From positions 1 through 50,414 of the forward strand of contig JAOMOG010000009.1 of the NCBI GenBank assembly GCA_028353405.1: DNA of 50,414 nucleotides, written 5' to 3'. The notes beneath the pieces are model-generated. The model was not told the DNA's origin, made no database searches, and saw only the letters and a list, made by a program, of their open reading frames with translations. Of this stretch, positions 1 to 50,414 are shown piece by piece. A program made the position numbers and the translations under genes. This stretch comes from Candidatus Poseidoniaceae archaeon (lineage in GTDB: Archaea > Thermoplasmatota > Poseidoniia > Poseidoniales > Poseidoniaceae). How positions within the stretch are numbered: position 1 is the stretch's first letter; every line of letters begins with the position of its first letter.

Positions 1-720
1 AAAAACTCCGAGATGAACCTTGATCTTACTTTTCTTCAAGTGCCTCTCCAATGGTCTGCGTAATTCTTTATCAAAAATTGGCAGCACACTATCCATTGCT
101 TCAATGACAGTCACTTCAGAGCCAAGCATCTTGTAAGTAATTCCCAATTCTAATCCAATATATCCACCACCAATAACAACCACGTGGTCAGGTTTCTCTT
201 GCAGTTGTAATGCTTCTCGGCTTGAGATTACATTATTTCCATATTTCATAAATGGAAGTTCAATAGGAACGCTACCATTAGCGAGAATGACATTGTCTGC
301 TTGAATTATTATTGCATCCTTACCTTCTCCAACTTTGACAGTTTTGGCATCTTGAAATTCAGCCCATCCAGTTACTAATTCAGCTCCGGACGTCTTGAGA
401 AGATGTTCGACTCCCTTGTTTAAACGGTCTACGATTCCTTCTTTCCAGCCGATAAGATTAGACATATTCAATTCAGCAGGTCCTGGAATTGAAATTCCCA
501 TATGACCATCACCACTAGAATGTTGAGCCAAATTGTGGAACGTATGAGCTGCATGAATCAAAGCCTTACTAGGAATACATCCTCTAATTAGACAAGTACC
601 ACCTGCTCTATCCGCTTCAACAATAATCGTTTTGAGTCCTAGTTGACTTGCACGAATTGCTGCAACATAGCCACCAGGGCCTGCGCCTATTACTAACACT
701 TGACATTTTTTAGTCTGCAT
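1..720 (-). CDS. lpdA: Dihydrolipoamide dehydrogenase (E3), N-terminal part, cut by window edge
   Basis: This is the flavoprotein that reoxidises the dihydrolipoyl arm of 2-oxoacid dehydrogenases with NAD+. The visible 240 residues begin with an FAD-binding GAGPGGYVAA motif near residue 12. The redox-active disulfide follows as GGTCLIRGCIPSK, and a second Rossmann motif (VVIGGGYIGLELG) sits near residue 195. No stop is met before base 1, so the C-terminal half lies outside the window. It is the last visible gene of the dehydrogenase operon, 9 nt after the E2 stop. Its start is fixed by TGAGGTG five bases upstream of the ATG, in which the E2 stop codon is embedded. Family assignment is firm. 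Confidence 0.96.
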   Translation of the reverse strand, partial: MQTKKCQVLVIGAGPGGYVAAIRASQLGLKTIIVEADRAGGTCLIRGCIPSKALIHAAHTFHNLAQHSSGDGHMGISIPGPAELNMSNLIGWKEGIVDRLNKGVEHLLKTSGAELVTGWAEFQDAKTVKVGEGKDAIIIQADNVILANGSVPIELPFMKYGNNVISSREALQLQEKPDHVVVIGGGYIGLELGITYKMLGSEVTVIEAMDSVLPIFDKELRRPLERHLKKSKIKVHLGVF

Positions 721-729
721 AATTACACC

Positions 730-2004
730 TCACATGAAGATAGTTGCTGGATTCTCTAGGTAAGTCTTCAATGTTTGAACCATTGTTGCACCATCATGGC
801 CATCGACTACTCGATGGTCCCATGATGAAGATAGATTCATCATACGACGAATTACAATGTTTCCATTTCTAACTACAGCACGTTCCTTGGCATTGTGAAC
901 TCCTAGAATTCCAACTTCTGGTTTGTTGATGATTGGAGTTGCTCCTAATCCACCGAGTCTCCCAAGACTAGTGATTGTGAAAGTAGAGCCGGTTAGGTCT
1001 TCTACTCCAGCCTTACCTTCTCTTGTTGCGCTGGTGACTCTCATCATTTCTGATGCAGCTTGCCAGATATCCATTGCTTCTGTATGCTTGACAACAGGAA
1101 CATATAGTCCTCGATCGGTTTGAGTTGCAATTCCCAAATTGACTGCTTGGTGTCGTGTAACAACTCCAGCATCATCATCGTATAGGGCATTACATTCAGG
1201 GCTCCTAGCCAATGCCTTGACACATGCGAGCATGATGAATGGCAAGTAAGTTAGTTTTGGAGCACCTTCAGGACGAGTTGCGTTTAGGTGTTGGCGAAGT
1301 TCTTCCAATGCAGTGATGTCAACTTCCTCAAAGTATGAGAAATGTGCAATAGTGCTGTATGAAGCCATCATGCTGTCTGCTATCTTGCGACGCAATCCGA
1401 TGACCTTGTGTTCTTCTGTTCCGTTTAGTTCAACCTTGGTGGTTGAACCTACAGGCGATGAACGAGTAGCATTGGAGCCACCTGCGATATGTGCATCTAA
1501 GTCTGCATGAGATATTCTTCCTGCAGGTCCTGAACCAGCAACATGATCGAGATTGATATTTGCTTCACGTGAGCGTTGTCGAACTGCTGGGCTTGCAAGT
1601 GCTTTTGTTCCAGCAGCCCTAGTAACTGCAGGTGCTGCAGGAACTGGCTCTGCTGCTTCAACAGGTGCAGGCTTGGCCTTAGTTTCAGCAGATGCCTTTG
1701 GTTTTTCTTCAGCTTTTTTCTTTGCAGGAGCAGGCTTACTATCAGAAGATGCGTTTCCATCGCCTTCTACTTCAAATTCAATACAAACGACTCCTACTGG
1801 AAGGATGTCACCTGCATCACCGACAATACTTTTGACAGTTCCATCTACTGGTGACGGGATTTCTACTGTTGCTTTGTCGGTCATTACTGATAGAATCGGA
1901 TCATCTTCTTTGACAGAATCGCCAACAGCGACCATCCATTCAACAACTTCTCCTTCAACTACTCCTTCTCCTATATCTGGCATTTTAAATGCATAAATTC
2001 CCAT
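730..2004 (-). CDS. bkdB: Dihydrolipoamide acyltransferase (E2) of branched-chain 2-oxoacid dehydrogenase
   Basis: This is the core of the complex, transferring the acyl group from the lipoyl arm to CoA. From the chosen start there is one lipoyl domain (residues 1-78) with the lipoylated lysine in TDKATVE (K44). An Ala/Pro/Lys-rich linker follows, then a peripheral-subunit-binding domain (about 133-172, with AGSGPAGRI). The catalytic domain (about 195-424) carries the active-site motif DHRVVDG near residue 397. An ATG six bases further upstream (2010) overlaps the E1beta stop. I prefer 2004 because GGAGGA abuts the first ATG but stands six bases from the second. Branched-chain specificity is inferred from the E1 partners; a single lipoyl domain is usual for this type. 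Confidence 0.93.
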   Translation of the reverse strand: MGIYAFKMPDIGEGVVEGEVVEWMVAVGDSVKEDDPILSVMTDKATVEIPSPVDGTVKSIVGDAGDILPVGVVCIEFEVEGDGNASSDSKPAPAKKKAEEKPKASAETKAKPAPVEAAEPVPAAPAVTRAAGTKALASPAVRQRSREANINLDHVAGSGPAGRISHADLDAHIAGGSNATRSSPVGSTTKVELNGTEEHKVIGLRRKIADSMMASYSTIAHFSYFEEVDITALEELRQHLNATRPEGAPKLTYLPFIMLACVKALARSPECNALYDDDAGVVTRHQAVNLGIATQTDRGLYVPVVKHTEAMDIWQAASEMMRVTSATREGKAGVEDLTGSTFTITSLGRLGGLGATPIINKPEVGILGVHNAKERAVVRNGNIVIRRMMNLSSSWDHRVVDGHDGATMVQTLKTYLENPATIFM

Positions 2005-2006
2005 AT

Positions 2007-3017
2007 TCATTCCTCCTGTGTTTTCTTTATTGCTTCTGCGATTCTCTCTGGACTAGGCATGTAGTCCCATTCTGTAGTATGCGGGAATGGGGTGTCCCAT
2101 CCGGTAACGCGTAGAATTGGTGATTCCAAGTGATAGAAACACCTCTCTTGAATGGAAGCACTCATCTCAGCACCAAACCCTGAGGTCTTTGGTGCTTCGT
2201 GAACGATTACACATCTTCCAGTTTTCTTGATTGAATTAACAACAGTATCTCTATCCCAAGGAAGTAATGTCTGTAAGTCGATTAATTCACAATCAATTCC
2301 TGAGTTTTTGATCGCTTGTTCGCTAACATGAACCATTGTTCCCCATGCGATTACTGTACAAGCCTCACCTTCTCTGACAATTCTTGCTTGTTCAAGTGGA
2401 ATTGAATAATACTCCTCCGGTACTTCACCATCAGGATGGTCATTCCATGTAGGAACGTCATGCGGATCTCCATAGAATGGTCCTCTGTAGCAGCGCTTTG
2501 GTTCAAAGAAAATCACTGGATCATTTGATTCAATAGCACTGGTCAACAATCCCTTAGCATTGTATGGGTTTGAACAATAAACAACTTTCAATCCAGGTGT
2601 ATGGGTGAATTGAGATTCTGGAGATTGTGAATGATGATGACCACCTTTGATTCCACCACCGGATGGTGTACGGATTGTCAATGGTGCTGAGAACTCTCCA
2701 CCTGAGCGATGTCTAATCTTTGCAATTTCATTAACGATTTGGTCATATGCAGGGAATATATAATCTGCAAATTGTATTTCTGCTACCGGGCGTAATCCAT
2801 TGAGACTCATTCCCATTGCAATTGCGGCAATACCACCTTCAGCAAGTGGTGCATCAAACACTCTGTGAGCTCCAAAGTCCTTCTGTAATCCATCAGTAAC
2901 TCTGAAAACACCACCGAAATAACCGATATCTTCCCCAAATATGACGATATTTGGGTCCTTTTCTAATTGACAGCGTAGTGCTGAGTTTAGGGATGAAATC
3001 ATATTCATTTTTGTCAT
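2007..3017 (-). CDS. bkdA2: Branched-chain 2-oxoacid dehydrogenase E1 beta subunit
   Basis: This is the beta subunit of the thiamine-diphosphate-dependent decarboxylase that feeds acyl groups to E2. It has 336 residues, the usual length. The N-terminal pyrimidine-binding half carries GEDIGYFGGVFRVT and DAPLAEGGIAAIAMGMS. The stretch GGHHHSQSPES followed by THTPGLKVV is typical of the branched-chain and pyruvate E1beta families. The C-terminal transketolase-like half contains VIVHEAPKTSGFGAE. The EPKRCYRGP segment favours the branched-chain (BCKDHB) branch over pyruvate. It is packed between E1alpha (4 nt gap) and E2, so the four genes should be cotranscribed. Confidence 0.94.
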   Translation of the reverse strand: MTKMNMISSLNSALRCQLEKDPNIVIFGEDIGYFGGVFRVTDGLQKDFGAHRVFDAPLAEGGIAAIAMGMSLNGLRPVAEIQFADYIFPAYDQIVNEIAKIRHRSGGEFSAPLTIRTPSGGGIKGGHHHSQSPESQFTHTPGLKVVYCSNPYNAKGLLTSAIESNDPVIFFEPKRCYRGPFYGDPHDVPTWNDHPDGEVPEEYYSIPLEQARIVREGEACTVIAWGTMVHVSEQAIKNSGIDCELIDLQTLLPWDRDTVVNSIKKTGRCVIVHEAPKTSGFGAEMSASIQERCFYHLESPILRVTGWDTPFPHTTEWDYMPSPERIAEAIKKTQEE

Positions 3018-3021
3018 GGTA

Positions 3022-4263
3022 TCACTTCCCTAACTCCTCGCGCTGTTCTTGAATATGCCATGGCACAGTTTCGTATACTTCGGTAAAAATTGTACTTGCT
3101 GGAGGATATGGGCCACTTGCCAAATCTCCAAATTTACATGCTTCTTTGTATGCAGTCATTACCTCTGCATCAATTTTCTTTTCCAGGGCTGCATTTTTCT
3201 TATCATCCCAATCTCCCTTGTTGATGAGATGATCTTTCAATCTTTCAATCGGGTCGCCACCAGGCCACGAAGCAAACTCATCCGCTGGACGATAGACACT
3301 TGGGTCATCGGAAGAAGAGTGAGGTCCTGCACGGTAAGTGTATACTTCGATATGAGTTGGCCCTAATCCAGCACCGGCACGGTCACGAGCCCACTTAGTA
3401 ACACTGTACAGTGCGAGGAAATCATTTCCATCTACTCTGAAACTTGGAATGTCATAGGCCAATCCACGTTCTGCGAAAGTTCTTCCACCAGTTGCTAAAT
3501 TTCTATGTGTTGAGATAGCCCATTGGTTATTTACAACATTTAGAATGACAGGGGGTTTGAAAGTAGAAGCAAAATTGAGAGCGTAATGATAGTCACCTTG
3601 GGCAGATGTTCCATCACCTAGCCAAGAAATACAAACTTCATCATCACCTTTGTAAGCACTAGCCATCGCAACTCCAACCGCTTGTGAAAATTGAGTTCCA
3701 ACAGGGCTAGATATAGAGATGAACCTTCCTTCTTTCCATGTATAGTGCACTGGCATTTGTCGTCCCTTGACATTGTCTTCAGTGTTGCCAATACAATGGC
3801 AGATCATACTGACCATACTTCTTCCTCGGACGAATTGAGCTCCAGGTTGTCGATATGATGGAAAAATCCAATCTTGTTCTTGCAGTGCCATAGTCTGTGC
3901 AATAGCAACCGCCTCTTCACCAAATGATCGCATATAGAATGAAAGTTTACCAGTGCGCTGCATTTTGATCATTCTATCGTCAAAAATTCTCAACCGCATC
4001 ATGAACTCTAAACCTTCGATTAAAGTTTCAGATTTCAACTTAGGATCCCATTCACCCTTTGCTTCACCTTTGTCATTTAGAACTCTGATTAATCCAGAGG
4101 CATGAGATACTGTATCTTGAGCACTACATTTTGCAGGGTCTGGGCGGCCCAAATCTTCTGGTTGTTCTTTCCATTTTCCGCCGAAATCGGTAGTTTCTCC
4201 AGGTCGTGATGGCGGTGCCCCGAGCGTGTAAGGACTCGTAATCAGCGTCTTTCTGTCCGTCAT
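3022..4263 (-). CDS. bkdA1: Branched-chain 2-oxoacid dehydrogenase E1 alpha subunit
   Basis: This is the alpha subunit that binds thiamine diphosphate and decarboxylates branched-chain 2-oxoacids. The cofactor motif is present as LGDGTSAQGD, closed by NVVNNQWAIST. The loop YRAGPHSSSDDPSVYR matches the branched-chain E1alpha signature (HSTSDD-type loop), which is the main reason for preferring this substrate class over pyruvate. The protein has 413 residues, including about 80 N-terminal residues ahead of the core, as in BCKDHA proteins. The start has a GAGGTGA ribosome site four bases away that also contains the stop codon of lipA, indicating coupled translation. Confidence 0.94.
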   Translation of the reverse strand: MTDRKTLITSPYTLGAPPSRPGETTDFGGKWKEQPEDLGRPDPAKCSAQDTVSHASGLIRVLNDKGEAKGEWDPKLKSETLIEGLEFMMRLRIFDDRMIKMQRTGKLSFYMRSFGEEAVAIAQTMALQEQDWIFPSYRQPGAQFVRGRSMVSMICHCIGNTEDNVKGRQMPVHYTWKEGRFISISSPVGTQFSQAVGVAMASAYKGDDEVCISWLGDGTSAQGDYHYALNFASTFKPPVILNVVNNQWAISTHRNLATGGRTFAERGLAYDIPSFRVDGNDFLALYSVTKWARDRAGAGLGPTHIEVYTYRAGPHSSSDDPSVYRPADEFASWPGGDPIERLKDHLINKGDWDDKKNAALEKKIDAEVMTAYKEACKFGDLASGPYPPASTIFTEVYETVPWHIQEQREELGK

Positions 4264-4272
4264 CGTTTCACC

Positions 4273-5301
4273 TCAATCAATATCGGCCTTAAGTGATGCC
4301 GTTTGCTTGTCCTGTAAGTCCCTGACATAAACATAGGCGCCAGGCATGGATTCTGAGTTATTTGGGTCTTGTGATTTTCTTAACAATAGCCCTGCTTTGA
4401 AAGATGAGCGAACCAATGGTCCACTGGCGATTCCACTGAACCCCATGTCGATTGCTTGTTTTGCCCAGGTATCATATCTCTCCGGTTGTGGAAACCGGTC
4501 AACTGTGAGGTGGTTTGATGAAGGTGCGAGGTATTGTCCAATCGTTACTAAATCCACATTTGCATCTCTTAACAACTGTAGGGTTTGAGTAATTTCTTCA
4601 TCGGTTTCTCCGACGCCAACCATTATTGATGATTTAGTCAAAATATCTGGTCTCAATCTTTTAGCTTCAGCCAAAATTGAAATGGATTGTGAGAAACTTG
4701 CCCGATGGTCTCTCACCGTTTTGTCAAGTCGCGGCACACACTCTACATTGTGAGCGAATACTGAAAGCGGCGATTGGTGAAGCAACTGTGCCAATGCATC
4801 CATATCTCCTGCAAGATCGGAACAAAGTAATTCCAAAGTAATATGTGGCTGAGCGATATGAACTGCATCTATACATTTTTTGTAATGTTCAGCACCGGAA
4901 TCTGACAGGTCATCTCTATTGACAACGGTAATGACAACATGCTTCAGATTCATTGAGGTAACTGCTTCAGCAAGATTGGCAGGTTCATCAACATCAAGGG
5001 GTGGTGGGGTTTTGATAGTTCCAACTGCGCAGAAGCGACAGCCACGAGTACATTCTTGCCCTGCTATCATGAATGTAGCATCACCGCTAGCCCAGCAATC
5101 ATGAATATTCGGGCAACGCGCTTCTTGGCAAACAGTATGTAATTTATTATCTGCGACAGCAGCCTTGGTTTCATTGAAAATGGCTTGTTGTTTGCCATTA
5201 GGCAATGAAGTTCTAAACCATTCAGGCAATCTTTCACGCTTTGGTTTTTCTCGCAAAGCAGGAGGAATTATTTGCGCCATAGGAAGGGGTTTGCCTGTCA
5301 T
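4273..5301 (-). CDS. lipA: Lipoyl synthase
   Basis: This radical-SAM enzyme inserts two sulfurs into octanoyl groups bound to lipoyl domains. The auxiliary-cluster cysteines are C58, C63 and C69 (CQEARCPNIHDC). The radical-SAM cysteines are C84, C88 and C91 (CTRGCRFC). The C-terminal RSSFKAG carries the serine that ligates the auxiliary cluster in this family. Its length of 342 residues is slightly above usual because of an N-terminal extension. It is the first gene of the dehydrogenase operon, so the cofactor maker is expressed with its target E2. The ATG is preceded by a G-rich ribosome site (GAGGGGGA). No octanoyltransferase or lipoate ligase is visible here. Confidence 0.96.
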   Translation of the reverse strand: MTGKPLPMAQIIPPALREKPKRERLPEWFRTSLPNGKQQAIFNETKAAVADNKLHTVCQEARCPNIHDCWASGDATFMIAGQECTRGCRFCAVGTIKTPPPLDVDEPANLAEAVTSMNLKHVVITVVNRDDLSDSGAEHYKKCIDAVHIAQPHITLELLCSDLAGDMDALAQLLHQSPLSVFAHNVECVPRLDKTVRDHRASFSQSISILAEAKRLRPDILTKSSIMVGVGETDEEITQTLQLLRDANVDLVTIGQYLAPSSNHLTVDRFPQPERYDTWAKQAIDMGFSGIASGPLVRSSFKAGLLLRKSQDPNNSESMPGAYVYVRDLQDKQTASLKADID

Positions 5302-5436
5302 TTCTCTTCCCCCTCACCCACTGCCACGATTTGCCTCTCAAAAAGGTGTGTGGGGTATGATTTGGCCTAATCTATTCCCCCAAGGGAGAATTACATCAAA
5401 CAAGACTTGAAAAGCGGAGTGTATTTTAGAGTTGAT

Positions 5437-6183
5437 ATGGCCAAGCCTGTCGCTATCATTACCGGTGGTGGAAAGAGAATCGGAGCGGCTATTTCTACCG
5501 CCTTTTTAGAGATGGGTTGGCACGTTATTATTCACGTCAATAATAGTCTGCAAGAAGCACAACAATTAGTTGACGATTTCGAGCAAAAAGCGGGGTCTAA
5601 ATCGAGTGCGGAAATAATCCAAGCAGACTTCCAAGAGGATCAACAGTTAAAGCGCTTTATCATGGAGGTAAAAACCTCAAAGAAAGTCATTGAAGCCAAT
5701 GGAATTTGCGCACTAATACACAATGCTTCATTCTATAAACCAAAGGATATAGAGGATATTTCTTTGGATGACTTACGATTAATGAATCGTATTCACATTG
5801 AAGTTCCATTTCTTTTAACCCAGGCATTAATGCCACAACTAAAGTCGGTCAAAGGTAGTGTAATTGGAATTGTTGATACCTCATTAGGGCGTTCTTGGAC
5901 AGGTCTATCCCACTATACTTCAAGCAAGGCTGGATTACGTCAATTAATGATGAATTTTGCAGGAGAATTAGCGCCTGAAATTAGAGTAAATTGTGTGGCG
6001 CCTGGTGCAGTATTAGCTGCAGATTGGGAAGTGCCTCATTATGCTTCAATTATTGAAAAAGTTCCGCTTGGTAGGGAAGGCCAGCCCGAGGATATTGCAA
6101 AGGCAATATTGTTTCTCATCAACAGCCCTCACCTTTCTGGGCAAGTTATCACCGTCGATGGTGGCTGGTCTCTAAATGAGTAA
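5437..6183 (+). CDS. Short-chain dehydrogenase/reductase, pteridine-reductase-like
   Basis: This is a Rossmann-fold NAD(P)H-dependent oxidoreductase of 248 residues, a normal SDR length. The dinucleotide motif is TGGGKRIG near the N terminus. The catalytic Tyr and Lys lie in SHYTSSKAG, and the C-terminal signature is GQVITVDGG. The TGGxxRIG form resembles pteridine reductase / FolM-type SDRs, so dihydropteridine or dihydrofolate reduction is possible, but the substrate cannot be read from sequence. The ATG at 5437 aligns with the family start; an upstream in-frame TTG (5407) would add ten unrelated residues. It diverges from the lipA operon, and no clear TATA box is seen in the shared intergenic region. 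Confidence 0.85.
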   Translation: MAKPVAIITGGGKRIGAAISTAFLEMGWHVIIHVNNSLQEAQQLVDDFEQKAGSKSSAEIIQADFQEDQQLKRFIMEVKTSKKVIEANGICALIHNASFYKPKDIEDISLDDLRLMNRIHIEVPFLLTQALMPQLKSVKGSVIGIVDTSLGRSWTGLSHYTSSKAGLRQLMMNFAGELAPEIRVNCVAPGAVLAADWEVPHYASIIEKVPLGREGQPEDIAKAILFLINSPHLSGQVITVDGGWSLNE

Positions 6184-6215
6184 AAAATCATTCTTTGAGA
6201 ATCGGTGAAAATAGA

Positions 6216-6298
6216 TGCAGGGGGTGGGATTCGAACCCACGAACCCATAAGGACCGGATCTTAAGCCCGGCGCCTTTGACCGCCTCAGCCACCCCTGC
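6216..6298 (-). tRNA. tRNA-Leu (anticodon UAA)
   Basis: The minus strand folds as an 83-nt class II tRNA. The acceptor stem is GCAGGGG/CCCCTGC with discriminator A. The D-arm region contains TGGCTGAGGCGGTCAAAGGC. The anticodon stem holds loop CTTAAGA, giving UAA, and a long variable arm follows. The T arm is GTGGG-TTCGAAT-CCCAC. The long variable arm and anticodon agree on leucine. No CCA is encoded and there is no intron. Confidence 0.96.
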
Positions 6299-6408
6299 GT
6301 AAACTGGTCGGGTCGCCTAGAGTCTTTCAATGATACTCTTTTTCTAGAAGCGATTACTTGCATTATTGTGTAGCTAATTTTACAAAAAACGTTGTTAGAA
6401 TATGGACT

Positions 6409-6418
6409 AAATATTTAT
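6409..6418 (+). promoter_or_regulatory. TATA-like element upstream of the 977-residue surface protein
   Basis: An AAATATTTAT box lies about 95 nt before the start codon of the surface protein gene. A start of transcription near 6440 would leave a leader of about 65 nt, which contains at least one strong hairpin. Confidence 0.45.
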
Positions 6419-6434
6419 TGTTGGTTAAATCAAT

Positions 6435-6451
6435 CCCCCTCGTAGAGGGGG
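6435..6451 (+). promoter_or_regulatory. GC-rich hairpin in leader region
   Basis: CCCCCTC-GTA-GAGGGGG is a perfect 7-bp inverted repeat with a 3-nt loop. It lies close to where transcription from the TATA box at 6409 should begin. No T-run follows, so an operator or leader structure is as likely as a terminator. Confidence 0.5.
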
Positions 6452-6484
6452 CAATTAGAGAGCAAATGATGCAAAACGGTTTAA

Positions 6485-6507
6485 CCATCGGTTGAGCAGG
6501 CCGATGG
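6485..6507 (+). promoter_or_regulatory. Hairpin abutting the start codon
   Basis: CCATCGG and CCGATGG form a perfect 7-bp stem around a 9-nt loop, ending two bases before the ATG at 6509. In the mRNA it would sit where the ribosome binds, so it could control translation. The loop TTGAGCAGG has no strong anti-16S match. Confidence 0.5.
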
Positions 6508-6508
6508 C

Positions 6509-9442
6509 ATGAACAAGATGCTGGCAGGCAAGAGAAGCGTAAATAGCGTGCTTATTCCATTGATTCTTGTTGCTGTAATGCTCGGTGCTTTTACCCCTCT
6601 TACAATGTTCTCCGATGTAGATGTTGATGATACAGTAATGGTGTTAGAGCCTAAAACTGAAGTTTCTAATGTTGTTGGCTCGGTTGAATCTTATGATCTC
6701 TTTTTAGACGAGGCTGTATCAGAAATTGGTGGAGATGGTTCAATCAACACTTCTCAACCTGATGGGGCACATCAAGAAGAGAGTGCGTTGAGTGGCATTG
6801 AATTCCGTAGCAGCGAAATGATTAGTGATTTACAGGTTTTTGGACAAGGAAATGATAATCTTATTGAATTATCAATATATTTGCAATTCGAAGGTAGTTC
6901 AGGTTCAACAGCAGATATAACATTCTCATTGGAGGGAGGAGCTTACGAATTTACTGAAACTCTTGAAGATTTTGAATCATGTCAAAGTACGTTTCTCCAA
7001 CCCTGTGCATGGACAAGCAACGAAGTGTTCTTTACGATTCCAGCTTCTGGTTTCACAGTTCCTAATGGCAAGCAGTTGAAACTACGTATCGATGCTCAAG
7101 CAACTTGTGAAGGTAGTGGCGGATTTGGACAAGGCGGAGAGTGTGACGTACTGATTGCTTTTGGTGATATTGAAAATTCGCAAGGATATTCAAAACTTGA
7201 AATTGATGCTAATGCTCTTTCTGGTTCTGCAGTTAAAGTTCACAGTTGCCATGAGGATTATGGGTGTGGATGGAGCGAGGAAGAAAAATTAGAATGGTCT
7301 CCAAATCATCGGCCAGAGTACAGGGAAATGCATTTTTCAGTTGATGTAAGAGATGCATTTGGAAGGGATGACATTCAGAGTGTAGGCTTGGTAATGAGCA
7401 CTCCAAATGAGGCCACTTCTATATTCGATAAGACTTTTACAGAAAATGATTTGAGACTTGATAATAATGGACTCGTGGGTAATTTCACATGGACTTATGA
7501 TGCAGGAATGGCCGCAGGAGATTATCCACTATATCTCGAGATAAGTGACGTACAAGGCCACAGCGTAATCTTTAATCACGAAGGAATTACACTGTTGGAG
7601 CATGATGTGACTCTCGGTTTATCAGTTGATCAAGCAGATGCAGTTCTTATCGCTCCAGGTCAAACTTCATATGTTGAATTTTTACTTGAGCATACCGGTT
7701 CAACAGCCTCTACTATTGAAGTCCAAATGGAATTGGCATTTCCAGGATTGCCTTCTACTTGGTCCGAACCAGTCTGGGACCAACCTGGCGGTTATACATT
7801 GAATAGTGGCGGAGCATCAATAATTCCAATTCTCGAAATAGATGTCCCAGAAGAAGATTTAGAAAATGCCCCTGAAAAGTTGAATATAGAGGCAAGAGCA
7901 TACGCACAAAATGATCAAGGGCAGACAGTTGAAGTTGCAATTAAAACTCTGGTCATGAACATCACTGAAGTAGGTGTGTTCTCAGCGCCGAGAATCTCAA
8001 TTTTTGAAGATGTAGAGCATCAAAGGCAAATTGCAGATTCAACAAGGCCAGAAGCATATAATGAATCTATATCGCACTATGTCGATGAGAGTGAAACAGG
8101 AATGTTCTTCATCGATGTATTCAATTCTGGATTCGATGTTGATAGTTTCCGCATCAGAATTGTTGATTTTCCAGAAGCTTGGCAATTTAGGTTATTTGAT
8201 AATTCATCCGGTGATGAATTGACCGATGAGGGTATCTCTTCAATGATTCCTGATATTGGTTCTCATAAAACAATGATAATAAGGATGGAAGTATATCCTC
8301 CAAGCGATAGAGAGTCTCAGGATATTGGATTGGTTAAAATGAAGATTAGCAGTTCGGGTGAGGTCGATTTGGAAACTGAAATAGGGTTTACAGTGCATCG
8401 TACCTTTGGAGTCCTAGTCGAAGTTATTGCAGATAGTGATGGCGGTACTTTGGCTCACGTAGGGCCAGTAGCGCCAGGTGGAAGCATGTGGTTTAATTTA
8501 CGTATTACTGACTCAAGTGAGAACTCAGGCTCTGAAACAACATGGAGAATCATTAAGCCAGATGCTCTGTCTAGAAACACAGATACTAATCCTAATTATG
8601 CTAATTGGGATTATTCCGTTTCCAATGATACAATCAACGATATAGTGGTAGTAAAAACCTGGACTAATAGATATGTAGATTTGAAATTAGACATCAGTTT
8701 ACTATCTGAAGTAGAAGCTGGAAACCATACTATTTACACCCGCGTTGTTGAAGAAGGAGTAGATGCTAGTTCAGCAAGATACTTCGATTTACCAGTTGTG
8801 ATTGAAGTGCAAAAAGATGTTCGTGCAGGTCGTTTAGAAGTGACACAAAAAGGTAAGGAAACACGCTTTTCACCAGATGAAACAAAGAATATTGAATTTA
8901 AAATAGACAACCAAAACAATGTTCCTCTAGAAGTGGTTATCACTCTTGATGAGCCAACTAATTGGGAGGGAGTAATAAGAGCCTCATCCGACCAACCCGG
9001 AGGCCCATTCATCATCCTACAACTACCTGCATATTCAGCTCGTGATTTCTCAGTGGAAATCACATCTCCTTCTCAACTGAAGAATAGTGGCAAAGTATCA
9101 TTTACACTGACAATGACTCCTATGGATGAGAATTCACCATATGATGGAAATTATACTCAAATTAAAGAAATTGTATTTCTGACTGAATGTAGTGGCATTT
9201 CTTGTATGTTCAATGAAATAATTGATCCAGAGCCTTCAACACTAGCCATCATTATGGTAGTAATTATTCTAGGACTGTACAGTTTCTATAACAAAGCAAA
9301 GTTATCTGGGGAACAAAAAGAATATGAATTTGAAGAAGACTTTGAAGTTGAAACTACAGAGGATGACTTGGAAGAAGAAATGCAAATTGAAGTTGAAGAA
9401 GATGATGATTTAGAATTGCTCGACGAGCTAGAAGAACTCTAA
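6509..9442 (+). CDS. Large secreted, membrane-anchored surface protein, function unknown
   Basis: The protein has 977 residues. A hydrophobic N-terminal segment (about residues 12-32) looks like a signal peptide or anchor. The long middle is beta-rich, acidic and low in cysteine, resembling stacked immunoglobulin-like or NEW3/CARDB-type domains; for example, repeated segments pair an NxIEF-type strand with LxLxI strands. One transmembrane helix (about 911-928) is followed by a roughly 45-residue cytoplasmic tail that is almost entirely Glu and Asp. This topology (outside domain, single helix, acidic inner tail) is shared with other large surface proteins of marine archaea. I recognise no enzyme motif. 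A role in the cell envelope or in holding particles is an inference. It precedes the giant 9.5-18.5 kb gene on the same strand. Confidence 0.8.
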   Translation: MNKMLAGKRSVNSVLIPLILVAVMLGAFTPLTMFSDVDVDDTVMVLEPKTEVSNVVGSVESYDLFLDEAVSEIGGDGSINTSQPDGAHQEESALSGIEFRSSEMISDLQVFGQGNDNLIELSIYLQFEGSSGSTADITFSLEGGAYEFTETLEDFESCQSTFLQPCAWTSNEVFFTIPASGFTVPNGKQLKLRIDAQATCEGSGGFGQGGECDVLIAFGDIENSQGYSKLEIDANALSGSAVKVHSCHEDYGCGWSEEEKLEWSPNHRPEYREMHFSVDVRDAFGRDDIQSVGLVMSTPNEATSIFDKTFTENDLRLDNNGLVGNFTWTYDAGMAAGDYPLYLEISDVQGHSVIFNHEGITLLEHDVTLGLSVDQADAVLIAPGQTSYVEFLLEHTGSTASTIEVQMELAFPGLPSTWSEPVWDQPGGYTLNSGGASIIPILEIDVPEEDLENAPEKLNIEARAYAQNDQGQTVEVAIKTLVMNITEVGVFSAPRISIFEDVEHQRQIADSTRPEAYNESISHYVDESETGMFFIDVFNSGFDVDSFRIRIVDFPEAWQFRLFDNSSGDELTDEGISSMIPDIGSHKTMIIRMEVYPPSDRESQDIGLVKMKISSSGEVDLETEIGFTVHRTFGVLVEVIADSDGGTLAHVGPVAPGGSMWFNLRITDSSENSGSETTWRIIKPDALSRNTDTNPNYANWDYSVSNDTINDIVVVKTWTNRYVDLKLDISLLSEVEAGNHTIYTRVVEEGVDASSARYFDLPVVIEVQKDVRAGRLEVTQKGKETRFSPDETKNIEFKIDNQNNVPLEVVITLDEPTNWEGVIRASSDQPGGPFIILQLPAYSARDFSVEITSPSQLKNSGKVSFTLTMTPMDENSPYDGNYTQIKEIVFLTECSGISCMFNEIIDPEPSTLAIIMVVIILGLYSFYNKAKLSGEQKEYEFEEDFEVETTEDDLEEEMQIEVEEDDDLELLDELEEL

Positions 9443-9544
9443 ATTAACATTTGCCAATGAAATCTTGACAACTTTTTGCCAATTGCATTAATCAAGCCTC
9501 AGTCTATCGTTTTACAGTGTTGCGATGCTATCTCTAAATGAGCA

Positions 9545-12500
9545 TTGTATGAACAGCGTACCATTCCCCTTATGAGGCAAAAGAACAACCCGAGGTTAGT
9601 GAAAACTATGCGCAAGTATTCCCCCCCCGCTTTGGCGCGCCCAGGATTGCAGATTTTGGAGCATCGCGATGCTGCCAAATCCCTCTCATTAGTGATGCTA
9701 ATGTTACTGTCTACATTCGCAACAATTGATTTTTATTCTTACAGTGCTTTAGCAGCGTCGGACCAAGATGGTGATGGTTTGACATATGGTCTTGAATATT
9801 TGATGAATACTCAACCTAATGACCCTGATTCAGATAATGATGGCCTTCCAGATGGTTGGGAGTGGCAATATGGATTGAATCCATTATCAAGCCAAGGAAT
9901 AGATGGAGCCACAGGTGACCCCGATGGCGATAGTATGACTAATTTGATGGAATACAACTACCTAATTCCTAGCGGTTGGGATTCAACAACCACTGCAAAT
10001 CTTCTTGATAAAGGAGTTTGGTGGAATGGTACTGTTCCAGTAAACGACTGGGATGAGGAAAACGCAATGCAATACACAAGAGTTGCTTGTGGAGGCAGCG
10101 GAACTGATGGAACGGGAACTATAATTTTGTGTGATGAAGATCCTGTTGGAAATATTTGTGCGAATGGATTTGATGATGATAAAGATGGATTCGTTGATTC
10201 AGCCGACCCAGATAATGATGGTGACTTAGATTGTTCAAGCAATGATGACGATGGTGACGGAATCGCTGATGAAGACGTTGCTGGATGGGATACTGATGGC
10301 GATGGAATGCCGGATGGTTGGGAAGCAGCAAACGGTTTGAATGCCACACAAGCATCTAACGCGGATGGGGCCAATGGAGACCCTGATGGCGATGGATTAA
10401 CCAATTTAATGGAATACGTCAATCCTTCTTGGACTACTATGTGCGGCGCATCACCTTGTTTCCGTAATGGTCCAAATGGTATAGTGACTGAAACAGTTTC
10501 ACCTTGTAATCCTGCTCAAGGAATTGGACCTGGTGCCTGTGCAACTATTACTGCAGAGGTCGATGGAATAATGTCTACCAACCCACAAAAGGCAGATACT
10601 GATGGAGATGGGCTAAACGATTCTTATGAAGCACTGACGCTATTGACAGACCCTACTTCTGCAGATACTGATAGCGATGGAATCAATGATGGAGTAGAAA
10701 TCAATGGTGCTTATGGAAATCCTCCTCAAGCGAGTGACCCTCGCGATAACAATACTGACGATGATGCATTTGATGATGGCGAAGAAGATTTGAACTCGAA
10801 TGGTATAGTAGATCCTGGAGAAACCGACCCAACTCGTCGCGAAGACTCCGGAGATGCAGATAACGATGGAATTCAAAATTGGGAAGAAAATCTTTCTTGT
10901 ACTACATGGGATGTTGCAGATACTGATTTTGGTGGAATAAATGATGGCGAGGAAAGAAATGTTTCTCATGGAACAGACCCTTGTGATTCACTTATAGACT
11001 ATTCAACAGCACTTATTTCATGGAATAGTGGAACAAGTCAACTAACTGTTAGTGATGGCTCAGGATTCAGTCCTTCAGGGGGTGTCGGATGGTATAATGC
11101 CTCGGGAACGACTAGTTCGTTCGCCTACGCAACTGTTGTCAACGATGTGATTCAAGGAGTATCGATAGGGCCAGGTTCAGGTGTGACAACCGTAGAGAAT
11201 CGTAACGGTTCTTTCTGTCATTATAGCGCAACACAAGCCGGAACAATACTAACAACTCACAATTATTGTGATGATGACTATACTGATTCGGATGGAGATG
11301 GACTAGCTGATTGGCAAGAGTTACTTGCAACATTTGGCTGGTTTTCAAATCCTTCATTATCCGATACCGATGGTGACGGAGTAAATGATTATGATGAGGT
11401 TCGTATAGATGGAACAGATCCAACAGAACCTTGTTCCAATCTACTAGATGATGATCTCGACGGTCTAAACAATTATTTTGAAGTGACCACTGGTTGTGAT
11501 TTATCTTGGATCGGAATTTCAAATGGTTCGCAAGATGTTTGGATTACAGATATTTCTACTGCTGACACCGATGGTGGTGGTGTTGATGATAATTCGGAAT
11601 ACTTTGATAGCACAAATCCAGAGAATGATCCGAGTGATGATTTACTACCTGATGATTTTGATGGTGATGGAATTCCTGATGCAATAGAAAACCAAACTGG
11701 AACAGATTGGACCAACCCAGATACAGATGGTGGTGGAATGTTGGATGGAGATGAATGTCCAATACAGTTTTGGTTTGTAAATTGTGTAGGGGCACCATTC
11801 AATCCATGGGATCCAACGGATGATACAATTTCAAATGAAGTAGTATTTTGGGCGAATAACACAACTGGTACTGTTGATGTCTTCATGATTCACCGATGGA
11901 GGCAAACCACTAACGATTTCTATACGGGTACGACTTATGCGCATCTCGGGACGGTTCATCCGAGTACGGTTGCCAATATACCTACTACTAACAAGACCAA
12001 TCTCGGTGATTTAACCTTTGCAAATGATACGATTCAATGGTCTCTTCAAATGAATAATCCAATAATGAATGGGGCAGTACCGATGCCAGATTCTTGGACT
12101 GAACTTTCATTCTGGGCTGATTCAGTTGCTTCCTTAGATGTGTCCAACGACACCTATATGGTTACAGTTAATCCAGGACCAATCAGCGAATTATGGGTCA
12201 ATAATTCAGAGTATTACTTCGATTGGGACAACAACTCAGCTTCATCTATTGCTAGTCCAGGGTTTGCCTATGAATTAGCACTAGACTCAAGTTTCAAAGA
12301 CCTAACTCATATGAACTCCGGTGTGTTCAATATTACAAATGCTGTAATCAATGACGCAGGAGCAACGGATGCTTATTCTAAAGCATCTGCAATTTCAGAT
12401 TTCTTAATCAATGGTAATGCAACCACCGAATTCAAAAGAAACTACAATGGTTCAGGCGCTCCAAGCGAAGAGGATATGACGAATATTCTAGTTGGATATG

Positions 12501-15500
12501 CATTAGAAGGAACCTGTGCTGAATTCTCTACAGCCTTTGTTACGATGGCTCGTTTGGCTGGGTTGCCAGCGAGATATGTAACCGGTTATGTCGGTGGTAC
12601 ATGGACTGGAGATGGATATGAGGTCTATTCAGAACACCGTTCAACATGGGGTGAAGTAAAACTTCAACAAAACTCAGCAAATGGAAATCTGGACATGGGA
12701 TGGGTTGCATTTGATGCCTGTCCAGCAGCGGAAGAGATTGAAATCGTTAATCAAACAGCGAGCCCATTGACTTGGGATAGAGATGGACAAACCAATCTCA
12801 GTGTTTCCGGGCAACTTAGATTTGCGGTAAATAGCACTCCACTTTCTGAGATCCAACTAATTGGTTATCTCGTTCCTCTCGATGAAGCAGATCAAGTTCC
12901 TGGTGCTGGCGGAGACCCAGCTCGGATATTTTCATCCTCTGTCAGTTCGGCAGATGGTAATTTTACCATGAATGGTGTCCCAACAGAAGCAATTCGTCCA
13001 GGTATACACCGACTTGTAGTAGAGCATTTCCAAAGTGGCTATGTCTCTCATGACGGCATAGTCTTGGATATGTATGTAAATATCACAGATGATTCTCTGA
13101 TCAATCACACTAGCCCTCAAGCGATAGATTCACCAGTTGCTGGTGCTGGAGCAACTACGATTATCCAAGGATTACTTTCATTCGAAAACCCACCAACTAC
13201 TTGGGATAATGGAATTGAAAATCAAACCGTTTGGTTAGAATTTAATTCATCAGTTGACGGAATAACAAATCTCAGCGGAGATGTAGGTCCTGGTGGTGTT
13301 TGGAGTATTGTCGTCGATTTGGACCCGTTAGAGTTCAAGACAAATATTTCTGCAACACTTGGTTACTCTGGTTGGACAGATGATTCTGTAACAACATTCA
13401 CTCCACCTCAATTCCATTTGCGTCCATCTACTCATGTAATCACTTTAGATATTCGCGATGCGCCTAATCTAACTGCAACTGTAGAAGGTCCGTTAGCGAA
13501 TAATAGTGTATTTGTACTGAATGATGATATTTTCATCAACGGTTCTTCAATGAGTATCGGAGCGACTCCAGTTGCTATGCTTGGAAATTTATCCCTCTCT
13601 ATACGTCAAAATGGTTCCGGCATGGAATGGCTTGAAGTGTTCAACCTGACTGTCAATGGTTCCTTCGCAATATCACACTTACTTGTTGCAGGAGATACTC
13701 CTGTTGCCGCAGGAGAGATAGAGATTCAATTGCGTTTCTTCCCTGATGTTCTATTAGCAACTGATGATGCAAACGTTTCTGTTAATGTTCCATATTGGTT
13801 ACAAGGAATTCTTGATTTCTCTATTGAAGCAATGCCACAGATGCGTGGTATGGCAACAAATGTACGCGTTCAAATAGAGGATCACAGGGGCGTAATCCAA
13901 GGATTTGAAACAATTGGAAATTATGATTTCTACTTTGATGGCAACTGGGTAAATACTACTACTGACCCAGATTCTACTGTAATTACACTAAGTTGGGATT
14001 TGAACGCTAGCAAGATTGCATACGATTATATTCTGGATATTTCCTTTAACGGCTCACAATATTTCCAACCTTCTATTGGATCTGGTGCATTGAGGACTCA
14101 GGCAGAAGTTGGATGGAATATTAGTGTTGGACAAGATTGGAATCACTTGGGAACTACTACCTATATTTACGGAGATGTATTCGACCCAGTCCACTTAACT
14201 CCAATTATTGGTAATGATTCAATTCTTACAATTCTGATGCAATTACCAGATGGTAATGTACTAGATATTTCACAGGGGCTGCTCAATAATTCCACAGGAA
14301 CTTTCAATATTTCAGTTACAATGCCAACTAACCAACCAAGTAATGCATACAATTTCAATTTAGTAATGGACTTTGATGTAGTTGCACAAGCAGGAGGGCC
14401 ATACTATCAATTGCTTGACCTAACTCCTCCATCGGACCCACCTCAGCCGCCAAATCTACCATCTGTCTTGGTAGGTATTGAATCGGAATTCGTTGTCCAA
14501 TCAGAACGGTCTAAGGTAATTGTAGAGATGAATAACTCGATTTTCCTTAATGCTTCAATTTCCGATGTTGCCGACATGTCTAATGTTAGTGATGCAACAG
14601 CTGAGTTTATCTTTGATTATGGTAATACCAATGTTAGCATTGGAAGTGTGATTTCTGATGGCTTTGGTAATGTCAGTTTGTCATGGGCTCCTGTAAGCAT
14701 AAGTCCAGGATACTATGATTTGCGCATAGTAGTCTATGATGACTTAACAGATGGACTAAGCCAAGGTAATTCAAGACGCTACGGTAATGAGACCATAGTC
14801 AATGTTACAGTTCAAGTAGACAGCGATTTCAGAATAGATAGCATTCCAAATACCGTTACAGCTGGAATTAATTTCAATGTCATAGGACAAGTACTCGATG
14901 CAGATAATGGTAGCAGACCATTGATCAGCGGTGTTGCTTTGACAGCATTTTGGTTAGAGAATCCTAATGAAACGTTGATAGAAGGGTACATTACTTCATC
15001 AAATGGGACATTCAATATTTCAATTCCTACTGATACATTGAATAATGGAACGGTTAGAGGGATGAAAACGTTGGTAATCAGCGTGGTTGAAGGTTCTTCT
15101 CCATTCTATCTTACAGCATCAACACAGCATGGAATCCTAGTTATGGGTGTCTCACGATTTGAGAATTTACAACCACTTAACCCAATTATCATCAACCGTG
15201 GTGATAGCGTTAACATTACTTCTAAGTTAGTTGAATCTTCTAATATGTGGCAACCTCTTGCTGGATATGATGTGGCAATAGAATTCCATGAGACATGGTT
15301 AGCACCGACTATTACCGATGGCGAAGGCTTTGCTAACTTTACTCACGCAATACCTACAAGCCATCCACTCGGTTTAATTTCGGTTAACATCGTATTCAAT
15401 GGTTCAAGTGATTTATTATCTACTAACGCTAATTTGTCTAGTATCACAATTAGAGCAGCTACAATATTGGTCATTGATGCAATCTCGGCTAATCCAGTAG

Positions 15501-18500
15501 CCGGGCAGTCATTCAACGTCTCTGGTAGAGTCGTTTCGGATAACGGAAGTGGCTTAGAACAAAGAGATGGCACAGATTTGATGGCCAATATATTATTCAC
15601 ATTAGATGGAAATCCAACAGAATTCACAGTTGCAGATGGATCTGTAATGACCGGTGGTTTCTGGAATGCAACAATCTCCTTGAGTGAAACATTCATTGCA
15701 GGAAACCATACCATTGAAGCATCGTATGTTCCTAATGTTAATTTCTACATAGGCTCTGTTGACAATACCACCTTCGATAGCCGTGGATATACAACATTGG
15801 TATTCATCAAGCCATCAACCGATGGCCTAGGTCAACCTTCTCTAAACGATAGAACAAACCGTGGCGATAATGTTTCGTTACAAATTCTATTGCGTGACAA
15901 TACCGGTGAAAGCGTTCCTCAACAAGCGATAACAGTAGAAATCTTTGGAACTAATATCAGTGCAGTATTCACTACTGCAGAGAATGGAACTGCCCTTGGA
16001 ATCTTGAATGTTCCAAGCAATCTATCGGTTGGTCCTGCAGATCTTATAGTTACATTTGGTGGAATCCCTGGTTCGACTGGATTATTGGGTAGCAATGCGA
16101 CAACACAATTTGCAGTATTAGCTGAAACCAATTTAACGATAACGGAAAGCCCTAGTTCGCTTACCGCTGGTGATGCATTCACAGTAAATGGTACGCTACT
16201 AGATGACCTTGGATTACCACTCTATGTCAATGGAGTTGAATCCTTAGCTATCGTCCATCTTTTGGTGGATGGCATACCGGTATCAAGTGTTGAAACCGAT
16301 GCAATGAGCGGAGCATTCTCCCTGAGTTGGGTCTTACCTGAAGATACAAGTGCAGGAGCACACCAAATCGAAGTACGCTTTACCGGTGGTAGAGATTGGG
16401 TTGACCCAATTGGAGTAGGTGACCCTGCTAATCCAGATTACTATCATCCAAGCAATGATGTTGTAGCATTCAATGTCAGTGTTCCAACTAAGATTCTACT
16501 GCTTACTCCAACAGGCGATGTTGACCGAGAAGACAGTATGACTATCCAAGGAAGATTACTAGATCTTGTTGATGCACCGCTCTCCAATCTGACAATAGAA
16601 ATTTGGCTTGATGGAAACTGGTTGACAAATGTTAGCACCGATGTAGATGGAATGTTCACAGCAGTGCACGCAGTTCCAGCAGATGCGAATTTAGGTCCAT
16701 TGTCACTTGAAACTAGATTCACAGGTACGACGTTCTTTTTGCCAAGTCAAGAAAGCGGAACTTGGAATGTATTCAGTAAGGTTCTGGTTACAGTTGAAAT
16801 GCCGAGTCCAGTTGCAGTTTCACAAAATGTTTCGATAACTGGTTCAGTGGTTGATAATCAATTGAATCCAATATCTGGACATCAAGTTGAACTGAATGTA
16901 GAGGGAGTTCTGGTAGCAATCGTAACCACAGATGCTCAAGGAGAATTCTCATATGATTGGACAATACCAGATATATTCTCATTCGGTAACCATACTATGG
17001 ATGCTATTTCTTCTGCTCAAGGCTTCTATCGCTCCAATACTGGCAATACGACCTTCTTCTTAGCACACCGCTCGGATGTTACTCTGATATTTGATGATGG
17101 AAGAGATGCTACCCGTGGAGATTCATGGGCACTATCTGGAAGGTTGTTTGACATTGATACGGTAAACAGAGATGGCCTTGAAGGAATGATGCTAAGCATT
17201 ATTCTCGATGATGTAGAAGTTGCAACCACAACTACTGATGATGCTGGTGTTTGGAGTGTAGTAATTCCAGCAACAATGGAATTAACAAGAGGTGAACACA
17301 CCTTCTCAGTAAGTTTCGCAGGAACTAATGCCCATCTTGAGGCATCGACTAATGCTATTGCAATTGTTTGGTCTGATATGGTAATTAATATCGACGAAAC
17401 ATCATCTAAGATCGTTACACGCTCCGATGGTACATTTGCACCAATTGTTCTAACCGGTTCAATTGCAGAAATTGGCGGTCAAGGAGAAGTCTTTGAAAAT
17501 CTTGTTCTTAACATAGGAAATGGAACAGACTGTGTCAATAATCGCGAGGGTGCAAGTTGTATTGGTGGCCTTCTAATCACTTGGTTAAACGGTAACTTCT
17601 CAGTTAGTGGACCTGCTCCATCATGGATGGAATCTGGTTCACAATGGATTTCAATAGATGCGCCAAGAAATGATTCATTATACCTGAATGCAGAAAGTAT
17701 CTCACAGATATTATTTGTTAAGGTCAATGCAGACTTCAGTATTGCAATTGATAAAGTTGTAGAAGATAAGGATGAAGATATTTCTGGTAATGTGATAATC
17801 ACTGCTCAAGATACTGGTGCAGGAATACCGGGAATTAGTGTAACGATTTACCTCTATGATGGAAACAATACTCAATTGGGTAGCCCGTTACAGAAGATTA
17901 CAGATGAAAATGGTCTTGTCAATATCGAATTCAATTCAGACCCACCATACGGTGATGCAAGTCGCTGGGGTGAAGTCTCTATGGACATCATCATCAACGA
18001 TCCACGTCTAAGTGATGAAAGCCTTGCAACATTCGCAGCAATCCGCCAAGATGGATTCGCACCTGATTATTCATATGCAGACGATGTGCAAGAAGTATCT
18101 AAGTGGGCATATGTGTTAATGCTGTTAGTAGCAGCCTTAGGAGCGGTAGGTGTTGTATTGTACAAGAGGAAAAAGGCTGCTGAACTAATGGCAGATGCTG
18201 CTGAAATCTTCGCATATACTGCTGAATTACTAGCAGCGGGCGATTCGATTAGAGAAGCAATTTTCAACTGCTACCAAGATTTGTGTTCCTTGCTACAACA
18301 GCGAGACTTCTTGCGACGTGACTTTGAAACAGTTCGTGAGTTCGAAGTTGCTATTCGTCAAGCTATGCCTGGTATCTCCAATGATGCACTCGTTGCTATG
18401 GACAACACCTTCGAGATGGCAAGATACAGCCGCGAAGAGATGGGTGGAGTGCACCAAGAGGCTGCAGTACAAGCATTGAATCGTATGAGCGCTGAGATAT

Positions 18501-18532
18501 CACAATTGCAAGCGATTACGCCAAGAACATGA
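9545..18532 (+). CDS. Giant surface protein: DGDG repeats, transglutaminase-like domain, Ig-like array, DUF4129-like tail
   Basis: This 2995-residue surface protein has a leader helix near residues 45-65. Residues 70-740 carry many Ca-binding DxDGDG loops of thrombospondin type-3 kind (for example DQDGDGL, DPDGDGL). A transglutaminase/protease-like domain spans about 985-1065, with Cys991 in GTCAEFSTAFVTMARLAG and Asp1057 in WVAFDAC. About 1700 residues of repeated beta-sandwich (Ig/Big/CARDB-like) domains follow. A transmembrane helix (about 2853-2873) leads to a helical cytoplasmic domain of about 110 residues resembling DUF4129. Transglutaminase plus DUF4129 is a known pairing in TgpA-like proteins. 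The expected catalytic His two residues before Trp1035 is Ser1033, with His1031 nearby, so activity is uncertain. Start choice is open: TTG 9545, ATG 9572 or ATG 9608. Confidence 0.88.
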   Translation: MYEQRTIPLMRQKNNPRLVKTMRKYSPPALARPGLQILEHRDAAKSLSLVMLMLLSTFATIDFYSYSALAASDQDGDGLTYGLEYLMNTQPNDPDSDNDGLPDGWEWQYGLNPLSSQGIDGATGDPDGDSMTNLMEYNYLIPSGWDSTTTANLLDKGVWWNGTVPVNDWDEENAMQYTRVACGGSGTDGTGTIILCDEDPVGNICANGFDDDKDGFVDSADPDNDGDLDCSSNDDDGDGIADEDVAGWDTDGDGMPDGWEAANGLNATQASNADGANGDPDGDGLTNLMEYVNPSWTTMCGASPCFRNGPNGIVTETVSPCNPAQGIGPGACATITAEVDGIMSTNPQKADTDGDGLNDSYEALTLLTDPTSADTDSDGINDGVEINGAYGNPPQASDPRDNNTDDDAFDDGEEDLNSNGIVDPGETDPTRREDSGDADNDGIQNWEENLSCTTWDVADTDFGGINDGEERNVSHGTDPCDSLIDYSTALISWNSGTSQLTVSDGSGFSPSGGVGWYNASGTTSSFAYATVVNDVIQGVSIGPGSGVTTVENRNGSFCHYSATQAGTILTTHNYCDDDYTDSDGDGLADWQELLATFGWFSNPSLSDTDGDGVNDYDEVRIDGTDPTEPCSNLLDDDLDGLNNYFEVTTGCDLSWIGISNGSQDVWITDISTADTDGGGVDDNSEYFDSTNPENDPSDDLLPDDFDGDGIPDAIENQTGTDWTNPDTDGGGMLDGDECPIQFWFVNCVGAPFNPWDPTDDTISNEVVFWANNTTGTVDVFMIHRWRQTTNDFYTGTTYAHLGTVHPSTVANIPTTNKTNLGDLTFANDTIQWSLQMNNPIMNGAVPMPDSWTELSFWADSVASLDVSNDTYMVTVNPGPISELWVNNSEYYFDWDNNSASSIASPGFAYELALDSSFKDLTHMNSGVFNITNAVINDAGATDAYSKASAISDFLINGNATTEFKRNYNGSGAPSEEDMTNILVGYALEGTCAEFSTAFVTMARLAGLPARYVTGYVGGTWTGDGYEVYSEHRSTWGEVKLQQNSANGNLDMGWVAFDACPAAEEIEIVNQTASPLTWDRDGQTNLSVSGQLRFAVNSTPLSEIQLIGYLVPLDEADQVPGAGGDPARIFSSSVSSADGNFTMNGVPTEAIRPGIHRLVVEHFQSGYVSHDGIVLDMYVNITDDSLINHTSPQAIDSPVAGAGATTIIQGLLSFENPPTTWDNGIENQTVWLEFNSSVDGITNLSGDVGPGGVWSIVVDLDPLEFKTNISATLGYSGWTDDSVTTFTPPQFHLRPSTHVITLDIRDAPNLTATVEGPLANNSVFVLNDDIFINGSSMSIGATPVAMLGNLSLSIRQNGSGMEWLEVFNLTVNGSFAISHLLVAGDTPVAAGEIEIQLRFFPDVLLATDDANVSVNVPYWLQGILDFSIEAMPQMRGMATNVRVQIEDHRGVIQGFETIGNYDFYFDGNWVNTTTDPDSTVITLSWDLNASKIAYDYILDISFNGSQYFQPSIGSGALRTQAEVGWNISVGQDWNHLGTTTYIYGDVFDPVHLTPIIGNDSILTILMQLPDGNVLDISQGLLNNSTGTFNISVTMPTNQPSNAYNFNLVMDFDVVAQAGGPYYQLLDLTPPSDPPQPPNLPSVLVGIESEFVVQSERSKVIVEMNNSIFLNASISDVADMSNVSDATAEFIFDYGNTNVSIGSVISDGFGNVSLSWAPVSISPGYYDLRIVVYDDLTDGLSQGNSRRYGNETIVNVTVQVDSDFRIDSIPNTVTAGINFNVIGQVLDADNGSRPLISGVALTAFWLENPNETLIEGYITSSNGTFNISIPTDTLNNGTVRGMKTLVISVVEGSSPFYLTASTQHGILVMGVSRFENLQPLNPIIINRGDSVNITSKLVESSNMWQPLAGYDVAIEFHETWLAPTITDGEGFANFTHAIPTSHPLGLISVNIVFNGSSDLLSTNANLSSITIRAATILVIDAISANPVAGQSFNVSGRVVSDNGSGLEQRDGTDLMANILFTLDGNPTEFTVADGSVMTGGFWNATISLSETFIAGNHTIEASYVPNVNFYIGSVDNTTFDSRGYTTLVFIKPSTDGLGQPSLNDRTNRGDNVSLQILLRDNTGESVPQQAITVEIFGTNISAVFTTAENGTALGILNVPSNLSVGPADLIVTFGGIPGSTGLLGSNATTQFAVLAETNLTITESPSSLTAGDAFTVNGTLLDDLGLPLYVNGVESLAIVHLLVDGIPVSSVETDAMSGAFSLSWVLPEDTSAGAHQIEVRFTGGRDWVDPIGVGDPANPDYYHPSNDVVAFNVSVPTKILLLTPTGDVDREDSMTIQGRLLDLVDAPLSNLTIEIWLDGNWLTNVSTDVDGMFTAVHAVPADANLGPLSLETRFTGTTFFLPSQESGTWNVFSKVLVTVEMPSPVAVSQNVSITGSVVDNQLNPISGHQVELNVEGVLVAIVTTDAQGEFSYDWTIPDIFSFGNHTMDAISSAQGFYRSNTGNTTFFLAHRSDVTLIFDDGRDATRGDSWALSGRLFDIDTVNRDGLEGMMLSIILDDVEVATTTTDDAGVWSVVIPATMELTRGEHTFSVSFAGTNAHLEASTNAIAIVWSDMVINIDETSSKIVTRSDGTFAPIVLTGSIAEIGGQGEVFENLVLNIGNGTDCVNNREGASCIGGLLITWLNGNFSVSGPAPSWMESGSQWISIDAPRNDSLYLNAESISQILFVKVNADFSIAIDKVVEDKDEDISGNVIITAQDTGAGIPGISVTIYLYDGNNTQLGSPLQKITDENGLVNIEFNSDPPYGDASRWGEVSMDIIINDPRLSDESLATFAAIRQDGFAPDYSYADDVQEVSKWAYVLMLLVAALGAVGVVLYKRKKAAELMADAAEIFAYTAELLAAGDSIREAIFNCYQDLCSLLQQRDFLRRDFETVREFEVAIRQAMPGISNDALVAMDNTFEMARYSREEMGGVHQEAAVQALNRMSAEISQLQAITPRT

Positions 18533-18613
18533 TCATTCCTTACCTCTGCCCAATCGCATTTATTTGTGGTATGGATCCGGTATTAACTTAGAACCACATG
18601 TTAGTGATTCAGG

Positions 18614-18622
18614 TTTATATAT
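18614..18622 (+). promoter_or_regulatory. TATA box of a leaderless promoter
   Basis: TTTATATAT is centred 25 nt before the ATG at 18643. This is the spacing expected when an archaeal transcript starts at the A of the start codon. No ribosome site precedes this ATG, which supports a leaderless mRNA. Confidence 0.65.
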
Positions 18623-18642
18623 CGTAATAATTATGTAAGATT

Positions 18643-19032
18643 ATGTTCTCACCAGAAGACTGTATTGGAATTGAAGCAACCGATTATTTATTGGATTTGG
18701 GATTTGACTTTTCAGTTGATTCAGAGTATGTGGGGAATGAAGAACTGGATTTAGAAGTCCTACAAGATGACGGCCATCCACAACATCCAGCAGCATTAGA
18801 GGAATTATTTGAAAACTCTGAGATTCAAATTTGCTGTACAATGGATCAACATCATTTGAAGATAAGTTGGAGTAGTGCAGAGATTCTTTCTGTGTCCGAT
18901 AATTTCCCCCCAAAGATACTTGCAACTTTCAAAGCCTTTCTTGGGAATGATGACTCTATCGTTTACGTTTCTAATGAAAAGTTAGCTGAGATGCAAGAGC
19001 AGATAGATGCTGAAGTTGATAACCAAGATTAA
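18643..19032 (+). CDS. Small acidic protein, unknown function
   Basis: This is a 129-residue soluble, strongly acidic protein (many Asp and Glu, few basic residues), with no signal peptide or membrane helix. It has an alpha/beta feel, with a central HHLKISWSS strand and an FPPKILATFKAF helix. I do not recognise the family. It has its own leaderless-type promoter and is convergent with the next gene, 42 bases away. The mix of acidic composition and regular secondary structure supports a real gene rather than a chance frame. Confidence 0.7.
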   Translation: MFSPEDCIGIEATDYLLDLGFDFSVDSEYVGNEELDLEVLQDDGHPQHPAALEELFENSEIQICCTMDQHHLKISWSSAEILSVSDNFPPKILATFKAFLGNDDSIVYVSNEKLAEMQEQIDAEVDNQD

Positions 19033-19074
19033 TGTTCAAACAAAATAAGGCCTTTACTTAGGGGGCTTTGAGTT

Positions 19075-19572
19075 TCACCATCTAAGGTGCAATCTGCCAT
19101 TTACAAAATGTGCATTGATGTCACCAGTTGCCTCTTCAGGCAGTGGCATTAATCGCTCAAAGGTAGAGTTTTTTTCTTCAGTAATAGTCAGTTTCACAGT
19201 TGCACGGTTTTCTGTCCTCAATACCTGTAAATTAATTTGGTTTAGTTCTGCACCTAAAAGTGGAATCGTTAATCCATCAGGATTCAATCTTCCATGCAAT
19301 TCCTTGATTACCCAAGCCAATTGACGCTGAGGTTGAACTTCAGCGATATGTGTCTCTGGTAGCATACCAGCAGTTACCATCACTTGAGTATGTAATTCTG
19401 CAACTTCGCCCAAATGTTCTGCCTGTTGCTGGAATTGATCATGGAGAAGGTTTGGAGTTGCTTCTAGTCCATTGGAAATAGGCTCCTCAGGTGCCAAATC
19501 AAGTGGCTCATTCAGCGAGATGTCCATGTGCTGCCACTGTTCCATATTGTTGCCGTCGTTTGCGATGTCCAT
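19075..19572 (-). CDS. Acidic protein with a possible Hsp20/CS-type C-terminal domain
   Basis: The protein has 165 residues. The N-terminal half is acidic and Gln-rich with helices. The last 70 residues look like the second half of an alpha-crystallin/Hsp20 fold: FERLMPLPEEA followed by INAHFVNGRLHLRW. This matches the LPxxV...IxAxxxNGxLxI pattern that ends the Hsp20 domain. The usual C-terminal IxI tail is missing because the protein stops at the last strand. The gene follows the XPD-like helicase by 28 nt on the same strand, so the two are probably cotranscribed. The chaperone-like assignment is an inference from pattern only. Confidence 0.65.
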   Translation of the reverse strand: MDIANDGNNMEQWQHMDISLNEPLDLAPEEPISNGLEATPNLLHDQFQQQAEHLGEVAELHTQVMVTAGMLPETHIAEVQPQRQLAWVIKELHGRLNPDGLTIPLLGAELNQINLQVLRTENRATVKLTITEEKNSTFERLMPLPEEATGDINAHFVNGRLHLRW

Positions 19573-19600
19573 GAACCTTCGTCCTCCTCAGTATGAAATC

Positions 19601-21700
19601 TCATTCCTCTTTTGTGGTATGAACCTTCGCAAAAAAGCGCTTTGCAAAACTTGTCGTAGTTTCAGGTCCAGATGTGTTGCTCATCATCAAATCACTTGGA
19701 TAGCATTTGGCATAGACTCTATCCGAATGACGTTTGTCCAAGAGCAGAATAAGGGCACGGTCTCCTATTGACCTAATCGGTCTCCCCATCGCTTGCATAA
19801 TGGCATTTATTGCAGGTTGTGTTGAAGTATATTGCCATGCTAAGTCTCTACCAAACCGTTCAGCAACATATTCCTTTAATGCGTTATTCAATACAGATGG
19901 AGGCGGGTTTGGAATTCCTATACATGCAACTGCATCCAAAATCCCACCGTTGTAGTCGACACCTTCGCTTAACCTAGCACCAAATACTCCACACAATAGT
20001 ATTCGTTGACCAGACTCCTTGCCATCTCTTAATAATTCGACAATTCCGTCAATATCTTGTTTTGACCAATCTCTTGATTCTGTTACTTTGCGTATGCCCG
20101 GGAAATGCGCATCAGCAAAAATGTCATTGAGCATCTTGTATGATGGAACAAATACTGCAATGTTGCCAGGAGTTCCTTTGACCAAAGCAGTAATTTGCGC
20201 CCTAATCTTAAGAGTCATATCATGTCCTCTCTCAGTGTATTTTGTAGTAACATCCTGTGCTAATAAGACAGGCCTTCTACTACCGGAGAATGGTGATTTA
20301 TACGATCTTGAGGTTGTCTTTTCATCAGGAAGGCCTAACAAATTAGCATACATTGTTGGAGGATAAAGAGTACCGGACATTAGAATTGCACCTGAAGAGT
20401 TTTCAAAAACAGGTCTTGATACTAACCCTGGGTCCAATAAGTGGGTTGTAATTTTGCCATCTTTGCCTTTGGTGTCAAAGATTAGTGTCATTGCTGTACC
20501 TTCACCAAAACGGTTTACGCATCCAATAATCTCTGCAAAGCGATGTGAATCTGGTTCATATGTTGCATCATCAGAATCAGTTTCGACCTCAATATCGACA
20601 TTTGCTAATAATTGTTGAATTGTTTTCAAGCGTTTATTACGGCTTACAAGTGATGCTTTGGGTTCATCAGTTCCAACAATTGTTCTTTGCTGTGAGTTCC
20701 CTTCACTAATATCGCATGCCCGATGAATTGCATTGACAAAATCATTGACCTCTACTTTTTGTTCATCTTTTCCATTTGGTAGAGATGTATGTAATGAATT
20801 AAATAATTCAGTGAATGTTTGCCTGCAAGCCCTTATCACTTCTAATCCCCATGAAATCAATTCAATTTCTTCACCATTGTTTTGGCTACCAGGAAGATTA
20901 GAATTTTCTTGTAATGTTCCCAAATGTTCCTCTAGTTCCAAAGTAGTGTTTCTTACAATGGTCGGAGTCAATCTTTTTTCCATTGTCAAACGTATCCGAT
21001 TGGCCAAGTTATGTGCTTCATCAACTATGATAATAATATCACTTAAGCTAACACCCATCGCTTCAAGACTCGCTTCGCGAACACCATCATCGAATAGATG
21101 GTTGTAATCACCAACGAAAACATCTGCATGTTTTACTGATTCTCGGGCAACTTTCCATGGGCAAGTCTGCGTTAATACTTGGTTTTCTCTATGAATTTTG
21201 GTTAATTCTACCAACTCATCAACATGTAATGGGCTATTCAAAATTCTTTGTGATAAGTTAGGTGCTTGTGTAATCCATGGTATGCAACTACGGCTTTTAC
21301 GCGCTTGCGAGCAAAGAATTGAAAATACCAATGAGGATTCCTTTGCAAATGGTTGAACGCACATTCCGGATTGGCCGATCATGTCAACCAAAGTAATTTT
21401 TTCTTTATCCTGTCGTAGTTGGTTGAGCCTTCTTACGGTATCAACAACAATTCTATGTTGGCTTTGACGTGATGTAAGGAAGAATATTTTCTTATCTGAA
21501 TTGGATTTTTTAGCGACTTCAATAGCGGCTGCAAGAGCAGCAGCGGTCTTTCCAATACCGGTTGGAGCAGCGGCCAAATGGAATCCTCCATTGGATAATG
21601 ACTGATTTGCTTCAATCATCATATCGATTTGACCAGGCCTTGGTGTTTGATGCGCCAAGTATTCAATCGCAGGATGATCCAGTGGATTCTGCGACGTCAT
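19601..21700 (-). CDS. XPD/Rad3-family iron-sulfur DNA helicase (DinG-like)
   Basis: This is a superfamily 2 helicase of 699 residues. Walker A is PTGIGKT (K51) and Walker B is VDEAH. The C-terminal motif VI is QAMGRPIRS. Between motifs I and II, four cysteines (C114, C130, C139, C180) have the order and position of the [4Fe-4S] cluster ligands of XPD, Rad3 and DinG. Such enzymes unwind DNA 5' to 3' in repair. Whether it is the archaeal XPD orthologue or a DinG-like paralogue cannot be settled by eye, because the spacing C130-C139-C180 is wider at the end than in many XPDs. Its stop is 28 nt before the acidic Hsp20-like gene. Confidence 0.9.
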   Translation of the reverse strand: MTSQNPLDHPAIEYLAHQTPRPGQIDMMIEANQSLSNGGFHLAAAPTGIGKTAAALAAAIEVAKKSNSDKKIFFLTSRQSQHRIVVDTVRRLNQLRQDKEKITLVDMIGQSGMCVQPFAKESSLVFSILCSQARKSRSCIPWITQAPNLSQRILNSPLHVDELVELTKIHRENQVLTQTCPWKVARESVKHADVFVGDYNHLFDDGVREASLEAMGVSLSDIIIIVDEAHNLANRIRLTMEKRLTPTIVRNTTLELEEHLGTLQENSNLPGSQNNGEEIELISWGLEVIRACRQTFTELFNSLHTSLPNGKDEQKVEVNDFVNAIHRACDISEGNSQQRTIVGTDEPKASLVSRNKRLKTIQQLLANVDIEVETDSDDATYEPDSHRFAEIIGCVNRFGEGTAMTLIFDTKGKDGKITTHLLDPGLVSRPVFENSSGAILMSGTLYPPTMYANLLGLPDEKTTSRSYKSPFSGSRRPVLLAQDVTTKYTERGHDMTLKIRAQITALVKGTPGNIAVFVPSYKMLNDIFADAHFPGIRKVTESRDWSKQDIDGIVELLRDGKESGQRILLCGVFGARLSEGVDYNGGILDAVACIGIPNPPPSVLNNALKEYVAERFGRDLAWQYTSTQPAINAIMQAMGRPIRSIGDRALILLLDKRHSDRVYAKCYPSDLMMSNTSGPETTTSFAKRFFAKVHTTKEE

Positions 21701-21774
21701 AATTATACTCCATTGGCGACCCTTCTAAAGGATTGGGGAGTGGATGACAAGGCTTACGCCTTAATTGAGTAAAT

Positions 21775-21803
21775 GTGCCCAGAAATTTGGGGGGTCTGGG
21801 CAC
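21775..21803 (-). terminator. Hairpin terminator after the double-RHH operon
   Basis: GTGCCCAGA and TCTGGGCAC form a perfect 9-bp stem around an 11-nt loop. It lies 18 nt downstream of the stop at 21821 and 75 nt before the helicase start. Only a weak T-stretch follows on the minus strand, so it could also serve mRNA stability. A smaller AAGGC-TTAC-GCCTT stem follows at 21749-21762. Confidence 0.6.
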
Positions 21804-21820
21804 GGGTTGTAACCACTAAC

Positions 21821-22009
21821 CTAGCTGGCTTGTGTGGAATCGGAGTCCTCCCCGCCGTCATCGGGGAGGCTTTCGTCTGTTGGGTTTTGGCCATCTCGTG
21901 CACGACGGGCACGTAGACGCAAGGTGGCTAATCCGTGTAGGCTGGCCTCGCCATACACAGACCTAAAGGTGGCATCATGTGGTTTGTTTCCCTCATTTTG
22001 CCAAGACAT
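21821..22009 (-). CDS. Small hypothetical protein coupled to the RHH regulator
   Basis: This small protein has 62 residues. The middle is Arg-rich (LRLRARRARDG) and the end is acidic (DDGGEDSDS). I recognise no family. The ATG at 22009 is chosen because GGAGGGG stands five bases upstream; an in-frame GTG at 22033 directly follows the stop of the preceding gene. The strong ribosome site and immediate adjacency suggest a real gene cotranscribed with the DNA-binding protein, possibly as a partner that modulates it. That role is a guess. Confidence 0.6.
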   Translation of the reverse strand: MSWQNEGNKPHDATFRSVYGEASLHGLATLRLRARRARDGQNPTDESLPDDGGEDSDSTQAS

Positions 22010-22033
22010 CCCATCCCCTCCGAGCTCACCCAC

Positions 22034-22408
22034 TCATTCGTGGTATTCCTCACGTCTAATTGTGGCCGCTCGAGACACCTCAAGAGCAGCTTCTAGTGTT
22101 TCAGTTGTTTCAGCTTGATGCTTAATTGCATTAGCGATATAGAGTTTCAATCCTTCCTGGCATGCAGTTTCGGTTGTAATTCCTTGAAGTTCATATAACT
22201 GGCCTAGGTGCATTTTATTGGCACGGCCGATTGGGATTCGAACAGAATCCATCTCAGGTAGTAATGGCTGTCCTTGGAGAAATTGATGTATTGCAAGACG
22301 GATCACGTCGGAGCGAGTTCGGGCTCCATCAAGGCCAACTCTTGATTCTAATTCATTGAGGTCATCCTCAGTTATTCTTAGCGAAACATTCTGGCTTGGC
22401 TGGCTCAT
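22034..22408 (-). CDS. Ribbon-helix-helix transcription regulator with two RHH units
   Basis: This is a 124-residue DNA-binding protein. The first RHH unit (about residues 6-45) has a NVSLRIT strand, then helices ending SDVIRLAIHQFLQ, as in CopG/MetJ-type regulators. A second segment (about 55-97) repeats the plan: a VRIPIG strand, an LGQLYEL helix, then TTETACQEGLKLYIANAI. A single chain could therefore imitate the usual RHH dimer. The start is set at ATG 22408 with GAGGGGA six bases upstream; the frame stays open 147 bases further up but encodes Cys/Ser-rich sequence unlike a protein domain. A TATA-like element lies at 22445-22453. Likely local regulator; target unknown. Confidence 0.78.
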   Translation of the reverse strand: MSQPSQNVSLRITEDDLNELESRVGLDGARTRSDVIRLAIHQFLQGQPLLPEMDSVRIPIGRANKMHLGQLYELQGITTETACQEGLKLYIANAIKHQAETTETLEAALEVSRAATIRREEYHE

Positions 22409-22444
22409 ATTGGTCCCCTCGTAGTACATGACCACCACTGTCAG

Positions 22445-22453
22445 CATATAATG
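22445..22453 (-). promoter_or_regulatory. TATA-like element for the RHH regulator
   Basis: On the minus strand the sequence reads CATTATATG about 41 nt before the start at 22408. This leaves a short leader that just accommodates the GAGGGGA ribosome site. Confidence 0.45.
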
Positions 22454-22683
22454 TGTTCTATATGATGACGAATTGACATACAGTTGATTACGAAGAGAAT
22501 AAATGATGTGCTGGTGCTCAGAAATACAACACTGCGAAGCACTTGCTGAGTTCAATGAAGGGTAATAGGAAATGACTCTAGTGAGATTCTATGCAGTTGT
22601 ATGACAAATCGTAATACCTCCAAGGTTGTGCATTGAGGAGAGTCAGTAATAAATGCTAAACACTAACCTCTCTACGTAAGGAT

Positions 22684-23133
22684 ATGGCCCTAACTCCTTC
22701 ACGTGGTTTATACCTCTACATCAATACACTCCGAACTGCTATGGACGATGGTATTGTGACTGATAATGAAGCATCAATACTACGCGTATTGGCAAATGCT
22801 TTGGGAGTATTCCCAAGCGACACAGCAACCTGTCTTTCTGTTGTACGTGGTGAAGAAAAAGATCCATTTGCAGATAATGAAGTTGATTATTCTGGACATC
22901 ATGTTGGAGATGTTGCTACTTACCAAGGTGCTTTGATTGCAGCTCTTGATGATGAAGTAATTAGTGAAGATGAATGGGAGATGCTGAATCATCTTAGAGA
23001 TTTGATTGGACTACAAGAAGATCAACATTCTCTAATCGAAGAAGCAATACGGGCAATGGAAGAAGTTGATGAAAATGGTTCTAGAAGACTTGAGAGATTA
23101 GAGCGTTTTAACACCGTTTGCCCATACAGTTGA
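22684..23133 (+). CDS. Small protein with two TerB-like helical repeats
   Basis: This is a 149-residue acidic, all-helical protein. Two internal repeats align with each other: residues 13-42 (LRTAMDDGIVTDNEASILR then LANALGV) and 84-112 (LIAALDDEVISEDEWEMLN then LRDLIGL). Each has the form helix, DDxxI(S/T)xxE turn, helix, as in TerB-like or EF-hand-related folds. No catalytic motif is seen. It diverges from the RHH gene. An AAATGCTAAA stretch about 25-30 nt upstream of the ATG may be its TATA box, implying a leaderless mRNA. Function unknown. Confidence 0.75.
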   Translation: MALTPSRGLYLYINTLRTAMDDGIVTDNEASILRVLANALGVFPSDTATCLSVVRGEEKDPFADNEVDYSGHHVGDVATYQGALIAALDDEVISEDEWEMLNHLRDLIGLQEDQHSLIEEAIRAMEEVDENGSRRLERLERFNTVCPYS

Positions 23134-23155
23134 ACGATTTAATTATTACACTCGC

Positions 23156-23176
23156 AACCATTATTTTTTTCTGGTT
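23156..23176 (+). terminator. T-rich terminator after the TerB-like gene
   Basis: AACCA and TGGTT flank an 11-nt loop containing a run of seven T, 23 nt after the stop codon. Archaeal transcription often ends at such T-runs. Confidence 0.5.
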
Positions 23177-23238
23177 AAAAAAGGCCACTGGGGCTTCGTA
23201 CACGACATTGTAAATCGGGCTATCTCTTATGCGATTAA

Positions 23239-24660
<1,422 letters not shown>

Positions 24661-24661
24661 T

Positions 24662-24679
24662 AGCGAATTTTCGCTTTCT
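24662..24679 (+). terminator. Hairpin directly after gdhA
   Basis: AGCGA-ATTT-TCGCT forms a 5-bp stem two bases after the gdhA stop, followed by TTCT. It may work together with the hairpin at 24707. Confidence 0.5.
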
Positions 24680-24706
24680 AAACAACTCTGTTCAATAATG
24701 AGGGCA

Positions 24707-24726
24707 CACTACTATAGTGAGTTTTT
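24707..24726 (+). terminator. Second gdhA terminator, hairpin plus T-run
   Basis: CACTA-CTA-TAGTG is followed by AGTTTTT, a small intrinsic-type terminator. Its T-run touches the stop codon of the convergent archaellin-like gene. Confidence 0.55.
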
Positions 24727-25316
24727 CATGTTACTGAAGCACCAACGGTCAAGTCAGTTACTTTGAGAATTTGCGTTGTCACACCACCATCTGGCATATT
24801 TATCATGAATGTTGCAGTAATCCCTCTTGCTTCAATCCAATTTGGGCCACATTGAGCGCCACCAACATTATCATTTGTTCCCGAATCAATTCCGAAAAAA
24901 TACCTCTTACCAGATTCAAGAGTTGTTACGGAAGTTGGCTGTTGTCCGACTTCCCAAATTGAACCAGGTCCAGAGATCCAGTCATCTAGCGAACCACTTC
25001 TATAGTAGAAATCACCATCGTCAGTACATGACAATATCCAATCTACATCGGCAGGATCTACTTCTTTGCCCATCGATTGGTATTCTATCATGAATAGATA
25101 ATCATCATAATTATCTTCAACCCAAACATTTAGAATTACCATTTTTGTGGCAGCTTCCTTATTGGCATCATGTACTGTGTGCTGTGTTTGCTGAGCTAAT
25201 GCCTCTACTGCCTGAATTATTACGGCACTGGAGATTGCGGCAACTAAGATACATGCCATGAAGACAATCATCATGCCAATCCCATATTGCGCACTATCAT
25301 CATATTCTTTCTTCAA
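24726..25316 (-). CDS. Archaellin-like (FlaB-type) protein
   Basis: This 196-residue protein has a short polar N terminus, then YGIGMMIVFMACILVAAIS and an AVEALAQQTQHT helix. This is the N-terminal pattern of archaellins (class III signal peptide, GIGxxIVFxAxxLVAA core) that assemble through their first helix. The outer domain is beta-rich. The usual K/R-G before the cleavage site is replaced by AQ-Y, so processing is uncertain. The start is TTG at 25316, supported by GAGGTGAT five bases upstream, which includes the stop of the upstream gene. It is probably cotranscribed with the next archaellin-like gene. No motor or chaperone genes of an archaellum are nearby. Confidence 0.75.
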   Translation of the reverse strand: MKKEYDDSAQYGIGMMIVFMACILVAAISSAVIIQAVEALAQQTQHTVHDANKEAATKMVILNVWVEDNYDDYLFMIEYQSMGKEVDPADVDWILSCTDDGDFYYRSGSLDDWISGPGSIWEVGQQPTSVTTLESGKRYFFGIDSGTNDNVGGAQCGPNWIEARGITATFMINMPDGGVTTQILKVTDLTVGASVT

Positions 25317-25325
25317 AACATCACC

Positions 25326-25889
25326 TCAAATAAATATCATCCCAGCATGCGGGTTTGAACCAACATCAAAGGGTATTACCATTGTTCTTCCACCATTTAC
25401 TGCAATTACCAGTTCTGCTGATGTATTAGGTGAAAGGTCACACACACCTGAAGTTGAAATAAATATGTGATACATCCCTGAATCGGTGAAAAAATCGTTT
25501 GTTGCCGCGCTCAATCCATCATCAAAGATTTGCGTCGCAGTATCAAAATTACCCGATATGTATTGTATTTGAAATGGACTTCCGCATAACAATGACCAGA
25601 CTACTTCTGTATCGGGGACCTCACCGAGAATGTAAGGGAATTCAAAGACCAAATAGAGTCCATCTGCTCCAGGGTTTGAATATGCAGATAATTCAAATCG
25701 ATTAACTTGAATGATACCGTTTAAAGTCTCAGATTGAGTTACGGAATGTTCATGAGAGTTACTGAAAGTAGTTTGAACAATTAACAGCATCATCGCTGCC
25801 AGTACTGTAGAAGTGATCATTATTGCAATGAAAGAGATTAACGCCCCGAGGGCCAATTCTGCAGTTTCACTGCGCCTCAAACCCTCCAT
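25326..25889 (-). CDS. Second archaellin-like protein
   Basis: This protein has 187 residues. A short charged start (MEGLRRSETAE) precedes a long hydrophobic helix (about residues 10-38) and a polar SHEHSVTQSETLNG segment, then a beta-rich domain. The layout, the NRFEL strand and the VVWSLLC segment parallel the downstream archaellin-like protein (NVWVE, DWILSC), suggesting paralogy. An archaellum accessory protein of FlaF/FlaG type is an alternative. ATG 25889 is chosen because GAGGAG is five bases upstream. Its stop codon lies inside the ribosome site of the next gene. Confidence 0.65.
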   Translation of the reverse strand: MEGLRRSETAELALGALISFIAIMITSTVLAAMMLLIVQTTFSNSHEHSVTQSETLNGIIQVNRFELSAYSNPGADGLYLVFEFPYILGEVPDTEVVWSLLCGSPFQIQYISGNFDTATQIFDDGLSAATNDFFTDSGMYHIFISTSGVCDLSPNTSAELVIAVNGGRTMVIPFDVGSNPHAGMIFI

Positions 25890-25930
25890 AACAACTCCTC
25901 TGCGACGGACAGACAAAATGCTTTGGACGC

Positions 25931-25955
25931 AATACCCCTGTATTGGGGGGTTATT
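25931..25955 (-). terminator. Possible hairpin terminator after the TSP3-repeat gene
   Basis: CCCC and GGGG with flanking AATA/TATT form an imperfect stem around TGTATT, about 20-40 nt after the stop of the large surface protein gene and before the archaellin pair. An AATAC/GTATT inverted repeat overlaps it, so an operator is also possible. Confidence 0.35.
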
Positions 25956-25972
25956 ATGATCCATTGGAAGAA

Positions 25973-28900
25973 TCAAGATTGGTACGGAAGCCAAGATTCA
26001 GTTGCACTATCATAGTATGATAATACATCATTTTCATCTTTGGACCAATGTATTCCGTCTTCTTCCCATTGAACTGGTTCACTTGCTGTGGCAATCTCTG
26101 GTAATGGTTTGTCATTCTCAGTTTGATAGAACGCAGCTTCTGAAGCAGCATCGAGTTCTGCATTAGCAACTTCAAATGGTGATTGGCTTGCTGGTGAGCC
26201 ACGTTTGAAATATACTACAGCAGCAATAATTCCAACAAATAGAAGTGCAATAATTCCATAGATCATGCCATTTCCACTCTCTTCAGCGACTTCTTGCTGA
26301 TTTCTCATTGGGTCTTCAGGATAGAAATCCCATCTATCAGGGACATTGTCACCATCAGTATCGATAGATTCATTTGAATCATAAGGGAATGCATCATTTG
26401 CATCGGTGACACCGTCGTTATCGCTATCGATTTGATTCAAAGCACAACCGACTTCATCTACAATCCAGTTAGGAACCGTTTTCTGACATTCATCAAGGTG
26501 ATTTCTAATACCATCATCATCATCATCCTTTTGTTGGTCAGAACAACCGTTGTAATCTACACTTTCACCAAGTCCAGTATCTGGACATAGGTCGTCTGAA
26601 TTCCAGATATCATCACCATCTTCATCCTTCTGTGAATCTGCACAACCCTCGGTATCAGGTTGTTCACCAATTGGGGTCGCAGGGCAAATATCAGCGTCAT
26701 CCATTATTTGATCACCATCAGTGTCACGTTGAGAGTCTGAACATCCATTTACATCGATATTTTCTGTTTCATCCGGTGGTGTTAGTGGGCATTGGTCAAT
26801 ATCATCTGTAATGAGGTCGCCATCTCCATCCTTTTGTGAATCAGAGCAACCATCTGCATCTGCAACTTCAAGAATAGAAGTACCTTCACAAAGATCTTCG
26901 CTATCAACAACATAGTCAGAATCAGTATCTCTTTCATTGCTTGCACAACCAAAGCCATCGACATTCGCTCCAGCTGATGTGTTTGGACATTGGTCTCTAT
27001 CATCCATTATTCCATCAGAATCAGAATCCAGTTGTGAAGTAGCACATCCTGCAGCATCAACAATATCATTCAGCGTTGTGCTAGGACAGTCATCATATGC
27101 ATCCATTACGCCATCTGCATCTGAATCTTCTTGACTAGCAGCACAGCCTGATGTATCAACAGGTGATCCTGCTGGAGAATTCGGACAAGCATCCATGGCG
27201 TTATTTACGCCATCTAAATCATCATCCTTTTGACTTTCAGCACAACCATTCTCATCGACAGTACTACCTGCAGGGGTATCTAAGCATAGATCTCCATTGA
27301 GGCCATTTGCAATATCACCATATCCATCATTATCTGCATCGGTCCATTGCGTAGGTTCGTTAGGGAATGCATCAGCATTTGCACCAGTAGGGTTGTCACC
27401 ATATCCATCACCATCAACATCGGACCATTGAGTGCCATCACTTGGGAATGCATCTGGATTGTTACCTGCTTGGTTGTCACCATATCCATCACCATCAGCA
27501 TCACTCCACTGTGTAGAGTCGGAAGGGAATCTATCTGGATTGTTACCGGTTTGGCTATCACCATATCCATCACCATCACTATCTTTCCATTGTGTAGCAT
27601 CGGTTGGGAATTCATCAGGGTCGGTTCCACTAGCATTATCACCGTGTCCATCGCCATCAATATCTGACCATTGAGTAGGGTCATTAGGGAAGTGATCTCC
27701 ATCAGTTCCTGCGCTATTGTCTCCATGTCCATCGCCATCACTATCTTTCCATTGAGTTGAATCAAGTGGGTATTCATCTGGATTGTTACCTCCGGCGTTA
27801 TCTCCGTAACCATCTCCATCTGCATCATACCACTGAGTCGGATCATTAGGGAATGCGTCTGAATTGTTAAAACCAGAATTGTCACCATATCCGTCACCAT
27901 CAATATCAGACCATTGGCTTGAGTCACTTGGGAAAGCATCACCATTATTTCCAGACATGTTATCTCCATATCCATCACCATCAGCATCGGTCCATTGACT
28001 TGAGTCGTAAGGGAATGCATCTAGGTCATCATTATGGCCATCTCCATCAGTATCCTTTTGTGAATTAGCACAACCGTTTTGGTCAACAGTTGTCCCAGCA
28101 GGAGTATTTGGACAGTTGTCTGCTTCGTTTGCAACACCATCATTATCGTCATCGATAGTTAGGTAGAAGCAGGCGGAATCGCCAATTAGTTGAACGTTAG
28201 TATCAGAGAACAATTCCGCGACAATACAGTACGTTCCACTATTTGTTGGTGTTGGATAAGTGAATAATGGCATGTTCATATTAGGCGCAGTAGCGGTAAA
28301 GTTGGTCAAATTCAATGTAGAAACAGATGCACCATTGCTATCGGTAATTCTAATTTGATATTTGTAATCGTCACCAGTCACCAAATCATATCCCTTGGTT
28401 GTAACATCATTGTTCGTTGAGGTACTGCTTGTGGAAAAATTGTCAATTAGTAAAGTTGGTAATTGTGGAGTAAAATCCTCTTCGTGGAAACCGATCCACC
28501 CACTACCAGTGCTATGATTGGTTGCTGTATTATTGTAAGAGAGAATTGCAGCGAAGAAGTGGTCATTCAATGTAGTTGGTCCAGTCCAATTCAGTTGAGT
28601 TGTAGAAGAGGTTGCTGTTGCATTGAACGAATAATTATCAGAATCAATTACAGATGCATTGAGTGCAGCATAGACATCCATTGAAACATTTAAATTGTTC
28701 CCGAATAGAACTTGGTCAGCGACTAACCATTCTAGATGGTAATCCGTACCAATGGACAAATTTGTTAGAGATATTTCCCCAGTCGAGGATGAAGAAGTAG
28801 TAACTTCTACCATCTCTATGTATGTGTAATCTTCACCATAGGCAATGTAGCCACCAATTGAATCCTTGAAGTATGAAATAATATAGTATTCAGATTCAAC

Positions 28901-30082
28901 ATTTTGAGGTTGGGGTACTGATACATTGTATGTCATTGTAGTTGCTGTAGCATTGAATGAAACATTGGTAGAATTGGACCAAGAGATAGTCCCATCAAGC
29001 ATTGCCTGTGCACTTGAATAATTATAATTGTAATTAGTACCAATGCTTAGCCCACTAAAGGTAATCGCTGCAGATGTTAGGCCAGTGGATGTGACGTCGA
29101 TACTTTCCATACTTTGGCCACCACCAGGTAGATTGGTAGTAATGTCAATGCCGTATGTATTGGTTGCAGAATTGTAGCCATATACCCTGATGTATGTAGT
29201 TTGGTTTGAAGTTGAAGTGTATGACATTGCTTCATTATCACTGACAGATCCAGATGAATCCAAAAAGCTACCACTCGCAGATTCCCATTGAGTATCAATA
29301 TCTCCACCGCTATGCAGGAAAGTAACATTTGTGTAGTAAGTGACACCAGAGATCATTTGGACCTCAAAATAGTCTTCATCTGTAGTTGTGTGGAGGCTTA
29401 ATCCGGTACAAGATACAGGTAATGTAGTTGCCTGTGTGGCAGTTGCTTGAGTGTCATTAGGCTCTAATATGTCGGAGTTAAGTGTATTGTTACCGACACA
29501 ATTGGATGGGGGAGAAGTTCCATTTCCGCCCGTTCCATTACCCGATGAAGTGCTGAATGTCCATATGTCGACTACATACCAGCCATATCCAGTATAACGG
29601 AATATCTGAACATAGACAATACCTGTGTGTTGTGTGGCTGAATTATTTGTACTGACGATTTCAGGATTATTGAGATATGAACTGTCTAAACTATTTCCAC
29701 TTGCATCGTAGATTGCGAGGTCAAAATCATTAGTATATGTTGAACCATTTGAAGATGTATATGTCGTATTGAAAGAGAGGCTAAGTGTTACACCTTCATT
29801 AGCCGAGAGATTGATTGCCAACCAATCTTCGTCATCATTGACGTCTAACTGGCCATAGTCAGTTCCACTAAATGGTGCCAATCCAGCAAGGGGTGCTGTA
29901 AAGTTTGAAGTAACGGCTGACATGTTGTCTGGTAAATCGCCTTGTAATCCAAAGTCGGTTTGATTTGCGCCGACTGCTTGAACAGGGCCAGCAACAGTTA
30001 CAACGGTGCTCAATAGCATCAATAATGCAACGAGTATAGGTCTAATTTTTGCAGATGTGGCAGGTATTGCATTATCACGCAT
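25973..30082 (-). CDS. Large surface protein with two classes of TSP3-like Ca-binding repeats
   Basis: This protein has 1369 residues from the chosen ATG. A signal peptide (about residues 14-36, ending near VQA) is followed by a PPC-like beta domain with DEDWLAINLS. Several Ig/FN3-like domains follow, including a second DEDYFEV segment. Nine 27-residue repeats (about 690-932, QWxDxDGDGYGDN type) come next, then nine repeats of about 33 residues (933-1231, CPxTPxG...GCxxSQxDxDGD type) with two cysteines each. A transmembrane helix (about 1272-1292) leads to a cytoplasmic tail ending in a Trp-rich motif (QWEEDGIHWSKDE and SYYDSATESWLPY). TSP3 repeats bind Ca2+ and give rigid stalks. The frame is open upstream to 30145, but ATG 30082 gives a normal signal peptide. 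Confidence 0.85.
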   Translation of the reverse strand: MRDNAIPATSAKIRPILVALLMLLSTVVTVAGPVQAVGANQTDFGLQGDLPDNMSAVTSNFTAPLAGLAPFSGTDYGQLDVNDDEDWLAINLSANEGVTLSLSFNTTYTSSNGSTYTNDFDLAIYDASGNSLDSSYLNNPEIVSTNNSATQHTGIVYVQIFRYTGYGWYVVDIWTFSTSSGNGTGGNGTSPPSNCVGNNTLNSDILEPNDTQATATQATTLPVSCTGLSLHTTTDEDYFEVQMISGVTYYTNVTFLHSGGDIDTQWESASGSFLDSSGSVSDNEAMSYTSTSNQTTYIRVYGYNSATNTYGIDITTNLPGGGQSMESIDVTSTGLTSAAITFSGLSIGTNYNYNYSSAQAMLDGTISWSNSTNVSFNATATTMTYNVSVPQPQNVESEYYIISYFKDSIGGYIAYGEDYTYIEMVEVTTSSSSTGEISLTNLSIGTDYHLEWLVADQVLFGNNLNVSMDVYAALNASVIDSDNYSFNATATSSTTQLNWTGPTTLNDHFFAAILSYNNTATNHSTGSGWIGFHEEDFTPQLPTLLIDNFSTSSTSTNNDVTTKGYDLVTGDDYKYQIRITDSNGASVSTLNLTNFTATAPNMNMPLFTYPTPTNSGTYCIVAELFSDTNVQLIGDSACFYLTIDDDNDGVANEADNCPNTPAGTTVDQNGCANSQKDTDGDGHNDDLDAFPYDSSQWTDADGDGYGDNMSGNNGDAFPSDSSQWSDIDGDGYGDNSGFNNSDAFPNDPTQWYDADGDGYGDNAGGNNPDEYPLDSTQWKDSDGDGHGDNSAGTDGDHFPNDPTQWSDIDGDGHGDNASGTDPDEFPTDATQWKDSDGDGYGDSQTGNNPDRFPSDSTQWSDADGDGYGDNQAGNNPDAFPSDGTQWSDVDGDGYGDNPTGANADAFPNEPTQWTDADNDGYGDIANGLNGDLCLDTPAGSTVDENGCAESQKDDDLDGVNNAMDACPNSPAGSPVDTSGCAASQEDSDADGVMDAYDDCPSTTLNDIVDAAGCATSQLDSDSDGIMDDRDQCPNTSAGANVDGFGCASNERDTDSDYVVDSEDLCEGTSILEVADADGCSDSQKDGDGDLITDDIDQCPLTPPDETENIDVNGCSDSQRDTDGDQIMDDADICPATPIGEQPDTEGCADSQKDEDGDDIWNSDDLCPDTGLGESVDYNGCSDQQKDDDDDGIRNHLDECQKTVPNWIVDEVGCALNQIDSDNDGVTDANDAFPYDSNESIDTDGDNVPDRWDFYPEDPMRNQQEVAEESGNGMIYGIIALLFVGIIAAVVYFKRGSPASQSPFEVANAELDAASEAAFYQTENDKPLPEIATASEPVQWEEDGIHWSKDENDVLSYYDSATESWLPYQS
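26390..27286 (-). repeat. Nine tandem ~99-bp coding repeats (Cys-containing TSP3 type)
   Basis: Each unit encodes about 33 residues, of which one has 35, with the pattern C(P/x)xT...GC..Q.D.D.D.....D. A further copy stands alone at 28016-28114, before the 81-bp repeats. Units are diverged in DNA, so the array is old or under protein-level selection. Confidence 0.85.
27287..28015 (-). repeat. Nine tandem 81-bp coding repeats (DGDGYGDN type)
   Basis: Nine units of exactly 27 codons each follow the pattern FPxDxTQWxDxDGDGYGDNxxGNNxDA. The unit length is invariant and the DNA of neighbouring units is similar, for example around the DGDGYGD codons. This makes it the most recombination-prone stretch in the window. 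Confidence 0.9.
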
Positions 30083-30152
30083 GAACAATGCAATGACAAC
30101 CCCCTTATCATATTCATGTAGGGCAAAAAAGCTCGGAATTAGCACTATTTAT

Positions 30153-30416
30153 TCAAATCGCAGTTGGTGCAACATGTCCTTCTTTCTTATCTTCAGGAGT
30201 TCTAACTCTTGACCAAACTCCACTCATCAATTCATCATGATGATTTTGGCAGTAATGGAAACGGCGGTATGCCTCTCTAAATGAATAGGCTTTTTTGCCG
30301 GTTGCAACAAGATATCCTTCGGGAGAAAGACGAGAAATAATCACTCCTTCATCGCCACAACCAGGTAAATCACAGACTGCAGTCTCCGCCATGTTATACG
30401 CTAACATTGGACTCAC
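30153..30416 (-). CDS. Small probable zinc-binding protein
   Basis: This is an 87-residue soluble protein. CDLPGC near the N terminus and YCQNHHDEL later supply two Cys pairs/His suitable for a zinc site. The middle (YSFREAYRRFHYC) is basic and aromatic. I do not recognise the family. Three starts are possible: GTG 30416, ATG 30407 and ATG 30392. A TTTTTAAA stretch 24 nt before the GTG fits a leaderless TATA box, so I keep the longest. It lies 70 nt upstream of the large repeat protein on the same strand. Confidence 0.6.
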   Translation of the reverse strand: MSPMLAYNMAETAVCDLPGCGDEGVIISRLSPEGYLVATGKKAYSFREAYRRFHYCQNHHDELMSGVWSRVRTPEDKKEGHVAPTAI

Positions 30417-30438
30417 TTTAACTATTGCATCAATGTTT

Positions 30439-30445
30439 AAAAAAA
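30439..30445 (-). terminator. T7 run after the carboxylase operon
   Basis: The minus strand reads GTTTTTTTAAAC about 47 nt after the biotin carrier stop. It may end that transcript. The same bases (TTTTTAAA) may also act as TATA box for the small zinc protein gene. Confidence 0.45.
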
Positions 30446-30491
30446 CACCAGATTTTCACTAGAATCTAGAATTATATGATTGATGTACAAA

Positions 30492-30902
30492 TTATTCGGA
30501 ATCTTCATCGGTGACAGCAGGCTCAATCACTAGAAGAGGGATATTCGCTTCAATAGCATCGCCCTCAGAAATATTTACTGAGATCACAGTTCCAGTAACT
30601 GGTGCTTGAACTTCATTCTGCATTTTCATAGCTTCTAAAATCAATACAACTTGCCCTTCAGTAACTTCGTCACCTTGTTTTACTTCAACGGTTACGATTT
30701 TACCAGGAATACTGGAGGTAACAGTTCCTGATTTCTTCTTCTTCCCACCAGCACTACGCTTTTTCTTTACAACAGGTGCTGCATCAGGTATTTGAATTTC
30801 AAAAGTGCGCCCTTCAACGGTTGCAGAAAAGGTGGTGCCTTCACCTTCAATCTCAACCTCAAATTCAGTTCCATCAATGATGACTTTTCTAGTGTCAGAC
30901 AT
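30492..30902 (-). CDS. Biotin carboxyl carrier protein of acyl-CoA carboxylase
   Basis: This small protein carries CO2 on biotin between the carboxylase and the transferase. It has 136 residues. An N-terminal 45-residue beta segment precedes a Lys/Gly-rich hinge (KKKRSAGGKKKKSG). The biotinyl domain (about 62-130) has the biotinylation motif EAMKMQNEV, with K93 as the modified lysine. It is the third gene after the transferase subunit and the small protein. The order and hinge resemble the carrier subunits of propionyl-CoA carboxylase or methylmalonyl-CoA decarboxylase. The biotin carboxylase (ATP-grasp) subunit is not in this window. Confidence 0.92.
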   Translation of the reverse strand: MSDTRKVIIDGTEFEVEIEGEGTTFSATVEGRTFEIQIPDAAPVVKKKRSAGGKKKKSGTVTSSIPGKIVTVEVKQGDEVTEGQVVLILEAMKMQNEVQAPVTGTVISVNISEGDAIEANIPLLVIEPAVTDEDSE

Positions 30903-30906
30903 AATT

Positions 30907-31101
30907 TCACTTCCATGGTGAGCGGCTAGCTCTGTGATTTAACAATGAAGATTTCCCGGAAAACATCCTTCTATGGTCTTGTGACCAAGGCATACCAGGA
31001 TTCCTTGCAATTTGTGCAGGGTCGTCTCCTTGAGATTGTATCATTGCCAAAACTCCAGCAATCGCTGCCATTCTCAGAGTTTTTTCGTCTGTTTTACCCA
31101 T
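30907..31101 (-). CDS. Small subunit-like protein in the acyl-CoA carboxylase operon
   Basis: This is a 64-residue basic protein with an N-terminal helix KTLRMAAIAGVLAMIQSQ and a C-terminal SRSPWK. The position between transferase and carrier genes, and the AAIAGVLAM...SPWK pattern, resemble the small OadG/epsilon-type subunits found with biotin-dependent carboxylases and decarboxylases. It lacks a convincing transmembrane helix, so a soluble epsilon-like role is more likely than a membrane one. The start ATG has TGAGGAGA upstream, which also carries the stop of the transferase gene. Low certainty on function, good certainty that it is a gene. Confidence 0.65.
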   Translation of the reverse strand: MGKTDEKTLRMAAIAGVLAMIQSQGDDPAQIARNPGMPWSQDHRRMFSGKSSLLNHRASRSPWK

Positions 31102-31113
31102 GACAAAATCTCC

Positions 31114-32667
31114 TCAAAGTGGAATGTTCCCGTGCTTTCTTGCAGGCCTCAATTCTTCTTTATCCATTAGCATCTCAAGAGAACGAATTAACTTGCTTCG
31201 AGTTTCTCTAGGTTCGATGACATCATCCAGATATCCCAGAGCCGCTGCCTTGTATGGATTTGCGAAAGTATCATTGAAATCTTCGGTTAATCTCGTTCTC
31301 TCTTCTTCTGCATTACGCGAGTTTGCGATGCGCTTGCGATGAATAATTTCTACAGCCCCATCAGCACCCATGACCGCTAGTTCTGCATTTGGCCATGCGA
31401 TATTGTAATCACCTCGGATATGCTTACTCGACATAACGTCGTAGGCACCACCGTATGCCTTTCTCAATATCACAGTTAGTAGTGGTACAGTAGCCTCTGC
31501 ATATGCATACAATAATTTTGCACCGTGACGAATAATGCCACCCCATTCTTGGCTAGTGCCAGGTAAGAATCCAGGGACGTCTTCCAAAGTTAGAATTGGG
31601 ATATTGAAAGCATCACAGAATCTGACAAATCTTGCGGCTTTATCACTCGCATCAATATCCAAGCAGCCAGCAAGGAACTTTGGTTGATTTGCGACAACTC
31701 CAACTGTATTTCCACCTAAGTGTGCAAATCCGATTACAATATTCTTTGCCCAATCAGCCTGAACTTCTAAGAATGCTCCATCATCAACGATTTCATTGAT
31801 TACGTCAATTACATCGTAGGGTTTGTTGGATTCAGTTGGAATAATAGTATCCAATTTCTCACAGACCCTATCCTTTGGATCAGATGTTTTTCTAGTCGGT
31901 GGTTTTTCCATATTATTCTGAGGGAGTAAATCTGCTAATTCTCTTGCAAGGTGTATTGCTTCTTCATCACTTACTGCTGTGAAATGCGACACACCGGATT
32001 TACTACCGTGCGTCATCGCACCTCCAAGGTCTTCAAAAGAAACTTCTTCATTTGTCACCGTCTTGATAACTTCAGGTCCGGTGATGAACATGTGCGCAGT
32101 TTGGTCGACCATGATTACGAAGTCTGTTATCGCAGGAGAATATACTGCTCCACCAGCACATGGCCCCATTATTACCGAAATTTGAGGGATGACTCCAGAG
32201 GATCTTACATTTCTGAAAAATATTTCAGCATAACTTCCTAGACTAGCTACTCCTTCTTGTATTCGAGCTCCACCTGAATCATTCATTCCAATAACAGGTC
32301 TACCTGTTTTTAGAGCCATATCCAATACTTTACAGATTTTCAGGCCATGCATTTCTCCTAGAGAACCGCCATAAACGGTGAAATCTTGGGCAAAGGCAAA
32401 TACTTCGCGTCCATTTATTGTTCCATGGCCAGTTACTACTCCATCACCTGGAATAACGTTCTTCTCCATTCCAAAATCTTTGCATCGATGTTCAACAAGA
32501 GCATCCATCTCTTGGAATGAACCGTCATCAAGGAGTAATTCCATGCGCTCACGTGCAGTCAATTTGCCACGATTATGCTGGGAATCAACACGTGCTTGGC
32601 CGCCGCCTGCTTCACTTCTTGCCTTACGATTACGCAGGTCCTTGAGTCGTTCCTCAGTGGATGCCAT
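31114..32667 (-). CDS. pccB: Acyl-CoA (propionyl-CoA) carboxylase carboxyltransferase subunit
   Basis: This subunit transfers the carboxyl group from biotin to acyl-CoA. It has 517 residues, the usual size. The crotonase-like N and C halves are both present: [21 protein letters not shown], then [11 protein letters not shown] and [12 protein letters not shown], and in the second half [14 protein letters not shown] and [13 protein letters not shown]. The overall pattern is that of propionyl-/methylmalonyl-CoA carboxyltransferases. The ATG at 32667 is preferred over an in-frame TTG at 32679, as the family begins at this point. It diverges from the methylmalonyl-CoA mutase subunit gene, so propionyl-CoA is the likely substrate; acetyl-CoA as an extra substrate cannot be excluded. 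Confidence 0.93.
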
Positions 32668-32717
32668 AGGCTTCGCCAATTATCTCTAAGAAAACTCCCT
32701 CCTTATGCGTTGCGACA

Positions 32718-32725
32718 ATATATAG
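32718..32725 (-). promoter_or_regulatory. TATA box of the carboxylase operon
   Basis: The minus strand reads CTATATAT in the divergent gap between the transferase and mutase genes. A transcript would begin near 32695, giving a leader of about 30 nt. Confidence 0.5.
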
Positions 32726-32839
32726 TCAAAATGTACCTTGTATGACTCCTTTGGCCGGTTTCATATCCACACCTAAATCACTATGATTACATCTTTCGGA
32801 TGGGTTTTGTTGATAGGCTAAGTCCTACTCGGTTTTGAC

Positions 32840-33283
32840 ATGGGTGCAATGATTCGCGTAGTAGTTGCAAAACCGGGTCTTGATGGTCACGACCGTGGAG
32901 CTAAGGTTGTAGCTCGGGCATTAAGAGATGCAGGACACGAAGTAATCTATACAGGATTACGTAGGACGGCGAGCCAAATAGTTGAAACAGTACGTGATGA
33001 GGATGCCTCATTTCTTGGATTATCCTCACTTTCTGGTGCACATAGTCATTTATTTCCAAAGGTTTGCGAAGAACTCCGTAAATTAGGATTGAATGATGTG
33101 ATCGTATTCGGTGGAGGGATTATTCCTAAAACCGATAGACAAGCCCTATTCTCTTGTGGAATCAAAGCCATTTTTGGGCCAGGAACTTCTACTGCAGAAA
33201 TACTTAGTTTCATTGAAATTGCAAGCGAAAAAGATGGAATCGGCGTAGGGGAATCAAGCGATTGGTATTGGCAGGGTGTTTGA
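32840..33283 (+). CDS. mcmA2: Methylmalonyl-CoA mutase, B12-binding subunit
   Basis: This is the small cobalamin-binding subunit of a two-chain methylmalonyl-CoA mutase, which turns (R)-methylmalonyl-CoA into succinyl-CoA. It has 147 residues. The base-off/His-on motif is DGHDRG (D15, H17, G20). [12 protein letters not shown] and FGGGIIP mark the remaining cobalamin-fold loops. Archaeal mutases are commonly split into a large catalytic and a small B12 chain; the large chain is not in this window. The next gene, the MeaB chaperone, begins at the base after the stop. Confidence 0.93.
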
Positions 33284-34189
33284 GTGAATAGCGACATTGT
33301 GTTGGCCGCAAAGGACGGTTGCCGCAGGTCATTAGCACGAACTCTCTCAGCGCTTGAAAATAACACACTGGATATTGATGATGCACTATCAATGCTAGGT
33401 GAAACCAATACTGATTCTTCTCAACAATCCGATTGGAGTATAATGGCAATTACGGGCGCCCCTGGAGTTGGTAAATCCTGTCTGGTTGACAAAATAATTT
33501 CTCAATGGGCAAGTCAAGGTAAGAAAATTGCATTACTAGCAGTTGACCCATCTTCTTCTAGAACTGGTGGGGCGTTATTAGGAGATCGAGTTCGCTTATC
33601 AGTAGTCGATGATATTATGCTAAAAGAGATGGTTTATGTTCGCTCGGTCGCTACTCGTAAGTCTTCTAGTAGCGTTCCAGCAGTCGTTTCCGATATGGCC
33701 AAATTATTACTGGCGCTTGGCTGGAATAAGGTAGTGATTGAAACTGTTGGCGCAGGACAGTCGGAAGTTAGATGTGTAGCAGTTGCAGATAGAATCGTAG
33801 TGGTTGAAGGTCCGGCAAGAGGAGACGGGATTCAAGCAGAAAAGGCAGGATTATTAGAATTAGCAGATGCTGTAATTGTCAATAAATCTGATATTGTAGG
33901 TGCTAGAAAGCATGCAGACGAAATTAAAGAATCTTTTGAGTTGGGCGAGGGGCAATCTCCTCCCGTATTATTGACCTGTGCGTTGAATGGTGACGGATGT
34001 CAATTTGCCTCAGATGTATTGCTTAATTTACAGTCTACAGGACGTTCCTCAAAGGCTAGATGGCGTGAGCGCCTGTTGTCTAGTCTTGAACAAAAAATAC
34101 TACAGAATCCACACTTAGATGAGATATTGTTACTATTAGCATCTGGTTCTATAGATTTAGATGAGGCGATTAAGAACTTAAATAATTGA
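33284..34189 (+). CDS. meaB: MeaB/ArgK-type G-protein chaperone of methylmalonyl-CoA mutase
   Basis: This GTPase gates cobalamin loading and protects the mutase. It has 301 residues. Walker A is GAPGVGKS (58-65). VDPSSSRTGGALLGDRVRL is the MeaB signature. Walker B and switch regions include VIETVGAGQSEV, and NKSD is the guanine-specificity motif. The start is a GTG that abuts the TGA of the B12 subunit gene (TGAGTG), so translation is probably coupled. The C-terminal dimerisation extension is shorter than in many bacterial MeaBs. Assignment is firm. Confidence 0.93.
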   Translation: MNSDIVLAAKDGCRRSLARTLSALENNTLDIDDALSMLGETNTDSSQQSDWSIMAITGAPGVGKSCLVDKIISQWASQGKKIALLAVDPSSSRTGGALLGDRVRLSVVDDIMLKEMVYVRSVATRKSSSSVPAVVSDMAKLLLALGWNKVVIETVGAGQSEVRCVAVADRIVVVEGPARGDGIQAEKAGLLELADAVIVNKSDIVGARKHADEIKESFELGEGQSPPVLLTCALNGDGCQFASDVLLNLQSTGRSSKARWRERLLSSLEQKILQNPHLDEILLLLASGSIDLDEAIKNLNN

Positions 34190-34205
34190 ATGAAAGGTGA
34201 ATGAT

Positions 34206-34838
34206 ATGAGCGAAAATAATGGACAAGTTGCGATGACAGACCCAATAGAACAATCCAAAGGTGGACTTTATGGGCATATCTTGAGAAGAGCAATTCATTT
34301 GAGTTTATCTTTTGTTCCATTTATTTACTTTGAATATGGTGAGGACTGTGCAGAATTTGTTGGCTTGGAACTGCCACAATTAGTTTCTTCAATCGTGTTA
34401 TTGATGCTTGCTGCTGAGGCGTTTAGGCTTAAATTTTCAATAACAATCTTCGGCCAAAGAGAATACGAGGCTCACCAAGTTTCAGCATTAGCATGGGGTG
34501 CAATTGGAATTGGATTGGCCTTTTTGATGGCGCCAACTAAGGAATATATCTGGCCACTTGTCCTTTCACTATCATTAGGTGATCCTTTGATGGGTGAGTT
34601 GAGGAGAAAAGGATTTGATGATAAGCAGGTAATGATATATTCAACTCTGGCTATCACAATTATTTGGCTAGCATGCTGGAATTACGTTGGTACACCGCTA
34701 TGGTTGATCCCTATAATGGCGCCACTTTGCATGATAAGCGAATGGCCTCGACTGCGATGGATAGATGATAATGCAACAATGATGCTAATCCCATTATGCG
34801 CAATTTTATTGTTTGACCCATTCATTGGTTTGCTATGA
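34206..34838 (+). CDS. Membrane protein of the dolichol/polyprenol kinase (SEC59/DGK1-like) family
   Basis: This is a 210-residue integral membrane protein with six or seven helices. It starts with LRRAIHLSLSF. The middle is LSLSLGDPLMGELRRKG, and the end has WIDDNATMMLIPLCAILL. The GDxxxxxxxRxxG and DDNxTxxLxxxxxL elements match CTP-dependent polyprenol/dolichol/farnesol kinases and CDP-diglyceride synthetase relatives. A role in making or salvaging polyprenyl phosphate for glycan or lipid synthesis is plausible. The ATG at 34206 is chosen (GGTGA five bases upstream) over GTG 34197. It follows meaB by 16 nt but has no clear link to that pathway. Confidence 0.75.
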   Translation: MSENNGQVAMTDPIEQSKGGLYGHILRRAIHLSLSFVPFIYFEYGEDCAEFVGLELPQLVSSIVLLMLAAEAFRLKFSITIFGQREYEAHQVSALAWGAIGIGLAFLMAPTKEYIWPLVLSLSLGDPLMGELRRKGFDDKQVMIYSTLAITIIWLACWNYVGTPLWLIPIMAPLCMISEWPRLRWIDDNATMMLIPLCAILLFDPFIGLL

Positions 34839-34913
34839 TTTAACAAAAAGCCATTCATATTCCTCAATATGTTGAAATGGTGGTTGCTCTCCCCTTTGGA
34901 ATAGTGAACTATC

Positions 34914-35024
34914 ATGTCTGAGGAAAATGAATCCAATGACCCACCTCAAACTGCATATTACATATTTTTTGGTATTGCGGTCTTAGCTCTTGTATTTACT
35001 ATGTTCAAATGGCCTCTTTGGTGA
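34914..35024 (+). CDS. 36-residue single-helix membrane microprotein
   Basis: The reading frame ATG TCT GAG GAA AAT ... TGG TGA encodes 36 residues. An acidic N terminus (SEENESNDPPQ) is followed by a hydrophobic helix of about 18 residues and the end KWPLW. Acidic outside, helix, then Lys-Trp at the membrane edge is a typical pattern of a small bitopic protein. It lies 75 nt after the kinase-like gene and 80 nt before asnB on the same strand. No ribosome site is seen. Small size means chance cannot be excluded. Confidence 0.5.
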   Translation: MSEENESNDPPQTAYYIFFGIAVLALVFTMFKWPLW

Positions 35025-35104
35025 TGCCGAACTAAGTGTATTACTGTGAATTGATTCATGGTAATTTACAACCATTGAAAAGGGTGTGGTTTGCACCTTT
35101 TACT

Positions 35105-36886
35105 ATGTGCGGTATTGGTGGTATGTTCGGAAACCCCGATTCTGCTATCATAGAGCGAATGAATTGGTTAATGCGCCATAGAGGTCCAGATGGTAATGAT
35201 GTTTGGAGTGATGAAAATATAGCACTTGGACACACTCGATTGGCGATTGTTGATGTCAGTGGAAGCGATCAACCTATATCTGCTCATAGTGGAAATATCT
35301 TAATTGCCAATGGAGAGATTTACAATCATCTCAATATTCGAGCAAATCATAATCACTATCCATGGACTACAAATGGTGACAGTGAGTCTATACTTGCTCT
35401 GCATGAAAATGCATTAGCAACAAATCAAGGTGCACTATCTGCCAAACAGCATGCGAAATGGATCTCCAAACTCAATGGAATGTATGCTATAGCGATATGG
35501 AATCCTAGAGATAAGCAGTTGCTATTGGCTAGAGATCCCATGGGAATCAAACCATTGATGAGGACTGAGGTTGATGGTAGTCTGCTATTTGCAAGTGAAG
35601 CCAAAGCCCTTAGGGCGCATGAAGGGCATACCCCCCAAATCGATGAACTAGCATTGGTTGCAAGGTTGGCATGGGAGTACCCGTTAGATGGAACTACATT
35701 ACTGAAGGATGTTGCACAAATAAGGCCAGGGACTGTTGAAACCTGGAGTCTTGACCACAATGGTTGCGCAGTATTAACTGGCAAAGCAACAGTGGAGAAA
35801 CAGAAGGTTGAACCTGCAGATACATGGAATCCTGATTTAGAGGCTAGTAAGTTACTGGAATCTTTCGTTGTCAGTGTTGAAGAGAGATTGATGTCAGATG
35901 TACCTGTGGGTATAGTTCTTTCAGGCGGACTTGATTCTAGTTTAGTCGCCGCAGTTGCCCATGAAGCAGCTCAAAGAAGCGGTAATCCAGTTCCAGCATG
36001 TTGGACGGTTGCGGAAAGTGAAGATAACCCTGACTGGCAAGCGGCTGAGTTAGTAGCATCAAGCCTTGAATTAGAACATCACCAACATATTTTACAAGAG
36101 GATTCATTTGACAAAATGTTGCCTAATTTAGCCTGGCATGGTGAAGATTTAGATGTGACAGTCCTATTCTTCCAGCCTTTATTTGAGAAGATGTCACAAT
36201 CGGTAACAGTCGGATTATGTGGTCAAGGAGCGGATGAACTGCATGCAGGTTATCCACGCTACAGAGATCTTAATCATCATTCTAGCGTTATTCAGTCTCG
36301 CTTTGATATGATGAGTCACCCATCGAAAGCAATCATTGAAAATGGTCAATTACCAATTGGCGATCATTATTATTCAAATGACCACTCAGCAACAGCTCAC
36401 ACCTCTTCATTAGATGACTTCTTACAATTCGAATTAGATAGTGGACAGTTGAGTAACTTCCAATTACGCTTAGTAGATAGACATTCTATGGCCCATTCTG
36501 TTGAGGTTAGAGTTCCATTCCTTGGAAAGTCGCACCGCCAAGCATCTCATAAATTACCGATGCAGTGGCGCCTTCCACCTTCATTTGAAGAGAAAATAGC
36601 ACTTCGTCGTGCTGCTGATTTAACCAAGTTACCAGCTGAGATTGTACGCAGAGAAAAATTGCCAGCAGGTACGGCAACATCTCCTATGTTGTTGCAGAAT
36701 ATGTTAGAACAATTGGATGGAAGGGCGCAGCAAATAATGAGTAAGTATCCACTTATTAGCGGTGCTTTCAAGGACCAACCGGATTTGGCAATAGGTTTGG
36801 GATTGTTTGAAGCAATGCACATCCTAGATGGTGGTAGAAGTAAGCGTCCAGGAACAGCAATTGATTTGCTAGATGAGGTGATATGA
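35105..36886 (+). CDS. asnB: Asparagine synthetase (glutamine-hydrolysing), AsnB-type
   Basis: This amidotransferase would make asparagine from aspartate, ATP and glutamine. It has 593 residues. The nucleophile Cys2 is exposed in MCGIGGMFG, which fixes the start at 35105 despite an open frame from 35036. The glutaminase half contains RHRGPDG and ANGEIYNH. The synthetase half has the PP-loop SGGLDSS (273-279) and GQGADELHAGYPRYRDL. The usual GEGADE/LFAGY reads GQGADE/LHAGY here. The gene overlaps the following glutamate-cysteine ligase by ATGA, so the two proteins are made together. That raises the possibility of a substrate other than aspartate. Confidence 0.88.
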   Translation: MCGIGGMFGNPDSAIIERMNWLMRHRGPDGNDVWSDENIALGHTRLAIVDVSGSDQPISAHSGNILIANGEIYNHLNIRANHNHYPWTTNGDSESILALHENALATNQGALSAKQHAKWISKLNGMYAIAIWNPRDKQLLLARDPMGIKPLMRTEVDGSLLFASEAKALRAHEGHTPQIDELALVARLAWEYPLDGTTLLKDVAQIRPGTVETWSLDHNGCAVLTGKATVEKQKVEPADTWNPDLEASKLLESFVVSVEERLMSDVPVGIVLSGGLDSSLVAAVAHEAAQRSGNPVPACWTVAESEDNPDWQAAELVASSLELEHHQHILQEDSFDKMLPNLAWHGEDLDVTVLFFQPLFEKMSQSVTVGLCGQGADELHAGYPRYRDLNHHSSVIQSRFDMMSHPSKAIIENGQLPIGDHYYSNDHSATAHTSSLDDFLQFELDSGQLSNFQLRLVDRHSMAHSVEVRVPFLGKSHRQASHKLPMQWRLPPSFEEKIALRRAADLTKLPAEIVRREKLPAGTATSPMLLQNMLEQLDGRAQQIMSKYPLISGAFKDQPDLAIGLGLFEAMHILDGGRSKRPGTAIDLLDEVI

Positions 36887-38115
36887 TGAATTATGTACAT
36901 GAATACTCGCAAATCCTTGAATCTAAGAGAGAACAGATCACTGCATGGATGACAAAGAAGCGCAGCGAAGTTCCAATTCCGATTTACGGCAGTGTCGATG
37001 TAAGGGATGCTGGATGGAAAGTGGCTGTTGTTGATGCGAATCATTTTCCAGCTGGATTTAACAACGTTTCAAAGGAGGATGAACCACATCTTGCAGAACT
37101 CCTAAAAAATCATATTTTGAGGATTAAATCCGAATGTAAATGGGTTCACTTGTATCCTGAATCTCATACTAGAAATGCAGGTTATATTGAGAATGTGGCG
37201 ACTATACAGAGTTTACTTATCCGTTCAGGCTTTAGATGTACGGTTGGTTCACCGGAATTATCTGCTCATGGTTCATTAGCGGGAATTTCAGGTCCGTTGC
37301 ATTTGTCAAGAGTTGAGTTGAAACTTGAAAATGGAATCGAGGAGTTATTTGTGGAAGGTGAAAGACCTTGCTTAATCTTGCTGAATAATGATCTTACAGA
37401 AGGAATAGTGCCTGGATTATCTGCTAATAATGTAAGCCCACCACCGAGCATGGGATGGCATCGGCGTAGGAAATCAGAACACTATGTTTGCTTGCAAAAA
37501 TATGTTGATGAGATGGCACAATTGCTGGAAATTGATAGTTGGCATTTAATGGCGAATTGGTTTGTTTCAGAGAATAAATGTCTTGATGAAGAGAATTGTA
37601 GGGTGGCGTTGGCAAAAGAAGTTGACGAATTTATTGAAAATATAAGAGCCAAATACGAATCACTTGGAATAGAAAGAGAACCTGTCGTTTTTGTAAAAAA
37701 TGATAGAGGAACATATGGGCTTGGTATTATGGCGGTTAAGGAAGGGAAAGAATTACTTGAACTGTCTAATAGAAAGATGAAGAAACTAATGTATTCTAAA
37801 GGCGGTGCCGATGTTGAAAATTTCTTAATTCAAGAAGGAGTTCCAACTCTTCTAACAGAAAAGGGTGGAGCGCCGGTTGAACCTGTTGTTTATTTGGTCG
37901 ATGGTGAGGCTGCTTCTTGGTTCTATAGAATAAATGATAAGAAAGGGGACATGGATAATTTAAACTCGCCTAGTGCAGAATTCTTTGATTCATCAGAAGT
38001 TGGTCACCTCTATGGTGAACATGCAAAAGGATGGCATGCTTTAGTAGCAGAATTATCGATGTTGGCAATGGGTTCAGAAGCCATAAAATATGCTAATGAA
38101 TCATCGAATCAATAA
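36883..38115 (+). CDS. gshA: Glutamate-cysteine ligase, GshA 'ferrooxidans' type
   Basis: This enzyme would join glutamate and cysteine with ATP, the first step of glutathione-type thiol synthesis. It has 410 residues. Features I recognise from the proteobacterial/cyanobacterial GshA group first described in Acidithiobacillus are YGSVDVRDAGWKVAVVDAN with FPAGFNN, LLNNDLTEG, PPPSMGWHRRRKSEHY, and the ATP-grasp-like FVKNDRGTYGLGIM. The stretch EPVVYLVDGEAASWFYR also fits. It is translationally coupled to asnB. No glutathione synthetase (GshB) is in this window, so the product could stop at gamma-glutamylcysteine or be used by another enzyme. Recognition is from motif memory, not a search. Confidence 0.75.
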   Translation: MMNYVHEYSQILESKREQITAWMTKKRSEVPIPIYGSVDVRDAGWKVAVVDANHFPAGFNNVSKEDEPHLAELLKNHILRIKSECKWVHLYPESHTRNAGYIENVATIQSLLIRSGFRCTVGSPELSAHGSLAGISGPLHLSRVELKLENGIEELFVEGERPCLILLNNDLTEGIVPGLSANNVSPPPSMGWHRRRKSEHYVCLQKYVDEMAQLLEIDSWHLMANWFVSENKCLDEENCRVALAKEVDEFIENIRAKYESLGIEREPVVFVKNDRGTYGLGIMAVKEGKELLELSNRKMKKLMYSKGGADVENFLIQEGVPTLLTEKGGAPVEPVVYLVDGEAASWFYRINDKKGDMDNLNSPSAEFFDSSEVGHLYGEHAKGWHALVAELSMLAMGSEAIKYANESSNQ

Positions 38116-38128
38116 TTTGATTCAAGTT

Positions 38129-38434
38129 CTAATCATTGTTGGGTTTTTGATCATCACTGGTGGTGATTGGTTCATCGCCCATTCCAACTATTTCATAATT
38201 TGAAGGGAATAATGCGATAGCAACTGCGGCTATTAGGGCTAGCAGTCCCCATCCAAACATTTTGCGAACAAATAGCATTTCAAGGGATAATGCACATAGT
38301 AATAGGCCACCAATATTGGAAGTCCATACCAATGTTTTGAATGTTCCAAGGCTGACGCCAGGAGTTCCCTCTTTGCGGTATGGTCCGAATTCTCCTCCGA
38401 ATCTTTGGGCTTCTTCATTGGCATCTTTTGTCAT
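38129..38434 (-). CDS. Small two-helix membrane protein, last gene of the respiratory operon
   Basis: This is a 101-residue protein with a polar N terminus (about 40 residues), two adjacent transmembrane helices (about 32-54 and 60-77) and a short polar tail. I do not recognise the family. Its start has TGAGGA upstream, which embeds the ferredoxin stop codon, so it is cotranslated with the ferredoxin. It ends 13 nt from the convergent gshA gene. A small accessory subunit of the respiratory complex is plausible from context alone. Confidence 0.7.
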   Translation of the reverse strand: MTKDANEEAQRFGGEFGPYRKEGTPGVSLGTFKTLVWTSNIGGLLLCALSLEMLFVRKMFGWGLLALIAAVAIALFPSNYEIVGMGDEPITTSDDQKPNND

Positions 38435-38443
38435 GGTAATTCC

Positions 38444-38776
38444 TCACAAATCAATCATTGTTATCGCATCTGTAGGACAGGCGAGTACGCATAATCTGCA
38501 GCCAGTACACGCATCGCGAATTATCTTGGCCTTACGATTACTTTCAACTTTGATGAATTGACTGGCCATCTCTACTTTGTATAGTTCGATGGCATCATCA
38601 TCACAAACGATTGTGCATTGGTCGCAGCCAATACATTTCTCTGGAGTCACATATGCAACAGTTCCTTCTCCACCCTTTGTATTAGCTCGCTGTTCTCCAC
38701 GTTGACGATTTAGAGAGGTGCGAATGGCCAAAGCCTCAGCCGCTCGTCTCTTGGCCAACTCGTCACTGGTGGTCAT
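38444..38776 (-). CDS. Ferredoxin with two [4Fe-4S] clusters
   Basis: This is a 110-residue protein. About 45 basic N-terminal residues precede two Cx2Cx2Cx3C motifs: CIGCDQCTIVC and CTGCRLCVLACP. The second has the usual Pro; the first has Asp instead. A 15-residue insert between the motifs is longer than in typical 2[4Fe-4S] ferredoxins. It overlaps the end of the upstream membrane-protein gene by ATGA. It is a likely soluble or peripheral electron carrier for the cytochrome b/Hdr-like fusion in this operon. Confidence 0.9.
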   Translation of the reverse strand: MTTSDELAKRRAAEALAIRTSLNRQRGEQRANTKGGEGTVAYVTPEKCIGCDQCTIVCDDDAIELYKVEMASQFIKVESNRKAKIIRDACTGCRLCVLACPTDAITMIDL

Positions 38777-39468
38777 ACTACCACCTCGTCCGCCCCTTCT
38801 CTTTCAAACTTGGCAACACTTAGGTTGACTAATAAATCTCCAACACAATAGAATGCACCAACTAATAGAGGTGGATTCCAAGCGGTTAATCCCGTCCATG
38901 GTACTTCGTTGGCCCATGTCCAATTAGCCAAGTGTGTGCCCCACAATTCCATTGCTAAGGCCGCCCAAGCCATAGCAGCATATAATCGAGGTTGAGGGCC
39001 CCATTTTGTGAATGCGAGTACGAGCACTAGGAGGAATAGTGCAGATGTATCCCCTCCACTGTATATGCCATAAGCGACGAGAGGAATAAATGGGGTCAAG
39101 CAAAGCATAGCGAGGTTTTCCCTCATCTTATTGGCGATAATCCTGCCAAGATCAAATAGGAAATAATGACCGACTGGAACGAATAGAGGCATTAGTCCAC
39201 GTTGGTATTCATAGATTAGCCAAACTTCGCTGAAGAATAATTCCATTGGAGTGGCAAATGCCAACACTGTCAGCATTTCTATCCGTTCTTTTCGAGTGGT
39301 CTTGTAGAAGATATATCCAAATATGGACCAGCACCAAATGTTGACTGGCCATTCAGCCCACTGGTCTGGAATAATTCCATTCAGACCAGTAGCACTGATG
39401 TACAAACCGATGCCTATTGTAAGTACATACAAAGCAGGTCTGTTCATGAATGGCGCTAGTGACTGCAC
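38773..39468 (-). CDS. Polytopic membrane protein in the respiratory operon
   Basis: This protein has 231 residues and about seven transmembrane helices. Histidines sit within or next to helices in PVGHYFLFDLGR and MELWGTHLANW, which could bind a haem or a quinone, though this is only a possibility. I do not recognise the family. The start is GTG 39468 or ATG 39447; neither has a good ribosome site. It lies 47 nt after the cytochrome b/Hdr fusion and overlaps the ferredoxin by ATGA, so it is probably part of the same system. Confidence 0.7.
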   Translation of the reverse strand: MQSLAPFMNRPALYVLTIGIGLYISATGLNGIIPDQWAEWPVNIWCWSIFGYIFYKTTRKERIEMLTVLAFATPMELFFSEVWLIYEYQRGLMPLFVPVGHYFLFDLGRIIANKMRENLAMLCLTPFIPLVAYGIYSGGDTSALFLLVLVLAFTKWGPQPRLYAAMAWAALAMELWGTHLANWTWANEVPWTGLTAWNPPLLVGAFYCVGDLLVNLSVAKFEREGADEVVV

Positions 39469-39506
39469 TTCTTAGCACTAGGGGTGACTTGGAAATGCTG
39501 ATGCTC

Positions 39507-39512
39507 AAAAAA
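39507..39512 (-). terminator. Short T-run after the cytochrome b/Hdr fusion
   Basis: A run of six T on the minus strand, four nt after the stop. It may give partial termination before the last three genes of the operon; a promoter for them is not obvious. Confidence 0.25.
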
Positions 39513-39515
39513 GCC

Positions 39516-42329
39516 TCAAGCCTTGATTTGGTCTAGTGAATCAGTATTTGCAGCAACTGCTTCAGATTTCTTTGCATCAACTTGTTTTGCTAAGAATGTA
39601 ACAACATCAAGAATTTCAATATCTGCATACTTTTCATCACCTTCAAACTTCAAACACTCAAAGTGAGCAACACATTTAGGACATGATGTAATCATCGTAT
39701 CTGCTCCAGTAGCACGGATTTCTTCCATACGAGATACACGAAGTGAACGAGCATCTTCGTTACATGACATCATGCTTGAAACACCACAACACATTGCATC
39801 TTCTCCACTGTGTTCCATCTCAACCAAATTAACTCCTTCAACGGCAGTAAGCAACTCACGTGGTTCATCATAGACTCCCATTTGACGACCCAATCTACAT
39901 GGATCATGGTAGGTTACAGTAGTATCTTCAGTACTCAAGTCCATATCAAACCCTTGTTCTGTTAAGTATTCAGTTGTGTGCATTACCTTGACTCCCTCTA
40001 GTTCATAATCTCGAGCAAAGGTTCTGAAACATTCTGCACAAGAAGATACCAAGGTGTCTATTCCAGATTCCTCAATCTTGCGTTGATTATAGGCCTTTAG
40101 TTTTTCAAATACTTCATCAAGACCTTGCCACTTTTGGTCGTGGCCACAGCACTTTAGGAAGTCTCTTCCAAGATATGAAACTTCATTGCCCATCTCTTCA
40201 AACAAAGTGAAAGCAGCGGTTGTTGATGCTCCTAAATTCATCTCACCATCATTGACATGTGAAAATACCATCTCTTGGTCGAGATAATCAACACACCCAG
40301 GATAGTATCCTACCTTGGAAGTAATTGGGTAATCTTCAGTTGTGATAAAGTCAGCATCAGCTTCTTCCTCTGCTTCAGCAGCAAGAACTGCCTGAAGGAC
40401 TGTGTGCGGTATCTCTGCTTGAGATGCACCAACGATTAGTCCACGCCTAATATCGACATAAGAGTCGTAATCAACAAGTTGCGGACAGGCGTTAGTACAA
40501 GCAGAACATGTCAAACATGAATACATCGGGACACCATCATCCTCATTATTCCAAGAATTATAAATGATGTTTAATTTGTCTCCACCAGTGAATAGGCGTA
40601 CAGGGCAAGCATCGTCACAAAGGTCACAACCGTAGCACTTGTTCATCTCAAACTCATATCCACGAGCCATGTATCTTAGTAATACGAATACAAGGGCACC
40701 GAATGTTAGACATGGAATGAACATTGCATAGGTTAATTTTGCATCCATTGATTTAGGATTTCTATGGTATGATGGATTTTCAATAGGAGAGAACTTACCA
40801 TTTCCAAGAGCCATATCCTCAGAACTTGAAAGGTTGACGCTCGTTCCTGCAAGACTCTCGTGTGCATCCTCGTTCCAAACCAATAGTGGTTGGAAAGAAG
40901 CGATATTCATAGAAGTTTCAGTGGTAATAGAGGAATTTTGGGCAAGTAGACCAGTTGCCTGGACAGTCATTTGATAGTCATAGGTCCCTACTTTGAGTTC
41001 AACTGTTGCTCCATCACAGTTAGTGAACGATGAAACGGTTTTTCCAGATGAATCAGTAACCGTAAAAGTTGAAGTTAACATATCTGCAGTAGATAGTTCA
41101 TTGATCTTTCTTTCACTAGATCTATACTCACAAGCCATGTCAGTGGTAATCGTTTCCACAGTCTTGTGATGCCCATAAGGGAAATATGTTGTATCTTCAG
41201 TAACTGTAAATGAGCCTGCAGCAATCCACTCAGCATCTCCAGAGAATGAATCTGTAACCGATGCAGCATTTATTCCATTAGCAGCATCTTGATGCCCATT
41301 GGCATCTCCAAAATCAGTAATAATATATCTAGCGGGTTGATACAAATTCCAGTCAAGCCAAGCAGTAGTCGGTACTATCTCTGTAGAAGACCAACCATGC
41401 GAATCGGTAAATTCATTGGTAGAATGAACATGAACATCAACTGGTTGTGACCTCATCTCTTCAAGTTCACCGTAATCAGCAATTGTAAGCAATCCCTTTG
41501 CATCCCAGAAACCATCATCATAAACATCCCAAGTGGAAACTGATATTGCAGTTGAAACCATCAATGCGCCAACAAGAATTCTTTTGCCATGCGCTGGAGT
41601 GAAGCCAGCACCCCAAGCCTTTACCATCATAGTTCGAGTCACGAAATATATGACAATCCATATTAAAATCCCAGTTAATACCCACGGAATGGCATTGAAT
41701 GCATCCGCAATCCAGGGTTCTCTTACACCACATAACAGATCTCCATGAGAATCCAATTTACAAAAATCTGATCTATTATTACCATATAACTGTAAGAAAA
41801 TATTAATCGAAAAGACAGAGATAAACCATACATGCGCAATATATACAACTCCTGCACTTGCAAACCAAGGGTCTTCTACAGGTCTCTTTTCACGACCTCC
41901 AAGCAATGGTGGAAGTACTAGAATTCCTACAGGGACTCCAGTAAGAGCAGCTCCCCACCATGCAGCGTTCCAAGGGAACGAAGGTTGACCAAATATGTCT
42001 CCCAAGAATCCAGTAGGTACGGAAAATTGCGGTAGATACTCTCCCCAGCGAAGGTAACCATATGAGAATAATACATACCAATCAGGGAAAACGAATCCTG
42101 CTTGAGCATATGGATCAGCAGCACTGTGCAATGGTGGTGGAATTAGCCAAGAATAGAATAATAATACCGCGGCCATAACTGAAAAGATAAGAATGTCGCG
42201 AAGAACTTCATGTGGCCAAAAAGCATGGCCCATTCGTGTACGCTTTCTTTTTTCATCAACACTTTGCAAGTTTTCCTTCTCATCCATGTAGGAGGAAGCA
42301 ACTCTTCCAAGATTTTCTACTAATCCCAT
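39516..42329 (-). CDS. Fusion: cytochrome b subunit IV-like domain + extracytoplasmic beta domain + HdrD/CCG iron-sulfur module
   Basis: This protein has 937 residues. Residues 35-115 match the C-terminal cytochrome b domain (subunit IV), with WPHEVLRD, SAADPYA and the Qo-site motif PDWY (82-85). More helices run to about 270. A beta-rich, Thr/Ser-rich domain (about 275-530) with GTYDYQMTV follows, then a helix (about 538-556). A ferredoxin module (from C565) has CYGCDLCDDACP and CLTCSACTNACP. Two CCG domains (about 680-915) contain CCGHDQ, SSCAECF, CCGVSS and SCPKCV, as in HdrD/HdrB/GlpC. CCG modules bind clusters that handle thiol/disulfide or quinone chemistry. This domain order is not one I know from a described complex. 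Confidence 0.88.
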   Translation of the reverse strand: MGLVENLGRVASSYMDEKENLQSVDEKRKRTRMGHAFWPHEVLRDILIFSVMAAVLLFYSWLIPPPLHSAADPYAQAGFVFPDWYVLFSYGYLRWGEYLPQFSVPTGFLGDIFGQPSFPWNAAWWGAALTGVPVGILVLPPLLGGREKRPVEDPWFASAGVVYIAHVWFISVFSINIFLQLYGNNRSDFCKLDSHGDLLCGVREPWIADAFNAIPWVLTGILIWIVIYFVTRTMMVKAWGAGFTPAHGKRILVGALMVSTAISVSTWDVYDDGFWDAKGLLTIADYGELEEMRSQPVDVHVHSTNEFTDSHGWSSTEIVPTTAWLDWNLYQPARYIITDFGDANGHQDAANGINAASVTDSFSGDAEWIAAGSFTVTEDTTYFPYGHHKTVETITTDMACEYRSSERKINELSTADMLTSTFTVTDSSGKTVSSFTNCDGATVELKVGTYDYQMTVQATGLLAQNSSITTETSMNIASFQPLLVWNEDAHESLAGTSVNLSSSEDMALGNGKFSPIENPSYHRNPKSMDAKLTYAMFIPCLTFGALVFVLLRYMARGYEFEMNKCYGCDLCDDACPVRLFTGGDKLNIIYNSWNNEDDGVPMYSCLTCSACTNACPQLVDYDSYVDIRRGLIVGASQAEIPHTVLQAVLAAEAEEEADADFITTEDYPITSKVGYYPGCVDYLDQEMVFSHVNDGEMNLGASTTAAFTLFEEMGNEVSYLGRDFLKCCGHDQKWQGLDEVFEKLKAYNQRKIEESGIDTLVSSCAECFRTFARDYELEGVKVMHTTEYLTEQGFDMDLSTEDTTVTYHDPCRLGRQMGVYDEPRELLTAVEGVNLVEMEHSGEDAMCCGVSSMMSCNEDARSLRVSRMEEIRATGADTMITSCPKCVAHFECLKFEGDEKYADIEILDVVTFLAKQVDAKKSEAVAANTDSLDQIKA

Positions 42330-42348
42330 AATTTAATCCTCCAAAATA

Positions 42349-43215
42349 TCAATGTGGCTCCGCAATGCCCTGTACCCAAACAATAAACAAATGAATAATA
42401 ATCAATAATGTTACAATCACAGGTAGAATGAATACGTGAATAAAGTACATTCTTGTAACGGTCCTAGGAGTAAGTGATGTACCTCCGAATAGAGCAGTTG
42501 AGGCAATCTTTCCAATCAATGGTGATGAGTTGGCCATATTAATTCCTATAACTGCGGCGCCATATGCCAAGGAATCCCACGGGAGTAAATATCCAGAGTA
42601 TCCAAAGAAAATGGTTAGGAACATTAGTGCGACTCCGATAAGCCAGTTTAATTCACGAGGGTTTCTGTATGCACCTGTAAAGTAAACTCTACACATATGC
42701 AAGAAAACACTTGCTACCATGAAGTGAGTGCCCCAATGGTGAACTGCACGAAGGATATATCCGAATGGCAATTCGGTCATGATATATTGCATACTGGCAT
42801 ATGCAGGGGCAGGGTCACCTTCTCCACCCGGTACGTAATAAATTCCAAGAACAGTTCCAGTAATTACCAAAATAATGAATGATAGGAATGAGATTCCACC
42901 TAGGCAGTATAATGGATACCAGTACCAAATGATTCTCAACTTGTATTTTTCAGCGTGACTAAGCGGCATTTGTCTGTGCATATTATAGTAGGCACCTTTC
43001 GACATATTCCAATAGTCTTGTAATCTAAATCTAGTATCTAGCCAAGAGAACACCCAAAGGAATGATCTTTCTGCTACACCCATTTTCCCTGTTGACTCAA
43101 CAGCACGAAGAATGTCTCTACGAGGCATATCTTCTGATTCCTTGCGTAGAGTGAACGCTACAAGAACCACTACGAAGGCAATGAAGAACCAAAGAATCCA
43201 GAACATTGTTGTCAT
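42349..43215 (-). CDS. b6-type cytochrome b N-terminal half
   Basis: This is the di-haem, quinol-binding subunit. It has 288 residues: an extra N-terminal helix and about 80-residue lead, then the four-helix core. Haem ligands are His159, His173, His260 and His275. The 15-residue step between the last two is the b6 spacing rather than the bc1 spacing (14). YCLGG at C104 aligns with Cys35 of chloroplast cytochrome b6, which binds the extra haem ci covalently. Other matches are YIMTELPFG, YRNPRELNW, and GYSGYLLPWD. The C-terminal part of cytochrome b is carried by the downstream fusion. TGAGGTGA upstream of the ATG embeds the Rieske stop codon. Confidence 0.93.
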   Translation of the reverse strand: MTTMFWILWFFIAFVVVLVAFTLRKESEDMPRRDILRAVESTGKMGVAERSFLWVFSWLDTRFRLQDYWNMSKGAYYNMHRQMPLSHAEKYKLRIIWYWYPLYCLGGISFLSFIILVITGTVLGIYYVPGGEGDPAPAYASMQYIMTELPFGYILRAVHHWGTHFMVASVFLHMCRVYFTGAYRNPRELNWLIGVALMFLTIFFGYSGYLLPWDSLAYGAAVIGINMANSSPLIGKIASTALFGGTSLTPRTVTRMYFIHVFILPVIVTLLIIIHLFIVWVQGIAEPH

Positions 43216-43226
43216 TTTATTTCACC

Positions 43227-44075
43227 TCAGTCACAATATGTGTACCAATCCACATAATCTGGTAATCCTTCAATAATATCACCATTCATGGCAATTGGAA
43301 TTATTGGCAATCCTACAGGAGCAGGGCCACCGGATCTGCGAATACCTGCGTACTTGAATTTAGCACCATTGGAACGATTTGTATTTGCATTCATTTCCAA
43401 AGCAGTAGGGTCAAAACGAGATGAGTGGCAAATACAGAATAATTTAGTTCCACCTGCATCACCACCGCCAGGAATCCATGTATCTACAGTATAACGATTA
43501 GTAACTAATTGCCAACCAGGAATACAGCATAAATGTGTACACCTTGCAAAAACCATTACTAAATCATCACTAGGTAGTAATCTTGGATCTGCATCAGATA
43601 AGTCTTCAAAATGACCGACATACTTGCCAGTACCGTCATATCCTTCCATGAATTGAAATCTTGCTTTACCATTGGAAACAGGGCTACCTGCATTCTTTGA
43701 GTGGTCAACATATGTTACTACAATCGGAACTCCGTTCCAAACCCCAGCAGCCCCTGATGAACCAGTAGAACTCTTTGCAGCTTCAGCAACGAAATCCGAT
43801 TTCTTCATTACTTGCTCGTGCATTGCTCCATACCATGCTTCATCTTCACGACCCTTGGCCCAATATTTTGCAGCAAGGTCTCCACCGGTGCTACCGCTAG
43901 GTGGCAGTAATAGGGATGCAAAGCCAAGAACTCCTAGAGATGCCGCCAATACGCCGGTAGCAGTATTGAATCCATAACTAAGGAATTGGCGTCTATTAAT
44001 CAATGAATCTCCCAATGCTTGGGAAGAAGATTGTTCACCACTCGGTGCCGGTTTGAGGTCGTATTCGCGAGACAT
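43227..44075 (-). CDS. Rieske [2Fe-2S] protein with Tat signal
   Basis: This is the high-potential electron acceptor of quinol oxidation. It has 282 residues. A twin-arginine start (NRRQFLSYG, R28-R29) is followed by one anchor helix (about 38-58). Cluster ligands are C179/H181 in CTHLCC and C214/H217 in CICHSS; C184 and C216 would form the disulfide. The Gly of box 1 is Cys183, and the Tyr after box 2 is Phe221, a change known to lower the redox potential in other Rieske proteins. ATG 44075 is chosen over GTG 44084 because GGTG lies six bases upstream. It overlaps or nearly overlaps its neighbours. Confidence 0.94.
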   Translation of the reverse strand: MSREYDLKPAPSGEQSSSQALGDSLINRRQFLSYGFNTATGVLAASLGVLGFASLLLPPSGSTGGDLAAKYWAKGREDEAWYGAMHEQVMKKSDFVAEAAKSSTGSSGAAGVWNGVPIVVTYVDHSKNAGSPVSNGKARFQFMEGYDGTGKYVGHFEDLSDADPRLLPSDDLVMVFARCTHLCCIPGWQLVTNRYTVDTWIPGGGDAGGTKLFCICHSSRFDPTALEMNANTNRSNGAKFKYAGIRRSGGPAPVGLPIIPIAMNGDIIEGLPDYVDWYTYCD

Positions 44076-44080
44076 AAAAA

Positions 44081-44524
44081 TCACCAGTTGTACTCCTTCC
44101 AGTCCTTTGTATGCTCAGGTATGAATTTATTCATGCCATACTTGACAATAATCGTATCAGGTAAGACATATTTGAGATATATCATTCCCATCAACGTTGT
44201 AGTCGTTAATGTCATTGCTAAATGGAATGATAATTGTTGTTGATCCCAGCCGTTGAACAGTCCATAGATTAATGAAAAAGACCAGTAGCAACTCCAGAAC
44301 AATCCCCATACGAAGAAGAATAGTGTCAGGTATGATGCGCCCGATGGAGCTAATGTTGCACTGATAATTGAGCCTGGCTCAGCAGGATTGAATACTCCAT
44401 GATCGATTGCTTTCTGCATTTGTTCTTCAGTCAGTGAAGCATTTTCCAAAGCAGTTCTAGCATCAGCAATACTGATGTTTCCTTTTGCAACACCTCGTAA
44501 TAGGGTGGTAATTGTATCATCCAT
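44081..44524 (-). CDS. Two-helix membrane protein of the Rieske/cytochrome b operon
   Basis: This is a 147-residue protein. The N-terminal 60 residues are helical and soluble (ISIADARTALENASLTEEQ, resembling a small helix-turn-helix or UBA-like unit). Two transmembrane helices follow (about 65-90 and 98-122), with aromatic FFFVWGLFWSCYWSF. I do not recognise the family. The stop of the preceding gene overlaps its ATG (TGATG), with GAGGTGA a few bases upstream, so it is expected in fixed ratio with the Rieske protein. It is probably a structural subunit of the complex. Confidence 0.75.
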   Translation of the reverse strand: MDDTITTLLRGVAKGNISIADARTALENASLTEEQMQKAIDHGVFNPAEPGSIISATLAPSGASYLTLFFFVWGLFWSCYWSFSLIYGLFNGWDQQQLSFHLAMTLTTTTLMGMIYLKYVLPDTIIVKYGMNKFIPEHTKDWKEYNW

Positions 44525-45441
44525 CACTGGTCACCTCTCTTCATCAACTTGTAGCGAAGTCGTAACATATTACTGCGTCCCTTGTATGAGGTAGAAAACC
44601 CATATCTTAGAAGTAGGCCTGAGAACACTATTACACCGATTACAGCACTAAATCCGAGTAATCCAAGCCAATGAGCCCTTAGTGGAGCTCCCATGTCGTG
44701 TAAATCGATTCCATGTGAAGAAGGTTCAGGGGGGCTAACGTTTCCATCACCTGCAAACAAAGCTCTCGTTCCAAGGGCGATACTATCTGCATCTCCCTCA
44801 GGGAGGGCGAATAATAATTGATTCCACTTATCGTCTTCGCCAGGGAGTCCCTCTCCTGAAACCGAGTTACCGGTAATCCAGAAATTAACGCTACCTTCTC
44901 CTGCGGCAGGGGCGGTCCATGTCAAAAGCCACGAGCGATCTTCTTCGCTTGCCGAAGCGTCGGTGTGGGTGAGTGTTGTCACATCTTCTTGCCAATTTTG
45001 TAGATTTGTGCCGGCGAGCTCACCCGCACTAATGCGCATTGAAAATCCAGCGGTATAAATTCCACCGGCAGGTCCGCCGATTAGTTGCAGACGGAATTCA
45101 TATGTGTCACCCGCATTCCAAGCATATGGAACATTGTCAAGAATCACTTGGACTGAATTATCTGCAGCACCATTATGGCACAAGCAACCCTGTTTTGCCA
45201 CATCATCAATAGTCTCTCCAGCATTGGATTGTTCTCCTCCAATGCCGGTGTGATATGATGTTGCAAGGCTCGGAAGGAGCAATAGCGCGACCAGTCCTAT
45301 AAGAAGTGTAATTCTCGTAGAAAAAGAGCCAACTCGCATAGCCACACCCAAGATGTTCTTAGCGACTTGGATGGACCCCTTAAACATTGCTTGCAATTGT
45401 GATGGATAAATGCCTCGCAGTGTTGCGTTTTGAATATCCAT
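44524..45441 (-). CDS. Reeler/choice-of-anchor V-like exported protein with CxCH motif, first gene of the respiratory operon
   Basis: This protein has 305 residues. A hydrophobic leader helix is at about 43-61. A short segment with the motif CLCHNG (C86, C88, H89) and a beta-sandwich of Reeler-like type follow (WNAGDTYEFRLQL, GFSMRI, LTHTDAS, WLLTWTAPAAGEGSVNFWITG). A C-terminal helix is at about 262-284. Related proteins usually have CxxCH, a haem c site, in this place; here one residue is missing. It starts at a leaderless-type promoter and heads the operon of Rieske and cytochrome b genes. A role as an electron acceptor outside the membrane is suggested by position but unproven. Confidence 0.75.
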   Translation of the reverse strand: MDIQNATLRGIYPSQLQAMFKGSIQVAKNILGVAMRVGSFSTRITLLIGLVALLLLPSLATSYHTGIGGEQSNAGETIDDVAKQGCLCHNGAADNSVQVILDNVPYAWNAGDTYEFRLQLIGGPAGGIYTAGFSMRISAGELAGTNLQNWQEDVTTLTHTDASASEEDRSWLLTWTAPAAGEGSVNFWITGNSVSGEGLPGEDDKWNQLLFALPEGDADSIALGTRALFAGDGNVSPPEPSSHGIDLHDMGAPLRAHWLGLLGFSAVIGVIVFSGLLLRYGFSTSYKGRSNMLRLRYKLMKRGDQ

Positions 45442-45458
45442 ATAATACGAAGTAATTC

Positions 45459-45468
45459 TTATAAAAAT
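45459..45468 (-). promoter_or_regulatory. TATA box of the respiratory operon (leaderless)
   Basis: The minus strand carries ATTTTTATAA, centred about 23 nt before the ATG at 45441. This fits a transcript that begins at or next to the start codon. It is the only good promoter seen for the eight-gene block down to 38129. Confidence 0.65.
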
Positions 45469-45571
45469 TAATCGCCCGAGATTGCCAAATCAGCCATTTT
45501 TGCGGTATTTTTGAGTTTAGCAATCAAAGGTTTGATTCACTACGAACTCCTGCCCTTGATAGGTGCAACGA

Positions 45572-45877
45572 ATGTCAAGCCATACCTTTGATAATATTTA
45601 CAACTTAAGTAATGAACAATTAGAGCAACTGGATAACGCAGAAGAGTTAATGGTGAAAAATCATCTTGGCGCTGCGGAACAATTACTTCTCAAGATGTTG
45701 GAGGAGGAAGAAGGATGCATTCCAGTTCTATCCAATCTTGGACATTTGTATGGGCGCCACCTCTCTGAATTCGAGAATGCAATAAAGTATTATGATTTGG
45801 TTTTAGAACTGGAGCCAGATAACGCATGGGCAAGAGATGCAAGAAGGCGCTATCTGCGTTATGTTGAGTTGGATTAA
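45572..45877 (+). CDS. Small TPR-repeat protein
   Basis: This is a 101-residue, all-helical protein. At least two tetratricopeptide units are visible: AEELMVKNHLGAAEQLLLKM and NLGHLYGRHLSEFENAIKYY, followed by LELEPDNAWARD. TPRs bind partner proteins. ATG 45572 is chosen because AGGTG lies six bases upstream; GTG 45563 is also in frame. It is 51 nt upstream of the FtsZ-like gene and probably cotranscribed. Confidence 0.82.
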   Translation: MSSHTFDNIYNLSNEQLEQLDNAEELMVKNHLGAAEQLLLKMLEEEEGCIPVLSNLGHLYGRHLSEFENAIKYYDLVLELEPDNAWARDARRRYLRYVELD

Positions 45878-45928
45878 GTAACACGCGACAGCCAAAGTTC
45901 ATTGAGGTTCATTGCCACCATTAGGCCG

Positions 45929-46840
45929 ATGGAAGCCTCACAGATCCTAATTGCCGGTGCTGGTGGTTTGGGTTGTGCTTGGGCAAAAAGAGCATATGAA
46001 AAATGTGGAAGAGGTGCAGATGTAGTTCTCATCGACGCTGACGATTCTAGTTTAACTGGCTGTGAATCTGCGCATGTATTACGCTTAGGACATACATTGG
46101 ATTCAGTAGGTTGTGCAGCTTTACCTCCTTTAGCAGAACAGAGAATGAGGGGCCTTGCACCTCTTGCTAGAACGATATTAGAAGATGTTGAATTGGTTGT
46201 TTTGCTAGTCGGTTTGGGTGGCGGCTCTGGCACGGGGGCGGCTCATGAATTTGCCCGCCAAGCAAGACAATCTGGAGCGGTTGTATTATCGGTGGCAGCA
46301 CTACCTTTCGATATACAACAAACACGGGCGGAAATTGCTGCTGAAGGCCTTGAGCGTTTACAAAACAATGCACATATCACAGTGCAATTATCACTTGAAA
46401 GACTTGCAAGACAAGCGAGAGAAAAGGGGACAGCATGGCAGATGGGTGCTGAATGGATTGAAGATCTTGTAGATGGTTTAGTCAGGACCCTGCTAAGAAT
46501 GGGTTTAATCAATTTGGATTTAATGGATTTGCGGGCAATAGTCGATACCGAAGGTGGATCTACTATGTTAGTCGGTGTAGGGAGGGCAGATGAGCCAGAA
46601 GAAATTTTGAAATCTGCTATGATGGCACCTTTGGCAGAATTAGATGTTAGTGGTGCTAAGGGTTGTTTAATTCAAATTGAGGGTGGGCAAGGAATGACCA
46701 TTGGTCAAGTTGAAACAGTTGCAAGCATGTTTACCGCTGCGCTGGATGCTGATGCGCAAGTTATTCTCGGAGCGAGAGTGAGTGATGACCTGCATGATTC
46801 CATCAGAGTCGTAACATTGCTATCTGGAATTGACGGTTGA
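45929..46840 (+). CDS. Divergent FtsZ/tubulin-family GTPase
   Basis: This is a tubulin-superfamily protein of 303 residues. The GTP-binding T4 loop is GLGGGSGTG (about 95-103). The T7 loop NLDLMDLR (N195, D197, D200) keeps the NxDxxD residues that activate hydrolysis in the next subunit. The end (GAKGCLIQIEGGQGMT and VILGARVSDDLHDSIRV) follows the FtsZ C-terminal domain. The T1 loop is altered: GAGGLGCAWAKRA in place of GxGGxGxNAV. The GLGAGG loop near residue 60 is also lost, and there is no C-terminal FtsA/SepF-binding tail. It could be a division or cytoskeletal paralogue. A start at TTG 45902 is possible, but ATG 45929 aligns with the family. Confidence 0.85.
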   Translation: MEASQILIAGAGGLGCAWAKRAYEKCGRGADVVLIDADDSSLTGCESAHVLRLGHTLDSVGCAALPPLAEQRMRGLAPLARTILEDVELVVLLVGLGGGSGTGAAHEFARQARQSGAVVLSVAALPFDIQQTRAEIAAEGLERLQNNAHITVQLSLERLARQAREKGTAWQMGAEWIEDLVDGLVRTLLRMGLINLDLMDLRAIVDTEGGSTMLVGVGRADEPEEILKSAMMAPLAELDVSGAKGCLIQIEGGQGMTIGQVETVASMFTAALDADAQVILGARVSDDLHDSIRVVTLLSGIDG

Positions 46841-46842
46841 AT

Positions 46843-48324
46843 TCAGTCATCTAATTCTATGACATCAGAATTCCATTCAATCTCATCACTGATAGATTCT
46901 ACTGGTTTACCCCATTCAGTGGTGGAATCTTGTTGCCAGTTACCTTCCATCTCTTGAGTATCTTCTTCAACAATTTCTGTTAGGTCATCTAGTTCAGTAA
47001 TTTCTTCAACTTCGTGTGAATCAATGTCATCTGGTAATTCTTCAGATTGTGCAGCCTTTTTATCAAATACAGATTTAGTTATCCGCTCAACTTCAATATC
47101 TTGGTCTCGATTATCTACAATACTTGTCAATACTGAACGTTGCATCCATAATACAGTTAATATTACTACCAAATGTCCAGCCATCATAACAACGGTTATT
47201 TCCTTGAGAACCACTGTTAGCATAGCAACTGAGCCTGCGTAGGCATATCCGAATGCCAACCCCCAAGGAAGAGCATTATTTTGATTAAATAATGGGAATT
47301 TAGACTTCACGCCACGTGAAGTAAGAGTCCATATTGCCATGAATACGGTAAATATCATCAGCATGATTTCTTCAATAAACAATTCAGCACCATTTGCTGT
47401 CATCGGTGCCCATTCTGAATGGCGCCAAATTGTTAGTGCATGCCAGGTAATGAAGGCTTGAGCCATTAAGGTCCATTTCCAAGTAAATGCAGATGTTGCT
47501 ACATATTGAGATGCGGCAACTCTTGATTTCCATGACCAAATCACAGCAAAAACATGTAATCCCAAAGCTGTAACTAGATAGGGGAAGTTGGCAATCAGTA
47601 TTTTCCATGGTACGATATCATCTCCTTGTATTAAGTGGAATATGCAGACTCCAATGAATGCAATTAGAAGAATTGCAAGTCCATGGATGATCGCTTGAGC
47701 CATCGGCTTCCCTCTTTTCTCCGTTGATTGAGGTTGATTTGAAACAGAAATCGTAGAAATCCATTTTGCAAAAGATCGTCCTTGGACTATGCTCCAAATA
47801 ATGAATAAAGAGGCAAGTGCATATGGGATTACACTCTCGAAACCAGACATTGCGCCTTCGCCAGAAAACAAAAACATCAGTATGAGTATGGTAAATGTTG
47901 ACATTACTAATGGGAATATACAAATCCTAAAACTAAAAAGCACTTTTTTCAATCTACTTACTTGGTCACTAGCAGCTTGTCCTTCATCTGAATCATTCAA
48001 TTCTTTGCTTGGAAGTTTTGTCAACTTCTGTACTAACTCGTTATTGGATAGAACTGCAGTAATTGCATATCCAAAGGAAACAGAAATAAAACTCATGGCA
48101 GCATATGTGGTCAGGCTATCAATGCTAGCAATTATGTAAAATGTAGTTGAAAACATCACTATTAGTGCGATGTGGGGCAGTGTTTGAGGAGATAATAGTG
48201 TCTTGATAAGACCCCAAATTGACGTTTTTTGACTTGACAACTCATCAAGAACGGAATTAACCACCTGCTCTATTGCCATTTCAGATTCAACTGTGGAGGC
48301 GTTAGCCTCTATCTCATCTGCCAC
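46843..48324 (-). CDS. Polytopic membrane protein with acidic tail, unknown
   Basis: This protein has 493 residues. A soluble N-terminal 30 residues are followed by about ten transmembrane helices grouped in pairs. The C terminus of about 85 residues is soluble and strongly acidic (SHEVEEITELDDLTEIVEED). The start is GTG at 48324; no ribosome site is evident. I recognise no transporter signature. It is convergent with the FtsZ-like gene, with only two bases between stops. The acidic cytoplasmic tail resembles those of other membrane proteins in this window. Confidence 0.75.
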   Translation of the reverse strand: MADEIEANASTVESEMAIEQVVNSVLDELSSQKTSIWGLIKTLLSPQTLPHIALIVMFSTTFYIIASIDSLTTYAAMSFISVSFGYAITAVLSNNELVQKLTKLPSKELNDSDEGQAASDQVSRLKKVLFSFRICIFPLVMSTFTILILMFLFSGEGAMSGFESVIPYALASLFIIWSIVQGRSFAKWISTISVSNQPQSTEKRGKPMAQAIIHGLAILLIAFIGVCIFHLIQGDDIVPWKILIANFPYLVTALGLHVFAVIWSWKSRVAASQYVATSAFTWKWTLMAQAFITWHALTIWRHSEWAPMTANGAELFIEEIMLMIFTVFMAIWTLTSRGVKSKFPLFNQNNALPWGLAFGYAYAGSVAMLTVVLKEITVVMMAGHLVVILTVLWMQRSVLTSIVDNRDQDIEVERITKSVFDKKAAQSEELPDDIDSHEVEEITELDDLTEIVEEDTQEMEGNWQQDSTTEWGKPVESISDEIEWNSDVIELDD

Positions 48325-48412
48325 ATTACTAGGGAATCGGTTCTCTATTTTCAGTGTATGGCAAGATTATTCATATGAAATCTAATTGAAGGAGTGCATT
48401 CTGGCTTGCTAC

Positions 48413-48823
48413 ATGGCAAAGAAACTGACCAAGGCTCTGCGTGGTAAGAGGCGCTGGTTTGGAGTTGCTGTTTCGCCTGATATTACAACGCGCAGTCAGT
48501 TACAAACAATAGTCAATAACTTACAAAAGTTCTTGGGCAGCAAAAAAGAAATAAAACTTATGGATTTTTACAATGGTGGCAGTGAAGCTGCTGAGTTGGC
48601 ACATACTAACTTAAAAGAAACTCTACCAAAAGTTTCCTTAAATAACGAACAAGGATTGGCAATAATCCAGGTTCCACACGAGGTGTCAAGTGAATTTAGA
48701 GAACTGATCGAAACCGAGCAAGGTTATACCGAATACTCCATGCTTAGCGTTAGTATGAGCGGGAAAATACGTTTGATTAGAGAAAGATTGAATTTGCCTA
48801 AGCCAAGTAGAGAGCGTAGATGA
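48413..48823 (+). CDS. rnp2: Probable RNase P protein component 2 (Pop5/Rnp2)
   Basis: This is a 136-residue basic protein. The layout fits archaeal Rnp2, a partner of the RNase P RNA in tRNA 5' processing: an RRWFGVAVS strand, then a helix ending LQKFLG, a KLMDFYNGG strand-turn, a GLAIIQVPHEVSSEFRELI strand-helix, and SMLSVSMSGKIRLIRERL near the end. The usual SGTIK is SGKIR here. The start at ATG 48413 fits the family; the frame opens nine codons earlier at TTG 48386. This assignment is from pattern and needs a profile search to confirm. Confidence 0.55.
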   Translation: MAKKLTKALRGKRRWFGVAVSPDITTRSQLQTIVNNLQKFLGSKKEIKLMDFYNGGSEAAELAHTNLKETLPKVSLNNEQGLAIIQVPHEVSSEFRELIETEQGYTEYSMLSVSMSGKIRLIRERLNLPKPSRERR

Positions 48824-48851
48824 TTTCAATCAGTCCTGCAACACTATCTTC

Positions 48852-49382
48852 ATGATGCCAATGCCGGTGGCGTACAATATGTCCGGCGGAGGAACAGCAC
48901 CAGCAATGAAGATGAGTGATGTATTCATATTGGTCTCGATTTCAATATTAGTTGGTTCATTAATTATGCATTCTTGGCCTCAACCGATCTCTCTTAGCAA
49001 CGATGTTTCTCATTCCACTAATCTTTCTCTTAGCGATGGTGATGAAATAAATATGCGATTCAGTGCATCTAATGCAACAACAGTGACAATTAGTCTAGAA
49101 GGAACGGTTGTAGAAGAACTTGTAATGGTTGAGGGTTCTGAAGAAGAATTTGCTTTGAAGATGGAATCTAGCAAGGACTACAACCTCGTTATTTCTGTTA
49201 ATGGAGAAGATAATACTAGCATTACCGAAGTATTCATTTCAATCGATAGACAAAGTATGTTGGATAAGATCGTATATCCATTCGGAATTTTACTGCTGGT
49301 TTTTGGTTTATATAAGCGTAAAGAAGAGCAAGAGTTAGAAAGTTCCAAAGAGGAAATTCTTGATGCAGAAATAGATGTTTAA
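48852..49382 (+). CDS. Small bitopic/two-helix membrane protein with beta domain
   Basis: This is a 176-residue protein. A transmembrane helix (about 22-40) is followed by an extracytoplasmic beta-rich domain of about 95 residues (DGDEINMRFSASNATTVTISLEG). A second helix (about 139-153) leads to an acidic cytoplasmic tail. The GOLD-like or jelly-roll feel of the middle is not enough to name a family. Several ATGs near 48852 make the start uncertain. It lies 28 nt after the RNase P-like gene. Confidence 0.7.
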   Translation: MMPMPVAYNMSGGGTAPAMKMSDVFILVSISILVGSLIMHSWPQPISLSNDVSHSTNLSLSDGDEINMRFSASNATTVTISLEGTVVEELVMVEGSEEEFALKMESSKDYNLVISVNGEDNTSITEVFISIDRQSMLDKIVYPFGILLLVFGLYKRKEEQELESSKEEILDAEIDV

Positions 49383-49392
49383 TTGGATTAAA

Positions 49393-50414
49393 TTAATTAT
49401 ATTTAGGCCAAAATAAATCTTCACCCTCGTCTAGATTCAATAGCTCACCAGAAATAGTTTTTATTTGTAGTTGGCCCTTTTTATCTAATCCCACAACCTC
49501 ACAAACCTCAGTTCTATAGATTGGGTTGCCCAATGAAATTACAGTGTTGTTAATTTCTTCTAAAGTGATTTTAAGCAGTTTAGTAGAGGAATAATTGGGG
49601 ATATTGTTCCTTTGTTCAAGCAGTGAGGATAAAGCCGCACTAATCACCGATGAAAATTGGCTAAAATCAATATCTAAATTCAGACTTTGATTTAGTGTTG
49701 CGATCCTAAAATCTTGCTTTTCTAGGGGTTGTGCAGAAAAAATATTAGCTCCTATTCCAAGAACCAAACTTATTTCTGATGCAATGCTTCTCCCTTCAAG
49801 CAAAACACCAGCTACTTTGGACCATTCAGACGATTCATTTTGCAATAGGATATCGTTTGGCCACTTGAGTCTAATTCGTTCATGGCATTCACTGTTTGAA
49901 ATTGCTCTTATTGTGTCAACAACAGCAAGCCCGCCAATCAATTGTAGGTCGGAATGAACCAGTTCGCTTTTTCCATCGTGTACAATCCAAGAACCTGCAA
50001 ATGCATTCGTTTCGCTAGTCCAAGTACGCCCTCGCCTCCCCTTGCCTTCAAGTTGTTTTTTGGCCTGAATGGAGGTGCCAATTATACCTCCACTATCGAG
50101 CAACATCTTGTTTGTTGAATCGACTTCATCAAGTATGCTAACCGGGCAATTTGAGAATGGCTTCCAAATTGCATATACGGTCAATTCTTCACCATCTTCG
50201 AATTGCTTGCTTGAAAATTCACGACATGACAAACCATTTTGAAGGCAAATTCTTTTCGTATTGTTTCCTCTTTGATTATTTGAAACTAAAATAAGAGCCA
50301 TTCCAGTGGTGGTCATCAATTTCCCAGTGGATATCATTTTCACTAGTCGTGAAACAAGTCCAATTGAGTCGGTGTCTAGTAATGCTGCTTCTTCAAATGG
50401 GCCAAGCACCTCAT
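49393..50414 (-). CDS. birA: Biotin protein ligase joined to the end of a HemK/Mtq2-like methyltransferase, cut by window edge
   Basis: The C-terminal 245 residues are a biotin-[acetyl-CoA carboxylase] ligase: EVDSTN, GKGRRGRTW (about 122-130), KWPNDI (about 182-187), VAGVLLEG and VLGIGANI, then the C-terminal SH3-like domain. It would biotinylate the carrier protein encoded at 30492. The first 90 visible residues do not belong to BirA. They read like the last part of a class I methyltransferase (LLDTDSIGLVSRLV, GMALILVSNNQR, then a final strand LTVYAIW), as in HemK/Mtq2-type glutamine methyltransferases. No stop is met before the right edge, so the methyltransferase core probably lies beyond base 50414. 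The GTG at 50409 is unlikely to be the true start. Confidence 0.85.
   Translation of the reverse strand, partial: EVLGPFEEAALLDTDSIGLVSRLVKMISTGKLMTTTGMALILVSNNQRGNNTKRICLQNGLSCREFSSKQFEDGEELTVYAIWKPFSNCPVSILDEVDSTNKMLLDSGGIIGTSIQAKKQLEGKGRRGRTWTSETNAFAGSWIVHDGKSELVHSDLQLIGGLAVVDTIRAISNSECHERIRLKWPNDILLQNESSEWSKVAGVLLEGRSIASEISLVLGIGANIFSAQPLEKQDFRIATLNQSLNLDIDFSQFSSVISAALSSLLEQRNNIPNYSSTKLLKITLEEINNTVISLGNPIYRTEVCEVVGLDKKGQLQIKTISGELLNLDEGEDLFWPKYN

Follow-up and report, generated by a model that had tools for sequence, protein, structure and literature searches.

We analysed a window of 50,414 nucleotides from a 1.38-Mb, 66%-complete genome of the order Poseidoniales, which corresponds to Marine Group II (MGII) within the class Poseidoniia. 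To our knowledge, MGII are abundant and widespread ocean archaea with no cultured isolates. Five close-set genes run along the minus strand of the window from position 45441 to position 39516, and all coordinates of features given below refer to that strand. In this order they encode a 305-aa anchored extracellular protein with a CxCH motif (44524..45441; NCBIfam choice_anch_V, 1.3e-23), a 148-aa membrane protein (44081..44527), a Rieske-type iron-sulfur protein with the boxes CTHLCC and CICH and, by hydropathy, a single N-terminal membrane helix (43227..44084), a 288-aa b6-type cytochrome b (42349..43215), and a 937-aa fusion protein (39516..42329). Only 47 bases past the fusion gene begins a second block, consisting of a 231-aa membrane protein (38773..39468), a 110-aa 2[4Fe-4S] RnfB-like ferredoxin-type protein, here called FD (38444..38776; Fer4_21, 2.4e-14), and a 101-aa membrane protein (38129..38434). 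Among the best 80 of 308 stretches encoding a relative of the fusion protein, the 148-aa, 231-aa and 101-aa membrane proteins were present in 68, 67 and 72 loci, respectively. The genomes compared were mostly metagenome assemblies, and the survey spanned one phylum.

The fusion gene starts with ATG and contains no internal stop. Pfam assigned a 4Fe-4S dicluster to residues 561-617 (40479..40649; eight cysteines, HdrC-like) and recognised two CCG domains (3.7e-25), the first with C679, C727, C728, C764 and C767 (40005..40307) and the second with C811, C847, C848, C883 and C886 (39660..39917). Pfam did not recognise the cytochrome b portion encoded in the window, which was assigned by other comparisons. 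When a profile of 17 N-termini (A2) was searched against the PDB, 42 of the 43 matches listed were cytochrome b C-terminal halves or b6f subunit IV, with a cytochrome b as the best match (8.9e-8) and subunit IV at 8.7e-6; the sole other match among those listed was an ABC transporter at E 0.38. A relative from another family of the phylum (f25), searched alone, matched b6f subunit IV at 3.4e-10 and PF00032 at 7.8e-10. Residues 1-270 (41520..42329) were assigned on this basis, together with hydropathy, to a subunit IV-type membrane domain. The PDWY motif lies at residues 82-85 and was kept in 80 of 82 family-1 rows (the remaining two lack that part), in 8/8 family-2 rows, in 5/5 rows from the second order of the class, and in the relatives f22 and f25. 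These results bear out the first-pass annotation, which had described one uninterrupted gene joining a subunit IV-like cytochrome b domain with PDWY to a ferredoxin-type 2[4Fe-4S] module and two CCG domains, the iron-sulfur modules being found by Pfam directly and the cytochrome b part only through the A2 profile and the f25 relative.

The hydropathy plot of the fusion protein showed six peaks, at residues 46-64, 126-144, 161-179, 213-231, 251-269 and 532-550, and the Fer4 dicluster begins about 10 residues past the last of them. Lysine and arginine were sparse in the loop carrying PDWY (1 in 62 residues) and in the next outer loop (3 in 29), and the inner loops held 3 in 14 and 3 in 15. Hydropathy and loop charge together support a predicted topology with PDWY facing the outside and the iron-sulfur arm the inside. 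Residues 290-520 (40770..41462) form a predicted beta-rich extracellular domain that is less conserved and is absent from the aligned f3, f22 and f25 relatives; AF2 modelled it with pLDDT 72-91 per block of ten residues, apart from one block at 63, and the model of the whole fusion protein was poor (pLDDT 55). All eight Fer4 and all ten CCG cysteines were invariant in 82/82 family-1 rows and in the 8/8 family-2 rows aligned, which represent 8 of the 12 family-2 loci read.

A fusion of this kind might have arisen from a mis-assembly joining two genes. A nearly full-length match to the fusion protein was found in all 80 of the best 80 of 308 loci, and 78 of these 80 carried a single ORF of at least 910 aa. 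In one of the two exceptions (856 aa) the gene is cut at the contig start, and the other has a 521-aa ORF though tblastn matches residues 1-933. Since independent assemblies agree, a mis-assembly is ruled out, and the same architecture is present in many genomes. We found no earlier description of the fusion complex in the open-licence papers searched.

The b6-type cytochrome b matched PF00033 (1.5e-41) and aligned with 1vf5_A (9.1e-44), and its heme histidines H159/H160, H173, H260 and H275 were kept in 88/88 rows. C104 aligns with Cys35 of cytochrome b6, the cysteine of heme cn (ci). This cysteine was kept in 81/81 rows of families 1 and 2 and in only 5 of 18 loci of the second order, where serine replaces it in the other 13; heme cn therefore cannot be required. 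The cytochrome b scored below the NCBIfam b6 cut-off (PRK03735, 196.3 versus 325 bits) and likewise missed the ExtP cut-off. The Rieske-type protein matched TIGR01416 at 6.8e-9 with 36 bits against a cut-off of 97.4, and Pfam returned no Rieske match for it at E 1; the two cysteines and two histidines of its CxH and CxxH boxes were nonetheless kept in 83/83 rows. As both the b6 and the Rieske cut-offs were missed, we regard these proteins as divergent members of the superfamily and not as b6f equivalogs. On the outer side, the 305-aa protein carries CxCH, not CxxCH, in 67/68 family-1, 6/6 family-2 and 5/5 second-order rows, and is a candidate p-side redox or docking subunit.

We counted PF00033 cytochromes b in 60 genomes of the class and found one in 55 genomes, two in 1 and none in 4. 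By coordinates, the cytochrome b gene abuts the fusion gene in 37 of the 39 family-1 and family-2 genomes in this sample; of the other two, one has no PF00033 match and one has no full fusion among the matches listed. With a lone cytochrome b in 55 of these 60 genomes, the fusion-linked complex is apparently the sole Rieske/cytochrome b complex of Poseidoniia. Tully 2019 (PMC6336850) describes most MGII as having cytochrome b and Rieske proteins without a canonical bc1, and terms complex III MGII-specific.

Some match to the fusion protein was found in 290 of 292 genomes of the class, although in some of these it was only the EtfD-type paralogue. In the second order compared (f3, MGIII by GTDB naming), 18 loci were read, and in all 17 that cover both parts, one gene encodes subunit IV with Fer4 and the gene after it encodes CCG-CCG. 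The whole fusion, with the same type of cytochrome b, was present in f22 (789 aa) and f25 (606 aa), each represented by one genome, so the fused form occurs in at least two more families of the phylum. The f25 locus also has a Rieske gene, and the f22 contig stops after its cytochrome b gene. In a tree of 27 rows, the arm-type CCG modules formed one clade (support 100/99) that took in none of the phylum's other CCG proteins in the tree, the EtfD-like ones among them. The f25 sequence was outermost in that clade, with support of 83/60 and long branches; if this placement holds, the fusion predates the class and was later split in the second order.

The FD gene lies close to the fusion gene in 71 of the best 80 of 308 loci. 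Among the nine of these 80 without a nearby FD, the room available was 7.9 kb in four, 2.8 kb in one and at most about 1.1 kb in four; its absence from the surroundings of the fusion in the four roomy loci counts against a port function for this protein. The one-contig genome G002 has the same gap pattern, with FD about 13 kb from the fusion. FD matched the rnfB model TIGR01944 at 51.9 bits, below the cut-off of 68.7, and for two of the family-2 FDs no NCBIfam model gave a match at 1e-12. In family 1, FD measures 110 aa in 62 of the 71 loci (from the best 80 of 308) and 120-196 aa in the other nine, and in 12 family-2 loci it measures 110-117 aa. At these lengths the family-2 and most family-1 FDs bear no fused carrier, and the ferredoxin link there is by homology. 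In the second order, where 14 of the 18 loci reach the FD gene and the other four end short of it, FD has an extra N-terminus, which was of the archaeal zinc-ferredoxin type in 8 of the 14 loci and a flavodoxin in 6. These N-termini were typed by BLAST to two reference loci, and in one flavodoxin row (L182) the contig ends before the FD part. The N-terminus of L140 matched PDB 1xer at 3.7e-29; the NCBIfam zinc-ferredoxin model matched L140 (3.8e-21), L137 (1.7e-20) and L139 (5.6e-18), each time falling far short of the 280 bits set as cut-off; and L141 matched flavodoxin PF00258 at 7.5e-27. The flavodoxin-FD rows fell into one group of the tree together with one untyped row (89/90), which points to one ferredoxin-to-flavodoxin exchange. 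In the second-order loci read and in f22, the FD gene either overlaps the CCG or fusion gene or lies directly against it; the f22 FD has two dicluster parts. Ferredoxin and flavodoxin have unrelated folds and do the same carrier job, and the presence of both on the same FD subunit is the strongest evidence that the arm serves as an electron port. According to passages of Tully 2019 (PMC6336850), MGII have RnfB but lack the other Rnf subunits. We take the FD gene to be the likely source of this lone RnfB.

On balance, we lean towards reading the arm as a port through which ferredoxin or flavodoxin exchanges electrons with the n-side of complex III, merged with the Q-cycle complex and preferentially used inwards. 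The fusion protein would be a subunit IV of complex III to which a cytosolic iron-sulfur arm of the HdrC-HdrB type is covalently joined, giving the complex a second, cytosolic electron port. FD would dock on the arm as the outer part of that port and carry electrons to or from the n-side, with soluble ferredoxin or flavodoxin as its exchange partner, along a putative route through the Fer4 clusters and heme bH or heme cn to the Qi quinone. In the favoured direction, 2-oxoacid:ferredoxin oxidoreductases would supply reduced ferredoxin to the Qi side, and the quinol formed there would be oxidised at Qo by the Rieske protein, so that the net activity would be a ferredoxin (flavodoxin):quinone reductase joined to a Q-cycle complex. 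We infer this direction from redox potentials: transfer from ferredoxin to quinone is downhill, and flow the other way would call for bifurcation against the membrane potential. The POR_N domain, a mark of 2-oxoacid:ferredoxin oxidoreductases, was found in 48 of 60 genomes and in 27/27 high-quality genomes. Also in favour of the port, complex I lacks its NADH module (NuoD in 56 of 60 genomes, NuoF in 3 of 60); in G002 its genes of the A, B, C, D, H, I and antiporter types follow one another. A weak NDH-2 probe matched in 1 of the 60 genomes. Two further observations count against a port. Complex I, lacking that module, may already oxidise ferredoxin. The HdrB-like five-cysteine CCG sets of families 1 and 2, f22 and f25 also look like more than a mere relay would need.

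The same wiring could run outwards. Quinol at Qo would then give one electron to the Rieske protein and send the other along bL, bH and the arm towards ferredoxin or flavodoxin, and ferredoxin reduction would in this way be driven by oxygen respiration. Judged by redox potentials, and with the membrane potential left out of account, moving two electrons from menaquinol onto ferredoxin and a high-potential Rieske protein is close to energetically neutral. That potential opposes transfer from bL to bH, however, and reduced ferredoxin is already supplied by the 2-oxoacid:ferredoxin oxidoreductases (POR_N, 48/60), which makes outward flow unlikely. We would be similarly hesitant to view complex III as a quinone-based bifurcating (or confurcating) machine, in which quinol at Qo would divide its electrons between a Rieske branch leading to oxygen and a low-potential branch via heme b and the HdrBC-type arm, aerobic respiration would thereby yield reduced ferredoxin and, in reverse, ferredoxin electrons would enter the Q-cycle at Qi.

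The CCG sites might instead carry out thiol/disulfide chemistry, in either redox direction, on a protein or a small molecule in the manner of HdrB or HdrD, in exchange with the quinone pool. Both sites carry five cysteines in the family-1, family-2, f22 and f25 rows, and passages of PMC13083937 tie the extra cysteine to catalytic Hdr clusters. Glutamate-cysteine ligase (GshA) was found in 24/24 of the family-1 genomes sampled, and in 63 of the best 80 of 308 loci its gene follows the fusion at a distance of 0.6-3.8 kb downstream; 13 of the 17 loci without a nearby GshA have at most 3.4 kb of room. The nearby GshA gene is, however, convergent with the fusion in 63/63 cases, and GshA was found in just 3/15 family-2 and 0/21 second-order genomes. 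Furthermore, all 17 second-order CCG genes have lost a ligand of the first CCG site by one of two substitutions: 4 carry C767G and 13 carry C728S, and in one of these 13 the residue at position 767 is unreadable as well. In the second site, CC and CxxC stand in 17/17, and C811 in the five rows aligned. A thiol/disulfide function is on this evidence quite unlikely. The first-pass annotation had proposed that a b6f-like complex is connected, within a single chain, to a thiol/disulfide or ferredoxin partner in the cytoplasm: the architecture and the idea of the wiring stand, the ferredoxin partner gains from the ferredoxin and flavodoxin domains on the second-order FD, and the disulfide partner is weakened by the lost ligand (17/17) and by GshA not being found in 12/15 family-2 and 21/21 second-order genomes. 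Its proposal of a new type of respiratory complex survives in the form of a putative new variant of complex III, shared by many genomes.

We consider it very unlikely that this is an ordinary complex III whose arm is a structural or redox-sensing appendage without electron exchange in turnover. The remainder of the complex does have the main parts of a Rieske/cytochrome b quinol oxidase, but the cluster ligands are invariant in 90/90 family-1 and family-2 rows, Fer4 follows the last hydropathy peak so closely, and the second-order FD carries its ferredoxin or flavodoxin domain.

Finally, the arm could be fed by ETF as in EtfD, making the complex an ETF:quinone reductase. ETF alpha was found in 55 of 60 genomes and the quinone domain of ETF-QO in 4 of 60. 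The window genome encodes a distinct membrane CCG protein of 701 aa (C23, L153:4687-6792) with the EtfD ligand pattern. We defined this pattern as a four-cysteine D1 site in which Thr or Ser takes the place of the second C in CCG and CxHC contains His; the Thr and His ligands of the EtfD D1 site are given in passages of PMC13083937, and the Ser and Asn variants come from the EtfD-type homologues compared here. In the eight genomes read, EtfD-type proteins measure 655-729 aa and show CSG/CNG, CPHC and CPFC. The second-order genome G001 has etfD, etfB and etfA in a row, and three other genomes (G003, G013, G037) have a CCG match within about 2 kb of ETF alpha. No ETF genes were present among the window genes scanned, and ETF alpha had no match in the window's own 66%-complete genome. 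With an EtfD-type protein existing separately, with CC and CAEC in the fusion in place of the EtfD pattern, and with some 178 kb separating the fusion from ETF alpha in G002, whose genome is a single contig, a role in ETF oxidation is highly improbable.

Complex III usually works as a self-contained quinol:cytochrome c machine, and direct wiring of the n-side is an idea of long standing for b6f and its heme cn in the context of cyclic electron flow. If the port is real, the n-side of cytochrome b can be wired straight to ferredoxin or flavodoxin throughout a lineage, with a bearing on electron balance in organisms whose complex I has no NADH module. It would also explain why MGII have, in the passages cited, 'cytochrome b and Rieske but no canonical bc1' together with a lone RnfB (PMC6336850).

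Among known systems, FD resembles the ferredoxin part of RnfB, yet it scores below the model's cut-off and is located beside complex III. The fusion resembles HdrD and HdrB-HdrC in having an HdrC-type Fer4 dicluster followed by two CCG domains of five cysteines; it differs in that the arm sits on cytochrome b subunit IV and not on HdrE or HdrA, in the degenerate first CCG site of the second order, and in falling below the NCBIfam HdrB cut-off (TIGR03288, 21.9 versus 345.15 bits). DsrMKJOP, Tmc and Hmc likewise combine a cytosolic CCG protein, a quinone-reactive membrane part and periplasmic redox subunits, but their membrane subunits are NarI-like or NrfD-like with no Rieske/cytochrome b core, and the DsrK, TmcB and HmcF models matched the fusion far below cut-off. 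The closest solved arm is that of EtfD (9ojn), a membrane ETF:menaquinone reductase that also has a membrane domain, Fer4 and a CCG arm on one chain; its membrane domain differs, the fusion lacks its Thr/Ser and His ligands, and an EtfD-type protein is present besides. With cytochrome b6f the complex shares the split into a b6-type cytochrome b and subunit IV, the PxWY motif, the heme histidines, the Cys35 equivalent and the Rieske ligands. It scores under the NCBIfam b6f cut-offs and has no cytochrome f recognised in its operon. Its subunit IV bears additional helices together with an extracellular domain and the Fer4-CCG-CCG arm on the cytosolic side, and the FD protein is linked to it.

The FD gene, which encodes an RnfB-like 2[4Fe-4S] ferredoxin-type protein, is flanked in the window by genes for membrane proteins of 231 and 101 aa, and this 231 aa-FD-101 aa block (38129-39468) was compared with the 80 named loci (L005-L084). 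The results showed that the cytochrome b-ferredoxin-CCG fusion and the block lie on one strand in the close relatives of the window; at most of the 80 loci the block has the opposite orientation, and in genome G002 it lies ~13 kb distant. At the 12 loci of family-2, FD and the 101-aa protein share the strand of the fusion, and no match to a 231-aa homologue was obtained there. In the L064 assembly, the fusion gene forms an ORF of only 521 aa, yet its tblastn match spans residues 1-933, which may reflect either a break in the frame or an error of assembly.

FD in the second order of Poseidoniia carries either a ferredoxin domain (L137, L139, L140, L170, L175, L177, L179 and L180) or a flavodoxin domain (L141, L171, L172, L173, L176 and L182). 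Within genus g24, the ferredoxin domain has been swapped for a flavodoxin domain on this one subunit, an exchange that is perhaps an adaptation to low iron.

The convergent neighbour of the complex is the gene for the glutamate-cysteine ligase GshA (36883-38115, plus strand; PF08886, 2.5e-100). Among the genomes sampled, GshA was present in 24/24 of family-1, the window's own group, 3/15 of family-2 and 0/21 of the second order. NuoF was not found in 57 of the 60 Poseidoniia genomes, and NDH-2 gave no profile match in 59 of the 60 with a weak probe. Elsewhere in the window, the presence of carboxyl transferase, MeaB GTPase and biotin/lipoate ligase-type genes (31114-34189 and 49393-50409) suggests a propionyl-CoA/methylmalonyl-CoA route; a very large ORF of 2995 aa occupies 9545-18532 (plus strand).

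The complex is also adjoined by an FtsZ/tubulin-family gene (45902-46840, plus strand; PF12327, PF00091). In families f22 and f25 of the phylum, b6-type cytochrome b bears N-terminal Ig-like (Big_5) domains (L142:8086-9975 and L143:788-3613). In 78 of the 79 aligned rows, the 305-aa extracellular operon protein (44524-45441, minus strand) carries the motif CxCH (GCLCHN), which may form a heme, copper or other site, rather than the heme motif CxxCH.
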